The notes under the pieces: model-generated
Told to the model about the DNA's origin: nothing
The model's input: the letters and a program-made list of their open reading frames with translations, nothing else
The model's database searches: none
Assembly (NCBI RefSeq): GCF_018132105.1
Contig: NZ_JWHL01000002.1
Coordinates: forward strand, 1-64,000
Length of the DNA stretch: 64,000 nt
Direction of reading: 5' to 3'
DNA from: Methanocalculus chunghsingensis
GTDB taxonomy: Archaea > Halobacteriota > Methanomicrobia > Methanomicrobiales > Methanocorpusculaceae
Part shown: positions 1 through 64,000 of the stretch, piece by piece
Position numbering within the stretch: position 1 is the first letter of the stretch
Layout: every line of letters starts with the position of its first letter
Position numbers and translations under genes: made by a program

Positions 1-410
1 ATTTCTACACCGCCATTGACAGATGTGTCAGGTCCATTGTACACGAGCTGTTTTGAAGAATATCCCTCGCAAGATGCAGAAAGAGATCATTGAATGTCTG
101 AGAGATGCCTACGGTAGTGAGGAAAGGCTTCAGGCTCTCGCTGATGAGTTAAATGACAAAGGATACAGAAAGGCCGCGAATACTATTGAGAGATTCATCC
201 CCGGCCTTCTGAGTTATACTGCGTTTCCAAAAGAACACTGGAAGAAGATCAGAACGACAAATATGATGGAGAGGATGAATAAAGAGTTAAAACGGAGAAC
301 AAGGGTTGCAGGGTGTCAACGTCGGTCTAGAAATCCCCACTTGTGTCGGAATAATTCTCCCCACCCCACTTAAACTTATCGTTAATTCTCTATCAAACAT
401 TAGGAAACCT

Positions 411-1190
411 CTATTCTGCCGATTCATGCTTGTTCACCCATAATTTGTGGCTCTTTCTGTCTTTCATACGATAACTCTCTCCCCGGATATTCACCGTTCT
501 ACAGTGGTGCAGGATTCGATCCAGAAGCGCTGCGGCAATCACCTGATCCTGAAAGATCTCCCCCCAGTTACCAAACGATTTGTTCGAGGTGAAAATCGTT
601 GATCCCTGCTCATATCGCCGGGATATCAACTGGAAGAAACAGTATGCCGCCTGAGCATCGAATGGAAGATACCCGATCTCATCGATGATCAGGAGACCTG
701 GCCGGATGAGTTTCTTCAGATACCGATCAAGCTGATCACTGTGATATGCTTCTTTGAGCTGTTCGATCAGGACAGACGCATTGATGAAGAGAACCGGGAT
801 CCCCTGTTCAATTGCAGAAACACCCAGACCAATCGCCAGATGTGTTTTACCAACACCAGGTGGTCCAAGGAAGACCACATTCTCTGCATTATCAATAAAT
901 CTCAGAGTGGCAAGATCCCTGATCACCGTCTGATCAATTGAGGGTTGGAACGTAAAATCAAACTCTTCAATTCGCTTCAGGAGAGGGAAACCAGCACTTT
1001 TTGTCCGGGTTCTAATTCTCGTCGACGTCCTGTTGTTCCATTCCTGTTCAACCAGATACCCAATCGTCTCAATTGGACTGAGATTCTCGTTCATTGCACG
1101 TTCAAGCGTTGGTTCAAGCAGAGCATCCATCGCATCCAGTTTCATCATGGTAAGGCGGTGATGGATCTGCTCAAGAAGAAGAGTCGTCAT
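411..1190 (-). CDS. istB: IS21 helper ATPase IstB
   Basis: A 259-residue AAA+ ATPase that assists the IstA transposase in target selection and strand transfer. The Walker A motif [11 protein letters not shown] lies near residues 109-119 and Walker [12 protein letters not shown] near 167-177. The N-terminal region is the helical IstB extension. The start overlaps the istA stop by four bases (ATGA), which implies translational coupling. Length and motifs match complete family members. It lies wholly within the IS21 element. Confidence 0.95.
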
Positions 1191-2485
1191 ACCCGGCCCT
1201 CCTCTGCAAAAACGTCATATTCTGCAAGATCTCGTGTCTCAACAGAGTGCTGATCAATGGCTGGTTTGTTTACCCGCTCCTTCTTTGCACCATTGCTGGA
1301 TAAACCCAGGATTTCTTTGTAAAGCCCTTCAAAATGCTCTTTTTTCTTTGAACGCTCATTTCTCCTATTCAGGAGAATATGGGTGCAGATCTCTGTGCCA
1401 TCAGCATGAATTGACACGTGATTCTCATGGATATATGCGTCAACACGCCTTCCTGCAAACTTCCAGGGAACTGAGTAGCTATTCCCGTATAGCGAGATGT
1501 AGCAGTCTTTGGAAACTTTTCGGGATTCTTTTCTCTTGAGGAGATACGGTTTGTACGAGGAGAAAGGACGAAGGTTCTCCCGAACCAGGCGATCAAACGG
1601 AATCTCATGGGTGGTTCCATGAACTTTCCCATTGACGCAATTGAGCCAGGTACGTGCCTGAAGATTAAGATCCTCGATAGAATGAAACATTCGGCCGTAC
1701 AAGAGGTTGTCTTTGATGTAGTGAATTGCACGTTCAACTTTGCCTTTGGTTTTGGCCCGACCCAGCCGGCAGAGCCGTGATGTAAACCCGAAGTGGTCAC
1801 GGAAGTCTGCAAAGAGGGGATGAAATTCTGAAGAGGTTGAGGGATATTTCCGGTTAAGAACGACACTCCGAAGATTGTCATAGAGGATCATCTCAGTAAC
1901 TCCGCCAAAATACTCAAAGGCTCCCAGGTGTCCTTTGAGAAGAGCAGGAAGACCCTGATGAGGGAAGAATTCTACATATCTCATTCGGGAATAGCCAAGA
2001 ACCATTGAGAGGCCATAGACCTTCTTTCTGGATCCATCGGCCGTTTCATAGGGGTATTCAAGCCAGTCACACTGCATCATCTCTCCCGGTTTGGTTTCAT
2101 ATCTGATTTCAGCCGGAATGGTGATGTTGGGGCGAATCTGGCGGATAAAATCACCAAGTATTGTTGGTCCGCCATCATAGCCGAGATTCTGGATCTCTTC
2201 CAGAAGTCGAACACGGCTCAGACGAGGATAATTGTTCAACCTCTCCTGAATGTATGGTTTGAAGGGATCCAGCTTGCTTGGTTTATTTCGGGTCTGAGGA
2301 TGTTTTGAGGGTTGATCCAAAGAAAGATGCCGAGCTATGGTTTTTCTGTCATAGCCGGTTTCTCGGGACAGCAAGCTGATATTGACTTTCCCCGTTGCCA
2401 GTTCCTGTTCACGAGCTAGATCCAGTAACATAAAAAACTCCTCGTCCTTGAGCATGGGAATCCCAGATACTCTCTGGTTGTACAT
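1187..2485 (-). CDS. istA: IS21 transposase IstA
   Basis: A 432-residue DDE transposase. The N-terminal 60 residues form an HTH ([18 protein letters not shown]). The integrase-like core shows the catalytic residues in MQCDWLEY (first Asp), YDNLRSVVL (second Asp) and [13 protein letters not shown] (Glu). The C-terminal part is the usual beta-rich domain. It catalyses cut-and-paste movement with IstB, which follows with a 4-bp overlap. The gene is uninterrupted and near the usual length of smaller IstA proteins, so the element may be active. Confidence 0.95.
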
Positions 2486-2818
2486 TGGGGATTTTTATTC
2501 CGACACAGATGGGGAATTTTATCCCGACGAATTTGGGTATTTTTACGCCGACGGAAATGGGGAAAAGTAAACCGACATTGACACAGGGGTGTTTCCTAAT
2601 GATGAGTCCCTCCTCAGACTCATAGGAGCTATCTTGATGGACATCAACGAAGAGTGGGTTACGGGCAGAAGGTATTTGTCGGACGAGAGAGAATGATCAA
2701 CCAAGGAGACCAGGGTCAGAGAATTTACAGAAAGAAAGGTACGTTATCCCAAGAGAGTAAAGGGACGGGAAGATTCTAAGTTAAAAAATCACAAAGTCAG
2801 GTACTGAAACCTGACTTG

Positions 2819-3934
2819 CTACGAATCGAAAACCACTTTCCACATCTTGATATAATTTGAATTAGAAAAGTGATCCGTAATAATATTCTTGTTTTTATTC
2901 CTAAAAACTTCAGAAAATTCGAAGATTTCGTTTCCCGAGATATCAGGAAGCTCATCAACATTAAAAATTATAAGACCTAAATCCGACAACCATTTGTATA
3001 TCGAAGTATCTTTCCTTAAGTATACCTTCGCTCCCACATAAAGTAACGGCGTTATTGTTCCTATCGCTTGTTGACGTCTATAATTAACAATTCCAACATT
3101 AATTGTTCTTAACAAGCAAGCGTAATCGGAGGGATCCATAAAACTAGTAATAGGATGAAATTTTTCGCCCAAATGTTCCTTACAATACTTTATAAATTGG
3201 GGCAATTTTACTAAGGATTCTTTATCACCATATGATAAAGGACAGATCAGATTAAAAGGTACTTCTTCTTTTCTTTTAAGTATGTCAATAACTTCAATAT
3301 GCTCATTCAGATACGTAGCAGAATTATTAAGTAGAATATTTCTGGTGGCATTATTCGTCTGCCCTCGAGATTGAGTTGCCTGATCAAAGTATCTTAATAG
3401 TACAGGATTCGGATAAAATGTATTTAAATGCTTAGCATTTGCTACATACGTGCTTAAGATCGTCTCATAATCCCCCGGACTGAGAGTTACAATAGCATTA
3501 AGATTATTAATTATTCTCTGAACCAAGAGAGAACGGATTTTTTTTAAAAGATTGTAAAATATCGGCAAATCGTTGCCGGACCAACCATAAATATCACCTC
3601 CCCAAACAACCCAGCTTGCTTTAGAGCAAAGAGATCTACAGCAGGCAAGCAATAGTATATAATAAGGGTGGAATAATCCATGCACAAGAATTAAATCTGC
3701 TTGTTTTGCAACATTCATCATAATTAAAAATTTCTCCACTATTGTTCTTGAATCTTCCAGATAGATGTACTGACAACAAGAGCTTTCATGAATATCTGGA
3801 CTTTTGTCCATGAAAATAAATTGGTGTTGATAATGTTCTCTTAATTCCTCCAAACTTTCAACTTGACTAACAAAGGTATCGTTAAAAATGTTTGATCTAT
3901 TTTTAAAAAAATGAATTATTCTCTTCTTGCTCAT
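2819..3934 (-). CDS. WecF-like 4-acetamido-4,6-dideoxyhexose transferase (GT56-type)
   Basis: A 371-residue glycosyltransferase resembling the TDP-Fuc4NAc:lipid II transferase family, which adds a dTDP-4-amino-sugar derivative to a lipid-linked glycan on the cytoplasmic face. Visible family features are an N-terminal Rossmann-type half with LILVHGLFHPYYILLL and WVVWGGDIYGW near residues 114-124, and a second half with NLICPLSYGD. The start is supported by an SD (GAGGT, complement of 3941-3945) and a TATA-like box near 3978-3987. The neighbouring rmlA/rmlB/aminotransferase/acyltransferase genes would supply exactly this kind of donor. The exact sugar is inferred, not seen. The DNA is AT-richer than the rml genes. 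Confidence 0.75.
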   Translation of the reverse strand: MSKKRIIHFFKNRSNIFNDTFVSQVESLEELREHYQHQFIFMDKSPDIHESSCCQYIYLEDSRTIVEKFLIMMNVAKQADLILVHGLFHPYYILLLACCRSLCSKASWVVWGGDIYGWSGNDLPIFYNLLKKIRSLLVQRIINNLNAIVTLSPGDYETILSTYVANAKHLNTFYPNPVLLRYFDQATQSRGQTNNATRNILLNNSATYLNEHIEVIDILKRKEEVPFNLICPLSYGDKESLVKLPQFIKYCKEHLGEKFHPITSFMDPSDYACLLRTINVGIVNYRRQQAIGTITPLLYVGAKVYLRKDTSIYKWLSDLGLIIFNVDELPDISGNEIFEFSEVFRNKNKNIITDHFSNSNYIKMWKVVFDS

Positions 3935-3977
3935 AGTTTTACCTCAATAAATTGTTTGAATTTTGTTACATATCAAA

Positions 3978-3987
3978 CTTTATATTG
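3978..3987 (-). promoter_or_regulatory. TATA-like box for the WecF-like gene
   Basis: The minus strand reads CAATATAAAG about 45 bases upstream of the ATG at 3934, with an SD sequence GAGGT at 3941-3945. Spacing fits an archaeal promoter with a short leader. This would be a separate promoter for the last gene of the block, downstream of a transposase remnant. Confidence 0.45.
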
Positions 3988-4014
3988 ACGGTTCTTTCAA
4001 GGGGGAGGTCTCGC

Positions 4015-4165
4015 AAAGTGAGGGCATCCAACTTTTGCAGAGTTCGTGGGATACATTTCGACTGTGAAGAAGAATGGAAGGTCACTATTCGATGCCATTA
4101 GAGGGGTATTCGGGGGGGTTCATTCATGGCCATGGCGGCTCACGGGTATACCTGACCTGTTACAG
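4015..4165 (+). pseudogene. Transposase C-terminal remnant (IS66-like)
   Basis: A short plus-strand frame reads GHPTFAEFVGYISTVKKNG followed by RSLFDAIRGVF, resembling the C-terminal tail of IS66-type transposases. No start codon, catalytic domain or terminal repeats are visible. It fills most of the gap between the WecF-like and acyltransferase genes and is read as a scar of an old insertion. The family assignment is tentative. Confidence 0.4.
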
Positions 4166-4801
4166 ATACTTTTCATTCGGGTCTCTTTTCCTTATAACTC
4201 TTGCAGGTATACCATATGCTAAAACACCCGCAGGTAACTCATTAATTACGGTTGAACCCGCACCAATCAAAGTACCGTCCCCCACTTTTATCTTCTGAAT
4301 AACATTTGCACCCAAGGAGACGTTAGATAATCTCCCAATAATTGAATTCCCACCAATTGTACTCGAAGGCCCTACTGTAGAGTAGTCACCAATAATAACA
4401 TCATGCTCGACAGTCGCGTTTGTATTTATGATACAATGATTTCCAATTAGTGCATGGGCATTAATTATTGCCCCAGCCGAAACAACAGATCCATAGCCAA
4501 TTGTAACTTCTTTTCCTATGGTAGCATTCGGATGAATCGCATTAATGAATTTAAAATCTGGATTGAGAGATTTAATTTTGTTGGTAACGACTTGCCTATC
4601 AAAATTATCACCAATAGCAATAATACCTCGTTTGTAAGAACAACAATCCGAGATATTGCCAAGGACAGGGTAACCCATTAATTCTCGGACATTAGGTGTG
4701 TCAACAAAAATTCCTTCTATATGATAAGCACCTTGTCTCTCTAATATATCAATAATCACTTTAGCATGACCACCTGCACCAAAAATGGTTATATTTTCCA
4801 T
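4160..4801 (-). CDS. NeuD/PglD-family sugar O/N-acyltransferase
   Basis: A 213-residue protein with an N-terminal PglD-type Rossmann domain (NITIFGAGGHAKVIIDIL) and a C-terminal left-handed beta-helix of hexapeptide repeats (IGKEVTIGYGSVVSAGA, IGGNSIIG, IGAGSTVI). The family acylates 4-amino groups of nucleotide-activated sugars (PglD, VioB) or sialic acids (NeuD). Its place directly after the aminotransferase suggests it acylates dTDP-4-amino-4,6-dideoxyhexose. The second of two consecutive ATGs (4801) was chosen because the SD GAGGT lies six bases upstream. It is probably co-transcribed with rmlB-rmlA-aminotransferase. A role in sialic acid modification is less likely without neu genes nearby. 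Confidence 0.82.
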   Translation of the reverse strand: MENITIFGAGGHAKVIIDILERQGAYHIEGIFVDTPNVRELMGYPVLGNISDCCSYKRGIIAIGDNFDRQVVTNKIKSLNPDFKFINAIHPNATIGKEVTIGYGSVVSAGAIINAHALIGNHCIINTNATVEHDVIIGDYSTVGPSSTIGGNSIIGRLSNVSLGANVIQKIKVGDGTLIGAGSTVINELPAGVLAYGIPARVIRKRDPNEKYL

Positions 4802-4876
4802 CATTCTACCTCAATATTCGAATTATATTTATCTTCTATTCAACTTATCATATAGGTTAATATAAGTCCCCCCAAG

Positions 4877-5953
4877 TCAGAGATATTCTAGTGAAATGAG
4901 ACTTGAAATAACCTGCTCTTGAGTACTAAACGGAAGTTTAGCGTACATAGGCAGACAAAGCACCCTCCGTGTTCTATCCCTCGATATGGAATTATACCTA
5001 TCAGATCGACAATGCCTCACCTCATCCAGAGAAGGATAGAAATACCGCCTCGGATACACCCCCGCCTCATTCAAACGCTGCTGCGCCCTGAGCAGCGCTT
5101 GTTCGGATGGAAAGAGCACAGGGAAATATGCATAATTCCGTGTAGCACCCTCGTTCCACACCGGCATCTCGAAGTGGTCTTTGAGTGATTCGTGATAGCG
5201 GTAATAGACTTCTTCCCGATTCTTGTGAATATTGTCAATCTCATCCAGCATGCAGAGACCCATGGCAGCATGGAACTCACTCATCTTTGCATTTATTCCC
5301 TCATCGACAACCTCACCATCTTCATAACCAAAGTTGATAAGCCGACATGCACGATCATAATCTTCCTTCTTCTTGAAGATGATGGCCCCCCCTTCGACGG
5401 TATGAAACACCTTTGTCGCGTGGAGGCTGAGCGTTGCGGCATCGCCCCACTTGAGAATGCTTTCCCCGTTCAGCCGAACCCCAAATGCATGCGCTGCATC
5501 ATAAATGATCTTCAGGTCGTGTTCCTTGGCGATCCTGTCGAAGGCCTCCACATCACAGGGATTCCCATATACATGGACTGGGACAATGGCTGTAACGTCA
5601 GGATCAATGGCTTCGCGTGCTTTGTGAGGAGAGAGGTTCAGGGTTCCTTCATCAATATCAGCATACACGGGCTCTATCCCCTCCCACCTGAGGGAGCTGC
5701 TTGTGGCAACGAAGGTAAACGGTGTGGTGATGGCCTTTCCTGAGACGCCTAATGTCTTATATGCTATCTGGAGGGCGAGGGTGCCGTTTGCAACCAGGAG
5801 AAGGTTCTCAACACCGAGGTACTCCTCAAGGCGGGCCTTCAGCTCCTGGGCAAGCGGACCATTATTTGTAAGCTGGTGATTCTCATAGCACCGCCCAATA
5901 TACTCCATATATTTGTCCTTGTCAGGAAGCCAGGGGCGGGTGACGGGGATCAT
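4877..5953 (-). CDS. DegT/DnrJ/EryC1-family dTDP-4-keto-6-deoxyhexose aminotransferase (VioA/WecE-like)
   Basis: A 358-residue PLP-dependent aminotransferase. The PLP-binding lysine is in [13 protein letters not shown] (near residue 185). [16 protein letters not shown] and [12 protein letters not shown] are also typical. The family converts dTDP-4-keto-6-deoxyglucose to a 4-amino-4,6-dideoxyhexose. The stereochemistry (VioA: Qui4N; WecE: Fuc4N) cannot be read from sequence alone, although the [11 protein letters not shown] loop resembles VioA. The start overlaps the rmlA stop as ATGA, so it is coupled to the gene that makes its precursor. The acyltransferase follows after about 75 bases. Confidence 0.88.
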
Positions 5954-6834
5954 TCAGTACTCCCGTTTTCTATCTTTATTAACTCAAGCAGATACCGCCC
6001 ATACCCATTCTTCGCAAGGGGGCGGGCTAGCTCTGTTACCTCCTCAACACTGAGCCACCCGTTGCGCCAGGCAATCTCTTCAAGGCATGCGATCTTGTAG
6101 CCCTGTCTCTTCTCGATCGTCTCCACGAAGTGTGCTGCATCAAGGAGATTCTCATGGGTTCCGGTATCCAGCCATGCGAACCCACGTCCGAGCAGTTCGA
6201 CGTTAAGATCCCCGCGTTCCAGATATGCCTGGTTAACACTTGTGATCTCAAGTTCGCCACGAGCAGAGGGTTTGATCTGCTTTGCGATCTCGACGACGTC
6301 ATTGTCATAGAAGTAGAGACCGGTTATTGCATAGTGTGACTTTGGCTTTCGGGGTTTTTCTTCCAGGGAACGAACCCGTTTCTCTTCATCGAACTCAACA
6401 ACCCCATAATTCTCCGGATCTTTCACCTGATATCCAAAGATTGTAGCACCTGATGGTCGCTTGAGAGCTTTCCGTAATCGGGGGCTGAAATCGGGTCCAT
6501 AAAAGATATTATCTCCCAGAATAAGACAGACAGGATCACTCCCGATGAACTCTTCACCAATGATAAAAGCCTGAGCCAACCCGTCAGGGCTTGGCTGAGT
6601 CGCATAGGTGAGATGAATGCCAAGGTGCGTTCCATCACCAAGCAGCCGGATATAGCCGCTCTGATCCTCAGGAGTTGTGATAACAAGAATATCCCGAATC
6701 CCTGCCAGCATCAGTACAGACAGAGGATAGTAGATCATCGGTTTATCATAGATTGGGAGAAGTTGTTTGGAGACACCTTTTGTTACGGGATAGAGGCGGG
6801 TTCCACTCCCTCCAGCAAGAATTATTCCTTTCAT
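5950..6834 (-). CDS. rmlA: Glucose-1-phosphate thymidylyltransferase
   Basis: A 294-residue nucleotidyltransferase making dTDP-glucose from glucose-1-phosphate and dTTP. It has the signature [19 protein letters not shown], followed by [11 protein letters not shown] and LGDNIFYG (metal-binding Asp). An upstream in-frame ATG at 6888 lies inside rmlB. The start at 6834 was chosen because it gives the family N-terminus MKGIILAGG and an ATGA overlap with the rmlB stop. Length is normal. It is the second gene of the rmlB-rmlA-aminotransferase-acyltransferase operon. Confidence 0.95.
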
Positions 6835-7898
6835 TTGTTCACACCAAGCCGTTCTCTCTGATATGACCCATCCTGTACTCTCTGGCACCAGGAGAGGTTA
6901 TTAAGGTACCACTCAACCGTTTTACGGAGACCTGTTTCAAATGTTTCCTCGGGAACCCAGCCAAGTTCATCCCGAATCCTTGAGGCATCAATTGCGTATC
7001 GGATATCATGACCTGGTCTGTCCTGGACAAATCTGATGAGATCAACATAATGTGACACACCTGAAGGCTTGTCAGGGGCATTTTCCTCAAGAAGATCACA
7101 AATAGAATGAACAACCTCGATGTTCTTCTTCTCGTTATTCCCACCGATATTATAGGTCTTTCCAGGAACTCCCTGGACGGCAACAAGGCAGAGAGCGCGG
7201 GCATGATCTTCGACATAGAGCCAGTCACGAACCTGATCTCCCTTCCCATAGATGGGGAGGGGTTTTCCTTCAAGAGCATTGAGAATCATCAGAGGGATGA
7301 GCTTTTCGGGAAACTGATATGGACCATAATTATTTGAGCAGTTTGTCACCATCGTTGGGAGACCGTATGTACGGAACCAGGATCTGACAAGATGATCTGA
7401 ACTTGCCTTTGATGCTGAATAGGGGGAACTCGGTGCATAGGGAGTCTCTTCAGTGAAGAGGGCATCTGTCTCTCCAAGATCACCATAGACTTCATCAGTT
7501 GATATATGGTGAAACCGAAACTGGTTCTTCTTCTCAGGAGAAAGCTGTTCCCAATATGCACGCGCCGCTTCAAGCAGTGTATATGTTCCGATAATATTTG
7601 TCTGGATAAAGGTCGCCGGCCCATCAATTGAGCGATCAACATGCGATTCTGCTGCAAGATGCATCACAACATCCGGCTGATAGCGTTCAAAGACCGAACC
7701 CAGCCCCTCAGCATCACAGATATCTATCTGTTCAAAATGATACTGAGGGTTTGTTTCTATCCCCTGGAGGGAATCCAGATTTCCGGCATAGGTTAGCTTA
7801 TCAACATTTATGATAGAATAATCTGATTCTTTAATTAAATGACGGATAACTGCTGAGCCGATGAAGCCCGCACCACCTGTGATGAGTATCGTTTTCAT
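6831..7898 (-). CDS. rmlB: dTDP-glucose 4,6-dehydratase
   Basis: A 355-residue extended short-chain dehydrogenase that converts dTDP-glucose to dTDP-4-keto-6-deoxyglucose. The NAD-binding motif GGAGFIGS is at residues 8-15. The STDEVYGDL segment carries the catalytic Asp-Glu pair and [12 protein letters not shown] carries the YxxxK. The start at 7898 is preferred over 7958 because the family N-terminus MKTILITGG begins there and an SD (GAGGTTCC) precedes it. It is the first gene of the four-gene dTDP-sugar operon. No rmlC or rmlD occurs nearby, which argues against a rhamnose end product. Confidence 0.96.
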
Positions 7899-7994
7899 TA
7901 AAGGAACCTCATTAATTATCTTAATTGGATGAATAAAAGGGTTTGTTATCAAGAACATTGAATTATGGAGACTGTTACTGCGATCCTCTTTAAA

Positions 7995-8135
7995 TTATTG
8001 GATTCGAATCTGCATCCCCTCTCCCAACCCCTTATAATCAAACCCTGCCTTCATCCATTCCTTCGGTTCTACAACATTACTTCCATTTATAATCAACGAC
8101 TTCTCGCACCTTAGATCCATTTCACATCCACAGGC
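7995..8135 (-). pseudogene. 3' remnant of a nucleotide-sugar dehydrogenase (wecC-like)
   Basis: The minus strand reads SLIINGSNVVEPKEW and MKAGFDYKGLGEGM before a stop at 7995-7997. This matches the C-terminus of the intact dehydrogenase at 20.0 kb (VIVDGRNVVEPEEWVTAGF, then VYKGVGRG). DNA similarity to 20025-20140 is also obvious, including the CTCTCCCAACCCC stretch. Upstream of about 8130 the frame is lost. It is a scar of a deleted or rearranged paralogue sitting between rmlB and an insertion sequence. The rest of 7899-8260 shows no gene. Confidence 0.75.
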
Positions 8136-8324
8136 AGTGGCCGCCGACCACTGCTCCCGACCCGGACATCATTGAAGGTCAACTCATCGCCTCGCAGTAG
8201 ATGTGCAACATGATCACTTCTTTCGTCCTCGGAGTGACCCGTTCACAAAGAGATTCTGGATAGGACTCACGCACTTTAACAGTTTGAACAAAAATCAATA
8301 TATTGGTGATGCTTTAAATCATGT

Positions 8325-9388
8325 GTGTCAAAACAGTATCAGATAACTGGCACGGATTACATACATTTCCTCATTACAGCTACCTGTGATGTATCCTGTG
8401 TGAAAGCAGCAGATTGCCACTCAAAAACAGGAATCGTCGTATCTCATGACAAATTCAACCGATTTCTGACAAGACAGTCTCTTACTACCGAGACGTTATG
8501 GATGGAGGTTGCACCCTGTATTGAACGACGCAATGGGTGGCTGGTTCTCGATGATACTGTGATTGACAAAATCCACTCCGAGAAAATCGAAACCACACAT
8601 TTTCAATGGAGTGGAAAACACAGGAAAGTGGTGAAAGGCATCGGTCTGGTCACGCTTTGTATTCGCTCATCAAAAACTGATCCACTTTTAGATGAGCCAA
8701 GTGGATCAAAATTAAATGAGCGAAAACAACGCTTGTCTGGACCAATGGAGTGAATACGTTTCCCGTTGATTACCGGATCTACGATATCGATTGTGATGGG
8801 AAAACCAAGAGCGATCACCTTCGTGATATGCTTCAAACGGCAAATGATCGTGGATTCAACCCCTATTTTGTCATGTTTGATAGCTGGTATTCCGGAATTG
8901 AGAATCTCAAATATCTCGACCGTCTGGGCTGGAACTGGTTTACTCGCGTCAAGAAGAATCGAATGGTAAATCCTGACCGAACCGGGAATGTCCAGGTATC
9001 ATCACTGGCAATTCAGGATGATGGATTGGAGGTTCATCTCCGGAAATACGGTTTTATCAAGGTATTTCATTCGGTGAACAAAAAAGGAAGTGACCGGTAC
9101 TGGGCCACGAATTGTCTTACGATGGATTACGTTGACAGGAAAAACCTCCAGGCGATATGCTGGTCTATTGAAAACTACCATCGTGCTCTGAAAGAGCTAT
9201 GTTGCGTAGAAGATTGTAAAGTTCGAAAAGCAGCTGGGCAGAAAAATCACATTAATTGCTCGATTCGAGCATATATCCGGTTAGAGGCTGTGAATCAACA
9301 GCAGGACATCACAATTTATCAGGCAAAATGGGAGATTCAGTCTAATGCTATCGCCGACTACCTAAAGGATCCAAAGTATGCGCTCTAA
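8325..9388 (+). pseudogene. DDE transposase split by a MITE
   Basis: The first part (GTG start at 8325) carries LVLDDTVIDK with the first catalytic Asp. The second part, resuming near 8735, carries FDSWYSGIENLKYL (second Asp) and WSIENYHRALKEL (Glu). Removing the MITE plus one copy of its 6-bp duplication joins the two halves as VTLVWTNGVNTFPVDY in a single frame. The 77-bp insertion therefore caused a frameshift, and the encoded protein is truncated after 142 residues. The IS701-like (DDE_5-type) assignment is tentative; IS4 or ISNCY types are alternatives. Confidence 0.82.
8658..8728. mobile_element. 71-bp palindromic MITE
   Basis: The insert begins TGTATTCGCTCAT and ends ATGAGCGAAAACA, and inner arms TGATCCACTT and AAGTGGATCA extend the terminal inverted repeats to about 30 bases each. 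It is flanked by the 6-bp duplication ACGCTT at 8652-8657 and 8729-8734. It has no coding capacity. The excised sequence restores the transposase frame, which confirms the boundaries. The mobilising transposase is not identified in this window. Confidence 0.88.
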
Positions 9389-9622
9389 ATTTTTTTCGGA
9401 GGGTTATGCGTAAGTCCTATGATACATAACGATTATAAATCTTTCGCCCCAATATGGGGGGATATCTTAAGAATCTAAGGAGGATAAAGAGGTAGTTTTC
9501 AGGGCTGGTTAGGTGTTACCGGGAATGTAGGGTTCTATGCAAACCTGCACCGTATTATCCAAATCCACATGATCAGGAAGTGTTTAGGCGATTCCCTCTT
9601 TCGGATTGTAGAGTTCCATTAA

Positions 9623-10900
9623 TTAAATTATTCTCTTGAGCATAATATTTATTATTATTACAGAAATCAAAAATGTACCAACCAAGGTACCTGCCGTTGC
9701 AATTGCAGCACCAACTATTCCAAAAAGTGGAATGAGTAAAACATTAAGTCCAAGGTTTAAAATTGCACAGACAGCGGCAATACGAAAGCTGATGTGTACC
9801 TTGCCAATACTTGCAAGTGTGCTACCGATAGCCATAAAAGGTGAAAAAAATGTCTGACCTAAGAGAAGAATGAGGAGAGGTGTGAATGCGGGAAGAAACT
9901 CGGATTTGAATAAGAATTCAATAAAAAATTGCCCTGAAGCTGCAATGAATAACGCCAGAGCTGCTGAAATCAGAAAGATTTTCTTCATTGTTGAGATAAT
10001 GATACCTCTGATTTTCTGTATGTCTCCTTTCCCGTGAAGTGTCGCTATTGTTGGTCCTGTTATGCGTTGTACAGCACTTGGAAGAAGCGTAAGCGTCTGT
10101 GCGAGTAGCACAGCAACCGCATAGATACCAACCTCAGCCGGATTTAGGTAGTATCCAAGCATGATGCTGTCTACCTGAGTGTTCAGAAAACCGATTGAAT
10201 TTCCCATCACCACATATAATCCAAAGATAGTTGTTGCATATAGTGTAGGTTTGTCCCAAAGCGACTGATCCAGACCGATAGAATCACGGATCAGCAAGGG
10301 ACAGATAATACCTATAACCACAGTAGGAACCACAAAACCAACGACAGCCCCCATCACCCCCATCCCGTACAAGAGCACCAGGGTGATTGAGATGCATACA
10401 ACTGCTACATTCTGGATAATCTCCAATAATGCATAAAGATGCATCCTTCGAAAGCCATTCAATGTTCCGAGAACAGCCTTCTGAATAGCGATAAATGGGT
10501 AGCAGATCGCAGTCAGTTTGAGGAGGGGTTCAAGTTCAGGAACGTCAAAAAAAGATATTGAAATGACAGGGGCAAGGAGAAAGAGGACAACTCCCATGAT
10601 GGTGCCAGTGATAATTGAACTGGTCATTCCTGATGAGACATAATTTCTGATGGTTATTGGATCATCAATGAATTGTGCAACAAATTTTGTCAGCGCCGCA
10701 CCGATCCCAAATGCGGCAAACTGCATTCCAAAGAGATAGATGGTAAAGGCAAGGGTGTAGATACCAAGGCCATCTGCTCCCAGCTCCCTTCCAAGAACGA
10801 TCCTGAGGATGAAATGAGCAAGCGATGCGGTAACAATGCTGATGAATGCCCATTGAACATCGATAATCGTCTTGCTAAAAGGTAATTTTGGGATCTTCAT
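9623..10900 (-). CDS. Oligosaccharide flippase (Wzx/MATE-like membrane protein)
   Basis: A 425-residue polytopic membrane protein with about 12 hydrophobic segments and the polysaccharide-transporter N-terminus (WAFISIVTASLAHFILRIVLGR). GLGIYTLAFTIYLFG is the usual first-loop/TM2 pattern. It would move lipid-linked glycan across the cytoplasmic membrane. TATA-like sequence (TTTATACATAA region, about 10930-10975) precedes the ATG at 10900. It lies downstream of dehydrogenase debris and is transcribed like the dTDP-sugar operon. A second flippase is at 37.9 kb. Substrate unknown. Bases 9420-9622 after it show no gene. Confidence 0.85.
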   Translation of the reverse strand: MKIPKLPFSKTIIDVQWAFISIVTASLAHFILRIVLGRELGADGLGIYTLAFTIYLFGMQFAAFGIGAALTKFVAQFIDDPITIRNYVSSGMTSSIITGTIMGVVLFLLAPVISISFFDVPELEPLLKLTAICYPFIAIQKAVLGTLNGFRRMHLYALLEIIQNVAVVCISITLVLLYGMGVMGAVVGFVVPTVVIGIICPLLIRDSIGLDQSLWDKPTLYATTIFGLYVVMGNSIGFLNTQVDSIMLGYYLNPAEVGIYAVAVLLAQTLTLLPSAVQRITGPTIATLHGKGDIQKIRGIIISTMKKIFLISAALALFIAASGQFFIEFLFKSEFLPAFTPLLILLLGQTFFSPFMAIGSTLASIGKVHISFRIAAVCAILNLGLNVLLIPLFGIVGAAIATAGTLVGTFLISVIIINIMLKRII

Positions 10901-10987
10901 GATAATTTCACTTCAATATTTTATCTTATGTATAAACTAATGAGAAAGTCCATATCTGGCACTATATATGTATATTTATTTAATTAT

Positions 10988-11098
10988 CTAGTCATTCTTG
11001 AAGTGATTTTTCCCAGTAAATGCACATGCGAGCGGATACCCGACATACCCGAGGCCGACGACACAGACGGTGGTGTGTGGGGGATCCTGGTTCTTCAT
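10988..11098 (-). pseudogene. 5' remnant of a nucleotide-sugar dehydrogenase
   Basis: Thirty-six residues from an ATG at 11098 include TVCVVGLGYVGYPLACAF, the dinucleotide-binding GxGYVG start of UDP-sugar dehydrogenases. The frame then breaks and ends at 10988. Only the first beta-alpha-beta unit survives. With the 3' scrap at 7995-8135 in the same orientation, this could represent the two ends of one lost gene or two separate losses. Confidence 0.75.
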
Positions 11099-11275
11099 TC
11101 CTGAATTGAACATCTCTGCAGAAATGTTGGCATACAAGACATTAAGGGCTTTGATCCGGATGTGCCGTTCTGTTTGAGGAAGGGTTTGGCAGGAAGAAGG
11201 CCTCATTGCTATAGTATGGGTAGGTTCAGGCAGGTGGGTTGGCTCAAGCAGATGGATACTTTGAAGCACGTGCGG

Positions 11276-11519
11276 CAGGTGCGGTACGTGCGGCGCGGGT
11301 ATCGGGAGGGGCAGCAAGTGAAGGGATCAGGATGACAGAGATGATACACCCTTGCTCAGGAGAGCAACCTGAAAGGCGATTCTGCGAATCGGGGTGTATC
11401 TGCTTCTGGCAGACCAAAGGAGCTTTCCCTCCCCTCCCGCGTCAGCATCTGCGATCACCCGGTACAACCCCTACAACTATCACACAGCTCAACCTCCCTG
11501 CGAAGCATGTGCGGACGGG
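11276..11519 (+). repeat. GC-rich dispersed repeat, copy 1
   Basis: Shares long near-identical blocks with 16186-16389, including GCGGCGCGGGTATCGGG, GGATCAGGATGACAGAG, TGATACACCCTTGCTCA, TCTGCTTCTGGCAGACCAAA and ATCTGCGATCACCCGGTACA. Copy 1 has about 20 extra bases near 11468-11490. A third short match (GCAGGTGCGG to GCGGGTATCGGGG) is at 12645-12670. No coding potential is convincing in either strand. Confidence 0.85.
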
Positions 11520-11695
11520 CGAGCGGGCGATGGGGGATCCGCTGATATGTATTACAGAAGCCCCCTCACTCTTCTCCGAAGTTGTGATATCGAGATATGG
11601 AGCAGAACCGTGGATTATTTGGACATGGTGAAACGGGAAACGGATGTTTATAACCGCATCACGTTCAGTCGAGGCAAACCCCGGTTCTTGATCAG

Positions 11696-11721
11696 CTCTC
11701 TCTCTCTCTCTCTCTCTCTCT
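11696..11721. repeat. (CT)13 dinucleotide microsatellite
   Basis: Thirteen uninterrupted CT units. Such long simple repeats are uncommon in archaeal chromosomes and are prone to slippage. It lies in non-coding DNA here, so no phase-variable gene can be assigned. Confidence 0.95.
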
Positions 11722-11970
11722 TGTACAGGTACTAATATAATTAATGACACCAGAGGCGAGAGGCGAAAGCCCGATGATAATCTCGATGACATTGACGCAT
11801 CTGGCACCTTCATCTCATGGGAAGAGGGAAAGGTGGAGCTGAAGGTGTGTGGAACCTGGAACTGATGAATCAAGCGGCTTTCATACTGCGATGAGCATAT
11901 GCAGAACCGATCATCTGTTCATTCATACCGCTGAAAAGTGTTCTTCGGGGTTTTGCGGTTTGAAGAAGAG

Positions 11971-12210
11971 TCATCGTTTCTTTGAGAAATACATGCAATA
12001 CTCCTCATGAGTCATACCAGCTTTCTCAATGAGTCTGCGCAGCAGGCCTATACCGAGATCCTTCCCGCTATGAACGGGGATTGATAGATGTATCTGGCTA
12101 CCAGATTTCACAAGGATATGATGACTGCCCTCAATATGATTTTCGACCAATCCTGCTCTATTGAAGGCAGCAATGTGTTTTAAAGCGTTTGCTCGGGGAA
12201 GCTTAGGCAT
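11971..12210 (-). CDS. hicA: HicA-family mRNA interferase toxin
   Basis: A 79-residue protein with the small dsRBD-like HicA fold. It has ALKHIAAFNRAGLVENH, then GSHHILVK containing the catalytic His region, then IPVHSGKDLGIGLLRRLIEKAGM. HicA cleaves mRNA and is neutralised by HicB. The ATG at 12210 gives the family start MPKLPRANALKHI and overlaps the hicB end by eight bases. Antitoxin-first order, as here, is one of the two known arrangements. Appears intact. Confidence 0.88.
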   Translation of the reverse strand: MPKLPRANALKHIAAFNRAGLVENHIEGSHHILVKSGSQIHLSIPVHSGKDLGIGLLRRLIEKAGMTHEEYCMYFSKKR

Positions 12211-12442
12211 ATTGTATTCCAGAGGAATCAAGATCGATACTCATGTGAGATGGAAGAGAAGTGATCTGAATATTCTCAGACGCAACCTTCAATCTCGATC
12301 TGAGACAGCCAATGATTGCTTCATGGATATTTTCAATGGCTTCCTGAAGTGTTTCCCCTTCACTCATACATCCCGGCAGGTCAGTACACTCCACAACATA
12401 CCGCCCATCCTCATCCTTTTCGACAATGAGAGAGAATTTCAT
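12203..12442 (-). CDS. hicB: HicB-family antitoxin
   Basis: A 79-residue protein with the HicB partial RNase H fold: MKFSLIVEKDEDGRYVVEC, then LPGCMSEGETLQEAIENIHEAI. The start at 12442 gives the canonical N-terminus; ATGs at 12460 and further upstream are possible. No C-terminal DNA-binding helix is obvious beyond residue 65. It binds the HicA product of the overlapping downstream gene. Confidence 0.88.
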   Translation of the reverse strand: MKFSLIVEKDEDGRYVVECTDLPGCMSEGETLQEAIENIHEAIIGCLRSRLKVASENIQITSLPSHMSIDLDSSGIQYA

Positions 12443-12674
12443 AATGCTATCGCACTTCATATTCAGTGATGACATTCTATAAAGGTATGCATGTGCCAAA
12501 AGGATCGATCGATTGTCTTTCCACAATAGACTCTTCCCCACAATTCTGATCGCGAGGTTTTTTCCCCTGAATTCTTCGGAACGTGGGAAAAGATCCCGTT
12601 AGAGATTCCGATGCAGCTACCAAAATTATCAGGAGTGACAGAAAGCAGGTGCGGTGCGGGTATCGGGGGAGTTG

Positions 12675-13124
12675 TCACATCAGGTCATCAAGGATGAGGA
12701 TCTCAATATCCTGTACCTTCTTAAACCCACTATCATTCGTGATAAAGAGTTCCGCACCATTAACGATTCCGGTCGCTCATTGGATGGCATCGGGTGTTCG
12801 TAATGAGTAGGCTGCCCTCAGGCGTGCAGATTCAACCGCGATTTCTCTATCAACATCAGATAAAAAGAGATTTGCTGAATCAGACATGATTTCGCAATAT
12901 TTTTGTATTAATTCAGTGTTATTTTCTTCCAGAGGCTTTGTGAGAACTTCAATAAGGGTGATGGTGGAGGTGCAGGCCTGGATAGCACCCCTACTAATCC
13001 CAAGAAATATCGGTTCGACAAACCGGATATACGTGGGATTTTCTTCGATCAGATAGATAAACAGAGCTGTATCCAGTGCGATTGCCGTCTTATCCTTCAA
13101 CAGGAGTTGCAGATTCAGTCCCAT
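12675..13124 (-). pseudogene. VapC-like PIN-domain toxin with an in-frame stop
   Basis: The first 115 codons encode a PIN domain (IALDTALFIYLIEENP, ITLIEVLTKPLEEN, then SLRTPDAIQ). A TGA at 12777-12779 follows, where the family continues with a hydrophobic residue. The same frame then continues ATGIVNGAELFITNDSGF and stops at 12675-12677. The last acidic active-site segment (TND) lies beyond the stop, so the truncated product should lack full RNase activity. The start overlaps the antitoxin gene by 10 bases. A simple nonsense mutation is the plainest reading. Confidence 0.82.
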
Positions 13125-13336
13125 TCATTCCTCAGTTTCTTGACATATTCTTTCGCATCAGTACCTTTCCAGAGATCCTTCCCGCACCCTTTCAATTCAA
13201 GAATGTCATGTTTTTTGATGGTGGTTCTGCATCCTATCTTCATAAGCCGTACAATATCCAGAATTTTCTTCTGGTAATGAAGGGGCAGTTCCCTGATTTC
13301 GCTCTGTAAATCCTGTTCAAGACTTGTGTTTCCCAT
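13115..13336 (-). CDS. VapB-type antitoxin
   Basis: A 73-residue protein with an N-terminal helical segment (QDLQSEIRELPLHYQKKILD) and the C-terminal ELKGCGKDLWKGTDAKEYV tail. That tail is typical of archaeal VapB antitoxins that insert into the PIN groove. The ATG at 13336 is preferred to a TTG at 13348. It precedes and overlaps the broken vapC-like gene, so it may now be an orphan antitoxin. Confidence 0.75.
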   Translation of the reverse strand: MGNTSLEQDLQSEIRELPLHYQKKILDIVRLMKIGCRTTIKKHDILELKGCGKDLWKGTDAKEYVKKLRNEWD

Positions 13337-13348
13337 TATAATCCCCAA

Positions 13349-13724
13349 TCAGTAACTCCCATGTACCCTTTTTGACGCAAAATCCGATTACGCTCACCAA
13401 CTGCACCTTAAACAACCATTTCTCAGGCTTTCGCAAATACTGCAATCTCTTGTAGAGATCTTCTCCTGATAACTCTACTTGGTCTCATTCTCCAAAAAAG
13501 TATCGCCAAATGAGAGTCCACCCCAGGTTCCATCCGATGGCTGGTACGGCATTTGTTCGCTGCTATGAATCTGACCGTCCGATCAGAAATACCCCATAAA
13601 GCAGATCCAGCTTTGTTTCCATCTCCAAAAAAAATCATGCGAACTCTCCATCCGTCACGATCTAACAGGTAGGAAGCCCACGACTTCAGTCGTGGGTAGG
13701 TGACGAATCTACCACTTCAGGAGT
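13349..13724. other. Gene-poor gap with a solo IS200/IS605-type end hairpin
   Basis: No gene is supported. Near its right edge the plus strand has the hairpin CCCACGACTTCAGTCGTGGG (about 13678-13697) followed by TAGGTGAC. This closely resembles the right ends of archaeal tnpB-carrying elements, but no tnpB lies next to it. Confidence 0.55.
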
Positions 13725-14430
13725 CTACCAGTCCGGGATATAGCGCCTCGGGTCATCGATACTTTCCATGTCAAGGAGATCATTGACGATACAATCAAGG
13801 GTTGCGAGATCCAGGGTATCAATCGCCTGGCTGAGGCCGCGTGGCAATGGACCAAACTTTCTGGGTGAAATCTGTTTGATGACTTTGATCTGCCCTTCCT
13901 CTCTTCCCTTCTCCAGTCCTTTCTCCATTCCCTTCTTTTCAGCGAATTTGATGACTTTCAGCATCTGCATTTCCTCCCACAGTTCCTGTAGTGTTTCTTC
14001 ATCAACGATGCGATTTGAGACGGCGAGCGAGAGCTCGCGTATCTTCTGGCTGACCTCCATCTCCGGGATCCTGTGAGCAAGTTCAATCGTCCTCCTGAGC
14101 AAGGCGTCAACCGGCAGGCTGCTCTTCATCAGAGGCAGGAAGATTAATTCGAGCTCATTGACCTCTTCCTCTCGTTCCAGCGCAGTTTGGATCTTTTCCG
14201 GGGAAGAACCAGCCCAAGGAAATCCAGGGAACGGTTCTCAAAGAGAGAGAAGGCCTCTTTGAAGACGAGATCATAATTCTGATGATTAATCTGCTGCATG
14301 TCCGATACCAGAACCGGGATGGTATCCTTTTGAGTACTCTTCGATACGTTCCAAGGCGTTCCTGTAGCGTTTTCCCGGTTCGTCTCCAACCCCGGACCAA
14401 AACCTTCACCTGGCAGACCAGGATGCGGGT
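13725..14430 (-). pseudogene. Rpn/PD-(D/E)XK transposase-like gene, multiply frameshifted
   Basis: The longest piece (from about 14205 down to 13725) reads EKIQTALEREEEVNELELIF, then SLPVDALLRRTIELAH and a charged helix EKKGMEKGLEKGREEGQIK. It ends in a DUF4351-like tail (SQAIDTLDLATLDCIVNDLL). An N-terminal scrap in another frame (QQINHQNYDLVFKEAFSLF, about 14310-14240) and a third (NALERIEEYSKGYHP) lie upstream. The catalytic middle typical of recombination-promoting nucleases is missing. It is a decayed gene, and the family call is moderate. Confidence 0.6.
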
Positions 14431-14851
14431 GATCTGATCGAAACTGTTACAATATGTTACATGGAGGATGCCTTCTTCCCCGGGCTTTCATCAGACAATA
14501 GTTCCGGAAGGAGAGAATCAGCCCGGATCCTGGTACCAGCATCAGGACAATTGCGGCCAGGCGGGGGGGGCGACCCGAAGACACTGCTCCTGTCCCGGCC
14601 GAGCTCTGGGCCGCTCATAGAGGCCCCAGTGTTGAAAAAGGGCTTCCTTTTGAGGATGGGCATTCAGATTATTCGTCTGCTTTGTTGATCAGGTCATCAG
14701 GGATGAGGATCTCAATTTCCTGTACCCTCGTGACCCCTCTCTCGTTCGTGATAAAGAGTTCCGCACCCCTCTCCTCCTGTTTTGGACAGGCTCTTCACAA
14801 CGAGATCTGTTTGGATTACCTTTACTATACCCGAAACAACGATGAGTAATC
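14431..14851. other. Gap with a PIN-domain 3' remnant
   Basis: No intact gene is seen. The minus strand at about 14669-14775 encodes GAELFITNERGVTRVQEIEI followed by LIPDDLINKADE and a stop. It is closely similar in protein and DNA to the tail of the broken vapC-like gene at 12675-12760. It is therefore a 3' scar of a second PIN-domain gene. Confidence 0.7.
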
Positions 14852-15088
14852 ATGAAATATACAGTAGCTCTTGCGGCAGCAGAAGAAGGTGGATGTACTG
14901 TACGGTGTCTGGAGCTTCCGGCAGCTATCAGTGAGGGTGACACGAAAGAAGAAGCACGTGAGAAGATCAAAGAAGCCATTGAACTGGTGCCTGAGGTTAC
15001 ACAGGAACAAGCCAGAATTCTCGGGGAAGGTACAACGGTGGATGTTGTAACACCGCTATTGCAAGCCCCGCTAGTCACGCTGGAGTAG
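14852..15088 (+). CDS. Solo HicB-like antitoxin (UPF0150 type)
   Basis: A 78-residue HicB-fold protein: MKYTVALAAAEEGGCTVRC, LPAAISEGDTKEEAREKIKEAI, then an alternative tail ending APLVTLE. No hicA is adjacent in either direction, and an MNT/HEPN pair follows after 16 bases. A TATA-like TTTACTATACC lies about 25 bases upstream of the ATG. It may be an orphan antitoxin or a regulator. Confidence 0.75.
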   Translation: MKYTVALAAAEEGGCTVRCLELPAAISEGDTKEEAREKIKEAIELVPEVTQEQARILGEGTTVDVVTPLLQAPLVTLE

Positions 15089-15104
15089 TTGACGAATAAT
15101 ACAT

Positions 15105-15539
15105 ATGATGATGAACGCCCATTACGTACATATGAGATCCTGCATGCCCCCCACAGAAGACCTTGCAGACAAAGCCCTGAAGCGTATCAAAGCTATCGAT
15201 GGCTTTGATCGCGTCTTTTTCATCTTCCTCTATGGATCCGTTGCAGCGGGGCAGGCACGGGCTGATTCGGATATCGATCTCTGTCTCTGGTATGATGGTG
15301 ATACAACTGAGGCTGAACGATTCCGGTTTGCATGCATAAAAGAATTATCAGATGCACGTATTGATATCCAGATCTTTTCACACCTCCCGCTCTACATCAG
15401 AATTGAGGTCATCCGGGGCCGTCTCCTGTATGCAAAGGATATGCGTTTTGCGTATGATGTTGCATACCGGACTATCAGGGAATTTGATAGCTTCAAACAC
15501 CGTTTCTACGACTATATCGGAAAAGAGTTGATGGTATGA
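15105..15539 (+). CDS. mntA: MntA-type nucleotidyltransferase antitoxin
   Basis: A 144-residue minimal nucleotidyltransferase. The active-site motif YGSVAAGQARADSDIDL (GSx10DxD) is near residues 44-60. In characterised MntA/HepT pairs the enzyme AMPylates the HEPN toxin on a tyrosine, silencing it. The stop overlaps the next start as ATGA, which implies coupling. Three in-frame ATG codons at 15105-15113 leave the precise start open, and a later ATG before RSCMPP is also possible. Confidence 0.85.
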   Translation: MMMNAHYVHMRSCMPPTEDLADKALKRIKAIDGFDRVFFIFLYGSVAAGQARADSDIDLCLWYDGDTTEAERFRFACIKELSDARIDIQIFSHLPLYIRIEVIRGRLLYAKDMRFAYDVAYRTIREFDSFKHRFYDYIGKELMV

Positions 15540-15973
15540 GTGGTGCGGTCAGGGAAACACTGATCCGGACAAAGCTTATCGAAATGGAGGAGAGCGTCCT
15601 GCTCGTGAAGAAACATCTGCCGGAATCCTTTGAAGAATTCCTCGATATGGGCCTGATGAAGGATGGGATATATAAACGAATCGAATATGCGATAGAAAAT
15701 ATCTTCGACATCTGCGCAATCCTGAATGCGGATCTGAAGCTTGGGATTCCTGGTGAGGATGAGGATACTATCATCCACCTCGTGAAACATGGAATCATCA
15801 GGTCTGAAATGCATGAAAAACTCAGGACAATGAAGGGTTTTCGCAATCTGGTGGTTCACAGATATGGCAGGATGAATGATGAGATTGCATTTTCAATCCT
15901 GCAGGAAAACCTTCGAGACTTTGGTCTCTTCAAACAGGTTATTGAAGAATACCTCAACACAAATGCAAAGTGA
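15536..15973 (+). CDS. hepT: HepT-type HEPN RNase toxin
   Basis: A 145-residue all-helical HEPN (DUF86) protein. The active site RNLVVHRY (near residues 102-109) fits the Rx4HxY signature, including the tyrosine that MntA modifies. The helices (KLIEMEESVLLVKKHLPE, YAIENIFDICAILN, FSILQENLRDFGLFKQVI) match the family. It overlaps mntA by four bases. Length is normal and no damage is visible, so this is one of the few fully intact TA pairs in the island. Confidence 0.88.
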   Translation: MSGAVRETLIRTKLIEMEESVLLVKKHLPESFEEFLDMGLMKDGIYKRIEYAIENIFDICAILNADLKLGIPGEDEDTIIHLVKHGIIRSEMHEKLRTMKGFRNLVVHRYGRMNDEIAFSILQENLRDFGLFKQVIEEYLNTNAK

Positions 15974-16684
15974 GTGGGACATCTTTTTTCAGATCCTCAT
16001 CCGTCTTCAGATCTCAACTCCCTCCACCACTGCGGAATAAGGCGCCATGATCCCCGCCCGGCCACCGACTCCCTGCTATCACCGGGGAGGGAAGGTTGTG
16101 AGACATCCATCTCCCACAACCATTCTTGTGCGACATAGGATTGGAAATATGTCTCACAAATGATCATGTGCAACACCAGTGAAGCAGGTGCGGCGCGGGT
16201 ATCGGGGGGGGCGGGCGAAGGGATCAGGATGACAGAGGTGATACACCCTTGCTCAAGAGAGCTACCTGAAAGGTGATTCTGCGAATCGGGTTTTATCTGC
16301 TTCTGGCAGACCAAAGGAGCATTCCCGCACCTCCCGGCTGCATCTGCGATCACCCGGTACAACCTCCCTGCGAAGCACCTGCGGACGAGGACGGGGGGGA
16401 TTTCTGATACTCAATACGAGTAGCCCTTCTCCAAAATACCATGAGGCCTGTCTCTGACTCGTTACCACCAATAATTGTAACGTTTAAAGATCGCGCCTTT
16501 GAAATGAATATAAAAATATATTAAGTCATTTATTACATGTATTGGTCAGATAATAGCTATTTGAGGCCATTCGTGTAGTATGATAGCCTTTGGATAGTAA
16601 TGGCCTTCAGAAATATGGAGAAGAACCACTTTATCATCCTGATAATCCAAAACCATTTATGCCACCAAGGTAGTATATGGTAGT
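15974..16684. other. Gene-poor stretch containing repeat copy 2
   Basis: No gene is supported. It holds the second copy of the GC-rich repeat (16186-16389) and then AT-rich sequence. A TATA-like ATTTATGCC near 16656 probably drives the downstream antitoxin gene. Confidence 0.55.
16186..16389 (+). repeat. GC-rich dispersed repeat, copy 2
   Basis: Near-identical blocks with 11276-11519 in the same orientation (see copy 1). It lacks about 20 bases present in copy 1. Both copies sit between toxin-antitoxin loci, so they could be substrates for recombination. Confidence 0.85.
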
Positions 16685-16686
16685 AT
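16669..16686 (+). promoter_or_regulatory. Direct repeat, candidate antitoxin operator
   Basis: GGTAGTAT occurs at 16669-16676 and 16679-16686, a 10-bp spacing, immediately upstream of or overlapping the start of a RHH-like antitoxin gene and downstream of a TATA-like box. Ribbon-helix-helix antitoxins commonly autoregulate by binding such direct repeats. Function here is inferred. Confidence 0.4.
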
Positions 16687-17122
16687 GCAGAGCATGAGTT
16701 CGATCAAGATCGCAACCGGAGTCAAGGATCTGCTCAGTCAGATGAAGGAGCACCCCCGCGAAACATATAGTGACGTGATTGAACGGCTTGTTACGGAACG
16801 TGCACCCGATTCAGATGGCCGATCACTTTTCCACATCCCTCTCTGGTATGTTCGGATTCGTGACACGATTCATACGCTTGATCCTCCAATCGAGCTTTCA
16901 TGCGAGAGAGATAATGAGGATTTTATCCTCTATAACCACGAATATCATCTCCTTGCATCAGCATCAAATCTTCATGAAGCTCTTGTGGAGATAACAGATG
17001 AATTTGAAGAGAACTGGAAGGATTATGTAGAGCAGGATATCCACAAGCTCTCTCCAGGAGCACAATTGTTCAGGCAGAAGCTCATATCCCTGCTATCAGA
17101 AGAGTATACCAGGGAGATCTGA
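16685..17122 (+). CDS. RHH-like antitoxin fused to an unknown C-terminal domain
   Basis: A 145-residue protein. Residues 1-40 (SSIKIATGVKDLLSQMKEHP, TYSDVIERL) look like the ribbon-helix-helix antitoxin type common beside archaeal toxins. The remainder (CERDNEDFILYNHEYHLLAS, DEFEENWKDYVEQDIHKLS) I do not recognise. A second ATG at 16694 (MSSIKI) is an equally good start. Five bases after its stop comes a HicA-like gene. Sequence from codon 105 onward is repeated at 19560-19672, where the N-terminal domain is missing. Confidence 0.7.
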   Translation: MQSMSSIKIATGVKDLLSQMKEHPRETYSDVIERLVTERAPDSDGRSLFHIPLWYVRIRDTIHTLDPPIELSCERDNEDFILYNHEYHLLASASNLHEALVEITDEFEENWKDYVEQDIHKLSPGAQLFRQKLISLLSEEYTREI

Positions 17123-17126
17123 TGGC

Positions 17127-17402
17127 GTGAGCCGGAAGAATCACATAATTATTGCCCGTCTGAAGAAGAAAGGATTCTCAACAGAGATGTCGAAGCATAT
17201 CAAACTGACATTTCAGCACAATGGGTGCGATACACAGATCCGAACATGGGTATCTCATGGCAAAAAGGAGATCGGGGATCGGCTTCTCAGTCTCATGGCA
17301 GAACAACTCCATCTCTCAAAGCAGCAGTTTATGGAAACAATCGATTGCACGATCGACGAGGCTGATCTCAACAGCATCTATAGCGGGAAGGATCTTCTTT
17401 GA
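17127..17402 (+). CDS. HicA-like toxin
   Basis: A 91-residue basic protein starting at GTG. IIIARLKKKGF, then CDTQIRTWVSHGKKEIGDRLL and LHLSKQQFMETIDC resemble an archaeal HicA-like family, in which a SHGxKEIGDxLL segment follows a short beta-hairpin. The canonical GSHH is absent, so the mRNA-interferase role is inferred. It is likely co-expressed with the RHH-like antitoxin immediately upstream. A decayed paralogue lies at 19678-19960. Confidence 0.6.
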   Translation: MSRKNHIIIARLKKKGFSTEMSKHIKLTFQHNGCDTQIRTWVSHGKKEIGDRLLSLMAEQLHLSKQQFMETIDCTIDEADLNSIYSGKDLL

Positions 17403-17507
17403 AATGATGCTTCTGCCGAGAATGGGGATCTTTGTCTTTAACTTGACTCCCCTTATTCCATTATCTCGTATTCACTCCGGGTTTCTGTAGACAACCTTCC
17501 TCGGACC

Positions 17508-17576
17508 GACTTTTATGACATATACCGGCGAGTTTGTAGCCTTCGACCCCGACGAGATAATGCAAGACGAGTAAAA
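17508..17576 (+). pseudogene. 3' remnant of a relBE-type antitoxin gene
   Basis: The frame ends TGEFVAFDPDEIMQDE then TAA, 15 bases before the RelE start. It matches the end of the antitoxin at 45844-46077 (GRFVDFNPDEIMRDR). The rest of the antitoxin is absent, so the downstream relE has lost its cognate gene. Confidence 0.65.
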
Positions 17577-17591
17577 CCCGGGAAGCAGGAG

Positions 17592-17909
17592 ATGTACGTG
17601 TTTTCAATCGTCATCGAGAAGGGAGCAAAAGATTCCCTCAAAAAACTTCCAAAAAAGACCCGGCGAATCATCGTTCTGAAGATTCTTGAACTCGCAGAAG
17701 ATCCGTTTCCTGGGGGGAACAAGGAGAGGCCTGAGTGCCCTCATCCTCCTGCCGTCTATCGCCTCCATGTCAGCAGATCTTTTACGATCTTCTATATTAT
17801 TGAGCACGAGGAGAGCATCGTAAAGGTTGAGAAGATCATGACGATCGAAAAGACTCATAAGGAGTACTCGCGCAGGTACGTTCCCCAAACGATTATATTC
17901 CGCTCCTGA
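17592..17909 (+). CDS. RelE/ParE-family toxin (antitoxin truncated)
   Basis: A 105-residue RelE-fold protein: FSIVIEKGAKDSLKKLPKK, then YRLHVSRSFTIFYIIEHEES and KIMTIEKTHKEYSRR. The conserved basic and aromatic pattern (R-LHV-R, FYIIE) fits ribosome-dependent mRNA interferases. The SD CAGGAG abuts the ATG. Only the 3' end of its antitoxin gene remains upstream, yet the toxin frame is open, so it may be weakly expressed, partly inactive, or neutralised in trans. The last 30 bases plus flank recur inverted at 45770-45843. Confidence 0.8.
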   Translation: MYVFSIVIEKGAKDSLKKLPKKTRRIIVLKILELAEDPFPGGNKERPECPHPPAVYRLHVSRSFTIFYIIEHEESIVKVEKIMTIEKTHKEYSRRYVPQTIIFRS

Positions 17910-17971
17910 TTGTGCGAGGCTTGCGTAGTGGCACTACGTATCATACTGTATTCCATGCACAAAAGTTAAAT

Positions 17972-18204
17972 ATGATAATCAGGAGATCAGATCTTGACCA
18001 ATTTCTTCGCCGGACGTTGGCCGTGGCATTGTACCGGGAAGGGCGCCTCTCCCTGGGCAAGGCTGCCGAGCTGGCCGGGGTTCGAACAAATGGGAGATGA
18101 TCCTCCTGCTGGATGAGAAAGGAGTGCCTCCTGACTATGATGCAGAGGATGCAGAAGCTGATCTCAGGACACTTCGATCATACCTGGAACGGAAGAAGGA
18201 ATGA
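17972..18204 (+). pseudogene. UPF0175-family antitoxin, frameshifted
   Basis: The first part reads LDQFLRRTLAVALYREGRLS then LGKAAELAGVRTN. A one-base loss near 18088-18094 then shifts the frame. The downstream frame continues WEMILLLDEKGVPPDYDAED and LRTLRSYLERKKE to a stop at 18202-18204. Together these give a complete UPF0175 protein with its AELAG...WEM helix-turn-helix. Such proteins pair with PIN or RelE-like toxins; none is directly adjacent. Confidence 0.8.
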
Positions 18205-18283
18205 AGTTCGTGTCAACCCGGGTTCCTGCAGATAATCCACTGTGAAAGAAGTTATATCTTTGATCAGCATATAATAGAAATCA

Positions 18284-18469
18284 ATGTCCGCTACGGAGAA
18301 TATTCCCGTCTCAAAAAAGACCTATAACGAGATTCTGGATCTCAGACTCACGAATGAGACGCTCGACGAGACGCTGGCGAGACTGGTAGATAGAATAAAA
18401 AAAGAGCGCCTCGCGGATGATATCGAAGAGGTAATGGCCCGCAATGAATTCGTGGAGTTAGAGCTTTGA
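18284..18469 (+). CDS. RelB-like antitoxin
   Basis: A 61-residue acidic protein. The N-terminus TENIPVSKKTYNEILDLR is a short DNA-binding-like segment. The tail ARLVDRIKKERLADDIEEVM is an amphipathic helix able to wrap a RelE toxin. Its stop overlaps the TTG start of the downstream RelE by three bases. A TATA-like CATATAATAG lies about 20 bases upstream. Confidence 0.75.
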   Translation: MSATENIPVSKKTYNEILDLRLTNETLDETLARLVDRIKKERLADDIEEVMARNEFVELEL

Positions 18470-18756
18470 TATTCCACCTCATGGTGGATAAACGGGGGCT
18501 CGAGTTTCTCAATTCGCTCGATAGCAAAGATCAACGGATTATCAAAGACAAGCTGAAAATTTTACAGGATAATCCATATCCTGGTAAAGATGGAGATAAG
18601 GAAAAACTCCGTACAAATAAGAAGCGGGATTCGTACCGTCTCCATATCGCACGTTCATTCACCGTGATCTATACCATCGATCCAGATAAGAAAAACGTCT
18701 ATATTACTCATATCATGTCTATCGAGAGGGCACACCGAAGATATGGGCGCATGTGA
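18466..18756 (+). CDS. RelE/ParE-family toxin
   Basis: A 96-residue RelE-fold toxin starting with TTG: LMVDKRGLEFLNSLDSKDQR, YRLHIARSFTVIYTIDPDKK, then HIMSIERAHRRYGRM. The R-LHI-RSF and IERAHRRY segments carry the usual catalytic basic residues. It directly follows an intact antitoxin with a TTGA overlap and appears functional. It is a distant paralogue of the RelE at 17.6 kb. Confidence 0.85.
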   Translation: MIFHLMVDKRGLEFLNSLDSKDQRIIKDKLKILQDNPYPGKDGDKEKLRTNKKRDSYRLHIARSFTVIYTIDPDKKNVYITHIMSIERAHRRYGRM

Positions 18757-18772
18757 ATGGGGGGTTATTCGG

Positions 18773-19183
18773 TTATGTCCCATATAAACGGATAGGCAGG
18801 TGCTTTGCATACTGAATAAAATCACGGTCTGAGGTATAAATCTGCAGATCCGCTTCAACTGCCACTGCACAGATTAAAAAGTCTATATGTGATCCCTGAA
18901 CACCGGATCGTCTGCAAATATTAAAAAAATCCGCGGCCCTCTCATAATACTCACGGTAAAGGGGCAGGTCTTCAAAGGACTGCAGATGCTCTTTAAGGTC
19001 ATTGAACTGTGACATTGATGAGATCCCTGAGAGTAGTTCCTGCCTGATTGGGCCGATCATAACAACCCGTGCATCATCGATGAGATCGATCAATGCACTG
19101 ACTGATACTTTTTCATCCTCTGACAGAACACCTCTTCTCCTGAGAGCAAGGGACCAGATTGAGGTATCAACAAGGACTTTCAT
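18773..19183 (-). CDS. vapC: VapC PIN-domain toxin
   Basis: A 136-residue PIN ribonuclease. The acidic residues appear in VLVDTSIW (D6), RQELLSGI (Glu), SHIDFLICAVA and YTSDRDF. VapC toxins cleave specific RNAs with Mg2+ and are bound by VapB. The start overlaps the vapB stop by ATGA. Length and motifs are complete, in contrast to the broken PIN gene at 12.7 kb. Confidence 0.92.
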   Translation of the reverse strand: MKVLVDTSIWSLALRRRGVLSEDEKVSVSALIDLIDDARVVMIGPIRQELLSGISSMSQFNDLKEHLQSFEDLPLYREYYERAADFFNICRRSGVQGSHIDFLICAVAVEADLQIYTSDRDFIQYAKHLPIRLYGT

Positions 19184-19380
19184 CTTCGCAGACGGTGTTT
19201 TTTATAGTCATACTCCGGATCGTACTCTATCTTTCCAAAGAGTTCCGTGATCCGTACCTGTTTTCTTCTCCGAATATATTCTTCAAGAGCTTCAGTAACC
19301 GCGGCCTTCTTTGTGCGGGCACCTCCGATTGCCTGGGCTTCAGCAATGAGATGATCATCGAGTGCAAGATTTGTCCCCAT
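19180..19380 (-). CDS. vapB: VapB antitoxin
   Basis: A 66-residue antitoxin of the short RHH type: TNLALDDHLIAEAQAIGGAR, then TKKAAVTEALEEYIRRR and a C-terminal toxin-binding tail (LFGKIEYDPEYDYKK). The start at 19380 follows an SD GGAGGT. It is coupled to vapC by a 4-bp overlap. Confidence 0.9.
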   Translation of the reverse strand: MGTNLALDDHLIAEAQAIGGARTKKAAVTEALEEYIRRRKQVRITELFGKIEYDPEYDYKKHRLRR

Positions 19381-19539
19381 ACTACACATACCTCCACACG
19401 TTTGGTTACACAATAGAGGGTACATATGCATATATATGTAACTCACATCTCTGATCGTTGACGGGGAAGGTAATGGCGTATCCGAAATTACTCTCTGCTT
19501 CATGGAGTTCAGGGTATCAAGTGATGCAACCCGAAATGA

Positions 19540-19672
19540 GATTTTCACCAATTCCTGACAATGAATTCGAAGAGAACTGGAAGGATTATGTAGAGCAGGA
19601 TATCCACAAGCTCTCTTCAGGAGCACAATTGTTCAGGCAGAAACTCATGTCCCTTATATCAGAGGGGATCTG
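19540..19672 (+). pseudogene. Truncated copy of the RHH-like antitoxin gene
   Basis: Encodes only the C-terminal part (NEFEENWKDYVEQDIHKLS, SGAQLFRQKLMSLISEGI) of the protein at 16685-17122, with nearly identical DNA. The RHH N-terminus and its promoter are missing. Confidence 0.8.
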
Positions 19673-19677
19673 ATGCC

Positions 19678-19990
19678 GTAAGCCGGAAGAATCACACAAT
19701 TATTGCCCGCCTGAAGAAGAAAGGATTCTCAACAGAGATGTCCAGACATATCAAACTGACAGTCCGGCACAATGGGTGCGATACAGCGATCCGAACCTGG
19801 GTATCTCATGGGAAAAAGGAAATACGTGATAAGCTGCTCGGGCTCATGGCAGCAGAGCTTCATCTCTCGAAGCAGCAGTTTATAGAGCTCGTCGATTGCA
19901 CGATCGATGAGCCTGAGCTGATTCTCATTTATAAGGAGAAGGATCTTCTTTACGATCGGTTCTTCTCCAATTTTCCGAAGAGTGGATACT
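19678..19990 (+). pseudogene. Decayed copy of the HicA-like toxin gene
   Basis: Nearly identical to 17127-17402, but the GTG start is now GTA (19678-19680). The stop after KDLL is also lost, so any product starting at a later ATG (19738) would run on antisense through the end of the dehydrogenase gene to about 20178. Core motifs IRTWVSHGKKEIRDKLL and LHLSKQQFIELVDCTID are kept. Confidence 0.75.
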
Positions 19991-20014
19991 ATCAATTCGT
20001 AAGCAGAAACAGAT

Positions 20015-21496
20015 TCAATTCCACTCCCCTCTCCCAACCCCCTTATACACAAACCCCGCCGTCACCCATTCCTCCGGCTCAACAACATTCCTCCCATCCA
20101 CAATCACCGGCTGCTCGCACCCGGAGAGCCGCTTCACATCCTCAGGCACCAGCCCCCGGTACGCCGCATGCCCGGTGAAGATCACCACAGCATCCGCACC
20201 GGCGAGCGCCTGCTCGAGATCCATGGTGAGGCCGCCGTCCGGCTGATCGGGGCTCGGCAGATCCGGCGAGGTGGCGGGATCGACCCAGGGATCGTGTACC
20301 CGGACTGCAGCCCCCGCCGCGGTTGCAGCCTTGAAATACGGTTCAGACGGGCTGTTGCGGGCGTCGTCGCTGTCGTTAATGAAGGCCCAGCCGAGGAGGG
20401 CGATCGTCGCACCTGAAAGGGCCTTGCCCGCCTCTGCCAGTGCGGCCTCGGTGAGGTGGAGCATATGGGCGGGCATAAAGTCGTTGATATCGCGGGCGAG
20501 GGTGTAGAGCGAGGGCCGCCCCTCGGGATAGTCGAGAGCTGCTTCTGCGGACATTCCGGCTTCTGCGGCAAGCTGCACCCCCCGCTCCAGGTGATAGGTA
20601 TCCTTCGTCAGGCAGTGGCCGCCAACCCCGGCGCCGGGCCAGAGGATGGCACGGGTGATCCCCTCGCCCTTCAGCGAGTCGATCCCGGCACGGACATCAT
20701 AAAAGTTCACGCCCATCGCCTCGCAGTAGAGGGCGAGCTGGTTTGCAGCGGCGATCTGGAGGTCGCGGAAGGTGTTCTCGGCGGTCTTCGTCACTTCGGC
20801 GGCGGTTGCGGTCATCGGGATGACGCGGCCCGTCGTCAGGACCGGGGTGTAGAGCTCGACCGCCCGCGCTGTCGAGACGGGATCGATCCCGCCGACGATC
20901 CGGTCATGCTCGCGGATGTTTCTGAGGAGCCGGCCGACCATCACCCGCTCAGGGGCATGGGCGAGGGCGAAGTCCCGGCCGGCAACAAGACCGGACTCCT
21001 CTTCAAGGATCTCCCGGGCCATACCGGCGGTGGTGCCGGGGGTGATGGTCGATTCAAGGACCACGAGCATCCCTGGCCGAAGGTTCCGGCCGACATGCCG
21101 GAGGCCGTCGATGAGCGGGGTGAAGTCAGGGAGAAGATCAGCGGGATCAAGGAACGGGGTCTGGATGGCAAGACATACGGCATCGCAGTCTGCAATCTTT
21201 GAAAAGTCCGGTGTGCAGGAGAAGGTTCCGGCATCCACGACCTTCCGGAGGAGGGGCTCAAGCCCCGGCTCCTCGCCCTTGAGGGGGGACTCGCCCCGGT
21301 TCAGCATCGCGATCTTGTAGCCCGAGGTCTTTGAGTCCCGCTGAAACCCGTAGACATGGGTGATCCCGGGGATATCGGCGAAGAGGACGGCGGCGGGGAT
21401 CCCGACATACCCCATCCCGATGACACCGATGGTCCTGATCGGCCCGCGTTCCGTGATGCGTGTTGCTAGATGATTCTCTGGGTGCTGGTCTGTCAT
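20015..21496 (-). CDS. UDP-N-acetyl-hexosamine 6-dehydrogenase (WbpA/WecC family)
   Basis: A 493-residue UDP-sugar dehydrogenase oxidising C6 to a uronate. It shows GVIGMGYVGIPAA (NAD site), ESTITPGTT, HAPERVMVG and the catalytic Cys in GAGVGGHCLTKDTYHLERG. Start chosen at the second nearby ATG (21496), six bases after GGAG. An insertion-rich N-terminus (FQRDSKTSGYK) differs from the canonical WecC at 33.5 kb. Its operon partners (epimerase, 3-dehydrogenase, 3-aminotransferase) suggest a UDP-2,3-diamino-uronate pathway. The 3' end is overrun antisense by the decayed toxin copy. Confidence 0.85.
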   Translation of the reverse strand: MTDQHPENHLATRITERGPIRTIGVIGMGYVGIPAAVLFADIPGITHVYGFQRDSKTSGYKIAMLNRGESPLKGEEPGLEPLLRKVVDAGTFSCTPDFSKIADCDAVCLAIQTPFLDPADLLPDFTPLIDGLRHVGRNLRPGMLVVLESTITPGTTAGMAREILEEESGLVAGRDFALAHAPERVMVGRLLRNIREHDRIVGGIDPVSTARAVELYTPVLTTGRVIPMTATAAEVTKTAENTFRDLQIAAANQLALYCEAMGVNFYDVRAGIDSLKGEGITRAILWPGAGVGGHCLTKDTYHLERGVQLAAEAGMSAEAALDYPEGRPSLYTLARDINDFMPAHMLHLTEAALAEAGKALSGATIALLGWAFINDSDDARNSPSEPYFKAATAAGAAVRVHDPWVDPATSPDLPSPDQPDGGLTMDLEQALAGADAVVIFTGHAAYRGLVPEDVKRLSGCEQPVIVDGRNVVEPEEWVTAGFVYKGVGRGEWN

Positions 21497-21533
21497 GGTC
21501 ATCTCCTGTGATTTCTTGATAGTAGTATCTCTC

Positions 21534-22607
21534 TTATTCTTTGTCAAATGCACTGATAATCCGTCTGATCTTGTCAGCGGCGGTGCCGTCGCCATAGTGT
21601 GCGGAATGGCTCCCGGAGCGGCCGCCACCTCCGGTCATCTGACTGACTGCTGCAATGATACGGCCGGTATCCGCACCTGCAAGCACGTTCCAGCCATCCT
21701 CCACCGTCTCGACCCATTCTGTATTCTCCCGAAGGGTGATACAGGGGACCTGCAGGATATATGCCTCCTTCTGGACACCGCCTGAGTCGGTGAGGACAGC
21801 GGTAGCCTGGGCGAGCAGCCGGAGCATATCAAGATAGGGGAGCGGCTCGATCAGCCGGACATTCCCTTCAGCAAGGATTCCATACTGCTCAAGGAACTTA
21901 CGCGTCCTCGGGTGTGCCGGAAAGAGCACCGGCCGGTCAAGAGCGGCAAATGCGGCCATGATAGATCTGAGGTTCTGCTCGTCATCGGTGTTGCTGGCAC
22001 GGTGGACGGTGGCGAGGTAATATGTACCAGCATCGAGACCAAGCCGCTCAAGAATATCCGATCTCCCTGCAAGCTCCCGGTTGAAGAGGAGGGCATCGAC
22101 CATCACATCTCCGACATGATACACACCCTTCTCAATACCCTCACGCGCAAGGTTTGCGACCCCGTTCTCAGTCGGAACAAAGAGGAGATCAGACGTATGG
22201 TCCGTTACGATCCGGTTCATCTCTTCAGGCATGCTGCGATCATAACTCCGGAGGCCGGCCTCGATATGCGCTACCGGGATATGCAGTTTGGCTGCCGCCA
22301 GTGAACCGGCGAGTGTGGAGTTGGTGTCGCCATAGACGAGGACCATATCAGGTTCCTCCTTGAGCAGCACCTCTTCAATCGCAAGAAGCATCCGGCCGGT
22401 CTGTGCTCCGTGAGAGCCGGATCCGATCCCGAGATGGTAGTCTGGTGTCGGAATGGATAGTTCCTCAAAGAAGATACCCGACATATTCTCATCATAATGC
22501 TGGCCTGTATGTACCAGGATCTCCTGGTGATCCGTTCTGAGTGCCCGCGAGACCGGTGCGCATTTGATGAACTGGGGCCGGGCACCGATGATGGAGACGA
22601 TCTTCAC
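21534..22607 (-). CDS. Non-hydrolysing UDP-sugar 2-epimerase (WbpI/WecB family)
   Basis: A 357-residue GT-B-fold epimerase: IVSIIGARPQFIKCAPV at the N-terminus, HTGQHYDENMSG, HIEAGLRSYDRSMPEE, TDSGGVQKEA and TLRENTEW. The GARPQFIK start resembles epimerases acting on 2,3-diacetamido-uronates (WbpI type) more than the GTRPEIIK of classical WecB at 36 kb. That is inference. It starts in an ATGA overlap with the oxidoreductase gene and ends 37 bases before the dehydrogenase. Confidence 0.85.
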   Translation of the reverse strand: MKIVSIIGARPQFIKCAPVSRALRTDHQEILVHTGQHYDENMSGIFFEELSIPTPDYHLGIGSGSHGAQTGRMLLAIEEVLLKEEPDMVLVYGDTNSTLAGSLAAAKLHIPVAHIEAGLRSYDRSMPEEMNRIVTDHTSDLLFVPTENGVANLAREGIEKGVYHVGDVMVDALLFNRELAGRSDILERLGLDAGTYYLATVHRASNTDDEQNLRSIMAAFAALDRPVLFPAHPRTRKFLEQYGILAEGNVRLIEPLPYLDMLRLLAQATAVLTDSGGVQKEAYILQVPCITLRENTEWVETVEDGWNVLAGADTGRIIAAVSQMTGGGGRSGSHSAHYGDGTAADKIRRIISAFDKE

Positions 22608-23521
22608 GTCGACATCTCCCGCTTAACCTCGTCACAGATTCGGAGGTTTAAGACTGCCTCTTCAGGAGTGACCAGGAAGGGCTTTCTGTCACGGGCAGCC
22701 CGGACAAATGCCTGGAGTTCGGTCTTTAAGGGCTCAACCTTATTGACCAGGACCTTCTCGATGATATTATCCTGCCGGTACAGGTTATTGGTCTGATCAT
22801 AGGTCTCGGGCTTGCGGTACACGAAGATCTCCTGGGTCATGAAGTCGCCTTCGATCGTCCTCTCCGCTTCTTCTATGTAGATCGACCGGATCTTCTTTGC
22901 AGATTTCCGGGAGGCGGAGAGGTAGAATGCGACGTGATCAAATGATCCTAATACGAGGGCAATATCACCGTTTCCACGGGCATTGAAGGTATAGTCATGA
23001 TCAGGATAGAGGGCGTTGAAGAGGATGTCGATGTCATGGATCATCAGATCCTCGACGATGGAGGCATCGGTGATCCGGCCGGATGCGGGGTTGTGCCGGT
23101 GAAACGCAATATACTTTGGATCGCTCACGATCTTCTGTATCTCAGAAACGATCGGGTTGAATCGCTCGATATGCCCGACTCCAACGGTGATACCATCGGG
23201 TATCTCCCGGATCAGTGCTTCTCCTTCCGTTGCGGTCAGGCAGAGAGGCTTTTCGATGAGAGTATGGACCCCGGATTCGATGATCTGTTTTGCGGTATCA
23301 AAGTGAAACCGTGTCGGTACAGCCAGGGAGACGAGATCCACATTCCTGAGAAGCTCGTCCATCGTCGAGCAGACGGTTGCCCCCGTCCAGGCAGCGACCT
23401 CCTCTGCACTCTCCTTGTTCAGATCAAAGACATAGGTGTCTCCGACCTCCTTCAACTCACTATAGACACGGGCATGGTTTCGGCCCATGATTCCGGTTCC
23501 GATGACGCCAGCATCCATCAT
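22604..23521 (-). CDS. Gfo/Idh/MocA oxidoreductase, UDP-GlcNAc(A) 3-dehydrogenase type
   Basis: A 305-residue NAD-dependent dehydrogenase. N-terminus DAGVIGTGIMGRNHARVYSE with the GxGxxG fold, then the EKPLCLT catalytic motif and GVGHIERFNP. It matches the GnnA/WbpB group, which oxidises C3 of UDP-GlcNAc or UDP-GlcNAcA for transamination by the partner enzyme encoded just upstream. It overlaps both neighbours by four bases, so the three genes are translationally linked. Confidence 0.85.
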   Translation of the reverse strand: MMDAGVIGTGIMGRNHARVYSELKEVGDTYVFDLNKESAEEVAAWTGATVCSTMDELLRNVDLVSLAVPTRFHFDTAKQIIESGVHTLIEKPLCLTATEGEALIREIPDGITVGVGHIERFNPIVSEIQKIVSDPKYIAFHRHNPASGRITDASIVEDLMIHDIDILFNALYPDHDYTFNARGNGDIALVLGSFDHVAFYLSASRKSAKKIRSIYIEEAERTIEGDFMTQEIFVYRKPETYDQTNNLYRQDNIIEKVLVNKVEPLKTELQAFVRAARDRKPFLVTPEEAVLNLRICDEVKREMST

Positions 23522-24603
23522 GGTACAACCTCATTTAAACAATCGACAATATACTTTCGTTCAGCTTCTCCGACACCCGGGTGTACCGGAAGAGAGAGTA
23601 CTGTTGCGGCCAGCTCCTCAGCGACCGGCAATGTCGCTCCCGCCTCATAGACCGGCTGCCTGTGGAGCGGGACCGGGTAGTGGATTGCTGATCCGATCCC
23701 CTTCTCCTTCAGGTACGCCATCAGGGCCTCGCGAGAGAGCGGGGCATCATCTGCCACCCTGATCGCATACTGGTGCCAGACAGGGGTGCAGCCTGGAGCG
23801 ATCCCGGGCGTCAGAATCCCGGGAACCCTGATATGCTCGTTAAAGTATGCTGCGTTCTCCTGCCGTGCCCGGATGAATCCATCCAGTTTTGATAACTGCA
23901 CCCGCCCGATGGCAGCAGCGATATCGGTCATCCGGTAGTTGTACCCGATCTCCGTATGTATGTACTTCTCGGACTGCCCATGATTGATGATCCGCCGGAG
24001 CCGGTCATGGAACGCACCCGACCCGGTCGTCACCATTCCCCCTTCGCCGGTTGCAAGATTCTTGGTTGCATAGAAGGAGAAGCAGGCGAGATCCCCGATT
24101 GAGCCGACCTTCTCTCCGTTGATCATCGCCCCATGGGCCTGGGCAGCATCCTCGATGAAGACAAGTCCCTGATCCGAGCAGATCTCTCTCAGCACAAACG
24201 CATCGCAGGGCTGGCCATAAAGGTGTACCCCGATCACCGCTTTCGTAGCAGGAGTTATCAGCTCAGGAACCGACGCGGGATCGATACAACAGGTATTTTG
24301 CAGAACATCAGCAAAGACCGGTTGTGCCCCTGTCATTGAGACAGAGGATGCAGTGGCAAAGAAAGTAAATGCAGGGACAATCACCTCATCGCCGGAACCC
24401 ACCCCTGCCGCAAGAAGAGCCGCATGAAGGGCGGCGGTTCCGTTGTTCACGGCAACGGCATACGCTGCCCCGCAGTATTTAGCAAACTCTTTTTCAAATG
24501 ATTTCGTGACAGGGCCTTCGGCGATGATGCCGGAGGCGAGGACGGAGGTGACAGCATCCGCCTCTTCTCTGCCTATTGATGGGCGGGCAATTGGTATCTG
24601 CAT
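23518..24603 (-). CDS. DegT-family 3-aminotransferase (GnnB/WbpE-like)
   Basis: A 361-residue PLP enzyme: AVNNGTAALHAALLAAG, EDAAQAHGA (Asp pairing with PLP) and SFYATKNLATGEGG with the Schiff-base Lys. It ends in an ATGA overlap with the 3-dehydrogenase. The pair would install a 3-amino group on the UDP-sugar. The start at 24603 (MQIPIARPSIG) fits the family better than 24618. It is the first gene of the four-gene operon. Confidence 0.85.
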   Translation of the reverse strand: MQIPIARPSIGREEADAVTSVLASGIIAEGPVTKSFEKEFAKYCGAAYAVAVNNGTAALHAALLAAGVGSGDEVIVPAFTFFATASSVSMTGAQPVFADVLQNTCCIDPASVPELITPATKAVIGVHLYGQPCDAFVLREICSDQGLVFIEDAAQAHGAMINGEKVGSIGDLACFSFYATKNLATGEGGMVTTGSGAFHDRLRRIINHGQSEKYIHTEIGYNYRMTDIAAAIGRVQLSKLDGFIRARQENAAYFNEHIRVPGILTPGIAPGCTPVWHQYAIRVADDAPLSREALMAYLKEKGIGSAIHYPVPLHRQPVYEAGATLPVAEELAATVLSLPVHPGVGEAERKYIVDCLNEVVP

Positions 24604-24732
24604 AATAAAACAACTCACTAAAAATTAGTACAATGATAACGATGAACGTGTTTATTCATTATCAAAATACTAAGGTATATAGAATACTCTTTAGGTTAGC
24701 TGACTGCTGCCATTTTATTCTTGAAGATATGA

Positions 24733-25212
24733 TTAAAATTTTTTATAATTCTTCCTGGTCATTACAGAATACACTCCTTCTATCTTTTCAACAACCCTCT
24801 CGATAGCATACTCGCCTTCAACAAGTGCCCGGCCATTAGCATGAATTCTTTCCCTCAATCCGTCATCCATAAGAAGAAACTGCATCGTACGACTGAGTCG
24901 ATAGGATCCCGACTGAAAACAATCCCTGCCTCTTTTTTGTCAATCGTGGCAGATAACGCGCATGATTCTGAAATAATGACCGGGGTATGAAAAGCCCATG
25001 CCTCAAGAACCGTCATCGGAAATGATTCATATACATATGGGAGTACATACAGGTATGCGTCGATATGCAGACACCTTCTTCTGGCCGTAGAGAGGACCGG
25101 TGAAGATCACATTATCTGAAATACCAAGCTTTACTGCCGTCTCCAGCAATTCCTGCTGGCTGCCTCCATCCGGACCAACAATGACAAGAATTATTATTTT
25201 TAAGACCAACAT
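24733..25212 (-). pseudogene. GT4 glycosyltransferase, C-terminal pseudogene
   Basis: Pieces in different frames together give the C-terminal Rossmann domain of a GT4 enzyme. These are LVIVGPDGGSQQELLETAVK and NVIFTGPLYG (about 25190-25085), then YESFPMTVLEAWAFHTPVII with the EX7E motif, then LMDDGLRERIHANGRALVEG to a stop at 24733-24735. At least two frameshifts separate them, and the acceptor-binding N-terminal half is missing. It sits between two intact glycan operons. The remaining bases in 24604-25315 are AT-rich and non-coding. Confidence 0.8.
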
Positions 25213-25315
25213 TGATTTAAGAATACCCTGAGAAAAGAAAATCTTCCCTATGAGGGAAAAAGAGTTGATGTGTTATTGTATACCATAACATTTTCACTTC
25301 TTCTTATATTTTCTT

Positions 25316-26482
25316 TCATTTCTGTATATCATCATAAATTTTCTCAATATCTTGCACAATAGAAGTCCAGTTATATCTTGTTTGTACAAGTTCCTTACCC
25401 CTCTCTGAAAACCGCATTCTCAATGACCCATCCTGAATAATTTTAAGAATGGCTTCCTTCAGTTCTTCCTTTTCGTACGTAACGACAAAACCAACTTCAT
25501 CATTAATCCAATCTAAAAAGTCCCCTTTGTCTGTTGTCACGATGGGTGTACCACAGAGGCATGCTTCAAGAAATGTCATGGGAAAACCAGTGAAACTTGG
25601 GGTCACAAAGACATCAGCATCAACATAGGCGGCCATTTTATCTTCTTTTGAGACAAAACCTGTAAATATCACCATCTCTTCAAGTTTTAATGATTTTACA
25701 AGCTTTTCGAATGATAAATTCGTTCCTTTTACTCCAACTATGACAAGTTTTACCTTTTTATCCTGAGTGTGAATGTCTGCAAAGGAACGAATGAGCAGAT
25801 CAACACCTTTTGTCGGATCCGGTCTTCCTACATATAATATAATTCTATCATCTAATGACATGCCGTAAAGTTGTTTAAAGGTTCCTGGGTTCGGGAGGTG
25901 ATTATAGTCTGAAATATTTATACCATTTGGCACTATTTCAACTTTATTTTGATGTACTCCTAGAGCTATATAACCATTTTTTTCAGTAATATTCAAGGCG
26001 ATTGTTTTATTTGCATATTTGAGTATTCTTTTTCCTATTATATAATCAAATACCTTTTTTTGACGACCTTTTCCTACCAGATATGGCAAGGATCCATGTG
26101 CTTGTACGACATAAGGTATATTATATTTCCTTGCATAATAATATACAATAACTGCGAGAAGAGATCTATGATCGTGAATATGTATACAATCAAAATTTTT
26201 TATTTCTTTTTTCGCAATAAATGGTAAATAATATGGTAGTATTGGTAATGGTTTCCACGGAAAATATCTTCTTAAATTTTCAAAATAGTAGACTTTAAAA
26301 CCCTCCATCTCAACTGGGACATTAGTTATCAAATTATTAGCGATTTTTGAACGATTGGTTGTATATACAGTAATATCATTCCCCATATCTGAAAGTTGTT
26401 TTGATATTTCATACGCCACCCGAGTAACCCCACCCGATTCCCACATAGGTTTGAAAAATGGTGTAACCTGAAGAATTTTCAT
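25316..26482 (-). CDS. GT4-family glycosyltransferase
   Basis: A 388-residue GT-B enzyme. N-terminal acceptor domain: ILQVTPFFKPMWESGGVTRV. C-terminal donor domain: LYVGRPDPTKGVDLLIRSF, MVIFTGFVSKEDKMAAYVD and FTGFPMTFLEACLCGTPIV. The first glutamate of the usual EX7E pair appears replaced by Thr (PSFTGFPMTFLEA), which may affect donor handling. It follows the CapA-like gene by six bases and ends the large operon. Donor and acceptor unknown. Confidence 0.85.
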   Translation of the reverse strand: MKILQVTPFFKPMWESGGVTRVAYEISKQLSDMGNDITVYTTNRSKIANNLITNVPVEMEGFKVYYFENLRRYFPWKPLPILPYYLPFIAKKEIKNFDCIHIHDHRSLLAVIVYYYARKYNIPYVVQAHGSLPYLVGKGRQKKVFDYIIGKRILKYANKTIALNITEKNGYIALGVHQNKVEIVPNGINISDYNHLPNPGTFKQLYGMSLDDRIILYVGRPDPTKGVDLLIRSFADIHTQDKKVKLVIVGVKGTNLSFEKLVKSLKLEEMVIFTGFVSKEDKMAAYVDADVFVTPSFTGFPMTFLEACLCGTPIVTTDKGDFLDWINDEVGFVVTYEKEELKEAILKIIQDGSLRMRFSERGKELVQTRYNWTSIVQDIEKIYDDIQK

Positions 26483-26488
26483 AATATC

Positions 26489-27562
26489 TCACTCCATGTT
26501 AAGTTCATCTGTTCTTCTTCTCAAAAAACCCTGATAACATTTGATACAAAATGATGTCATAAGCCATACAATACATTCGACCAGAGGTTTAAGAGTCTCA
26601 TTGCCAATTCTTTTTTCATATTTTTTCATATTACCAGTTAAGTAAAGGTCAACAATCTCTTTATACCACCAAGTGGGATTTTCCAACCCATTGGTGGTGG
26701 AATCTGAGATTTGTAAGATATCCTTCCTAATATCTTCCTCTTCTCTTTCATATGCAACCTGCGAAGCAAAATTTTCATTAATTGTACATGCTATCATCGA
26801 ATATTCACACACCCTTTTTATTTCAATATTTACTGACTGACTCATACTCTGATCCGGTTTCCCAAAAGGAGGTTTGTGTTCAAACGGAAAATTCCCCAAT
26901 GAATATGCAATCAGATCCCCGTGATACTCTTCAATCCCCTGCAGTGCATCTGGATGGTGCCCAAGAATAACAGATGCTCCCTCATCAATAAGTCTGTGGC
27001 CAAGATCGATCTGATCCGGCGATGGATAAAGGACATGTTCAATTCCCCAGTGCAGCGATACAATAACATGGTCACAGGACTTCTTCGGCTGAGCAATATC
27101 TCTAAGAACCTCTCTTTCCTGTATCTTGTTGATTGCTATCTCCTTGGGCACTCTCCATCGCCCGGAAATATATCCAGGAAAACCCAGTTTGATATTATTC
27201 CGTTCGATGATCACCGGTCGGTTTTCATTTTTTGAATGACCACCACCGACATAGGATATCAGATTCTGTTCAAGGACATTCAGTATATCATGAAATCCCT
27301 CTACCCAGAGATCGAGAATCTGATTATTGGCAACATTGACGACATCAAAGCCTGGATCTTTGAGATAGCGTACCTTCTCTGGATCCTCATATAACACATG
27401 TGCCTTTTTCGCTCGCACAGGGCTTTGAGATAGAACCGTTTCCAGGTTTCCAAATACTATATTTCCCTCTGAGAGTGATTCTCGAACCATATAGAATGGG
27501 TCCGAGTTATCATTGGTTTTCAGCAAGATATCACCAACAGCTGTTAGGGTTATGGAGCTCAT
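26489..27562 (-). CDS. CapA-family (PGA_cap) metallophosphatase-like protein
   Basis: A 357-residue CapA-type protein: LTAVGDILL, FGNLETVLSQ, NVANNQILD, SLHWGIEH, GHHPDALQGI and YSLGNFPFEH match the calcineurin-like metal-binding pattern of the family. CapA takes part in poly-gamma-glutamate capsule formation in bacilli, but most homologues in glycan loci are uncharacterised. No signal peptide or clear N-terminal membrane anchor is visible, so a cytoplasmic location is possible. Start and upstream stop overlap by one base. No capB or capC is present, so polyglutamate synthesis is unlikely. Confidence 0.8.
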   Translation of the reverse strand: MSSITLTAVGDILLKTNDNSDPFYMVRESLSEGNIVFGNLETVLSQSPVRAKKAHVLYEDPEKVRYLKDPGFDVVNVANNQILDLWVEGFHDILNVLEQNLISYVGGGHSKNENRPVIIERNNIKLGFPGYISGRWRVPKEIAINKIQEREVLRDIAQPKKSCDHVIVSLHWGIEHVLYPSPDQIDLGHRLIDEGASVILGHHPDALQGIEEYHGDLIAYSLGNFPFEHKPPFGKPDQSMSQSVNIEIKRVCEYSMIACTINENFASQVAYEREEEDIRKDILQISDSTTNGLENPTWWYKEIVDLYLTGNMKKYEKRIGNETLKPLVECIVWLMTSFCIKCYQGFLRRRTDELNME

Positions 27563-28962
27563 CAGGACTTCACACCATCTGATTTTTCCTCAAGGGGGAT
27601 ATTCTGAATAAAAAATTGATATTTTCCATTTTTTGTTTTTGGGATATCCACAACAAACTGGATATCGATATGTACATCATTCCCCATCTTTCGCTGTAGC
27701 GTTTGCAGGATAGTATCTGAGTCTCTATCAGTATAGGTTGATTTTTTTACAATATTCATTGTAACCTCTCCAATTTTCTCCTGAATAAATTGAAACTTCA
27801 GAACATTGTCAAATGTTGATGAAGGGGTACTTGCAAAGCTAAGAATTACCTTTCCTTTACTCGTCATGATATATTCGTAATCCCGACCGACAACTGTCTT
27901 AAGGCGAGAATAATGTCTCCCACATTCGCAATTCTCATTTGTCGCCATTATCGCGTGATCCTTAGTGCGATATCGGATAAAAGGAAAGCAGTAATTAGTC
28001 AGACTGGTTGCAACGACCTCCCCTTGCTCTTCAGTTTGATGAATCTGAGATCCTGTATCACTGATCAACTCAACAATACCATATTCAGAAAATATATGAT
28101 ATTCTGCATTATCTTCACACTCCCCGGCAAGGGTGACCTGCTCACTCATTCCATACCAGCTATATATCCGGCATTTGAAAACGCTTTCAATGAGTTCACG
28201 CTCCCAGGGATAGACTTTTTCTGATCCACAAAGAATGGCTTGTAATGTAGGGAATTTTTCTTCAATTCTATTATCCTTAATATATTGTGCTATAGTGAAT
28301 ATGGTCGATGGAAACGCCTGAATAAATTTGGGACGAAAAAGTCGTATTTGATGAGCATAATCTGCGATTGTATCATTGTTCATATGATATGACGAAAGAA
28401 TTAACCACCGCCCGAAGAACGACTTTTCCCAATATTTCCCGTCATTTGCTGATTTGACAATATTCCCTCTCAATATGACACATTTGTCGAAGAAGCTGTA
28501 TCCCACCCTGTCCCATTGGGTCTTCATAAATGCCCATTCTTTTGCACGGGATACTCCCTTTTCATAATAAAAACCGAGGGGATTACCTGTTGTTCCACCG
28601 CTTGTAACATATTCAAATGCTTCTTCAGGATAATTTCTGGCTTTTAACTCCTCTCTGTTATTTTGGACAATATCTTTGGTCAGGTAGGGGAGCATCTGGA
28701 GATCAGCAAGACTCCGGATGTCTTCGGGCTTGAGCTGTCGCTCATCAAATACCCTTCGATAATAAGGAACATTCTCATATGCATGATGAAGAAGGTTTTG
28801 TAATTGGCCCAATTGATATGCTTCAAGCTCTTCTTTGCTCCACCACTGGGATTTTTTTAAAAATCTATAGGTCTTCCGGAAGACACCATAATAACGCAAT
28901 AGTGACAGAATCTTGAGAGTGAGTGAGTTGGATTGATAGAACGTATCTAACAAGGGAGCCAT
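27562..28962 (-). CDS. CapK/phenylacetate-CoA ligase-like AMP-forming enzyme
   Basis: A 466-residue adenylate-forming enzyme of the PaaK/coenzyme F390 synthetase group. The nucleotide loop is YVTSGGTTGNPLGF (near residue 119). YSWYGMSEQVTLAGEC and FIRYRTKDHAIM follow, with a short C-terminal lid domain (KTKNGKYQF). It would activate a carboxylate as AMP ester, for ligation or thioester formation. CapK homologues are frequent in polysaccharide loci without an assigned substrate. It lies between the bi-domain oxidoreductase (4-base gap) and the CapA-like gene (1-base overlap). Confidence 0.82.
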   Translation of the reverse strand: MAPLLDTFYQSNSLTLKILSLLRYYGVFRKTYRFLKKSQWWSKEELEAYQLGQLQNLLHHAYENVPYYRRVFDERQLKPEDIRSLADLQMLPYLTKDIVQNNREELKARNYPEEAFEYVTSGGTTGNPLGFYYEKGVSRAKEWAFMKTQWDRVGYSFFDKCVILRGNIVKSANDGKYWEKSFFGRWLILSSYHMNNDTIADYAHQIRLFRPKFIQAFPSTIFTIAQYIKDNRIEEKFPTLQAILCGSEKVYPWERELIESVFKCRIYSWYGMSEQVTLAGECEDNAEYHIFSEYGIVELISDTGSQIHQTEEQGEVVATSLTNYCFPFIRYRTKDHAIMATNENCECGRHYSRLKTVVGRDYEYIMTSKGKVILSFASTPSSTFDNVLKFQFIQEKIGEVTMNIVKKSTYTDRDSDTILQTLQRKMGNDVHIDIQFVVDIPKTKNGKYQFFIQNIPLEEKSDGVKS

Positions 28963-28966
28963 GTTA

Positions 28967-31138
28967 TCAGATACCTGTCTCTCTCTCTATCGCTGTCATC
29001 CCGGGCTCATTCAGCCCAACCGGGATCGACACACCCTTCTCCACCGATTCCCATGCCTTAAACGTAAGCATTGTCGAGAACAATGACGGTAGAACATCAT
29101 CTCTCTCTCCACTGACAAACCTCTCCAGCTCCTCAAAGAACCCTTTATCCTGCGACAGCCACCGCTTTGTCTTCTTCTCCTTTCCATCCCTCACCAGCCG
29201 TAGCTCCCGGAAGTCGGTCAGGACGCCAACCGATCCATCGCAGAAGACCTCAACCTGCTCCTTGGAATACGCTTTGTCACCGAGTGTGGTATAGGTGATG
29301 GTTCCGATTGATCCATCATCCAGCGAGATAACGATCTGAAGATTGGAGAACCGGTTGATCGACCCCCCGGGCAGCACCGACTTTGCATACACCTCTATGG
29401 GCCGTGCGCCGGACAGACAGAGGATATAATCGATGAAGTGGCAGCATTCGGAGATGAGCATCCCGCCCCCCTGCTCAGCATCATTGACCCAGAGATCCGG
29501 GGGGATGGGACCGGCATTCACCCGGTAGTGGATAACCATCGGTGAGCTCCGCTCTTTGAAGAACTCTGTCAGCTGCATGGTGAGCGGGGAGTACCGCCGG
29601 TTAAACCCTACCTGCAGCTGTCCCCCGCACTCCTTCCAGACACTGGCGACCTTCTCAAGGTCTTCCATAGTGGTGGCAAGGGGCTTCTCAACAAAGACCC
29701 GCTTTCCTGCACGCATCGCCTCGATGGCCATCTCTGCATGGAGATCATTTCGTGTTGAGATGATCACCGCATCTGTCTTCTCATCCTGTAAAATTTCACG
29801 ATAATCAGTTGTGCAGTACTCAAATCCATATTTTTTTGCCACAGAGGTTCCGCTCAGGCCGGTTGCGGTCGCAAGACCGGTGAGTTGGACCGGTAATTTG
29901 GAGAAATGCGGGAAAAGTGCACTTAGAGCCTGGATGCCCGCCCCGATACAGCCGAGGCGAACCACGCCTTCAGCCGGAGCCTTCTTTTCGGCACCCTGAG
30001 CAATATGTACAACAGATGCAGACTTCCTTTCACTGTCTCCATCATATCTGAGGACAACACCGATGAACGGCTCTCTCCGCTTCTCGATGAGATCATAAGC
30101 AGAGACGGCATCATCACCTGAGAACTCATGGGTGATCAGGCGATCGAGGGTGATCTTTCCTTCTGCAAGAAGCCCAAGGAACGACTCCATATTTCGCCTC
30201 TCGGTCCAGCGGATTGCAATCGGATAGTCGATCCCCTTCTCTTCATACTGCCGATCATATCGCCCGGGACCATAGGATCTGGAGACGACAAACTCAGCTT
30301 CTTTATCATAGTACTTCTCACGGGGAAGCTCCATCCCGACCATGCCGACGGCAACGACCCTCCCCTGCTGCCGGACGAGATCACCGGCAAGCTCGACCGG
30401 ACCGTTTGACTTCGTCGCCGCTGTGATGATGACCGCATCGGCACCAAAGGGGGAGAACGCCTCCATCTTCCCGGTGAGATTATCATAATTCGTGGCAACA
30501 TCTGCTCCAAGATCGGTTGCCAGCGCAATCTTCTTCTGATCAACATCGATGGCGAAGACCCGACATCCCGCGGCCTTCAGAATCTGAACGGTCAGTAATC
30601 CAATCAGCCCGAGGCCGATCACAACGGTGGCGTCACCGACCTGGACCCGGGCGTTCCTGACCCCCTGCATCGCAATGGCACCGACGGTTGTGAAGCTGGC
30701 GTCGCGGAGGGAGACGGAATCCGGAACCCTGATACAGAGGTTCTTTGGGATGTAGTTCATCTCTGCATGATTTGCGTATCCTGCCCCGGCACATGCCACT
30801 CTGTCTCCGATTGAAAAATCGCTTACATTCGTCTGAGTGACAATCCCTGCACAACTGTAGCCGAGGGGCTCAGGCTTGGCAAGCCTGCTCATCGCCTGCT
30901 GGTACCCCGTAAGCACCCCATCCGTTTTCATCTTTGCAATCACTTTATTTGCAAGATCCGGTCGTTCACGGGCTTTACCGAGGAGTGATTTGCCGGCCAG
31001 GCTGAGGAGTGCGCCTTCGGTCCCTGCACTTATCAGGGAGTATGCAGTCTCGACCATGACACCATTCTTCAGTACCGGGAGGGGAACATCTTCTATACAC
31101 ACTTCACCATTCTGTAGATCCAGGAGCAACTGTTTCAT
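28967..31138 (-). CDS. Bi-domain oxidoreductase: Zn-type alcohol dehydrogenase + Gfo/Idh/MocA
   Basis: A 723-residue fusion. Residues 1 to about 365 form a medium-chain dehydrogenase (EPLGYSCAGIVTQ, VIGLGLIGLLTVQILKAAG). Residues from about 390 form a Gfo/Idh/MocA enzyme (LGCIGAGIQALSALF, then VFVEKPLATTMEDLEK, QVGFNRRYSP). Such two-domain proteins recur in bacterial and archaeal surface-glycan loci and are thought to act on a sugar in two redox steps, but the substrate is unknown. It overlaps the toroid gene by ATGA and is followed by CapK after four bases. Confidence 0.88.
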   Translation of the reverse strand: MKQLLLDLQNGEVCIEDVPLPVLKNGVMVETAYSLISAGTEGALLSLAGKSLLGKARERPDLANKVIAKMKTDGVLTGYQQAMSRLAKPEPLGYSCAGIVTQTNVSDFSIGDRVACAGAGYANHAEMNYIPKNLCIRVPDSVSLRDASFTTVGAIAMQGVRNARVQVGDATVVIGLGLIGLLTVQILKAAGCRVFAIDVDQKKIALATDLGADVATNYDNLTGKMEAFSPFGADAVIITAATKSNGPVELAGDLVRQQGRVVAVGMVGMELPREKYYDKEAEFVVSRSYGPGRYDRQYEEKGIDYPIAIRWTERRNMESFLGLLAEGKITLDRLITHEFSGDDAVSAYDLIEKRREPFIGVVLRYDGDSERKSASVVHIAQGAEKKAPAEGVVRLGCIGAGIQALSALFPHFSKLPVQLTGLATATGLSGTSVAKKYGFEYCTTDYREILQDEKTDAVIISTRNDLHAEMAIEAMRAGKRVFVEKPLATTMEDLEKVASVWKECGGQLQVGFNRRYSPLTMQLTEFFKERSSPMVIHYRVNAGPIPPDLWVNDAEQGGGMLISECCHFIDYILCLSGARPIEVYAKSVLPGGSINRFSNLQIVISLDDGSIGTITYTTLGDKAYSKEQVEVFCDGSVGVLTDFRELRLVRDGKEKKTKRWLSQDKGFFEELERFVSGERDDVLPSLFSTMLTFKAWESVEKGVSIPVGLNEPGMTAIERETGI

Positions 31139-32319
31139 TTATTTCCTCCATGTGATATTGTATAACTCAAACAATCCAGCACCTCTGATGTCATGAAGAG
31201 ATCCGGGTAATTATTTGATGCCTCGATCGTTGATGCTTTGATCCCAAGGAGAGAGCAGAGGATATGAAATACCGTCGGATCGACCTGATACGAAAACCTT
31301 CTCCTGGCAATCTCCCTGTACATTCCATATCCGATACGAAACACCTGTTCCTTCAGCGGAAAGTCACCAATCCTTGATGTTCTGAGGGAAGTTAGAGGGG
31401 ATAATGATCCCCATGATCCCCCTTCCCAGCGGAGCATGATCCCATTGATATTCTTTGTAAGCTCCTCTAATGAACCCTCTGCACTCTTCAGATATTTTGA
31501 ATCATGCTCTGCTGCATGCAGAAAAGAGGCGTATGCGAACGCCTGTGCCCCACTCAGGTAATAGGCAAACAGAAGACCGCTTGAAGACCAGTCAAAGGAT
31601 CCGTCATCCCGTTGTTGTGAGGCGAGCCAGTCTGCACCTTTCATCAGGCTGTCATTAATCCAATCTTTTCCCAGGACGGCGTTGATCTTTGCCAGATAAT
31701 ACATCGTCACTCCCTGATAGTGAATGCATGGGATATCAAGCGCATGGGGATAACTGCCCTTGTCACTGGTATAAGGGTACGATCCATCCTGAGCCTGGTA
31801 CTGGCATATCCGCTCTGCAGCCCGATGAGCTGCATCAAGGGATATCTGATCTGAAAAGAGGTTGCCATAAGCTGCGAGAAACGCTCCGCATGATGCATCA
31901 ACATTAAGATGATCGGCGGTATATTGGGCAGATTTCAGGAAGAGTCCCGGGGCTCTCTCCTGTGAAAGCACATACCCTCGTGCTCTCTTTAGTGATGCAT
32001 CCATACGTACATGATTATATGCCAGAATGAGAGCTTCCCCGATGAAAGAGGTGATCAATGCCGATGGCTGGTTATATTGAGGATGAATCTCATTCCAAGA
32101 ACCATCAGGGTTCTGATGGTCTGTAATATAACGGATTAATCCAGGGACATGATCCAGATCTCCCATCCGGATCAGTGTCTTGCAGATCTCAGCATTCACC
32201 CTGTTTCGAACAATATCAAAGATTGGATCGGTAAAGTATGCCTGGTCCTCCTGAATAACCAGATGTTTTTTTGTCTCATCCAGAAGCCCGGTAAGGACCT
32301 CCTCCACATCAACTGGCAT
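31135..32319 (-). CDS. Alpha/alpha-toroid (prenyltransferase/cyclase-like) protein
   Basis: A 394-residue protein with repeated helical hairpins and QDGS-type turns: HQNPDGSWNEIHPQY, YQAQDGSYPYTSDKG, ASQQRDDGSFDWSSSG. These repeats are typical of six-hairpin/terpenoid-cyclase toroids and related glycan-processing enzymes. No DxDD cyclase motif is seen, so terpene cyclisation is unsupported; a lyase or hydrolase of glycans is possible. Bi-domain oxidoreductases are often encoded beside heparinase-like toroid proteins, and this may be a distant counterpart. It overlaps the GT4 gene upstream by 11 bases and the oxidoreductase by four. Confidence 0.6.
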   Translation of the reverse strand: MPVDVEEVLTGLLDETKKHLVIQEDQAYFTDPIFDIVRNRVNAEICKTLIRMGDLDHVPGLIRYITDHQNPDGSWNEIHPQYNQPSALITSFIGEALILAYNHVRMDASLKRARGYVLSQERAPGLFLKSAQYTADHLNVDASCGAFLAAYGNLFSDQISLDAAHRAAERICQYQAQDGSYPYTSDKGSYPHALDIPCIHYQGVTMYYLAKINAVLGKDWINDSLMKGADWLASQQRDDGSFDWSSSGLLFAYYLSGAQAFAYASFLHAAEHDSKYLKSAEGSLEELTKNINGIMLRWEGGSWGSLSPLTSLRTSRIGDFPLKEQVFRIGYGMYREIARRRFSYQVDPTVFHILCSLLGIKASTIEASNNYPDLFMTSEVLDCLSYTISHGGNK

Positions 32320-33514
32320 CTGCCACCTCATCCAGGTATATCTTCAGCTTTCCTGCAATTGCCCTGCGGTCATAATGCTTCATAACGTATGCACGTCCGG
32401 ATTTTCCCATCTCCTCCATCTTCTGAGGATCATTGATCAGACCGAGGATCGCTTCAGCAATGGCTTGGGGTGTATTTTCTGCAATAACGCCGGCACCGGA
32501 ATCCTGCGCAATTGATTCTATCTCCCCTCTGCCACACCCAAGGAATGGAATGCCACATGCCATGTATTCATAGGCTTTTGTTGGTGCAGCATACTCAAGT
32601 GTTTCAAGATTTTTAAGTGGTGCAAGACCAATCCGGCTCTCAGAGAGGAGCGATGGAACCATCTCTCTCTCCACAAGCCCTGTGAACGAGACATAGTCGG
32701 TCAGCCCCTCCGTTTCGACCAGCTTCATCAGCTGACTTCTGATATCGCCATCACCAACGATACAAAGACCGATATCTCTCTTCCGGAGGATTATTTTCAG
32801 TGAAAGAATCACATTCTCCAGATCCTGTGCATGCCCGATATTTCCAGCATAGATTAACCGATCGATCTTCGATCCATTGGTTGGTTTAAAAAAACTGGTA
32901 TCAACGCCATTTGGGAGCCATCGAATCTTCTTCTGGATGGAAGGTTCGGGAGAGAGACGTCTCCCGAGTTCATCTGTTGTCACCATGATCCTGTCTGCTG
33001 ATTGCAGGGCATTATGTTCCAGTCCCCTGGATAATCGCTCATAGAGGCTTCCTCTCCGTAGGAAACCCAGGCTGATGGAGGCATCAATCCAGAGATCGCG
33101 GACCTCAACTATCCATGGTTTCCGAAATATCGTCTTTGCAAATTTTCCGGTGATATGGGTAAAGAGGGGGGGAGCTGAGGTGATAATCGCATCATAGGAT
33201 CGGGGATGTAGAGAGATCCAGAGCGTAGCATGAAGAGGAAAGAGGAGGTAGTATGCCATCCTGCTCAGGAAACCCGGATCATGTGATGATGGCTGCCATG
33301 TCCAGAGGTTAATCGATTGAATGCCGTCAACAGTTCTCTTTCGCGACAGTCGCCAGGTTTTGGGAAAAGACCCTGTGGGAAATGTCGGGTGGGGGGACAT
33401 CACAGTAACATCCACTCCCATATTCTGTAGATGAAATGCCATATCACGAATACGGGATGCGTTTCCTGACTTCTCAGGGGGAAAATGTTGCGATATGATT
33501 AGGACTCTCTTCAT
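32309..33514 (-). CDS. GT4-family glycosyltransferase
   Basis: A 401-residue GT-B enzyme. N-terminus VLIISQHFPPEKSGNASRI, middle WIVEVRDLWIDASISLGFL, and donor domain LIYAGNIGHAQDLENVI, LCIVGDGDIRSQL, AAPTKAYEYMACGIPFLG. It resembles WbuB-type transferases acting on N-acetyl-6-deoxy sugars or HexNAc. The start at 33514 follows a strong SD (GAGGAG). It lies 19 bases after the WecC stop, so it is likely in the same transcript. Confidence 0.86.
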   Translation of the reverse strand: MKRVLIISQHFPPEKSGNASRIRDMAFHLQNMGVDVTVMSPHPTFPTGSFPKTWRLSRKRTVDGIQSINLWTWQPSSHDPGFLSRMAYYLLFPLHATLWISLHPRSYDAIITSAPPLFTHITGKFAKTIFRKPWIVEVRDLWIDASISLGFLRRGSLYERLSRGLEHNALQSADRIMVTTDELGRRLSPEPSIQKKIRWLPNGVDTSFFKPTNGSKIDRLIYAGNIGHAQDLENVILSLKIILRKRDIGLCIVGDGDIRSQLMKLVETEGLTDYVSFTGLVEREMVPSLLSESRIGLAPLKNLETLEYAAPTKAYEYMACGIPFLGCGRGEIESIAQDSGAGVIAENTPQAIAEAILGLINDPQKMEEMGKSGRAYVMKHYDRRAIAGKLKIYLDEVADAS

Positions 33515-33533
33515 GTTTCTCCTCTCTGTCACG

Positions 33534-34829
33534 TCATGGTCGTTCTTCAGAGGATACTCTTTCGAGTAAGCTATGATCCAAAAACTGCTCCCTCCCATCT
33601 CCCATCAGTTTTACATAATATCCCGCACTCCTCCACCTCTGGTGATCGAGAAGATTTCGGGTATCAACGATATTTTTTCTCCTCATCAGAAGCGTTGCAG
33701 GATCAATCTCCTTAAACTGATCGTGATCTGTTATCAGGATGATGCAGTCACTCCCCTCCAGCGCTTCATGCATCGGGGAGAGGTCATATGCAAACTCTTT
33801 TACGAGTGGATCAAAACACTTCACCTGGTACCCTTCGTTAAGAGCAAGCTGGATGAATTTTAACGCCGGGGTTTCACGACAGTCATCAATATTCCCTTTA
33901 TAGCTCACACCAAAGACCGTGATAACAGGCTCCCTGACACCCTTTAGGATGGAACGAACATGCTGGATGACATAGTTTGGCATTGTCTCATTGATGTCCC
34001 GTGAAAGCTGAATCATACCGGTATTCGTTGAGTTCTCTGTAAGGAACCAGGGGTCAACTGCGATACAATGACCCCCGACACCCGGACCTGGCTTGAGAAG
34101 ATTGACACGGGGGTGCCTGTTTGCAAGCTCGGTCACATCCCAGATATTAATCCCATAATCTTCTGCGATCTGGGCCAGTTCGTTGGCCAGGGCGATATTC
34201 ACATCCCGGAAGGTGTTCTCAACAAGTTTCACAAATTCAGCAGTTTTGGCATCCGTTGTGTAGATCTTCCCCCGAACATATGATGAATAGATCTTCTCTG
34301 CCGCAATAATCGACTCTTGTGTGACTCCTCCGATTATTCGGTCATTGTACATCATCTCATGAAGGGTATTCCCGGGAATTGCACGCTCAGGGCAGTGTGC
34401 GTACAGGAATTCTCCTGCCTTGAGGCCACTCTTTTCAAGGATGGGGATGATGACCCGCTCGCTGGCTCTTGGGGGTACTGTCGATTCAAGGATCACCAGA
34501 TTCCCCTTTTTCAGGTGGGGGAAGATCATCGTGGCTGCTGATCGGACATACCTGAGATCAGAGATTCGAAGATGCGTATCAAGGGGGGTTGGGACGGCAA
34601 TAAGGTAGACATCTGCTTCAGGTACCGTTCCCTGTGCAGAAAAGCGCGATCTTCCCTCCTCGAAAAGTTCGTTAAGGCCCGGCTCCATGATATGGGGAAC
34701 TCCACTATTCAGGCTATCGAGAACTTTTTGATTGATATCTACACCAATTACAATATGGCCGTTTGCTGCTAACAGAAGGGAGGTTGGAAATCCGATGTAT
34801 CCAAGTCCGAGTACGCATATTGTTGCCAT
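33534..34829 (-). CDS. wecC: UDP-N-acetyl-D-mannosamine dehydrogenase
   Basis: A 431-residue dehydrogenase converting UDP-ManNAc to UDP-ManNAcA. Motifs: CVLGLGYIGFPTSLLLA (NAD), ESTVPPRAS, HCPERAIPGNT and the catalytic Cys in PGPGVGGHCIAVDPWFL, the WecC signature. Normal length. The upstream gene (after a 165-bp promoter gap) is the matching 2-epimerase. It is paralogous to the less canonical enzyme at 20.0 kb. Promoter: TATA-like TTAATATATA at 34871-34880, about 45 bases before the ATG. Confidence 0.93.
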   Translation of the reverse strand: MATICVLGLGYIGFPTSLLLAANGHIVIGVDINQKVLDSLNSGVPHIMEPGLNELFEEGRSRFSAQGTVPEADVYLIAVPTPLDTHLRISDLRYVRSAATMIFPHLKKGNLVILESTVPPRASERVIIPILEKSGLKAGEFLYAHCPERAIPGNTLHEMMYNDRIIGGVTQESIIAAEKIYSSYVRGKIYTTDAKTAEFVKLVENTFRDVNIALANELAQIAEDYGINIWDVTELANRHPRVNLLKPGPGVGGHCIAVDPWFLTENSTNTGMIQLSRDINETMPNYVIQHVRSILKGVREPVITVFGVSYKGNIDDCRETPALKFIQLALNEGYQVKCFDPLVKEFAYDLSPMHEALEGSDCIILITDHDQFKEIDPATLLMRRKNIVDTRNLLDHQRWRSAGYYVKLMGDGREQFLDHSLLERVSSEERP

Positions 34830-34870
34830 AACAAATCACCATCAATTTTAATATTATAATTATACCATTT

Positions 34871-34880
34871 TATATATTAA
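34871..34880 (-). promoter_or_regulatory. TATA-like box for the wecC-GT4-toroid-oxidoreductase-CapK-CapA-GT4 operon
   Basis: The minus strand reads TTAATATATA, followed by AAATGG, about 45 bases upstream of the wecC ATG. The seven genes that follow are spaced from overlaps to 19 bases, so one promoter could drive them all. Confidence 0.5.
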
Positions 34881-34994
34881 TTTTTGTAATTTTTATAAAT
34901 AATTAAATTTTTTGAAGGTACCCACTTTCTGATTTACGTACAAATGGTATTAATGAATATCCTGAAAATTTGAATAATACTCATGGCCAGCTAC

Positions 34995-36086
34995 CTAATG
35001 ATTGGCATTACGGGGTGGAAGGCCGTTACATAACGTAATAATTGTCTTCCCTGCCCTCCCATCTCCATATGGATTTGACCATGTAGCTGTACGAGAAATC
35101 ATCTCACGAGATGATGAGAGAATTTTGTCCCTGTCAGTACCTGCGAGCATATTTGCTCCAACCCTTATGGTCTCCGGCCTTTCAGTGTTCTCACGCAGGG
35201 TGACACATGGCACGCCAAGAATACAACTCTCCTCCTGAACGCCCCCTGAGTCGGTCAGGACCAGACGGGCCTTTGACTCAAGCTGGAGGAAGTCGAGGAA
35301 GCCAACAGGTGGCATAACGATGGTTCCCTCCAGTGACATTTTGAATTGCTGAATCATCTTCTGTGTTCGTGGATGCATGGGGAAGATGACTGGAAATGAT
35401 AATTCATTGTGAATATTTTCAAAAGCATTAATTATATTTCGAAGCTTTTCATAGGAATCGACATTCTCCTGGCGATGCGAGGTTGCAAGGAAGAATTCTT
35501 TTGGTTTCACTCCTATATCATCTAAAACTTTTGACCGTGTCTGGGATATTTTCTGGTTCTGGAGGATTGCATCAACGATGGTATTTCCGGTTAAACATAT
35601 CTTTCTCTCTTCGATCCCTTCATTCAGAAGGTATTGACGTGCCGTCTCAGTAGGGGCAAAGAGATAGTCGGATATATGATCTGTAACAACCCGGTTAATC
35701 TCCTCGGGCATTGTTCGGTCAAAACTCCGAAGTCCCGCCTCCACGTGCCCAACTCGTATGTTTAATTTCGAAGCGGCAAGTGCACCTGCAAGCACAGTAT
35801 TTGTATCACCCTGTACAAGAACCGTATCTGGCTGTTCATCGATCAGTATCTTCTCAATACCTGTCATTATCCGACATGTCTGATCGGCATGACTAGCCGA
35901 GCCAACATCCAGATTAAAGTGTGGTTCGGGCAGTTCAAGTTCTTCAAAGAAGTTCCTGTCCATTTCATATGAGTAATGCTGCCCGGTATGAAGGATGAAA
36001 TAGTCAAGGCCCTTCCGCTCACATTCCCTTATAACCGGAGACATCTTAATTATCTCCGGCCGGGTTCCAAGAATTATCCCTATCAT
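34995..36086 (-). CDS. wecB: UDP-N-acetylglucosamine 2-epimerase (non-hydrolysing)
   Basis: A 363-residue epimerase making UDP-ManNAc from UDP-GlcNAc. N-terminus IGIILGTRPEIIKMSPVI, then HTGQHYSYEMDRNFFEEL, HVEAGLRSFDRTMPEE, TDSGGVQEES and TLRENTERPETI are classical WecB/MnaA features. The start at 36086 follows the perfect SD GGAGGTG. It lies directly after the GT2 gene, and WecC is encoded next, so UDP-ManNAcA is the likely product. Confidence 0.93.
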   Translation of the reverse strand: MIGIILGTRPEIIKMSPVIRECERKGLDYFILHTGQHYSYEMDRNFFEELELPEPHFNLDVGSASHADQTCRIMTGIEKILIDEQPDTVLVQGDTNTVLAGALAASKLNIRVGHVEAGLRSFDRTMPEEINRVVTDHISDYLFAPTETARQYLLNEGIEERKICLTGNTIVDAILQNQKISQTRSKVLDDIGVKPKEFFLATSHRQENVDSYEKLRNIINAFENIHNELSFPVIFPMHPRTQKMIQQFKMSLEGTIVMPPVGFLDFLQLESKARLVLTDSGGVQEESCILGVPCVTLRENTERPETIRVGANMLAGTDRDKILSSSREMISRTATWSNPYGDGRAGKTIITLCNGLPPRNANH

Positions 36087-36087
36087 T

Positions 36088-37176
36088 TCAGACACCTCCT
36101 CTCTTATTTCCATCTTTCATGAGGATAACAAGTGAATTCAATATCAGGCCACACACGAGTAATAACAATCCCAGTGTCAGCAATGCTATGCCCCCGGTAA
36201 ATAAAATGTAATTAAATTGCCCAATCCCGACAAACGTTGAGAATGTATAGATCTCCATAAGAAAACCAACAGTGAAGAAAGCAAAACCCGGAACCCCAAA
36301 TGATAACAGCGGGCGACGGTATCCAATCATCCCGACCAGTCTGGTAAAGACTCCGAGTCCATGAGCCAGTGGGTTCATCTTATGCTTATGGGGGACATCA
36401 TACCTCACATGAATAGGAACTTCAGTAATTTTCAATTTGCAATCCGAGAAGTGTGACAGCATATCAGATTCAAGATTATAACCTTCAGAGCTGAAAGTGA
36501 GGTGATCAAGAGCATATTTATTGAGTGCACGGAAACCCGATTGTGAGTCAGTGGTTTTGAAGTTGCAGGTAGCATTCGTAAATCCATTGAGAATCTTCTG
36601 GCCTGCAATCCGATAGGTCGGTATCTTGGCCTCGATATTGAGGAATCGCGATCCGATGACAACGTCAGCCTCTCCAGATAACACTGGTGCAGACACGGCC
36701 GGAATATCATGAGGATTGTGCTGCCCATCACCATCGAACATCACAACCACCGAGTAGCCGAGCATCTTTGCCCGCTTAAATCCCGCCATCATTGCATGAG
36801 CCTTACCGACATTCTCTGGCATATCAACCACCTCAGCACCAGAAAGTCGGGCTATTTCAGCTGTCTCATCGGTTGATCCATCGTTGATGACTATAACATG
36901 GTCAACATATTTTCGCGTCTGAAGCACAACGCTTCCGATTACAAGTGATTCATTAAATGCCGGAATTAGAGCGGCTATTTGTTCATTGGATTGAACGGGA
37001 TATTTCGCTTCGTCGGAGTTTTTCGGATTTTTTTGGTTAATTGATATAGTCCGGGATTTTCCGGTCGTAGCTTCCCATTGTTTAAAATATATGGATGAAT
37101 AGTCACGAAACCTGGATCGACTCTCTCCACCACTTCTTCGTTGGATTTTTCCTGCTGGTTGAACCATCTGTATCAC
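36088..37176 (-). CDS. GT2 glycosyltransferase with C-terminal membrane anchor (DPM1/AglJ-like)
   Basis: A 362-residue protein. After a basic, poorly conserved N-terminal tail of about 65 residues comes a GT-A domain: AALIPAFNESLVIGSVV, VINDGSTDETAE, VMFDGDGQHNP (DxD-type metal site) and SQSGFRALNKYAL. Two hydrophobic segments (FGVPGFAFFTVGFLMEI; GGIALLTLGLLLLVCGLIL) anchor it. The family transfers sugars to dolichyl phosphate, so it may initiate or extend the lipid-linked glycan. A start further downstream is possible given the odd N-terminus. Confidence 0.8.
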   Translation of the reverse strand: MIQMVQPAGKIQRRSGGESRSRFRDYSSIYFKQWEATTGKSRTISINQKNPKNSDEAKYPVQSNEQIAALIPAFNESLVIGSVVLQTRKYVDHVIVINDGSTDETAEIARLSGAEVVDMPENVGKAHAMMAGFKRAKMLGYSVVVMFDGDGQHNPHDIPAVSAPVLSGEADVVIGSRFLNIEAKIPTYRIAGQKILNGFTNATCNFKTTDSQSGFRALNKYALDHLTFSSEGYNLESDMLSHFSDCKLKITEVPIHVRYDVPHKHKMNPLAHGLGVFTRLVGMIGYRRPLLSFGVPGFAFFTVGFLMEIYTFSTFVGIGQFNYILFTGGIALLTLGLLLLVCGLILNSLVILMKDGNKRGGV

Positions 37177-37899
37177 CTGTAAGAGTTTACTGCAATACTC
37201 TCTATCTACATTCTAACGTATAAATATATTTGATTATATATTATTGTAGAGAAAAAAATTTGTGATTTGATTTAGAATTTTCTAAAGAATATATGAGCTA
37301 TAAATTCGCATTATTGTATATATATTATATTAATTATATTTAATTATATTTATTTAATAATTTTTCTATATGATGAAGAAGAAGCATAAAATGCTTTTAC
37401 CTGCCAATGATCTCATCAGACTACATGATGTTAAAAGTGGTGAGAGAATTCATCTCTTGCATAGACTTCATTTACATTATTTACCAAAATTTAGATGACC
37501 AAATTGATCATACGTGTGCAATTTTCCGATTTAACCTCTGCGCTCTTTAAATGAGTTTATTTTGTAATTTAGGATGAATTCTAAGGTATTTTAAGGGCAC
37601 GTGTTCATTATCTTACAGGTGTTTCAGGGAAACCATGGGCGGGCTAAATCAGAGTGGCACTGATGGTTTATCTATGGGTGCATGATCAGGATCTGCTTTG
37701 ATGATACTGGCATCCACAAGGATATTATTCGGGATTGTCTATTCCTTCTGATCGATTTGCTGCCGGAATTGAGCCCGGATCTATTTCAGATGGATTTTTT
37801 AGTGAACTATTATATTACTTTGATGGCTTTATTGTATCATAAAAATCAATATGAAAAATTATTAATAATAATAATTCTATAACATTTTAATATATTAAT
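37177..37899. other. AT-rich intergenic region with a possible coding remnant
   Basis: Divergent promoter region between the GT2 operon (minus) and the flippase (plus). Bases 37200-37370 are very AT-rich. At 37682-37810 the plus strand reads RICFDDTGIHKDIIRDCLF, then LLIDLLPELSPDLF, which looks protein-like but lacks an SD and degenerates into an AT tract. I do not recognise it and treat it as a probable remnant. Confidence 0.45.
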
Positions 37900-39342
37900 A
37901 TGTCACGGTTCATCACCAATGTATTGAAGCTCTTATCTGGGAGTGTCCTTGCCCAGATACTGGGTATTTTACTCATCCCTATAATAACCAGATTATATTC
38001 TCCCGGGGATTATGGTGTTTTTCAGCTATTTATATCAATATCCAGCATCATTGCAGTTATGTCCTGTCTATCCTATCAACTGGCAATTGTTTTACCCAAA
38101 AAAGATGAAGATTCGGTTAATATTATTGCTTTGTGTTTTGTTCTTATCCTTGGAACCTCACTTATTACCGGGGTTGTATTCATCCTCTTCTCCGATTTCG
38201 TTGGAAATATGCTAAAAACTCCTGTTCTCTCTCAGTACCTCGTTTTTTTACCTATTGTTATTTTATTAAATGGCATTTTTTTAGTTTTGAATAATTGGAT
38301 GATACGAAGAACCCAGTTTTCCGGTGTCGCGACTGCTCAGGTGACTAATTCATTCATAACCAAACTAGTTCAGATTGGTGCCGGAATCAATGCTGTTTCT
38401 GCTTTTGGATTGATCGCCGGACATATCGCCGGCCTTTTAGCTGCTCTATTTATAATGGCTCGCCAGATGCTAGTAGACTCTTCGTTACTATTGAAATACA
38501 GTCTCTCTGAAATGAAAGAAATGGCTATCAGATATAAGAGATTCCCTCTTTTTACGACATGGGCAACTCTGGCCAATACCCTCTCCACCAGGGTTGCCCC
38601 TCTTTTGTTAGCTATATTCTTTGGTCCGACGATAGTTGGACACTATGCTATTGCTTTCATGGTTATTGGCATGCCTATGGGTCTTATTGGAACTGCCGCA
38701 TCCCAGGTCTTCTTCCAGAAAATATCTGAAGTTAAGAACCTATCAGGGAATTTTAAGGTCACTGTGGAGCAGATGCATAAACGACTGATTTCGATTGGTA
38801 TATTTCCTTTTTTGGTTGTAATGATTATTGGAGAAGAGCTTTTTGCATTTATGCTTGGGGCTGAATGGTCTGTAGCGGGACAATATGCCCAGATTCTCGC
38901 ACCTTGGATATTTCTCGTTTTTATTAGTGCACCACTCTCCACTGTTTTACTTGTACTGGAAAAACAGACTGTTTCTTTAGCTTTCAATCTGGTAATCCTT
39001 GTATCACGTATTATCATTCTCCTGGTAGGGGGTTTATTTTTCAATCCAATAGTAACTCTGATACTGTTCTCAATAACTGGAGTGCTATTTATCGGATTTA
39101 TGAACTTTTATACACTTTCGATATCTGGTGTATGCTATATTGAAACTTTAAAGGATCTTTTCACATATTTGGCACTTGCTTTTGTTATCGCCTCCCCTAT
39201 AATTATAATAAAAATTTTCATAGTCAATATTTTCATTATATTTTTAATAACTGGAGTAATTATGTTAACATATTATGTGGTTGTAATTTATATGGATCCA
39301 TTGTTAAAAAAAGAAATAGGACTCATTCTCAAGAGAAAATAA
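37900..39342 (+). CDS. Oligosaccharide flippase (Wzx-like)
   Basis: A 480-residue polytopic membrane protein with 12-14 predicted hydrophobic helices. The N-terminus VLKLLSGSVLAQILGILLIP, followed by ITRLYSPGDYGVFQLFISI, is the classical polysaccharide-transporter pattern. It would flip lipid-linked oligosaccharide to the outside. It is the only plus-strand gene of the glycan locus and stands alone between divergent and convergent minus-strand operons. It differs in sequence from the flippase at 9.6 kb, suggesting a second glycan or a replaced exporter. Confidence 0.9.
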   Translation: MSRFITNVLKLLSGSVLAQILGILLIPIITRLYSPGDYGVFQLFISISSIIAVMSCLSYQLAIVLPKKDEDSVNIIALCFVLILGTSLITGVVFILFSDFVGNMLKTPVLSQYLVFLPIVILLNGIFLVLNNWMIRRTQFSGVATAQVTNSFITKLVQIGAGINAVSAFGLIAGHIAGLLAALFIMARQMLVDSSLLLKYSLSEMKEMAIRYKRFPLFTTWATLANTLSTRVAPLLLAIFFGPTIVGHYAIAFMVIGMPMGLIGTAASQVFFQKISEVKNLSGNFKVTVEQMHKRLISIGIFPFLVVMIIGEELFAFMLGAEWSVAGQYAQILAPWIFLVFISAPLSTVLLVLEKQTVSLAFNLVILVSRIIILLVGGLFFNPIVTLILFSITGVLFIGFMNFYTLSISGVCYIETLKDLFTYLALAFVIASPIIIIKIFIVNIFIIFLITGVIMLTYYVVVIYMDPLLKKEIGLILKRK

Positions 39343-39406
39343 TGATGATCCAATAATTTTATGATATTAGTTGTTCGCGTCTCGTGAAAAGAATGAGTTG
39401 AAAAAG

Positions 39407-41143
39407 TTATTTTCCTTCTAACAATTTCAAAGCACGAATAAGTGTCAATACCTGTGCTTTTTCAAAAATGGTTCCATTTTCAAATAAAACATGAACATCC
39501 TGAGAAAGAGCGGGGTACATCTTAATTGTGTATATATCCCGCTCATAACTCGCGCCCATCCCTTCCCGAAGTTTAGGATTGGTACTCCCCCAGTATTGAG
39601 CAGGATTCATACTATAATTGCTTCTCGTGTTTAAACGTCTCATTAAAGCCCTTCCAAGTCCATATTTGTTTAAAATAAACATCGGATATTTTGGGGGAAG
39701 GCCATACTTTTCCCATGGATACTCTGAAAATTCTGGAATATATTTATTTATCAGTTTTAAATATAGATTCCCATCGTATCGTCTCTTCGGGTCAATCCTC
39801 ATCAAATAATCTATGAAGTCAATGTAAAGGAATGGAGATGCATATTCGGTAAACTGTTCGATGGCTCGAAATCCATTAAATATACAATTAATATCTCTGT
39901 GGTAAAAAGAAAAAATTTCTTCGTTCTCATATTTTTCCCGTATATCATATTTATAAAAATTTATATTTTTTAGGAGTTTTTTAGAATATGCTATATGGTT
40001 TAATGACCCTTCTGTTATTTCACGGTGGACTTCCTTTGTAAGATGTACCCCTTTGAGATATGCTCCCGAGATTCCTGTATGAATAAGCCCATAATTCTGA
40101 AACGATAATTTTTTTAGAACATTATATAGATGTGCTGACCCTGCGTAAAAAATTTGACCACTATTTGATGCAATGATCTCATCAACATTCTCAATAAGAT
40201 AGTTGCCATGATCCAGAGAGAAAAAGAGATACTCCAAACCTTTTTCCGAGCATATCTGCTTGGCAATACGATCATCATCATAATCACTTTGCGAGAAGCA
40301 AAAGCAGAGTATGGGATCAAAACCAAGCTTTTTTGCGTATCCTACATTTGTTCGTGAATCAAGTCCGCCACTCAGGGTTGCAATATGCAGATAATTATAC
40401 TCCTGATCCTTTCTGTACTCCATTCGAATGGCTTCTGAGAATCTGCGGTCAAGCTCTGCCAGAATAGTGTCATCATCCTCATCAATATATGGAGTACTTT
40501 TGATCCTATAATATTCCATTAAAGAGATAGTGCCATTTTTAAAATTGAGAACATTGCCTGGTGGAAGTTTGTGAATCTCCTGAAAGAGCGTTGTATTCTC
40601 AAGCATGTATCCGAGGGAGAGAAGACTGTATGCCCCGTCCTGGTCAATGGTCAGGGGTAAGCCGAGATATCTCATTCCATATATAATAGGGGCAATCTCC
40701 GACCCAAATAGAAGGGTTCCTGATGCATTATCAAAGGAATAGTACACCGGTTTTGATGCGATATGATCAGTAAATAAAAGAAGAGTATTCTCCTTTTCAT
40801 TATGTATATAGCCTGAGAAATTTCCTCGAAGCTGATTGACAAATTGCCAACCATACTTTTTCTCCATCAGATTAATAAGATCTCCATAGGACTGTGCATT
40901 ATATTTATGGAGTAAATCCTGGAGATTAAACGTAATTCCATCTACACAAATAAGCTTCCCTTCCTTTTTAGAGAAGGTTTTGTCATTTGAGAATTTATCA
41001 AGAGAACACCGGCCGAAGAGACCGTGTGCATAGGAACTGCAATCTATTAAGTACGATACTTCTTTGATTTGTTGCATCTTCTGCCCAATATTTGGGTTAT
41101 CCCGTGACGAATTCTCTGATATTACCCCCCATATTCCTGGCAT
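39407..41143 (-). CDS. Asparagine-synthase-like protein, copy A (no glutaminase Cys)
   Basis: A 578-residue protein with an N-terminal Ntn-type domain (residues 1 to about 190) and a C-terminal ATP-pyrophosphatase synthase domain. The PP-loop is ATLSGGLDSRTNVGYAKKLG. The N-terminus is MPGIWGV, so the catalytic Cys2 of class II amidotransferases is replaced by Pro. Glutamine hydrolysis at that site should be impossible, and free ammonia or another amine would be needed. In glycan loci AsnB-like enzymes can amidate uronic acids. A strong TATA-like box (TTTATATATT, 41191-41200) precedes it. Copy B lies 282 bases upstream in tandem. Confidence 0.85.
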   Translation of the reverse strand: MPGIWGVISENSSRDNPNIGQKMQQIKEVSYLIDCSSYAHGLFGRCSLDKFSNDKTFSKKEGKLICVDGITFNLQDLLHKYNAQSYGDLINLMEKKYGWQFVNQLRGNFSGYIHNEKENTLLLFTDHIASKPVYYSFDNASGTLLFGSEIAPIIYGMRYLGLPLTIDQDGAYSLLSLGYMLENTTLFQEIHKLPPGNVLNFKNGTISLMEYYRIKSTPYIDEDDDTILAELDRRFSEAIRMEYRKDQEYNYLHIATLSGGLDSRTNVGYAKKLGFDPILCFCFSQSDYDDDRIAKQICSEKGLEYLFFSLDHGNYLIENVDEIIASNSGQIFYAGSAHLYNVLKKLSFQNYGLIHTGISGAYLKGVHLTKEVHREITEGSLNHIAYSKKLLKNINFYKYDIREKYENEEIFSFYHRDINCIFNGFRAIEQFTEYASPFLYIDFIDYLMRIDPKRRYDGNLYLKLINKYIPEFSEYPWEKYGLPPKYPMFILNKYGLGRALMRRLNTRSNYSMNPAQYWGSTNPKLREGMGASYERDIYTIKMYPALSQDVHVLFENGTIFEKAQVLTLIRALKLLEGK

Positions 41144-41190
41144 ACTGTTACCCCGTAATTAATTTTTTAATTTTTAAATTAATAAATCAA

Positions 41191-41200
41191 AATATATAAA
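41191..41200 (-). promoter_or_regulatory. TATA-like box of AsnB-like copy A
   Basis: TTTATATATT on the minus strand, about 50 bases upstream of the ATG. The same sequence and flanks recur before copy B (43211-43220), so the promoter was duplicated with the gene. Confidence 0.55.
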
Positions 41201-41284
41201 GTATCGTTTTTTTATGGGTTTAGAAACTTTTCTCAACATCCCCATCCGCATGTCCTCTTTCACAAATAGTATTTATCATACTCT

Positions 41285-41412
41285 TTCCCGTCTCAACCAC
41301 AGTTTCTCATCCACTGTCGCTTGTGTGGAAAGGGATCTGCTTTGAAGATGATACCACAATGTCCAGTTGACATTTGCTCAGGAATCAGGAAGTTTGGCGA
41401 TCAGAAATATGG
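41285..41412 (+). repeat. Dispersed 130-bp repeat, copy 1
   Basis: Shares CAGTTTCTCAT, GCTTGTGTGGAAAGGGAT, TTGCTCAGGAATCAGG and TTGGCGATCAGAAAT with the minus strand of 48137-48275. A weak common reading frame (LNHSFSSTVACVERD here; LNYSFSFSVSCVERD there) suggests both are scraps of one lost gene or element. It lies between the two AsnB-like genes. Confidence 0.65.
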
Positions 41413-41425
41413 AGAAGAGTCAAAA

Positions 41426-43162
41426 TTATTTTCCTTCTAATAACTCCAAACCACGAATAAGTGTCAATACCTGTGTTTTCTCAATGAACGTCCCATTTTC
41501 AAATAGAGTATGAACATCCTGAGACAGGGGGGGGTACATATCAATTATCGATATATCCTGCTCATAACTTGCTACAATTGCGTCTCGAAGTTTTGGATTG
41601 TTATCCCACCAGTATTGAGCCGGATTCATACTATTATTGCATCCAGTATTGAAGCGTCTCATTAACGCCCTTCCCATTCTATAATTATTTAAAATAAGCT
41701 TTGGATATTTTGGGGCGAGACCATACCTTTCCCATGGGTACTCTGAAAATTCAGGAATATATCGGTTTATCCAATTTAAATATAGATTCTCACCGTATCG
41801 TCTCTTCGGGTTGATTCTCATCACGTAATCCAGAAAATCATGATAGAGAAATGGGGATGCGTATTCGGTAAATTGTTCGATTGCTCTAAATCCATTCCAT
41901 ACACAGTTTATCGCTCTCTGATAAAACATAAATATTTCATCATTTTCATTTAATTCATTTATTTCTTTATACGATATGTTAACTTTTCCAAGGAGAGTCT
42001 TTGAATATGTGATATGATTAAGCGATTCTTCATTTATTTCTCCATGGAAGCCATGTGAGAGGCTTGTTCCTTTTAGGGGCTCCCCTGCGATTCCGGTATG
42101 GACAAGCCCATAATTCTTAAACGATATTTTTTTTAGAACATTATACAGATGTGCAGATCCCGCGTAAAAAATTTGGCCACTATTTGATCCAATGATCTCA
42201 TCAATATTCTCAAGAAGATAGTTACCATGATCCAGAGAGAAAAAGAGATACTCCAAACCTTTTTCCGAGCATATCCGCTTGGCAATACGATCATCATCAT
42301 AATCACTTTGCGAGAAGCAAAAGCAGAGGATGGAATCAAAACCAAGTTTCTTGGCATATCCTACATTTGTTCGTGAATCAAGTCCACCACTCAGGGTTGC
42401 AATATGCTGATAATTATATTCCAGGTCCTTTCTGTACTCCATTCGAATGGCTTCTCTGAATCTGCAGTCAAGCTCTGCCAGAATAGTGTCATCATCCTCG
42501 TCGATATATGGAGTGCTTTTGATCCGATAATATTCCATTAAAGAGATAGTACCATTTTTAAAATTGAGAACATTGCCTGGTGGGAGCTTGTGAATCTCCT
42601 GAAAGAGGGTGGTGTCCTCAAGCATATATCCAAGGGAGAGAAGACTGTATGCCCCGTCTTGATCAACGGTGACGGATAAGCCCATTTTTTTCATACCATA
42701 AATAATAGGGGCAATCTCAGATCCAAATAGAAGGGTTCCGGATGCTTTATCAAAGGAATAGTACACCGGTTTTGATGCGATATGATCGGTAAATAGAAGA
42801 AGAGTATTCTCCGTTTCATTATGTATATAGCCCGAGAAATTTCCTCGGAGCCGATTGACAAATTGCCAACCATACTTTTTCTCCATCAGATTAATAAGAT
42901 CTCCATAGGACTGTGCATTATATTTATGGAGTAAATCCTGGAGATTAAACGTAATTCCATCTACACAAATAAGCTTCCCTTCCTTATTAGAGAAGGTTTT
43001 GTCATTTGAGAATTTATCAAGAGAACACCGGCCGAAGAGACCGTGTGCATAGGAACTGCAATCTATTAAGTACGATACTTCTTTGATTTTTTGCATCTTC
43101 TGCCCAATATTTGGGTAATCCCGTGACGAATTCTCTGATATAACTCCCCATATTCCTGGCAT
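41426..43162 (-). CDS. Asparagine-synthase-like protein, copy B (no glutaminase Cys)
   Basis: A 578-residue tandem paralogue of copy A with the same MPGIWGV start (no Cys2) and the same ATLSGGLDSRTNVGYAKK PP-loop. The first 190 and middle residues are almost identical. Differences cluster around residues 355-410 (GIAGEPLKGTSLSHGFHGEI versus GISGAYLKGVHLTKEVHREI) and near the C-terminus. This suggests diversification of substrate recognition after a recent duplication. The promoter is duplicated as well (43211-43220). Confidence 0.85.
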   Translation of the reverse strand: MPGIWGVISENSSRDYPNIGQKMQKIKEVSYLIDCSSYAHGLFGRCSLDKFSNDKTFSNKEGKLICVDGITFNLQDLLHKYNAQSYGDLINLMEKKYGWQFVNRLRGNFSGYIHNETENTLLLFTDHIASKPVYYSFDKASGTLLFGSEIAPIIYGMKKMGLSVTVDQDGAYSLLSLGYMLEDTTLFQEIHKLPPGNVLNFKNGTISLMEYYRIKSTPYIDEDDDTILAELDCRFREAIRMEYRKDLEYNYQHIATLSGGLDSRTNVGYAKKLGFDSILCFCFSQSDYDDDRIAKRICSEKGLEYLFFSLDHGNYLLENIDEIIGSNSGQIFYAGSAHLYNVLKKISFKNYGLVHTGIAGEPLKGTSLSHGFHGEINEESLNHITYSKTLLGKVNISYKEINELNENDEIFMFYQRAINCVWNGFRAIEQFTEYASPFLYHDFLDYVMRINPKRRYGENLYLNWINRYIPEFSEYPWERYGLAPKYPKLILNNYRMGRALMRRFNTGCNNSMNPAQYWWDNNPKLRDAIVASYEQDISIIDMYPPLSQDVHTLFENGTFIEKTQVLTLIRGLELLEGK

Positions 43163-43315
43163 ATTGTTACCCCCGTAATTAATTTTTTAATTTTTAAATT
43201 AATAAATTAAAATATATAAAGTATCGCATTTTTATGTGTTGAGGTGAGAACCTTTTCCTGACATCCTCCATCCCTTTGAAAAATACGTAGTGTCACGTCA
43301 AACTTCAAACGTCGT

Positions 43316-44429
43316 TTAAAGGCGAGATAGCTTCACTCGTGCATCCTCAGTAGTGAATTGCCAGTTTATCCGACTATCTTTGTTATTTCGGGATTCTTCC
43401 CACGCTTTAACCTCTCTCCGGACAACCTCAATACTATCCATCCTACGGTCAAGGCACTGACTGGTCAGAACGCTCAGCTCTATTTCTGTTATATTTAGCC
43501 AACTTTCATGTTTTGGCGTATAGACAAACTCAAACTGATTCCAGAGACTCTTGGCCAGTTCGGGAGCGAAGGTCTCATAAAGTGATCCAGGTCCCTGCGT
43601 ATTCAGATTATCCATAACCAGAGTAATTGTATCTGCATCTTCATATTGGGCAGCAATATCACGCAGAAATTCGGCACAATCCTGCTTGGTTTTTCGATGA
43701 GTTATTTTTACCAATCGTTTCCCGGCAAGAGGTTCACATGCGATGAAAATATTACATGTGCCACAACGGCGGTACTCATAATCATGTCTTGCGGGATATC
43801 CTGGTGTACAGGGTATTGAGTCTCGAGTTTCAGGAATGAGTTGTTTTGGGGATTCATCCATGCAAACAACTGGATGTTGTGGATCGAAGGGTCGCTTATG
43901 CACATCCAGAACCCGTTCCATCTGAGCAACGAAATTAATGTTCTGGTTAGGAGGTATTACCCACGCCTGATTTCGCCATGGTTTGAGCTCGTTTTTTTAA
44001 AACCTGACGAACGGCTTCATGAGATATTGTGTCAACGTACTCGAGTTCAACCATTTTATCTGCCAGCAATCGAAGTGACCACCGAGAGTAGCCCTCTGGC
44101 GGTTCACTGCAACTCAGGGCAATTAATCTGGCTTCGAAATCACCGTCGGTCTTTTTGTCATAGATCCTATCTGATTTTTTCTTTGTCAGTGCCTCATCAA
44201 GACCTTCCAGAACAAATCTGCTTTTCACACGGTCGATTTTTCTCATACTGATATTCAAAACGCGAGATATTTCTTCATTTGTTGAACGCTGTGCCTGATG
44301 CTCGCCCTCATCACATGCAAGAAGGATGAGGGCATTCAGAACTGCTTGAGATGAATGTTTACCTTTAGAGGAGAGGGCTTCAAGGGTATCACGTTCTTCC
44401 TTGGTGAGAGTCACAACATATTTTCTCAT
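43316..44429 (-). pseudogene. IS630-family transposase in two frames
   Basis: The upstream part (43947-44429, 160 residues) has paired HTH motifs: STNEEISRVLNISMRKIDRV and LSLRLLADKMVEL-type helices. The downstream part (43316-43921, 201 residues) has the DDE domain: VVCMDESPKQL, TLVMDNLNTQGP and LNITEIELSVL. They are joined by a +1 shift at a run of seven A residues near 43996-44002 (VLKK then ELKPWRNQAWVIPPNQNINF). Either programmed frameshifting, known in some IS630 members, or a decay mutation explains it. Terminal repeats were not resolved. Confidence 0.8.
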
Positions 44430-45163
44430 TGCATATTATACTACATCTACCATATAATAAAGTTACGACATTTATGGATTTACATGACAGCAGTCATAAA
44501 TCCGGATTACTGCCTCTTATTATTTCATTAACTACCTTTCGATGATTAATATAAAAATAATATCGTGGCAGTATTTTCACAGTTTGAATGGAATATCGCG
44601 ATCTTCTCTGTGCTCTGGATCCTTCAAAAAAGGGGATATGCGGCCTGAATGCTGTTTATGAAATATTAACTGAATCAGGGAACAGTTACTTTTGACAGAA
44701 TAAGGATCACTACAACATTTGATGATGCTAACAGGGGCCACAGGGATACAAGATTAAAATGATGCGTAATCCCATGCATTTTCAAATAAAAGACGGAGGG
44801 GAGGATCTTATCTCCTGCTCTCTTTCTTTCCTCCTTTCATATCCTTGGATTTCTTTTCAGGTGCCGGAGTCTTCTCCTTCTTGCCAGGTGCTTCAAATGC
44901 CATGAGGCGTTTCACCTCCCTCCCGATCATCCGGGACAATTGATACGTCTGTGGATCAGCTTATGAATCTGCCGTACACTTTCGATCCTCCTCCTAAATT
45001 AACCCGCAAAATGAAGATTTATTCCTCTATAACGCCTTCTCCATCCGGCGCGCAACTAATGAGCCGGAGGGAGCTGTTTTAAGGCCCCCCTCCCTCAGAC
45101 AACCGTCCAGGTACCCCCTCCTGCCGCAGGTTCTTGTAGTCCTGGGCACCAACAGGTTCTGTA
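44430..45163. other. Intergenic stretch with one mini-gene
   Basis: Apart from the 31-codon gene at 44808-44903, no coding sequence or RNA gene is recognised. 44430-44760 is AT-rich. A G/C-rich stretch just before the hydrogenase protease (45040-45160) shows no clear structure. Confidence 0.5.
44808..44903 (-). CDS. Small lysine-rich protein (31 aa), unknown function
   Basis: ATG at 44903 follows a strong SD (GGAGGTG, nine bases upstream). The product starts MAFEAPGKKEKTPAPEKKSK and ends DMKGGKKESRR. About a third of its residues are Lys or Arg, and it has a Pro/Ala hinge, so it is likely disordered and could bind nucleic acid or acidic protein surfaces. No homologue family is recognised. 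Support comes from the SD and the biased but protein-like composition. Confidence 0.55.
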   Translation of the reverse strand: MAFEAPGKKEKTPAPEKKSKDMKGGKKESRR

Positions 45164-45598
45164 ATGATGCTCATCCTTGGTGTCGGAAACACCCTTCTTT
45201 CAGATGATGGTGCCGGCTGTTATATTGCAGAGGCGATCGCAGACATCCACCCTGCCTACAACGGGGGCACTGCACCGGAGAACTTCACCGCCCCGATCCG
45301 CCGTGCCGCCCCCTCACTCCTGGTCATCATTGATGCGGCAGAGATGGGCCTTCCTGCAGGCAGCATCCGGATCATCCCCCCGGAGAAGATCGATGATACG
45401 AGCATCGGCACCCATATGCTCCCGCTCTCGCACCTGATCACCTATCTCTCCCCCGACATCCCCGAGATCCTCTTCATCGGGATTGAGCCTGCAACGATCC
45501 AACCGGGCGTCGGCCTCTCTCCGGTTGTACAGGAGGCTGCTGATCGGCTCCTTGACCTGTTACAGATGGGGGAGATCCGAATGGTGGAGCGGTTGTAG
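45164..45598 (+). CDS. Hydrogenase maturation endopeptidase (HycI/HyaD type)
   Basis: A 144-residue Ni-dependent protease that trims the C-terminus of [NiFe]-hydrogenase large subunits. N-terminus MLILGVGNTLLSDDGAG carries the family GxGNxLxxDDGxG and the nickel-binding acidic residue. VIIDAAEMGLPAGSI carries the second metal-site region. The MbhL at 49.9 kb has a C-terminal extension after DPCLSCTDR, as a substrate should. It lies 3 kb from mbhN, separated by TA debris and a tnpB element. Confidence 0.85.
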   Translation: MMLILGVGNTLLSDDGAGCYIAEAIADIHPAYNGGTAPENFTAPIRRAAPSLLVIIDAAEMGLPAGSIRIIPPEKIDDTSIGTHMLPLSHLITYLSPDIPEILFIGIEPATIQPGVGLSPVVQEAADRLLDLLQMGEIRMVERL

Positions 45599-45769
45599 CC
45601 TGGATAGATCCTGTGGGGATGGTCCTCCATACGCAACAGGAGTACAGACAGAATAGAGTGGCTGCTGTTGGGACAGGGTGCACGGCGGGGCAGGCAGGAG
45701 CTGATCGACGATTATGCCTGGAAAATGAATGCCTTTTGTTGCCTTTCGTCATTGTACTTTCGTATATGG

Positions 45770-45843
45770 AATAAAGTATGATACGTAATGCCACTACGAA
45801 AGCCTCGCACAATTCAGGAGCGGAATGGAATCGTTTGGGGAAC
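45770..45843 (-). pseudogene. 3' scrap of a relE toxin gene
   Basis: The minus strand matches the end and downstream flank of the RelE gene at 17.6 kb (GTTCCCCAAACGATT, ATTGTGCGAGGCTT, CGTAGTGGCA, ACGTATCATACT). It follows directly on the antitoxin stop, so nearly the whole toxin gene has been deleted. Confidence 0.75.
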
Positions 45844-46077
45844 TTACCTGTCTCGCATTATCTCGTCGGGGTTGAAGTCTACAAACCTGCCGGCCTGATC
45901 GATCCCGATGATCATCTTCCAATCGCGATAGTCACGCTCAAGCCGGATCATCATGGAAAGCAGCTCATCATAACTCTGGCCAGCTTCTTTCAGATCGTGG
46001 AGACTCCTCCAGATTGGCTCATTCACAGGAATACGCCTGATCCGATTGCTCCCAGCTTCGCTCGTGCGGGTTAACAC
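45844..46077 (-). CDS. RelE-associated antitoxin, toxin gene deleted
   Basis: A 77-residue protein from a GTG at 46077: IRRIPVNEPIWRSLHDLKEA, YDELLSMMIRLERDYRDWK, then RFVDFNPDEIMRDR. The N-terminal half is the archaeal VNExxWxxLxxLKEAGxSYDELL antitoxin type. Its C-terminus equals the remnant upstream of relE at 17.5 kb. The frame is open further upstream, so the start is uncertain. It is an orphan antitoxin that could neutralise the 17.6-kb toxin in trans. Confidence 0.55.
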   Translation of the reverse strand: MLTRTSEAGSNRIRRIPVNEPIWRSLHDLKEAGQSYDELLSMMIRLERDYRDWKMIIGIDQAGRFVDFNPDEIMRDR

Positions 46078-46119
46078 AGCTCCATGTATGCCTTTAATGC
46101 ATTTATGGATGTGCACATT

Positions 46120-46256
46120 ATAACCAATGGCCGTAAATGCCATTATGTGCATAGAGATGGTTTCGATGACAGCCTGCACGCTTTTAAGTTCATAAACCCT
46201 GCTTTCTTCAATTTTTTGATGATCTCTTCTGAAGGCAGAAGTGGGAGTTTTGTCAT
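46120..46256 (-). pseudogene. hicA toxin gene, frameshifted
   Basis: Starts in an ATGA overlap with hicB and reads TKLPLLPSEEIIKKLKKAGF, the standard HicA N-terminus. It then breaks: the fragments YELKSVQ and HRNHLYAHNG appear in other frames. The catalytic His region is not in frame, so the toxin is dead. Confidence 0.7.
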
Positions 46257-46489
46257 GTCTCGACCTCGATCATCGAGGTACATGTATGGCGGGCCTGGAG
46301 CGCCGATTCGATCCCTTCCATCATGCCAAGAGCCCGCGCATTTTCTATGTAAAGATTGATCGCCTCATGAATAGTATCAAGGGCTTCCTGTGGAGAATTT
46401 CCGCAACTGGCAACCTCGATTTCAAGGCATTTCGAGACATATAATCCCTCTTCCTCCCATATTATTACAGTTAATTGTATCTTTCCCAT
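46253..46489 (-). CDS. HicB-family antitoxin (toxin broken)
   Basis: A 78-residue HicB-fold protein: GKIQLTVIIWEEEGLYVSKC, then EVASCGNSPQEALDTIHEAI. The start at 46489 was chosen over 46495 for the family N-terminus. It lies just downstream of the omegaRNA/right end of the tnpB element. Its hicA partner is frameshifted, leaving an orphan antitoxin. Confidence 0.82.
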   Translation of the reverse strand: MGKIQLTVIIWEEEGLYVSKCLEIEVASCGNSPQEALDTIHEAINLYIENARALGMMEGIESALQARHTCTSMIEVET

Positions 46490-46522
46490 GATCAAACCCC
46501 TGATACCATATACTTACAAGCG

Positions 46523-46660
46523 TCAACTACCCCGCCCTAAACGGCGGGGCTTGCAATACCAGTCATACGACTGATAGTGCAATTTAATCTGCACGAAGGT
46601 TGCTCGTAGTTGAGCCTTATTCGTACCGGCCGGTTGACACGGCCGCTACTGATTATCGGC
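46523..46660 (-). ncRNA. Probable omegaRNA (reRNA) of the tnpB element
   Basis: In TnpB systems the guide RNA derives from the 3' end of tnpB and the element's right end. Here the tnpB stop codon lies in the loop of the right-end hairpin (GCCCCGCCGTTTAGGGCGGGG region). The element then ends near TTGAC at 46523-46527, so the host-derived guide would read from 46522 downwards (GCTTGTAAGTATATGG). The 5' boundary is a guess. Confidence 0.45.
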
Positions 46661-47955
46661 GTAATACCCGAATCACCAGCTACTTTTCTCAAATGGTTGA
46701 GCGCACCATTTACATCCGCATTGATCACGGTACCGGAGCTGCTCTGATACAGTCCCCGCGTAATACGACGGGTTCGTCCATACCATGGTTTCTCGATCGG
46801 ATCACGTGCCAGGGCATCAACCTGCGAGGTATACCGTTCATCATGGGAATCGTCATACTGTATCCCGACGAGCTCGCATTTGGATCGCAGTTTCTGTCGA
46901 AACTTCGCATAGGGGATCTGGACGAAATTCTGGTTGTTTATCGCACCATGATTGATCTGGTGTTTGATCCCATCCCATCGCGGCACAATAATGGTGCCGA
47001 TTCCATGCTCACAGGCAAACGCGATCAGATAGGCGACAATCCGGTTCATCGCTTCGTTGATCCGGTTATCCCGCCTGATGAGGAGCCGGGACTGACTGTG
47101 TGTGAAATCCTTTGTTAAACCCTGTTTATCTTTAATCGATTGTAATCTGGCGTTTTCTTTGTTATACCACCGGTTAATTGATTTCAGATACATACCATCG
47201 ATAATCGAGGCAGTCCCGGTAGCAGTCTCAACGATCGTCGCAAAATTGTTGACGCCGAGATCGATCGCAAGATAATGGTCAGGATGGAAAAATATTGGTT
47301 GTACGGAAACAGTATACGCACATTCGATCTTGTATACCTTCCCGTTATGGACTGGAACAATAGTCACTTCACGGATCCGGTTTGGCTGGATGTGTGGCGG
47401 AATTTTGAAGGTCAGTTCTTTCCCGGTTAAACCATGCTGTTTTTTAAACATTCGTGCCATGCCGAGGGTGACATTGCCGTTTCGGATCGTGATATGTGAC
47501 GCAGGAAAAGCCAGTTTGTACCGGCCATCCTTCTCCAGATAGCGTGGAAGACGTGGTCGGTGTGGGAGTTCGCCGGAGTGGTACATCCGCATCAGTGCAA
47601 AATACGAGCTGTACGCTTCTTCAACACTTCTGAGGGTCTGCTGCGCAACATCACTATGGAGCAGCGGATAGTTCTCATTCTGACGGGACCGGGCATAATT
47701 TGAGATATCTTTGTATGGAAAGTCTTTCTTCCGGGTATAGGGGAGAAAGGAACCGACACAGGTGGTGACCTTTGATGCAATATCCGGTCGAATCGTCTGG
47801 AGAACCGAAATGTTTTCGCAATATTCAAAGTAATGCTGCCGGGTATTGTACAATGCAACATTGTACAGATTCTTTGCATGGTATGCGAGCGTGTCAATAA
47901 TATAATGCTGTCGTTGGGACAGGCGCATATAATTTGACACGGTTCGAATAACCAT
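46537..47955 (-). CDS. tnpB: TnpB-family RNA-guided nuclease, variant RuvC-II
   Basis: A 472-residue TnpB. Ruv[15 protein letters not shown] (catalytic Asp near residue 231). Ruv[18 protein letters not shown] (Asp). The canonical RuvC-II Glu (IVxEDL) is absent: the segment reads [15 protein letters not shown]. Instead a Glu occurs later in [12 protein letters not shown], and the usual Cys4 zinc finger is missing. This fits a known TnpB lineage with a relocated catalytic Glu ([13 protein letters not shown] is typical of it). The frame is intact, so it may still be an active guide-directed nuclease. Confidence 0.88.
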
Positions 47956-48136
47956 TATATCGATATGGGTTGTACCACACGTTATACGTTATGTTTCAAT
48001 TTCGGGAGATTCCTCCCCGGCATGAATGCCGGAGTCTCCTCGCTCATTTAGATGAATGCATAAAAGTATGGCAGTCCTCTCGATCGGATGGATCTCTAAC
48101 CTCTGATGAATATGAAGGAGCGAGCAGGGAAAACAT

Positions 48137-48275
48137 AGCAGAATGACTCTAATCCAAATTTCTGATCGCCAACTTCCCTGATTCCTGAGCAAGTATCAAT
48201 TGAGTATTCTGGTGTCATCCTCACTGTGGCATCCCTTTCTACACAAGAGACAGAGAATGAGAAACTGTAGTTGAG
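48137..48275 (-). repeat. Dispersed 130-bp repeat, copy 2 (inverted)
   Basis: Inverted relative to 41285-41412; shared blocks include TTGCTCAGGAATCAGG, TTGGCGATCAGAAAT and TGTGTAGAAAGGGAT. It lies about 6.8 kb away from copy 1, with the IS630 and tnpB elements between the copies. Confidence 0.65.
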
Positions 48276-48489
48276 AGGGGAGAGAGACCAGTAACAAGAA
48301 GTGGGGCGCGAAGCACCATCTATCCTCACTGACGAAGAGCAAGCCCCGTTCGGTGGTCGCCAGACCACCTACCCTGGAACCCGAGGGGGTAGGCGGTGCC
48401 CCCCTCGGAGGAGTGAGGAGTCTGTGTAATAAAGGCTCATATAATCCTCAAACCGGGCTTCTGCTTCGTCCTGTCCCGTCATCAGGGAT

Positions 48490-48496
48490 AAAAAAA
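48490..48496 (-). terminator. Oligo-T terminator after mbhN
   Basis: A run of seven T on the minus strand (CCCTTTTTTTATCC) lies 13 bases after the mbhN stop. Archaeal transcription commonly ends at such tracts without a stem-loop. Confidence 0.5.
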
Positions 48497-48508
48497 GGGT
48501 CTCTCCCC

Positions 48509-48910
48509 TCACTCAACAATCTGATTCTCAGCAAACCGGTCCTCGGTCGCAAGGAGGAACTCATCGCTCATCGTGAGGACATGCTTTGGACAGATGTCAT
48601 TGCATTGGCCGCAGAAGATGCAGCTTGCCACATAGATCCTGACCCTCTTCGTCTCAGGGATGAACTCGATCGCATGTGCCGGACAGACCTTGAGACAGAG
48701 CTTACAGCCGATACACCCGTCGCGATCATACTGGATCTTCCCGCGGAATGCAGGGGGTGTTGCAACCGGGGGGATCATCCTCGCCTCGCCGGAACCGACC
48801 TTCTTCAGGAACTCAGTGACCGATTTTGGAAGATGGCGGGCAGGGAACTGGTTCGTCGCCGGTGTCCTGAAGAGCTGGGTGAAGATTTCACGGATCATCG
48901 GGAGTGCCAT
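48509..48910 (-). CDS. mbhN: Membrane-bound hydrogenase subunit MbhN (NuoI-like ferredoxin)
   Basis: A 133-residue polyferredoxin-like subunit with two 4Fe-4S motifs, CIGCKLCLKVCPAHAI and CIFCGQCNDICPKHV. It passes electrons from reduced ferredoxin towards the MbhJ cluster and the [NiFe] site on the cytoplasmic side of the complex. It is the last gene of the 14-gene mbh operon and starts immediately after the mbhM stop. An N-terminal amphipathic stretch (REIFTQLFRTPATNQFPAR) would contact MbhM. Confidence 0.9.
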   Translation of the reverse strand: MALPMIREIFTQLFRTPATNQFPARHLPKSVTEFLKKVGSGEARMIPPVATPPAFRGKIQYDRDGCIGCKLCLKVCPAHAIEFIPETKRVRIYVASCIFCGQCNDICPKHVLTMSDEFLLATEDRFAENQIVE

Positions 48911-49915
48911 CTAGAGAACCCCCATAACAACTGAATCAAGGATAATGAGCGAGAGGCCGAGAAGCCCTGCAAGACCAAGATACACCCAGAAGATGGTGAC
49001 AACATGGGTGATCCTGAATCTGGCAAGTCCTGTCCTGATGGCCGTCACCGAGATGATCATCAGCAGCACAACCTTCAGGAAGAAGAATACAGCATCGACT
49101 GCAAGCGCTGCATAGGAACTCAGACCAAGGAGGGGTGAGATATTCCAGGGGAAGAAGATTGCCACGGCAAGCCCCCCCATCACCAGGGTCTTGACTCCCT
49201 GGGCGACGGTGAAGAGGCCGAGATTCTTTCCTGAATACTCAACAAGCAGGCCGCCTGCAAGTTCGGTCTCGGCCTCAGGCGAATCGAAGGGGATCTTTGA
49301 GAGTTCTGCCGGTGTCACCCAGGCAAGCGTCAGCATCAGGACAACAAGTCCGATAAACCCGATCGGGCCGACGAGTGTCCAGACCGGATTCTCCACGATC
49401 GCCTGAAGTGTAAAGGGATCAGAGATCCCTGATGAATAGAGGAGCCAGGCGATGGCGATCACCGCAGAAGCAAGCGGGAGCTCATATGCAATCATGCTCA
49501 CCATCTCACGCTGGGAACCAACCGTCGCATACGGTGACCCTGATGCAAAACCACCAGCGACCATCGCAAGTGACGGAACAGCAAGCAGGTACATCACCAG
49601 GATGAGATCACCATATCCTCCGAGGATCGGCATCATCGATCCGATCGGAAGGTACAGCAGCACGATGATCGACGAGGCAAGGGCGACGATCGGTGCAGCA
49701 TGGAAGATCGAGGGGATCGCATTCTCAGGAACGATATTATCCTTTGAGAAGAGCTTCCTGATATCATAAAACGGCTGGATGAGGATCGGCCCGATCCGGG
49801 CCTGCATCCGGGCAGAGATCCTCCGGTCGATCCCAAGAAGGAAGAGACCGACGACGATCCCGATCACCGAGAAGGCAACAGCAGCCGCCACCGTCTGGAG
49901 AATCACCGTCAGCAT
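48911..49915 (-). CDS. mbhM: Membrane-bound hydrogenase subunit MbhM (NuoH-like)
   Basis: A 334-residue membrane protein with eight hydrophobic helices, the anchor that links the hydrogenase arm to the ion-translocating arm. NuoH-type features: RISARMQARIGPILIQPFYD (ubiquinone-pocket-like loop), GSPYATVGSQREMVSMIAYE and PFDSPEAETELAGGLLVEYSG, with the conserved acidic residues used in ion coupling. It overlaps the mbhL end by seven bases. Confidence 0.92.
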   Translation of the reverse strand: MLTVILQTVAAAVAFSVIGIVVGLFLLGIDRRISARMQARIGPILIQPFYDIRKLFSKDNIVPENAIPSIFHAAPIVALASSIIVLLYLPIGSMMPILGGYGDLILVMYLLAVPSLAMVAGGFASGSPYATVGSQREMVSMIAYELPLASAVIAIAWLLYSSGISDPFTLQAIVENPVWTLVGPIGFIGLVVLMLTLAWVTPAELSKIPFDSPEAETELAGGLLVEYSGKNLGLFTVAQGVKTLVMGGLAVAIFFPWNISPLLGLSSYAALAVDAVFFFLKVVLLMIISVTAIRTGLARFRITHVVTIFWVYLGLAGLLGLSLIILDSVVMGVL

Positions 49916-51141
49916 CCCTGGATCCTCCGGGTCTTTTCGACCGAGAGCCGGTGAAGATCCTCTTTCGTAAGCAGGTCACTGGAGTTCCCACGCACCACCG
50001 CAACACGGTCAGTACATGATAAACAGGGATCGATCGAGGCGACGATGATCGGAACATCGGCGAGCTGCTCACCCTCAAGCATCGGAATCCAGGAGTGAAG
50101 GTTGCTGTATGAGGATGCTTTCACCTTCCACATCGCAGGAGCCTCGTTCCCATCCATCGCAACATAGTGAGTGCACTCCCCACGGGGTGCCTCATGCCTG
50201 CCGATCGCCTCGCCATGCGCCTTCTTACAGGCCGCAAGCAGCTTCGGGAGCTTCGGTTCCCAGATGATCCCGCCCTCCGGCATCTCTTTGAGACAGGTCT
50301 CGATGATCCCGATCGACTGTTCGATCTCAAGGAGGCGAACAACAATCCGGTCATAGACATCACCGTTGATCTCCCCGCCATATGCAGACGGGAGGATCGG
50401 GGTTATATCGAGATCGCCATATGCGGCATAGGGATAATCGACCCTGACATCCTTCACCACGCCGGAGGCGCGGGCAGTCGGGCCGACGGTGCAGAGGTGC
50501 AACGCCTCCTCAAACGAGAGTTTCCCTGTATCCTTGCACCGGATTGAGATGGTTGTGTCATGCAGGAAGAGATTGAGCATCTTTCCGAGGAGATCACGGT
50601 ACCCATCCAGACATTTATGAATCACCGGATGCTGCTCCGGGGTGATATCCCGCCTGACCCCGCCTATCTGGACGAGGCCATAGTTGATCCGGTTTCCGGT
50701 GATATTTTCGATCACATCGAGCGAATCCTCCCGAACCCGCCAGGCGAGATAGAAGAGGGTATCAAACCCAAGTTCATGTGCAGCAACCCCTGCCCAGAGG
50801 AGATGGGACTGGATACGTTCCAGTTCAGCGATGATCACCCTGATATAATCTGCCCTTGCGGGGACCTCGATATCGACGATCTGCTCAACAGCCCGCGCAA
50901 ACGAGAGCGAGTGGGTCACACCGCAGATACCACAGATACGATCGGTCAGGTGGACGATCTGGACCGGGTTTCTGCGCATCCCCATCCATTCGATCCCCCG
51001 GTGGGTCTGTCCAGGGGCGAAGTCCGCCTTCTTCACGACCTCCCCTTCCATCTCGAAGAGGAACTGGACCGGCTCCTTTAATGCCGGGTGGATCGGACCG
51101 ATTGGAACCACATACGGCTTCTTCTTCATCTCATCACTCAT
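49909..51141 (-). CDS. mbhL: Membrane-bound hydrogenase large subunit MbhL (NuoD-like, [NiFe])
   Basis: A 410-residue group 4 [NiFe]-hydrogenase catalytic subunit. Both nickel-binding CxxC motifs are present: DRICGICGVTHS (L1) and DPCLSCTDR (L2). This separates it from the sulfane-sulfur reductase MbsL, which lacks one pair. About 33 residues follow DPCLSCTDR and are presumably removed by the maturation protease (candidate at 45.2 kb). It reduces protons with ferredoxin electrons, or the reverse when driven by an ion gradient. It overlaps mbhK by eight bases. Confidence 0.95.
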   Translation of the reverse strand: MSDEMKKKPYVVPIGPIHPALKEPVQFLFEMEGEVVKKADFAPGQTHRGIEWMGMRRNPVQIVHLTDRICGICGVTHSLSFARAVEQIVDIEVPARADYIRVIIAELERIQSHLLWAGVAAHELGFDTLFYLAWRVREDSLDVIENITGNRINYGLVQIGGVRRDITPEQHPVIHKCLDGYRDLLGKMLNLFLHDTTISIRCKDTGKLSFEEALHLCTVGPTARASGVVKDVRVDYPYAAYGDLDITPILPSAYGGEINGDVYDRIVVRLLEIEQSIGIIETCLKEMPEGGIIWEPKLPKLLAACKKAHGEAIGRHEAPRGECTHYVAMDGNEAPAMWKVKASSYSNLHSWIPMLEGEQLADVPIIVASIDPCLSCTDRVAVVRGNSSDLLTKEDLHRLSVEKTRRIQGC

Positions 51142-51748
51142 CAGACTTCACCTCCTTCGGCTTCTCTTCAGTATCTTCCTTCTCGGCGACAGGCGGTGCG
51201 GGGCGGTCTGTTGGCCGCTTCGTCTCCCAGAGGTTCTTTATCATCGAATCAGGAATCCCTGTTTCATCCTTTCTGAGAGGATAGACGCCCTGTGGGAAAT
51301 CTTCAGGCAGGAAGAGGCGGCGGCCGTCGGGAATACCCACGACAGTGATACCATACATCTCCTGCTTCTCCCGCTCCGTGAAGACCGCTCCGGGAATAAG
51401 ATCCGATATCGTCGGGACGCTAAGATCTGTCTTCTTCAGCGGCACCGTGAAGGTGACCATGTACTCTCCGTGGGGCTTTCCATAATAGATCGAGAAGATA
51501 TACTGGAGCCGAAGCTCGTCCCCGGTATCCCATCCCGAGATGACTGAGAGATGCGGATAATAGAGTTCTTTTAACAGACTGATAACGGGCTTAAGGATCT
51601 CGCGATCGATCGTCATCCAGATATTTGTATTTGGGTTCTTCTTCGCCCCTTCGGCCCTGGTAACGATCCTGGGATCGGTGATTGCTTCACCAAATGTATC
51701 CATGAACCGATCGACCAGTTCCTGTGGCGTAAGTATTGTCTCGTTCAT
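51134..51748 (-). CDS. mbhK: Membrane-bound hydrogenase subunit MbhK (NuoC-like)
   Basis: A 204-residue NuoC/30-kDa-type subunit: LSVISGWDTGDELRLQYIF, then VPLKKTDLSVPTISDLIPGA and EREKQEMYGITVVG, the conserved face that contacts MbhL. A charged C-terminal tail (EKEDTEEKPKEVKSDE) is an unusual extension. It overlaps mbhJ by four bases and mbhL by eight. Confidence 0.92.
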   Translation of the reverse strand: MNETILTPQELVDRFMDTFGEAITDPRIVTRAEGAKKNPNTNIWMTIDREILKPVISLLKELYYPHLSVISGWDTGDELRLQYIFSIYYGKPHGEYMVTFTVPLKKTDLSVPTISDLIPGAVFTEREKQEMYGITVVGIPDGRRLFLPEDFPQGVYPLRKDETGIPDSMIKNLWETKRPTDRPAPPVAEKEDTEEKPKEVKSDE

Positions 51749-52179
51749 ACCTCACCTCCTTCCAATCGTTCGAGTTTTGTTATCGCGGTGACGACACCAT
51801 GAATGATCGCCTCCGGCCGTGGGGCACAGCCCGGGACATAGACGTCAACGGGTATGATCTGATCGATCGGCCCCTCAAGATTATAGGAGTCATAGAAGAC
51901 CCCCCCTGACTGGCCGCAGGTTCCGATACACATCACAACCTTCGGATCTGCCATCTGGTCATAGACCCTTCGGAGCCGTGGCGCCATCTTCCCCGTCACC
52001 GGCCCGGTCACGAGGAGGACATCCGCATGCTTGGGGGAACCGACAAGCCGGACACCGAACCGCTCCGGATCATACCGGGGCGTGATTGCTGCAACGATCT
52101 CGATATCGCATCCATTGCAGGAGCCCGCATTGAAATGGAATACAAAGAGCGACCGCTTGAATGATGATGACAGTGTCAT
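51745..52179 (-). CDS. mbhJ: Membrane-bound hydrogenase small subunit MbhJ (NuoB-like)
   Basis: A 144-residue small subunit holding the proximal 4Fe-4S cluster: GSCNGCDIE, CIGTCGQSGG and VPGCAPRPEAI provide the cysteines. It sits between MbhN and MbhL in the electron path. Overlaps of four bases on both sides indicate coupled translation. Confidence 0.94.
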   Translation of the reverse strand: MTLSSSFKRSLFVFHFNAGSCNGCDIEIVAAITPRYDPERFGVRLVGSPKHADVLLVTGPVTGKMAPRLRRVYDQMADPKVVMCIGTCGQSGGVFYDSYNLEGPIDQIIPVDVYVPGCAPRPEAIIHGVVTAITKLERLEGGEV

Positions 52180-52517
52180 TGGAAGATCACCACCAGTGCG
52201 CAGACAGCAACCAGTACCCCGAAGTACCAGAGCATGTAATCATTCAGATCACCGGTATGGACCGGGACGAGCCGGGAGTAATATCCTTTCAGCCCTTCGG
52301 TGAATCCCCAGTAAAGGTTCCCTCCACCGATATGGACCGCGTTCTTCTCGGGTTCGGCATTCCCGGAGAGGTAGGGTCGTTCCTGTTCGCTTCCTTTCCG
52401 GTAGGTTGAGACCCCGCTCCTCCAGAAGAGATAGACCAGAAGCAGGATCACTGCTCCGGCTATCGTCCAGATGACCGGATCCCAGACGCCAAAACCGCTA
52501 TAGAGTGTTGTCTGCAT
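52176..52517 (-). CDS. mbhI: Membrane-bound hydrogenase subunit MbhI
   Basis: A 113-residue protein with a membrane helix near the N-terminus (PVIWTIAGAVILLLVYLFW) and another at the C-terminus (LWYFGVLVAVCALVVIFQ). The hydrophilic middle ends in HIGGGNLYWGFTEGLKGYY. By position it equals MbhI of Pyrococcus, which bridges the Mrp-like and hydrogenase arms. The start at 52517 was chosen because SD GGAGGT precedes it; an upstream ATG lies inside mbhH. Confidence 0.82.
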   Translation of the reverse strand: MQTTLYSGFGVWDPVIWTIAGAVILLLVYLFWRSGVSTYRKGSEQERPYLSGNAEPEKNAVHIGGGNLYWGFTEGLKGYYSRLVPVHTGDLNDYMLWYFGVLVAVCALVVIFQ

Positions 52518-52518
52518 C

Positions 52519-54075
52519 TCAGATACCTCCCATGACGGATGAGATATAGCCGCTTTGGTCGATGAATGCAAGAGCGGCAGGCTCAATAAGAAGATTCACA
52601 ACAAGATCCGGGAAGAGACCGAAGAGGATGATCAGAGCCGCAAGGAGCCCCATGCCGATGAGCATCGGGAGGGGTACCTCCTTCACCTCTGCATACTGCG
52701 GAAGCTTCGGACCCATGAACATTGAATGGAAGACCTTCACAAATGATGCGAGGGTCATGATTGAGACGACCATCGCGATCACCGATATATACGGATTGAA
52801 TATAAAGACCGACTCATAGATAAGTATCTTTGATGCAAAGCCATTAAATGGCGGTATACCGGCAATGGCAAGCGCCGCTATGATGAAGAATCCCATCGTC
52901 CATTTCATCGAATGGCCGAGGCCGCCGAGTTCATTCAGATTTCTCGTCCCACACCGGTAGATGACTGCACCGGCGATCAGAAAGAGGAGGCCCTTGTAGA
53001 GTGCATAATTGATGATATGGAAGATACCTCCTTCCATTGCGACGAGGCCAAACTCATTCATCATCTGTGTATCCCCAAGGACCGCAACACCAACACCAAG
53101 ACCAACCAGCATATAGCCGATCTGCGAGACCGAGTGATATGCCATCAGCCGCTTCACATCTTTCTGGGGTAACGCCATCGATACCCCGATGAACATCGAG
53201 AGGATACCAAGGATGATGATGATCCATCCGATCGTCACGACATTCATCGTCACTCCATAGAGTGAGAAGGCGACACGGAAGATGGCATAGAGGCTTGCCA
53301 TACTCGAGACGATCAGGATCGCCGTGATCGAGGAGGGCGCACTGGAATAGGTGTCCGGTGTCCAGAAGTGCATCGGGACAGATCCCGCCTTCATCGCAAG
53401 GGAGGTGATCATCAGGACGAGTGCAACCAGTGACAGTCCGGTCAGATCGATGACCGATGCGATATATGCAATATTCAGCGAGTTATACTGGCCATAGAGC
53501 ATCCCGATGGCAAAGAGGAAGAAGAGGCCTGCAATCGTTGAGATGAACGCGTACTTCAGACCACCCTCCACCGAGAGTCCCTTGTTGATCCGGTAGGCGG
53601 CAAGTGCGGCACCGGCAAGAGAGTTGATCTCGAGGAAGACGAAGAAGTTGAAGAGATCCCCTGTCGTCACCATCCCGAAGATACCGACCATCATCAGGAA
53701 GAGGAGGGCATAATATCCATCCTGGCCGGTCTGTTCGGACTCGCTCGATAGCGAGTAGAGGACAACGGCAAACATCATGATCGCTGCTGTCAGGACCATG
53801 AACGCCGACATCGCATCTATCACAAAGAGGATCCGTATCGGAACCCCGCCTGAATCAAATGGGATGGCAAGTGAGGGATCAAATGCGCCAAAAGCATAGA
53901 TGATCGTCCCATTGACCAGAACCTCATAGACGAGGAGGAGGGCAGCAGTGACCGTCCCGGCCATTGCGATGATCGCAAGGCTGTTTCTGATCGTTTTTCC
54001 AAGCATCCCGACGAGGGGCATCGCAAATGCAGCGATGAGCGGTAATGCGACGAGGAGTGGTACGTACTGGCTCAT
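52519..54075 (-). CDS. mbhH: Membrane-bound hydrogenase subunit MbhH (MrpD/NuoN-like)
   Basis: A 518-residue antiporter-like subunit with about 14 membrane helices. Typical pieces: FNFFVFLEINSLAGAAL (conserved Glu in TM5), AMKAGSVPMHFWTPDTYSSA (TM7 Lys and loop) and RLMAYHSVSQIGYMLVGLG. It carries the presumed proton channel coupling H2 formation to ion pumping. It overlaps mbhG by four bases. Confidence 0.93.
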   Translation of the reverse strand: MSQYVPLLVALPLIAAFAMPLVGMLGKTIRNSLAIIAMAGTVTAALLLVYEVLVNGTIIYAFGAFDPSLAIPFDSGGVPIRILFVIDAMSAFMVLTAAIMMFAVVLYSLSSESEQTGQDGYYALLFLMMVGIFGMVTTGDLFNFFVFLEINSLAGAALAAYRINKGLSVEGGLKYAFISTIAGLFFLFAIGMLYGQYNSLNIAYIASVIDLTGLSLVALVLMITSLAMKAGSVPMHFWTPDTYSSAPSSITAILIVSSMASLYAIFRVAFSLYGVTMNVVTIGWIIIILGILSMFIGVSMALPQKDVKRLMAYHSVSQIGYMLVGLGVGVAVLGDTQMMNEFGLVAMEGGIFHIINYALYKGLLFLIAGAVIYRCGTRNLNELGGLGHSMKWTMGFFIIAALAIAGIPPFNGFASKILIYESVFIFNPYISVIAMVVSIMTLASFVKVFHSMFMGPKLPQYAEVKEVPLPMLIGMGLLAALIILFGLFPDLVVNLLIEPAALAFIDQSGYISSVMGGI

Positions 54076-54416
54076 TCGCGCAGCCTCCGTATATCTCCGG
54101 TCTCAACAGATCCATATTTTCTGTATAGCATAATAGCAAACGCAAGCAATAGCGCAGTCGTTGCAAAGCCGATGACGATATTCGTCACGGTCATCGCCTG
54201 CACGGTGGAGAGGACCATGACCCCTTCAGGTGCACTCGTATAAATTGGAGCAATCCCCCCATCCCTGTATCCGAGGGTCACAAGGAAGAGGTTTGCAGAT
54301 CCGGTCAGGACTCCAAGCCCCATGATCATCTTGATCAGGTTCTTCTTCAGGAGGATCGTTGCGATCCCGATCCCTGCAATCAGGACGACGGCCAGGTATG
54401 GTAGTTGTGTAAGCAT
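54072..54416 (-). CDS. mbhG: Membrane-bound hydrogenase subunit MbhG (MrpC/NuoK-like)
   Basis: A 114-residue membrane protein with three helices: LPYLAVVLIAGIGIATILL, LIKMIMGLGVLTGSANLFLV and VIGFATTALLLAFAIML. The central helix matches NuoK/MrpC. It is coupled to mbhF (shared base) and mbhH (4-base overlap). Confidence 0.9.
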   Translation of the reverse strand: MLTQLPYLAVVLIAGIGIATILLKKNLIKMIMGLGVLTGSANLFLVTLGYRDGGIAPIYTSAPEGVMVLSTVQAMTVTNIVIGFATTALLLAFAIMLYRKYGSVETGDIRRLRE

Positions 54417-54880
54417 CAGATCTTCTCCTTAATTCCTGAGAGGAGTGCGAGGAGGATGACACTGACCGCACCCACCACCTCAATACCAACGGCGAGATTC
54501 ATGATCGGGATCAGACCTGCTGTATTCAGATTTGCAAGAGCCGATCCCACCTCGACAATATCTCCAAAGAGAACTCCACCCGGAGAGAGCCAGTTATAGA
54601 AGTACCCTGCTCCAAGAGCCATCGCGGATAGCGCTGTGAAGGCGAAGAGGAGAAGTCCGCCTGATTCAAGCGTCTTCATCATCGTCTTCCTGACATGTCT
54701 GATGCTCTCGTGATAGCGGTACGCAAGGAGAAGGAGAAGCATAGCGGAGGCGAGGATCGCCCCTCCCTGAAAACCACCACCTGGTGTCAGATGTCCATGG
54801 ATGATAATATAGAATCCATACACCAGAATGAATGGGAATGCAATATCAGCCGTTGTCCGAACAATTCTGCTCATCTGCAT
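54416..54880 (-). CDS. mbhF: Membrane-bound hydrogenase subunit MbhF (MrpB-like)
   Basis: A 154-residue membrane protein with four helices. DIAFPFILVYGFYIIIHGHL, followed by TPGGGFQGGAILASAMLLL, is the MnhB/MrpB signature (GGGFQGG). It starts right after the mbhE stop; an ATG two codons in is an alternative start. Confidence 0.9.
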   Translation of the reverse strand: MQMSRIVRTTADIAFPFILVYGFYIIIHGHLTPGGGFQGGAILASAMLLLLLAYRYHESIRHVRKTMMKTLESGGLLLFAFTALSAMALGAGYFYNWLSPGGVLFGDIVEVGSALANLNTAGLIPIMNLAVGIEVVGAVSVILLALLSGIKEKI

Positions 54881-55147
54881 TCAGTCATCCCTCCGTCGGC
54901 GGAAGATGAGCGTTGTTCCGAGTGCTGCAGTAAAAAGGACGGCCGCCTCACCGAGTGTATCGAGACCACGGTAGTCGAAGAGAACTGCGGTGACGACATT
55001 GTTTGCACCGCTCTCACTCTGGCTGTTCTCGATAAAGTAGTCGTCCATCGGTGCCGCACCGGGCTCTCCAAACGAGAGGCCGGTGACGATGACGCCGAGC
55101 ATCATGACAGTAAGCAGCGTAAGCACGATCGAGAGTCTTCGTCTCAT
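54881..55147 (-). CDS. mbhE: Membrane-bound hydrogenase subunit MbhE
   Basis: An 88-residue protein with an N-terminal membrane helix (LSIVLTLLTVMMLGVIVTG), a polar middle, and VLFDYRGLDTLGEAAVLFTA, the MrpA C-terminal/MbhE signature. The RGLDTLGE loop is strongly conserved in Mrp complexes. It overlaps mbhD by four bases. Confidence 0.88.
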   Translation of the reverse strand: MRRRLSIVLTLLTVMMLGVIVTGLSFGEPGAAPMDDYFIENSQSESGANNVVTAVLFDYRGLDTLGEAAVLFTAALGTTLIFRRRRDD

Positions 55148-55398
55148 ATGCCATCACCTTCTGAACGGACTGTGCCACGGATAGCAATCATTAAGGCAGC
55201 AGTTGAGAGGCCGGCTCCGATGGCAGCCTCAGCCAGCGCAACATCCGGAGCCTGCAGGATATAGAATTCGATTGCAAGCAGGAAGCTGAATGTCGCAAAG
55301 GCGATTGCCGCTGAGACAAGGTCCCGGAGAGCAAATACCAGCCCTGCCGAGATAACAATCCCGGAGAGGATGACCAGATGAAGGATCATCTCAATCAC
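55144..55398 (-). CDS. mbhD: Membrane-bound hydrogenase subunit MbhD (DUF4040)
   Basis: An 84-residue membrane protein, DUF4040/MrpA-derived. FALRDLVSAAIAFATFSFLL and APDVALAEAAIGAGLSTAAL are typical, with a conserved Asp/Glu pair in APDVALAEA. It overlaps mbhC by eight bases and mbhE by four. Confidence 0.88.
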   Translation of the reverse strand: MIEMILHLVILSGIVISAGLVFALRDLVSAAIAFATFSFLLAIEFYILQAPDVALAEAAIGAGLSTAALMIAIRGTVRSEGDGI

Positions 55399-55750
55399 GC
55401 CGCTTCACCTCCGAAAGTCGATCCACCACTGCGGGATCCGGCTTCACACCGCTTCTGTGGGCAGCCCGTGCGATCGCATGGGAGCCGGTGGCGTTTGTAA
55501 AGGCAAGGGCGATGACAGCGATGGCGGTATGGATCCCAAGCGTCAGGTACTGTGCATCACCTGTTCCGGTCAGCATCCCGGCGGCATAGAGTATTACACC
55601 GAGTGAGACGAAGATCGTCCCGAATGTCGTCATCTTCGTCTCTGCGTGGAGACGGGTGTACACATCCGGGAACCGGAGGATACCGATTGCTCCAAGTGCA
55701 TTGAAGATGACACCGATCACGATACAGATCAATGCTGCGGTTGTAATCAT
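55391..55750 (-). CDS. mbhC: Membrane-bound hydrogenase subunit MbhC (MrpG-like)
   Basis: A 119-residue MnhG/MrpG subunit: FNALGAIGILRFPDVYTRLH followed by AETKMTTFGTIFVSLGVIL is the family signature. Three membrane helices. It has a 4-base overlap with mbhB. The polar tail is somewhat longer than usual. Confidence 0.9.
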   Translation of the reverse strand: MITTAALICIVIGVIFNALGAIGILRFPDVYTRLHAETKMTTFGTIFVSLGVILYAAGMLTGTGDAQYLTLGIHTAIAVIALAFTNATGSHAIARAAHRSGVKPDPAVVDRLSEVKRRD

Positions 55751-56004
55751 AATTCTCCTCCGATATACTTTGAAATGGCAAGTGTCCCGAGGAATGAGAG
55801 GAGGGCATAGACGATCGCGACATCAACAAAGATCGTCTGGCCCAGATACGCAGCCAGCAGGATCATCGAACCGACCATCAGAGTATTGATGGTATCAAGG
55901 GCAACAACCCGGTCCGGGACTGTCGGCCCTATCACAAGCCTGATACCGGCAACGAGGATCAGAAGCAGCAGTGCGAGAATAGCTGCATAGAAGATATCGT
56001 TCAT
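55747..56004 (-). CDS. mbhB: Membrane-bound hydrogenase subunit MbhB (MrpF-like)
   Basis: An 85-residue MnhF/MrpF subunit with three helices. RLVIGPTVPDRVVALDTIN, carrying the conserved PDRxxALD, identifies it. The start at 56004 makes an ATGA overlap with mbhA; a longer reading from 56025 would extend into mbhA. Confidence 0.9.
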   Translation of the reverse strand: MNDIFYAAILALLLLILVAGIRLVIGPTVPDRVVALDTINTLMVGSMILLAAYLGQTIFVDVAIVYALLSFLGTLAISKYIGGEL

Positions 56005-56528
56005 TCCGCGATCCTCCGTATCCATCCTGGAATATTGAAGAAGGTGAAGAGTTCCCGTGAGTCGACACTCTTCTCAGTACGGAGCGCCTCCGGAACATTG
56101 ATCAGGTGGACATAGAGATCCCGGCTCTCCTCATCCACATCCACAGAGAGGGTTCCCGGCGTGAGGGTGATCGAGTTTGCCAGAAGAAGGAGCCCGAGAT
56201 CGGTCTTCATCCCTGTTCGCACCCTGATGATTCCCGGGTGTACTCTGCCTGTGATGACCCGGATCGCAACATCGATGTTTGCCCGCGCCATCTCGATGAG
56301 TAACGGAATGGCCGCATAGACGAGAAGGAGAAGAATCCGGAGCGGGTTTGCCATCCGCAGGTTTTCTGATCTGCAGAAAATACGATATGATGTGATCCCG
56401 ACGATGATGGCAATGATAGCTCCGGCCACCAGTTCGGGCCCGGACCAGAGCAGTATATCACCTGAACCTGCTGTCAACAGGAGGTACGCCACAAATGCGG
56501 CGACCATGGTTGCCAGAAGGCGGATCAC
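56001..56528 (-). CDS. mbhA: Membrane-bound hydrogenase subunit MbhA (MrpE-like)
   Basis: A 175-residue MnhE/MrpE subunit: two N-terminal helices, AAIPLLIEMARANIDVAIRV, then LLANSITLTPGTLSVDVDEE and LYVHLINVPEA, the MrpE signature. The start codon is GTG at 56528, preceded by a G-rich SD-like GGGGGGTTG. It is the first gene of the operon mbhABCDEFGHIJKLMN, in exactly the order known from Pyrococcus furiosus. Confidence 0.9.
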   Translation of the reverse strand: MIRLLATMVAAFVAYLLLTAGSGDILLWSGPELVAGAIIAIIVGITSYRIFCRSENLRMANPLRILLLLVYAAIPLLIEMARANIDVAIRVITGRVHPGIIRVRTGMKTDLGLLLLANSITLTPGTLSVDVDEESRDLYVHLINVPEALRTEKSVDSRELFTFFNIPGWIRRIAE

Positions 56529-56550
56529 GGGTGTTCAACCCCCCATGCGC

Positions 56551-56567
56551 AACGACATTGTGTCGTT
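56551..56567. promoter_or_regulatory. Perfect palindrome in the mbh promoter (candidate operator)
   Basis: AACGACATTGTGTCGTT has 7-bp arms around a 3-bp spacer. It lies between a TATA-like box CTTTTTATCA (minus strand, 56571-56580) and the mbhA GTG at 56528, over or next to the expected transcription start. A dimeric regulator bound here would block initiation. The regulator is unknown. Confidence 0.55.
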
Positions 56568-56570
56568 TTT

Positions 56571-56580
56571 TGATAAAAAG
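56571..56580 (-). promoter_or_regulatory. TATA-like box of the mbh operon
   Basis: CTTTTTATCA on the minus strand, about 45 bases upstream of the mbhA start and adjacent to the palindrome. A purine-rich TFB site is not distinct. Confidence 0.4.
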
Positions 56581-56751
56581 AAAACAGCATCGGCTGTAGA
56601 GTAAGCCCCTGCCTGAAGTTTATCATGATCAATAGTGATCTTTTAACTAAAATATTGCTTTCCATCCGTCCACAGATAAGACGGTCTTTTTTTGCATTAT
56701 CCGGATATATCCGATTAATCTCCGGTAGATATGCCTCATGACAGGACACAA

Positions 56752-56763
56752 TCGACTATTTAA
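56752..56763 (+). promoter_or_regulatory. TATA-like box of the PUA/PAPS-reductase gene
   Basis: GACTATTTAATC lies about 25-35 bases before the ATG at 56788. The spacing implies a leaderless or nearly leaderless transcript, consistent with the absence of a properly spaced SD. Confidence 0.4.
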
Positions 56764-56787
56764 TCGATCTGGCACAACCTGTAAAGG

Positions 56788-58194
56788 ATGAAATCACCCT
56801 ATCTCGGAGCAATTCCTCTCCACTGGTGCGATGCCTGCCATGTACCGGTCCTGGGAAAGCGGTGCGCCTGTGGTGAGAAGACGCGCGCTGTTGGAATCAC
56901 TCCTCCCGGAGATGCACGCCCGGCGTTTCCCTCGGACATCCGGCTCATCAACAGGATATTTGAGGATACCTTCGGTGCAGTGCTGATTCCGGATGGCCAC
57001 CTGGTTATCCTCAACAAAGTTCCCGACGATGATCGGATGGAGGAGATCATTCTTGGGGGGGCTGTCGTCGGCGCGATCCGGTACCTTCCCGTCGAGAGCC
57101 GGTGGGAAGCCCTCCCCAGGCCGCATGCCGCTGCCCTTCTCACGCCTGAGAAACGGTATCTCGTTGTGAGTGACGATGCCGCCTCTTTCATCCGGGATGG
57201 ATCAAGTGTCCTTGCCCCAGGACTCATCAGTATTGATCAGCATGTCATGGCGGGCGACGAGGTCTTCGTCATGACCACAGACGGAACCTGCATCGGTGTC
57301 GGCCGGGCGAAGATGGGGGCAGAGGAGGCGAAGGGCACCTCTCGCGGTCAGATCGTCCGGCTCCGGAAGAACAGTCCGCATATCTTCATCCCGGGACCTG
57401 CGACATGGGAGGATGCGGTCCGGGCGAACCGGGAGATCCTTCTCCGGATGGAGACCGATTCGATCACCTTCATCCGGGATGTTGCGGAGGCAGAAACCCT
57501 CCCCGTCACCGTCTCCTATTCGGGTGGGAAAGACAGCCTTGTTACACTCCTCCTCGCCAATAAGGCGCTTGGCCAGGTCCCCCTCATCTTTGCCGATACC
57601 GGGCTTGAGTTTCCCGAGACCTATGCGAACATCGAAGAAGTGAAGAAGAGATACAACTGCACCGTGCTGACGGGTGATGGAGAGGGGGGGTTCTGGAAAG
57701 GGTTTGCAGAACATGGTCCTCCGGCTGTGGATCTCCGCTGGTGCTGTAAAGCATGTAAGCTGACGCCGGTGAAGGATCTGATCAATGAGCATTTTGGTGA
57801 ATGCCTCTCACTCATCGGCCAGAGGAAGTACGAATCTGCAAAGCGAATGCAGAGCCGACGGGTCTGGAGGAATCCAAATGTCCCAAACCAGCTCTCCGCT
57901 GCACCGATCCAGAATTGGAATGCGATGCATGTCTGGCTCTACCTCTTTCAGGAAGAGGCGCCATATAATACCCTTTATGAAGAAGGGCTTGATCGGATCG
58001 GCTGCTATATGTGCCCGTCCAGTGATATTGCCCATCTGACGATGATCGAGGAGCGGTATCCTGATCTCTGGTACAGATGGCGAACTGCTGTGCAGGAGTG
58101 GGGCCGGGCAGCAGGTCTGAAAGAAGAATGGTTTCCATCCGGTGGATGGAGAAAGAATCGGGGGAAATTGAATGACGAAGATAGCCATTATTGA
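56788..58194 (+). CDS. PUA-domain PAPS-reductase-like protein
   Basis: A 468-residue archaeal protein. An N-terminal zinc ribbon (WCDACHVPVLGKRCACG) is followed by a PUA-like RNA-binding domain (residues about 95-190; DQHVMAGDEVFVMTTDGTC). Next is a PAPS-reductase/ATP-pyrophosphatase domain with the PP-loop VSYSGGKDSLVTLLLA, and a cysteine-rich end (RWCCKACKLTPVK; GCYMCPSSD). Such proteins are annotated as PAPS reductases, but the PUA domain points to RNA thiolation or a related modification; the substrate is not known. It overlaps hisH by 23 bases. Confidence 0.82.
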   Translation: MKSPYLGAIPLHWCDACHVPVLGKRCACGEKTRAVGITPPGDARPAFPSDIRLINRIFEDTFGAVLIPDGHLVILNKVPDDDRMEEIILGGAVVGAIRYLPVESRWEALPRPHAAALLTPEKRYLVVSDDAASFIRDGSSVLAPGLISIDQHVMAGDEVFVMTTDGTCIGVGRAKMGAEEAKGTSRGQIVRLRKNSPHIFIPGPATWEDAVRANREILLRMETDSITFIRDVAEAETLPVTVSYSGGKDSLVTLLLANKALGQVPLIFADTGLEFPETYANIEEVKKRYNCTVLTGDGEGGFWKGFAEHGPPAVDLRWCCKACKLTPVKDLINEHFGECLSLIGQRKYESAKRMQSRRVWRNPNVPNQLSAAPIQNWNAMHVWLYLFQEEAPYNTLYEEGLDRIGCYMCPSSDIAHLTMIEERYPDLWYRWRTAVQEWGRAAGLKEEWFPSGGWRKNRGKLNDEDSHY

Positions 58195-58777
58195 TTACGG
58201 CCTTGGGAATCTCAGGTCGGTCCTCCGGGGCATTGAGCGTGCCGGGGCGACTGCGGTGATAACGCAGGATGAAGAAGAGATAGCTTCTGCGGACGGGATC
58301 ATCCTCCCCGGGGTGGGCGCATTCAGGGAGGGGATGGAGAAGCTCGCCCCTGTCCGGGAGAGTATCATCAGATCGGCTGAGACCGTTCCTCTGCTCGGGA
58401 TCTGCCTCGGGATGCAGATGCTGATGGAGGAGAGTGAGGAGCATGGGATGCATGAAGGCCTTGCCCTCATACCCGGGAGGGTACGCCGGTTTCATCCGGA
58501 ACCCGGCATGAAGGTTCCTCATATGGGATGGAACACCATCCATCAGATGCTCCCGGATGATCCGCTGCTTGACGGCGTCCCTGAGGGGAGTTATCTCTAT
58601 TTTGTTCATTCATATTACGTCGATACAGCCGTTTCCAACCGACTCTGTGAGACAGAGTATATCGTGAGGTATGCGTCAGCGGTCAAAAGAGATCAGATCT
58701 ATGGTGTCCAGTTCCATCCCGAGAAGAGTGGAACAACCGGACTTCAGATCCTTGAGAATTTTATCAATCTTACCTAA
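58172..58777 (+). CDS. hisH: Imidazole glycerol phosphate synthase, glutamine amidotransferase subunit
   Basis: A 201-residue class I glutamine amidotransferase that feeds ammonia to HisF in histidine synthesis. IIDYGLGNLRSVLRGIERAG at the N-terminus, nucleophile Cys in LGICLGMQM, and the His/Glu pair in VQFHPEKSG complete the triad. It starts within the preceding gene (23-base overlap). No other his gene is in the window. It converges on the wHTH gene, with a four-base overlap of 3' ends. Confidence 0.94.
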   Translation: MTKIAIIDYGLGNLRSVLRGIERAGATAVITQDEEEIASADGIILPGVGAFREGMEKLAPVRESIIRSAETVPLLGICLGMQMLMEESEEHGMHEGLALIPGRVRRFHPEPGMKVPHMGWNTIHQMLPDDPLLDGVPEGSYLYFVHSYYVDTAVSNRLCETEYIVRYASAVKRDQIYGVQFHPEKSGTTGLQILENFINLT

Positions 58778-59361
58778 TTTCTTTCCTTGCGCCAATTGAT
58801 AGCTTCATAGAGCATCATGGCGACCAGGACGAGGCAGCCGCCAAGGAAGAAGGCAGTAACAAACTCATGCATCATCGGGGGAAGTGCAACCGCATCTCCG
58901 GCTATTCTTGTGGCAGGCGGCATCGCATCACCTGCCGCCATAAATACCAGATCATTCGCCGTCTCCCTTTGAGAGAGGGATGGAAGGTAGAGCGAGAGGA
59001 GTGCGGTTCCGGCGACGAAGATCCCAAGCGTGGCAGCATACTTCTTGACAAGACCGATCGCACTCTTCCTCTGCGGAGCGACGATCAGGACCTGATTCTT
59101 CAGTGCATAGAGCTTCACCTCACGCCCTTTTGCACTCCAGCGGGTATCGACCACCTCGATCACCCCTGCATCGAGGAGATTTCCGAGATGATATTTCGCG
59201 GTCGTTAGTGGGATATGCAGCTCATCTGACAGGGCAGTTGTGCTCTTCGGGGCATCTGCAAGTCCCCTGAGGAGATCGCCCGCAGTCGGGCTGGCCATTG
59301 CACGGGCGATCTTCTGTGCCTGCTCACCCCCCGGCTCAAGGAAGACAATCTCGTCAGTCAT
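58774..59361 (-). CDS. Membrane-anchored winged-helix regulator
   Basis: A 195-residue protein. Residues 1-90 form an ArsR-like winged helix (MASPTAGDLLRGLADAPKST, ALSDELHIPLTTAKYHLGNL, LLDAGVIEVVDTRWSAKG). Two hydrophobic segments follow (TLGIFVAGTALLSLYLP; FVTAFFLGGCLVLVAMML), so it is probably a membrane-bound transcription factor. Its start overlaps the alaS end by eight bases, and it is the last gene of the nif3-SWIM-alaS transcript. The signal it senses is unknown. Confidence 0.8.
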   Translation of the reverse strand: MTDEIVFLEPGGEQAQKIARAMASPTAGDLLRGLADAPKSTTALSDELHIPLTTAKYHLGNLLDAGVIEVVDTRWSAKGREVKLYALKNQVLIVAPQRKSAIGLVKKYAATLGIFVAGTALLSLYLPSLSQRETANDLVFMAAGDAMPPATRIAGDAVALPPMMHEFVTAFFLGGCLVLVAMMLYEAINWRKERN

Positions 59362-62095
59362 GGAGTTTGGCCCTGATCAGTTCATCGGCCTTCAGGAGTG
59401 CTTCAGCGATCTTTGCCTCCTCCTGCCCTGCACCCTGTGCAAGGGCTGGCTTACCGCCCCCTTTTCCACCGAGCATGGAACAGATATCCCGCACGATCTC
59501 ACCGGCATGAATTTTCCCATCACCCGATCCCATCACGACACCGACACCACCAGTCGTTGAGATGAAAAGGGCTACCCCCTTACGATCTGCGATACCTGTT
59601 GCTACCTGGACAAGCTCTTTTCTGGGGAGATCGACCTGCTGGATGATCACTTCGACGCCATTGACGAGATCGCCGGTGAGGCTCTGCAGCTTCATCTCTG
59701 CCAGACGCGACTCCATCTCATCGATCATCTTCCCCCGTTCCTTCCATTCAGTGAAGAATCGATCGACGGTCTGCGGGAGATGTTCGACCTGAACCGAGAG
59801 GATCCCCGCCGATTCATTGACGATATCCTGGAGATGCTGCATTGCATACATTGCCGCAAGGCCCGCGGAGAACTCTATCCTCTCGATACCATCCTGGATA
59901 TGTTCGATCCTGAGAATCTTGATGATACCTACCTCACCGCTGCTCCTGCAGTGGGTCCCGCCACATGCCTGCACTTCTGTACCCATCTGGACAATACGGA
60001 GATCTTTCCCGGGAGGAACGCCACCCTGGTAGAGGCAGAATCCATACTTCTGCTCAGCGCGGTTCCGCTCCTCTACCTTGATGAAGACCGGGGTATTCTC
60101 CATGATCAGATGGTTGGCGGCGATCTCGATCCGTTTCATCTCGTCAGGCGTAATGTGGTTATAATGCCGGATATCAAGCCGTGAACTCTCGATACCATTC
60201 TGTGATCCGGCCTGATGAACATGGGGCCCGAGCACCTCCTTGCATGCTTTGAGGAGGAGATGGGTGCCTGTATGGTGGCGCATAAGCGACCAGCGGCGCT
60301 CCTCGTCGATGATCCCTTTCACGCGCTCACCGCGTTTCAGGACACCCCCCTTGATATGATGGAGGATTCGATCATTCTTCGTGATCACCTCATCGACCCG
60401 GACGACATTATTCGCGGTCACCAGGGTTCCGGTATCTGAGGGCTGACCACCCCCCTCAGGATAGAAGAGGGACTGGTCAAGGACGACATAGCCGTCAAAA
60501 TAGTCGAGAACGATCCCCTCAAACTCAAACTCGCATGTCCGTTCATAATAGAGTTTCTTCGTCGGGGGAAGACTTGCTATTCTATCGGTAAATCGTGTGA
60601 CCTCAGAATTTTCAGCCACCTCCTCGAGCTCGGAATGCTTATCTGCGATGATGGAGTCGAGATCATCGGGGAGATCGAACTCTGCCCCCTCCTCGGTCAG
60701 AATATCTCGCATCAGCCCTGTCGGGATCCCATGCGACTCATAGAGGGTGATCATCTCTCCAAGGGGAACCGGCTCATTCTTCTTCTTATGGCTCTGGGCT
60801 ACCCGTTGGACGACACGCTTTCCACGGGAGATGGTCGTATCATACTTGGCCGTCTCCCGCTCAATAATCTCGCGGATGATCTCTTCTTTCTGTTCGAACT
60901 GATTCATCCCTATCTCATTCATCTGGAAGAGGACGAGATCTGCGAGGTTTTCATCGAGACTGAGTTCGCTCATCATTCTGAGGCTTCGCCTGAGGACGAG
61001 ACGGGCAAGATATCCTTCGCGGACATTGGATGGAACGATACAGTCCCCGAGCATATAGCCAAGGCATCGGGTATGATCGCAGAGTGCATAGATCCCCTCA
61101 ATCGGAACGATCATCTCTTCGAGCTTCGGTACGCTCACACCGACAGATGCTGCCACCTTCTTCCGGAGATCAGCAAGCTTCTCCCCCCTGATGTCTATCA
61201 GACCGGCAAACTTCGCATTCAGGCTGAGAATATCGGTAAACTCTTCATTATCGAGCCGATCCTCAAGGCCTGCCGATGTCATCAGCCGTGAGACCATATC
61301 GGGGAAGACCGCATCATAGATCGTCGGCGATCCTTTTGATGCCCAGACGAAGCGTTCAAGGCCATACCCGGTATCGACGACACGGAGCTTCATCGGATAG
61401 TAATCCTTTCCATCGATCATCGTCGGGGCGTCCGAGGTCTTCGTCCGTCCGAGGTTCATGAAGACGAGAGTGGCTACTTCAAGGCCGCCGATAAGGACCT
61501 CAACACTCGGCCCCGCATTCCCTCCACCATACCATGGATGCTCCTTGAAGGTGACGGCATCAAGATTTCCCCCGATGGAGGAGATGAAGTCTGAACAGAG
61601 CTCAAGTGTTTCGTCCTTCCAGTATATCTCCTCTTCATCGGTGTTGAAGGCATGATGTGCCATCATCTCAAAACAGGTGAGATGGCGGCCGGATCTCCCG
61701 ACCGCATCGAGATCATTGAGCCTGATACATGGCTGGGAGATGGTAAGCGGGTTTGCCGGAGGTGGAACAACTCCGCCTGTGACAAACGGCTGGAAGTCGG
61801 CGATGGATGCGATGGTAAGATAGATGTCATCCCTCCATCTCGCAGCGACAGGGTACCGCTCGATCCGGGTGTGGTCGTTTGTCTCAAAGAAGGAGAGGAA
61901 TGCCTCGCGCATCTCGTTGGTTGAATGTGGCGAAAAGACCGGCTCTCCGATAAACTGATATGGCTCGCACGGTGCGTCACCACATAATTCCCGATCAGGG
62001 TTCAGCGTCCAGAAGGCGGAGCCACAGGATCTGCAGACCTTCCTTGAAAATCCCTTTGATCGAAAATAATCTAGCTCGTATTCTTCCTCAAGCAT
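59354..62095 (-). CDS. alaS: Alanyl-tRNA synthetase (archaeal type)
   Basis: A 913-residue class II synthetase with the archaeal N-terminal extension (FSRKVCRSCGSAFWTLNPD, a zinc-binding-like segment). Aminoacylation core: PFVTGGVVPPPANPLTISQP, HLTCFEMMAHHAFN and VDTGYGLERFVWASKG. Editing domain: MRHHTGTHLLLKACKEV (HxxxH) with QACGGTHCRSSGEVGIIKI. C-terminal DHHA1 domain ends GGKGGGKPALAQGAG. Length is normal. It follows the SWIM gene by 17 bases. Confidence 0.97.
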   Translation of the reverse strand: MLEEEYELDYFRSKGFSRKVCRSCGSAFWTLNPDRELCGDAPCEPYQFIGEPVFSPHSTNEMREAFLSFFETNDHTRIERYPVAARWRDDIYLTIASIADFQPFVTGGVVPPPANPLTISQPCIRLNDLDAVGRSGRHLTCFEMMAHHAFNTDEEEIYWKDETLELCSDFISSIGGNLDAVTFKEHPWYGGGNAGPSVEVLIGGLEVATLVFMNLGRTKTSDAPTMIDGKDYYPMKLRVVDTGYGLERFVWASKGSPTIYDAVFPDMVSRLMTSAGLEDRLDNEEFTDILSLNAKFAGLIDIRGEKLADLRKKVAASVGVSVPKLEEMIVPIEGIYALCDHTRCLGYMLGDCIVPSNVREGYLARLVLRRSLRMMSELSLDENLADLVLFQMNEIGMNQFEQKEEIIREIIERETAKYDTTISRGKRVVQRVAQSHKKKNEPVPLGEMITLYESHGIPTGLMRDILTEEGAEFDLPDDLDSIIADKHSELEEVAENSEVTRFTDRIASLPPTKKLYYERTCEFEFEGIVLDYFDGYVVLDQSLFYPEGGGQPSDTGTLVTANNVVRVDEVITKNDRILHHIKGGVLKRGERVKGIIDEERRWSLMRHHTGTHLLLKACKEVLGPHVHQAGSQNGIESSRLDIRHYNHITPDEMKRIEIAANHLIMENTPVFIKVEERNRAEQKYGFCLYQGGVPPGKDLRIVQMGTEVQACGGTHCRSSGEVGIIKILRIEHIQDGIERIEFSAGLAAMYAMQHLQDIVNESAGILSVQVEHLPQTVDRFFTEWKERGKMIDEMESRLAEMKLQSLTGDLVNGVEVIIQQVDLPRKELVQVATGIADRKGVALFISTTGGVGVVMGSGDGKIHAGEIVRDICSMLGGKGGGKPALAQGAGQEEAKIAEALLKADELIRAKLHD

Positions 62096-62112
62096 GTAAA
62101 ACCACGTGCTTG

Positions 62113-62466
62113 CTATACGTTCTGTTCGTCACCATAAATTGTTTGTTGTTCTCCGGTGCCCTTCTCATGATAATAGAGATCAAACTCCTCAAATAGAGAG
62201 CAGCATCGGGCAATCCTGACTGCAATACTATGCCAGCATTCACCACCTCTATAGAGGAAGTCGTCGCAGGTACAGAATCCGTCTTCGACGATATACTCAT
62301 CTCTCCTGCCGACCACGACCCAGAAGTCGATATATTTTTTCACATTGCCATGCTCTGCAGCCAGGATTGCCTTCTCTCCCCGCTCCTGGTAAGCATGAAT
62401 AATCGCACGTCTTCCCTCACCAGTGAGACGCTTCTCGGATTGCAGAAGAACCCATGGATTGATCAT
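62113..62466 (-). CDS. SWIM-type zinc finger protein
   Basis: A 117-residue protein with the SWIM motif CTCDDFLYRGGECWHSIAV (CxCx9-10CxH) in residues about 70-85. The N-terminal half, RRAIIHAYQERGEKAILAAE, is helical. Stand-alone SWIM proteins are common in euryarchaea and probably bind nucleic acid or protein, but no specific role is established. The start at 62466 makes an ATGA overlap with nif3. Confidence 0.75.
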   Translation of the reverse strand: MINPWVLLQSEKRLTGEGRRAIIHAYQERGEKAILAAEHGNVKKYIDFWVVVGRRDEYIVEDGFCTCDDFLYRGGECWHSIAVRIARCCSLFEEFDLYYHEKGTGEQQTIYGDEQNV

Positions 62467-63170
62467 AGCGAAAGACAACTCTCCGGTGGATCATCAATAT
62501 ATGTCCATCCCATTCTTTCTGCGATGGCTCGCATTCCCGGGGATTCAAGGGTATAATGTGTTGCCTCGATACATGGCAGCGGCGCCTGGCGAGCAATGCT
62601 ATGCTTCATCTCTGATGATATGAAGAGATCTGCCCCGAGATCTCTTGCTTCTTCCATCAGGTCCGGCTGAAATCCGGATCCCCCGACAACTGCAACCCTG
62701 CCGGGTACATCGATGGTGCCATAGATTCGAACCCCGCATGAGAGCCGGGAGACCAGATCTGGAAGGGTGAGCGAAAAGTCGCCGACGATGCCGAGGCTCA
62801 TCCTCTTTCTGTTCGTCAGTCCAAGCATATCGGCGAGGCTGTCATTGATCCCTCCCTCCGCATGATCGAAGTTCGTATGCATCACAAAGAGGTTGATCCC
62901 GTTCCCAAGGAGTGTTCCGAGGATATGCGCGGTGGTGCCGGTGATCCTGGTGACAGGGGTGAAGATGGGGGTATGATGCACGACAAGCATATCTGCACCA
63001 AGAGAGGCGGCTCTATTGACGACATGTACGGTTGGATCGAGTGCGGCACAGATGGTCGTCACCTCATCTGTTCCCTCAACGATGAGCCCGATCTTTCCCG
63101 TATCGAACTCCTCTGCTAAAGCCGCAGGGGCAATTCTCTCCATTTCGTCGAGAAACGCCGATATTTTCAT
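62463..63170 (-). CDS. NIF3/DUF34-family dinuclear metal protein
   Basis: A 235-residue NIF3-family protein. Metal ligands appear in LVVHHTPIF, MHTNFDHAEGG and IEATHYTLES. The family is universal, sometimes annotated as GTP cyclohydrolase I type 2, but its true function is unsettled. It is the first gene of the nif3-SWIM-alaS-wHTH operon. The divergent intergenic region to the DUF39 gene has TATA-like sequences for both sides. Confidence 0.9.
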   Translation of the reverse strand: MKISAFLDEMERIAPAALAEEFDTGKIGLIVEGTDEVTTICAALDPTVHVVNRAASLGADMLVVHHTPIFTPVTRITGTTAHILGTLLGNGINLFVMHTNFDHAEGGINDSLADMLGLTNRKRMSLGIVGDFSLTLPDLVSRLSCGVRIYGTIDVPGRVAVVGGSGFQPDLMEEARDLGADLFISSEMKHSIARQAPLPCIEATHYTLESPGMRAIAERMGWTYIDDPPESCLSL

Positions 63171-63270
63171 ACATAGCTAATTGATCAATGTGGCAATAGG
63201 TGTTATGGAGTGGCATATTACCAATAGGTATAATCGACACCATTATTAATGCAGGATAGAGATAATTGGT

Positions 63271-64000
63271 ATGGAAAAGTCTATCGATGAGATTAATACA
63301 AGAATTCGCGATGGAAGTGCCGTTGTTGTCACCGCCGAGGAGATGCCGGATATCGTCTCGGAACTGGGCGAGGAGGGTGCGCTCAGGGAGATCGATGTCG
63401 TGACAACCGGTACCTTCGGTGCGATGTGTTCGTCAGGCGCCTTCTTCAACTTCGGCCATGCTGATCCCCCAATCAGGATGGAACGTCTCTGGTTGAATGA
63501 TGTCGAGGCGTATGCCGGTATAGCTGCAGTTGACGCCTATATCGGGGCGACCCAGGAGTCGACGACCGAAGGGGCGACGTATGGTGGTGCCCATGTCCTT
63601 GAGGATCTCGTCTCCGGCAGGCAGGTCGAGCTCCGGGCGATCTCAAAAGGGACCGACTGCTACCCAAGGAGGACTCTCACAACCGATCTCCTCCTCGATG
63701 ATCTGAACCAGGCGATCATGGTCAATCCAAGAAACACATACCAGTGTTATAATGCCGTGACGAACCAGTCTGACCGGACCCTGAACACCTATATGGGGAC
63801 CCTCCTCTCCAACACAGGGAATATCTCATACTCGGGTGCCGGGCTTCTCTCTCCGCTTGCAAACGATCCCACACTCTCGCTTATCGGAGGGGGCGTTCCG
63901 ATCTTCCTTGGAGGTGGAAGTGGAATGGTTATCGGTGAAGGGACCCAGAGCTCTCCGGCGAATGGATTTGCAACACTGATGGTGAGCGGAGATCTCAAAG
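63271..64000 (+). CDS. DUF39 homocysteine-biosynthesis protein (partial)
   Basis: The first 243 residues of a HcyBio/DUF39 protein, cut by the window end. Family members in methanogens act as L-aspartate semialdehyde sulfurtransferase in homocysteine formation. Conserved cysteine segments are visible: [20 protein letters not shown] and [19 protein letters not shown]. The expected partner with ferredoxin domains would lie outside the window. The ATG at 63271 follows a TATA-like TTATTAAT by about 25 bases, suggesting a short leader. Confidence 0.9.

Follow-up and report, generated by a model that had tools for sequence, protein, structure and literature searches.

In the class II asparagine synthetase AsnB of E. 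coli, whose numbering is used here, we take Asn74, Glu76 and Asp98 to form the glutamine pocket, Asp351 to belong to the metal site and Lys449 to contact pyrophosphate. The hydroxyamidotransferase TsnB9 acts in hydroxamate biosynthesis, and in Methanococcus a gene of the archaellin glycan serves to attach threonine to a uronate. Some of the glutaminase-side residues of AsnB are named in PMC11615228. Moreover, a surface-glycan locus of Tannerella forsythia with wecB, wecC and wzx holds the AsnB-like gene Tanf_01265, encoding 605 aa with a predicted function (PMC6120980).

Here, we analyze two tandem AsnB-like genes, P0001 and P0002, of Methanocalculus chunghsingensis. They lie in the window, by which we mean the whole analyzed stretch of 64,000 nucleotides at positions 1 to 64,000 of contig NZ_JWHL01000002.1 (Table 1). 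The host genome is of 2.13 Mb in 51 contigs and shares its family, in a different genus, with the Methanocorpusculaceae MAG UBA425. We define a class of SGGLDSR proteins by the lack of Cys2 and the presence of Arg after SGGLDS, to which both copies belong by their sequences. P0001 and P0002 represent a coherent class of known fold with an unexpected partner, the Wzx flippase, and it is this pairing that is the new part.

Table 1. Features of the window discussed in the text
Feature	Coordinates	Strand	Remarks
Nucleotide-sugar dehydrogenase, nearest UDP-ManNAc dehydrogenase (WecC-type), possible uronate source	33534..34829	-	TIGR03026 above cut-off
WecB-type UDP-GlcNAc 2-epimerase, possible UDP-ManNAc source	34995..36113	-	TIGR00236 above cut-off
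Wzx-type flippase (PF13440/PF01943)	37900..39342	+	Convergent with P0001, 64 bp between genes
P0001, downstream copy, Cys-less AsnB-like	39407..41143	-	578 aa, MPGIWG; SGGLDSR intact; Ala361, Leu464
P0001 leader, AT-rich, containing a TTTATATA stretch and, 5' of the ATG, GGGG	41144..41216	-	DNA alignment of copies
P0002, upstream copy, Cys-less AsnB-like	41426..43162	-	578 aa, MPGIWG; SGGLDSR 258-264; Glu361, Trp464
AT-rich leader of P0002, near-identical to P0001 leader	43163..43236	-	DNA alignment of copies

The two copies and their glutaminase domain

The two proteins, of 578 aa each, align without gaps at 84% identity and have the same N-terminus, MPGIWGVISENSSRD, where residue 2 is Pro and not the catalytic Cys of class II AsnB. 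Upstream of the ATG the frame stays open for 5 codons in P0001 and for 8 codons in P0002, and in this open frame there is neither a Cys codon nor an alternative start codon, so that the Pro is the genuine residue 2 of both proteins. A true N-terminus with Cys is ruled out by these upstream frames, and chance or a sequencing artefact is ruled out as the source of the MPGIWG start because relatives from other genomes start in the same way. Each copy has a separate AT-rich leader of about 73 bp containing TTTATATA and GGGG, and the near-identity of the two leaders suggests that the duplication took the promoter along. Matches to a sigma-70-type promoter are at shuffle level, the sigma-70 model being uninformative for an archaeal host.

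We then consider the glutamine pocket, using an alignment of 87 AsnB-like proteins gathered here (46 with Cys, 41 without), in which all counts are of related sequences and not of independent events. Asn74, Glu76, Asp98, Asp351, Glu352 and Lys449 are all kept in 46/46 Cys proteins, while the sites of Asn74, Glu76 and Asp98 are occupied by Asp, Ile and Tyr in both copies. By this alignment, the glutamine pocket is fully lost in P0001 and P0002, beyond the Cys alone. The original prediction, which had noted the MPGIWG start of both copies and the intact PP-loop SGGLDSR and had concluded that neither protein can hydrolyze glutamine by the class II mechanism, is thus upheld on all three points, with the replaced Asn74, Glu76 and Asp98 added to the absent Cys. 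It could be supposed that the N-terminal Pro, exposed by Met removal, is itself catalytic in the Ntn site, as the archaeal members invariably have Pro2-Gly3, which is seen again in a second clade that retains part of the pocket (Glu76 and Asp98 in L066/L068). However, in relatives from the same clade this residue is Ala, Ser or Tyr, and the remaining pocket is lost, so that we consider a catalytic Pro hardly credible.

The AlphaFold model, made with eight family members, has pLDDT 82.6 and pTM 0.87. Foldseek with VIA-align gives Z values of 28.9 for TsnB9 (502 residues), 26.7 for E. coli AsnB (457 residues), 26.6 for human ASNS, 26.5 for beta-lactam synthetase and 24.9 for carbapenam synthetase in a search that ranks known relatives only, so that families missing from its list carry no meaning. 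The structural matches span 429-502 residues and both domains, which implies that the Ntn domain is retained despite the loss of its catalytic residues, and the AsnB alignments start with model residue 2 on chain residue 1. The full AsnB/beta-lactam-synthetase fold, Ntn domain included, is therefore predicted by the model, and to the loss of Cys, for which the parallel with beta-lactam synthetase had been drawn earlier, it adds the shared fold and the kept Ntn domain. With the Ntn fold retained, and with split amidotransferases existing in general, ammonia might come from a separate glutaminase in trans, which would make the protein functionally still a glutamine-dependent amidotransferase. 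This seems rather improbable to us, as against it no glutaminase adjoins the class genes at the loci inspected by ORF reading and selected Pfam scans.

The rebuilt synthetase site and the divergence of the copies

In both copies SGGLDS occupies residues 258-263 and is followed by Arg264, where AsnB has Ser. An Arg after SGGxDS is present in 39/41 Cys-less proteins versus 0/46 Cys proteins, and the Ser, Gly, Gly and Asp of the PP-loop are retained in essentially all class members. The other two Cys-less proteins, L035 and L124, read Ser-Ser at this point; they are ordinary AsnB having Ser for Cys and lying within the Cys clade. In a tree that was made by a quick method and is unrooted, a branch of SH-aLRT 100 separates the Cys proteins, together with these two, from all sampled SGGLDSR proteins. 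Glu352 is lost in 38/41 Cys-less proteins, and at the Asp351 site the 41 have Asp in 36 cases and Glu in 3. The Asp351-Glu352 pair, which is Asp-Glu in 46/46 Cys proteins, is Glu-Pro in P0002 and Ala-Tyr in P0001, and the usual GEGSDE signature is replaced by HTGxxG[DE] in the Cys-less class. The Lys449 position aligns to Gly in a region of uncertain alignment, with a WE[KR] motif at most 2 residues away, and the Lys/Arg near this site may have been shifted rather than lost. Note also that TIGR01536 scores 82.9 and 85.7 bits for the two copies, versus a cut-off of 267 bits, and that in NCBIfam no model scores above its cut-off for the Cys-less proteins. The earlier description of the copies as AsnB-like PP-loop proteins holds for the intact loop and the fold, but it missed that the synthetase site is rebuilt, with the Arg after the PP-loop and Glu352 lost.

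These data bear on two other readings. The first is that P0001 and P0002 are ammonia-dependent asparagine synthetases, the AsnB fold being common to both. Against this are the loss of Glu352, the scores far under the TIGR01536 cut-off and the glycan/flippase context. Moreover, the host genome has an ordinary MCGI AsnB (L003) on another contig, which makes it unlikely that P0001 and P0002 are the asparagine synthetases of the host, and we regard this first reading as very improbable. The second arises because, with Glu352 lost and Arg added, chemistry besides plain amidation is conceivable: on the same fold a non-carboxylate carbonyl might be activated, or an alcohol or other nucleophile used, on a glycan precursor, with no carboxamide being formed. 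The replacement of Glu352 and of GEGSDE by HTGxxG[DE] and the Arg added to the PP-loop would agree with it, and there are precedents among the PP-loop ATP pyrophosphatases in GMP synthetase, argininosuccinate synthetase and LarE (review PMC6594144). However, the nearest folds all activate carboxylates to give amides or hydroxamates, and uronate-forming genes lie within the window cluster, so that we give such different chemistry a small, though appreciable, probability.

The copies themselves differ unevenly, 26 of their 94 amino-acid differences falling within residues 355-410 versus 9.1 expected (binomial p=6e-7). The cluster reported there before is thus real, but the two different specificities that had been read from it do not follow, because synonymous changes are clustered there just as much. 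The DNA identity is 97-99% in codons 1-100 versus 61% in codons 351-400 (dS about 2.4, near saturation), and since the synonymous differences also peak at 355-410, the amino-acid cluster alone is no proof of protein-level diversification; the region is also among the less conserved stretches of the class. Overall, dN is 0.092 and dS is 0.41, which indicates purifying selection on the pair. The simplest reading of the sequences is an old duplication with the 5' part homogenized by gene conversion, where 355-410 would be the unconverted remainder. Differing specificities of P0001 and P0002 are possible.

P0001 has Ala361 at the equivalent of the metal-site Asp351, where the class has Asp or Glu and where it is the sole Ala in the set, and it has Leu464 versus Trp in P0002 and in 17/17 other members. 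A faster decay of P0001 was considered and rejected, the outgroup state being kept 15, 17 and 14 times in P0001 versus 12, 12 and 15 times in P0002. It is probable that P0002 is the more typical enzyme and that P0001 is an old paralogue, in part homogenized by conversion, with altered or reduced predicted activity.

Flippase pairing, glycan genes and distribution of the class

The WecB and WecC homologues in the window cluster correspond to the UDP-ManNAcA route, although for the product of 33534..34829 the UDP-ManNAc dehydrogenase models score below their own cut-offs. The glycan context proposed in the original prediction is consistent with these genes, but that reading missed the strongest association, which is with the Wzx flippase, and the breadth of the class. 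In 22 genomes holding members or near relatives, scanned with Pfam PF13440 and PF01943 and with distances measured, a flippase domain lies within 800 bp at 16/23 class loci versus 0/15 canonical AsnB (Fisher p=2e-5, relatedness being ignored); an adjacent flippase is absent at 7/23 class loci. This is a recount with Pfam models in matched genomes, which replaced an initial scan that was circular in taking its queries from the same loci.

In Bacteroidota the order is flippase and then AsnB-like gene, the two mostly abutting or overlapping, often within a single operon, and frequently preceded by a glycosyltransferase-like gene, where the neighbour gene names, like those for G348 below, are our own readings of the sequences. 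Some flippase/AsnB-like pairs (L136, L138) stand amid housekeeping genes, outside sugar clusters and without evident uronate genes. The pairing is also present in more distant SGGLDSR clades (L008, L031, L066, L068, L078). In a genome of the same phylum (G348, locus L137), a flippase gene is clustered with WecB-like and WecC-like genes, with the gene of a related MPG protein and with what seem to be homologues of two more window genes. Searches of the literature yielded no relevant work that connects AsnB with a flippase, and for a link to defence systems PADLOC gave no match.

So tight a pairing, with the glutaminase site dead and P0001 without the metal-site acid, might also be expected of a protein that has no ligase activity and instead binds or regulates the flippase. 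However, the nucleotide-binding loop and the acid at the Asp351 site are kept in highly diverged members, although both would be superfluous without catalysis. This counts against such a role, which we consider unlikely.

The search elsewhere for the Cys-less family, which had been put forward as a check, succeeded in both archaea and bacteria: relatives are present in 6/232 genomes of the order Methanomicrobiales (one broken, with TAG and split frames), in Bacteroidota, in one MAG labelled Deltaproteobacteria and in one unplaced bacterial MAG. On the genome contigs an alignment-based scan gave matches, a single-sequence scan none. The archaeal members have Pro at residue 2, as do two proteins from Bacteroidota, for one of which a TTG start is inferred; the other bacterial members have Ala, Ser or Tyr at this site, and Cys never occurs there. 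One archaeal member reads ATG CGT TTG CCG with GGAGGT 7 bases 5' of the TTG, which suggests a TTG start and hence MPGIWG. In 7 other genomes of the host genus there is no full-length class member, one of the genus (G006) having more distant SGGLDSR proteins only. Plasmid sequences gave distant matches only, none reaching 80% of the query; the match on a Haloprofundus plasmid (H3) covers 71% of P0002 at 21% identity.

Proposed function and comparison with known systems

We propose, with roughly even confidence, that the Cys-less AsnB class is a ligase that depends on ATP but not on glutamine and that acts on a carboxylate of a glycan ahead of flipping. In this proposal, the PP-loop of P0001 and P0002 would bind MgATP, and the ligase would adenylate a carboxylate, for example that of a ManNAcA-type uronate, on a cytoplasmic glycan intermediate (a lipid-linked oligosaccharide or a nucleotide sugar). 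The adenylated carboxylate would then be joined to free ammonia or an amine, with glutamine unused and AMP released, and the adjacent Wzx flippase would export the modified product, the order relative to flipping being part of the proposal. As in beta-lactam synthetase, the dead Ntn domain would have been retained for a role in structure or in substrate binding. More tentatively, the ligase may be dedicated to the flippase in both archaea and bacteria, with an amide-linked group that is recognized by the neighbouring Wzx licensing export and with the class Arg binding pyrophosphate.

If the proposal is right, genes labelled 'asparagine synthase-related' would become a defined class, marked by SGGLDSR together with the absence of Cys2 and having Wzx as its predicted partner, and the tailoring of surface glycans in archaea and Bacteroidota would gain candidate substrates. 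It would also bear on the choice of cargo by flippases, and it would add a further case of the AsnB fold, parallel to beta-lactam synthetase, where glutamine is given up and the nucleotide-binding loop is kept.

With E. coli AsnB (1ct9; TIGR01536), P0001 and P0002 share the two-domain fold, the PP-loop SGGLDS and, in P0002 and not in P0001, the acid at the Asp351 site. Unlike AsnB, they have no Cys1, Asn74, Glu76, Asp98 or Glu352, they have an Arg after the PP-loop, and they fall far under the TIGR01536 cut-off. With beta-lactam synthetase (1jgt, 1m1z) and the carbapenam synthetase CarA (1q15) they share the AsnB fold, the lack of a working glutaminase, the kept PP-loop and the evolutionary step of Cys loss. 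However, the identity is 11-14%, with no sequence-level PDB match to beta-lactam synthetase, and those enzymes act intramolecularly on secondary-metabolite amino acids, whereas the context here is a surface glycan and a flippase. TsnB9 (7ylz) is both the top structural match and the top single-sequence PDB match, but its PP-loop is SGGLDSS, the canonical form, in contrast to the SGGLDSR and the flippase neighbour of P0001 and P0002. The 'asparagine synthase-related protein' entries, such as the Haloprofundus one, a distant match to P0002, carry a label that is a name only. Finally, Tanf_01265 of T. forsythia, likened here by locus and prediction, is, as are P0001 and P0002 (605 vs 578 aa), an AsnB-like gene near wecB, wecC and wzx.

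Other states of the AsnB-like proteins in the compared genomes

It is noted that in one of the compared genomes, G067, the family member (L027/L055) is disrupted by frame changes and a TAG, with its neighbouring flippase gene looking intact, and that this genome can do without the broken gene, which is dispensable there. A second clade, with the N-terminal MPGL, consists of L066 and L068 (genomes G348 and G422) and L067 (genome G263). These proteins lack both Cys and the glutamine-pocket residue Asn74 (E. coli AsnB numbering) while Glu76 and Asp98 are retained, and perhaps they represent an intermediate state; a flippase gene abuts two of the three. A distinct, simpler path to the Cys loss is seen inside the Cys clade itself, where the AsnB proteins L035 and L124 begin with MSGI, with Ser replacing Cys, and retain the canonical SGGxDSS loop.

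Surroundings of the tandem genes

Immediately upstream of P0002, the upstream copy of the tandem AsnB-like genes, lies an IS630-type transposase split in two (43316-43921 and 43947-44429, spanning 43316-44429), which is in line with mobile or recombining surroundings. In the window, a stretch of about 9 kb (10988-19626) has no long genes and is rich in small ORFs, which, judged by eye only, look like toxin-antitoxin pairs.

Features of the window
Feature	Position	Remark
IstA/IstB-like pair	411-2485	mobile-element genes by appearance
Transposase fragment	8750-9388	mobile-element gene by appearance
HicAB-like pair	11971-12541	by eye only
Nucleotidyltransferase/HEPN-like pair	15105-15973	by eye only
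RelE-like ORFs	17592-17909 and 18466-18756	by eye only
VapBC-like pair	18773-19626	by eye only
CapA/PGA_cap-type protein (PF09587)	26489-27562	cluster shared with AsnB-like genes
Two-domain alcohol-dehydrogenase/Gfo-Idh protein	28967-31138	adjoins 31135-32331 gene
Protein with weak terpenoid-cyclase-type matches	31135-32331	
TnpB-like ORF	46537-47955	mobile-element gene by appearance

Other genes of the window

A WecB-like gene paired with a nucleotide-sugar-dehydrogenase-like gene is present twice in the window, at separate places (20015-22607 and 33534-36113), with the former pair sitting in a clearly G+C-richer stretch (59% versus 37-46% nearby). The alcohol-dehydrogenase/Gfo-Idh gene and its terpenoid-cyclase-type neighbour have an apparent counterpart in genome G348 (locus L137, 15712-18999), close to the flippase/MPG gene. 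The CapA/PGA_cap-type protein also weakly matches the lasso-peptide epimerase MslH.
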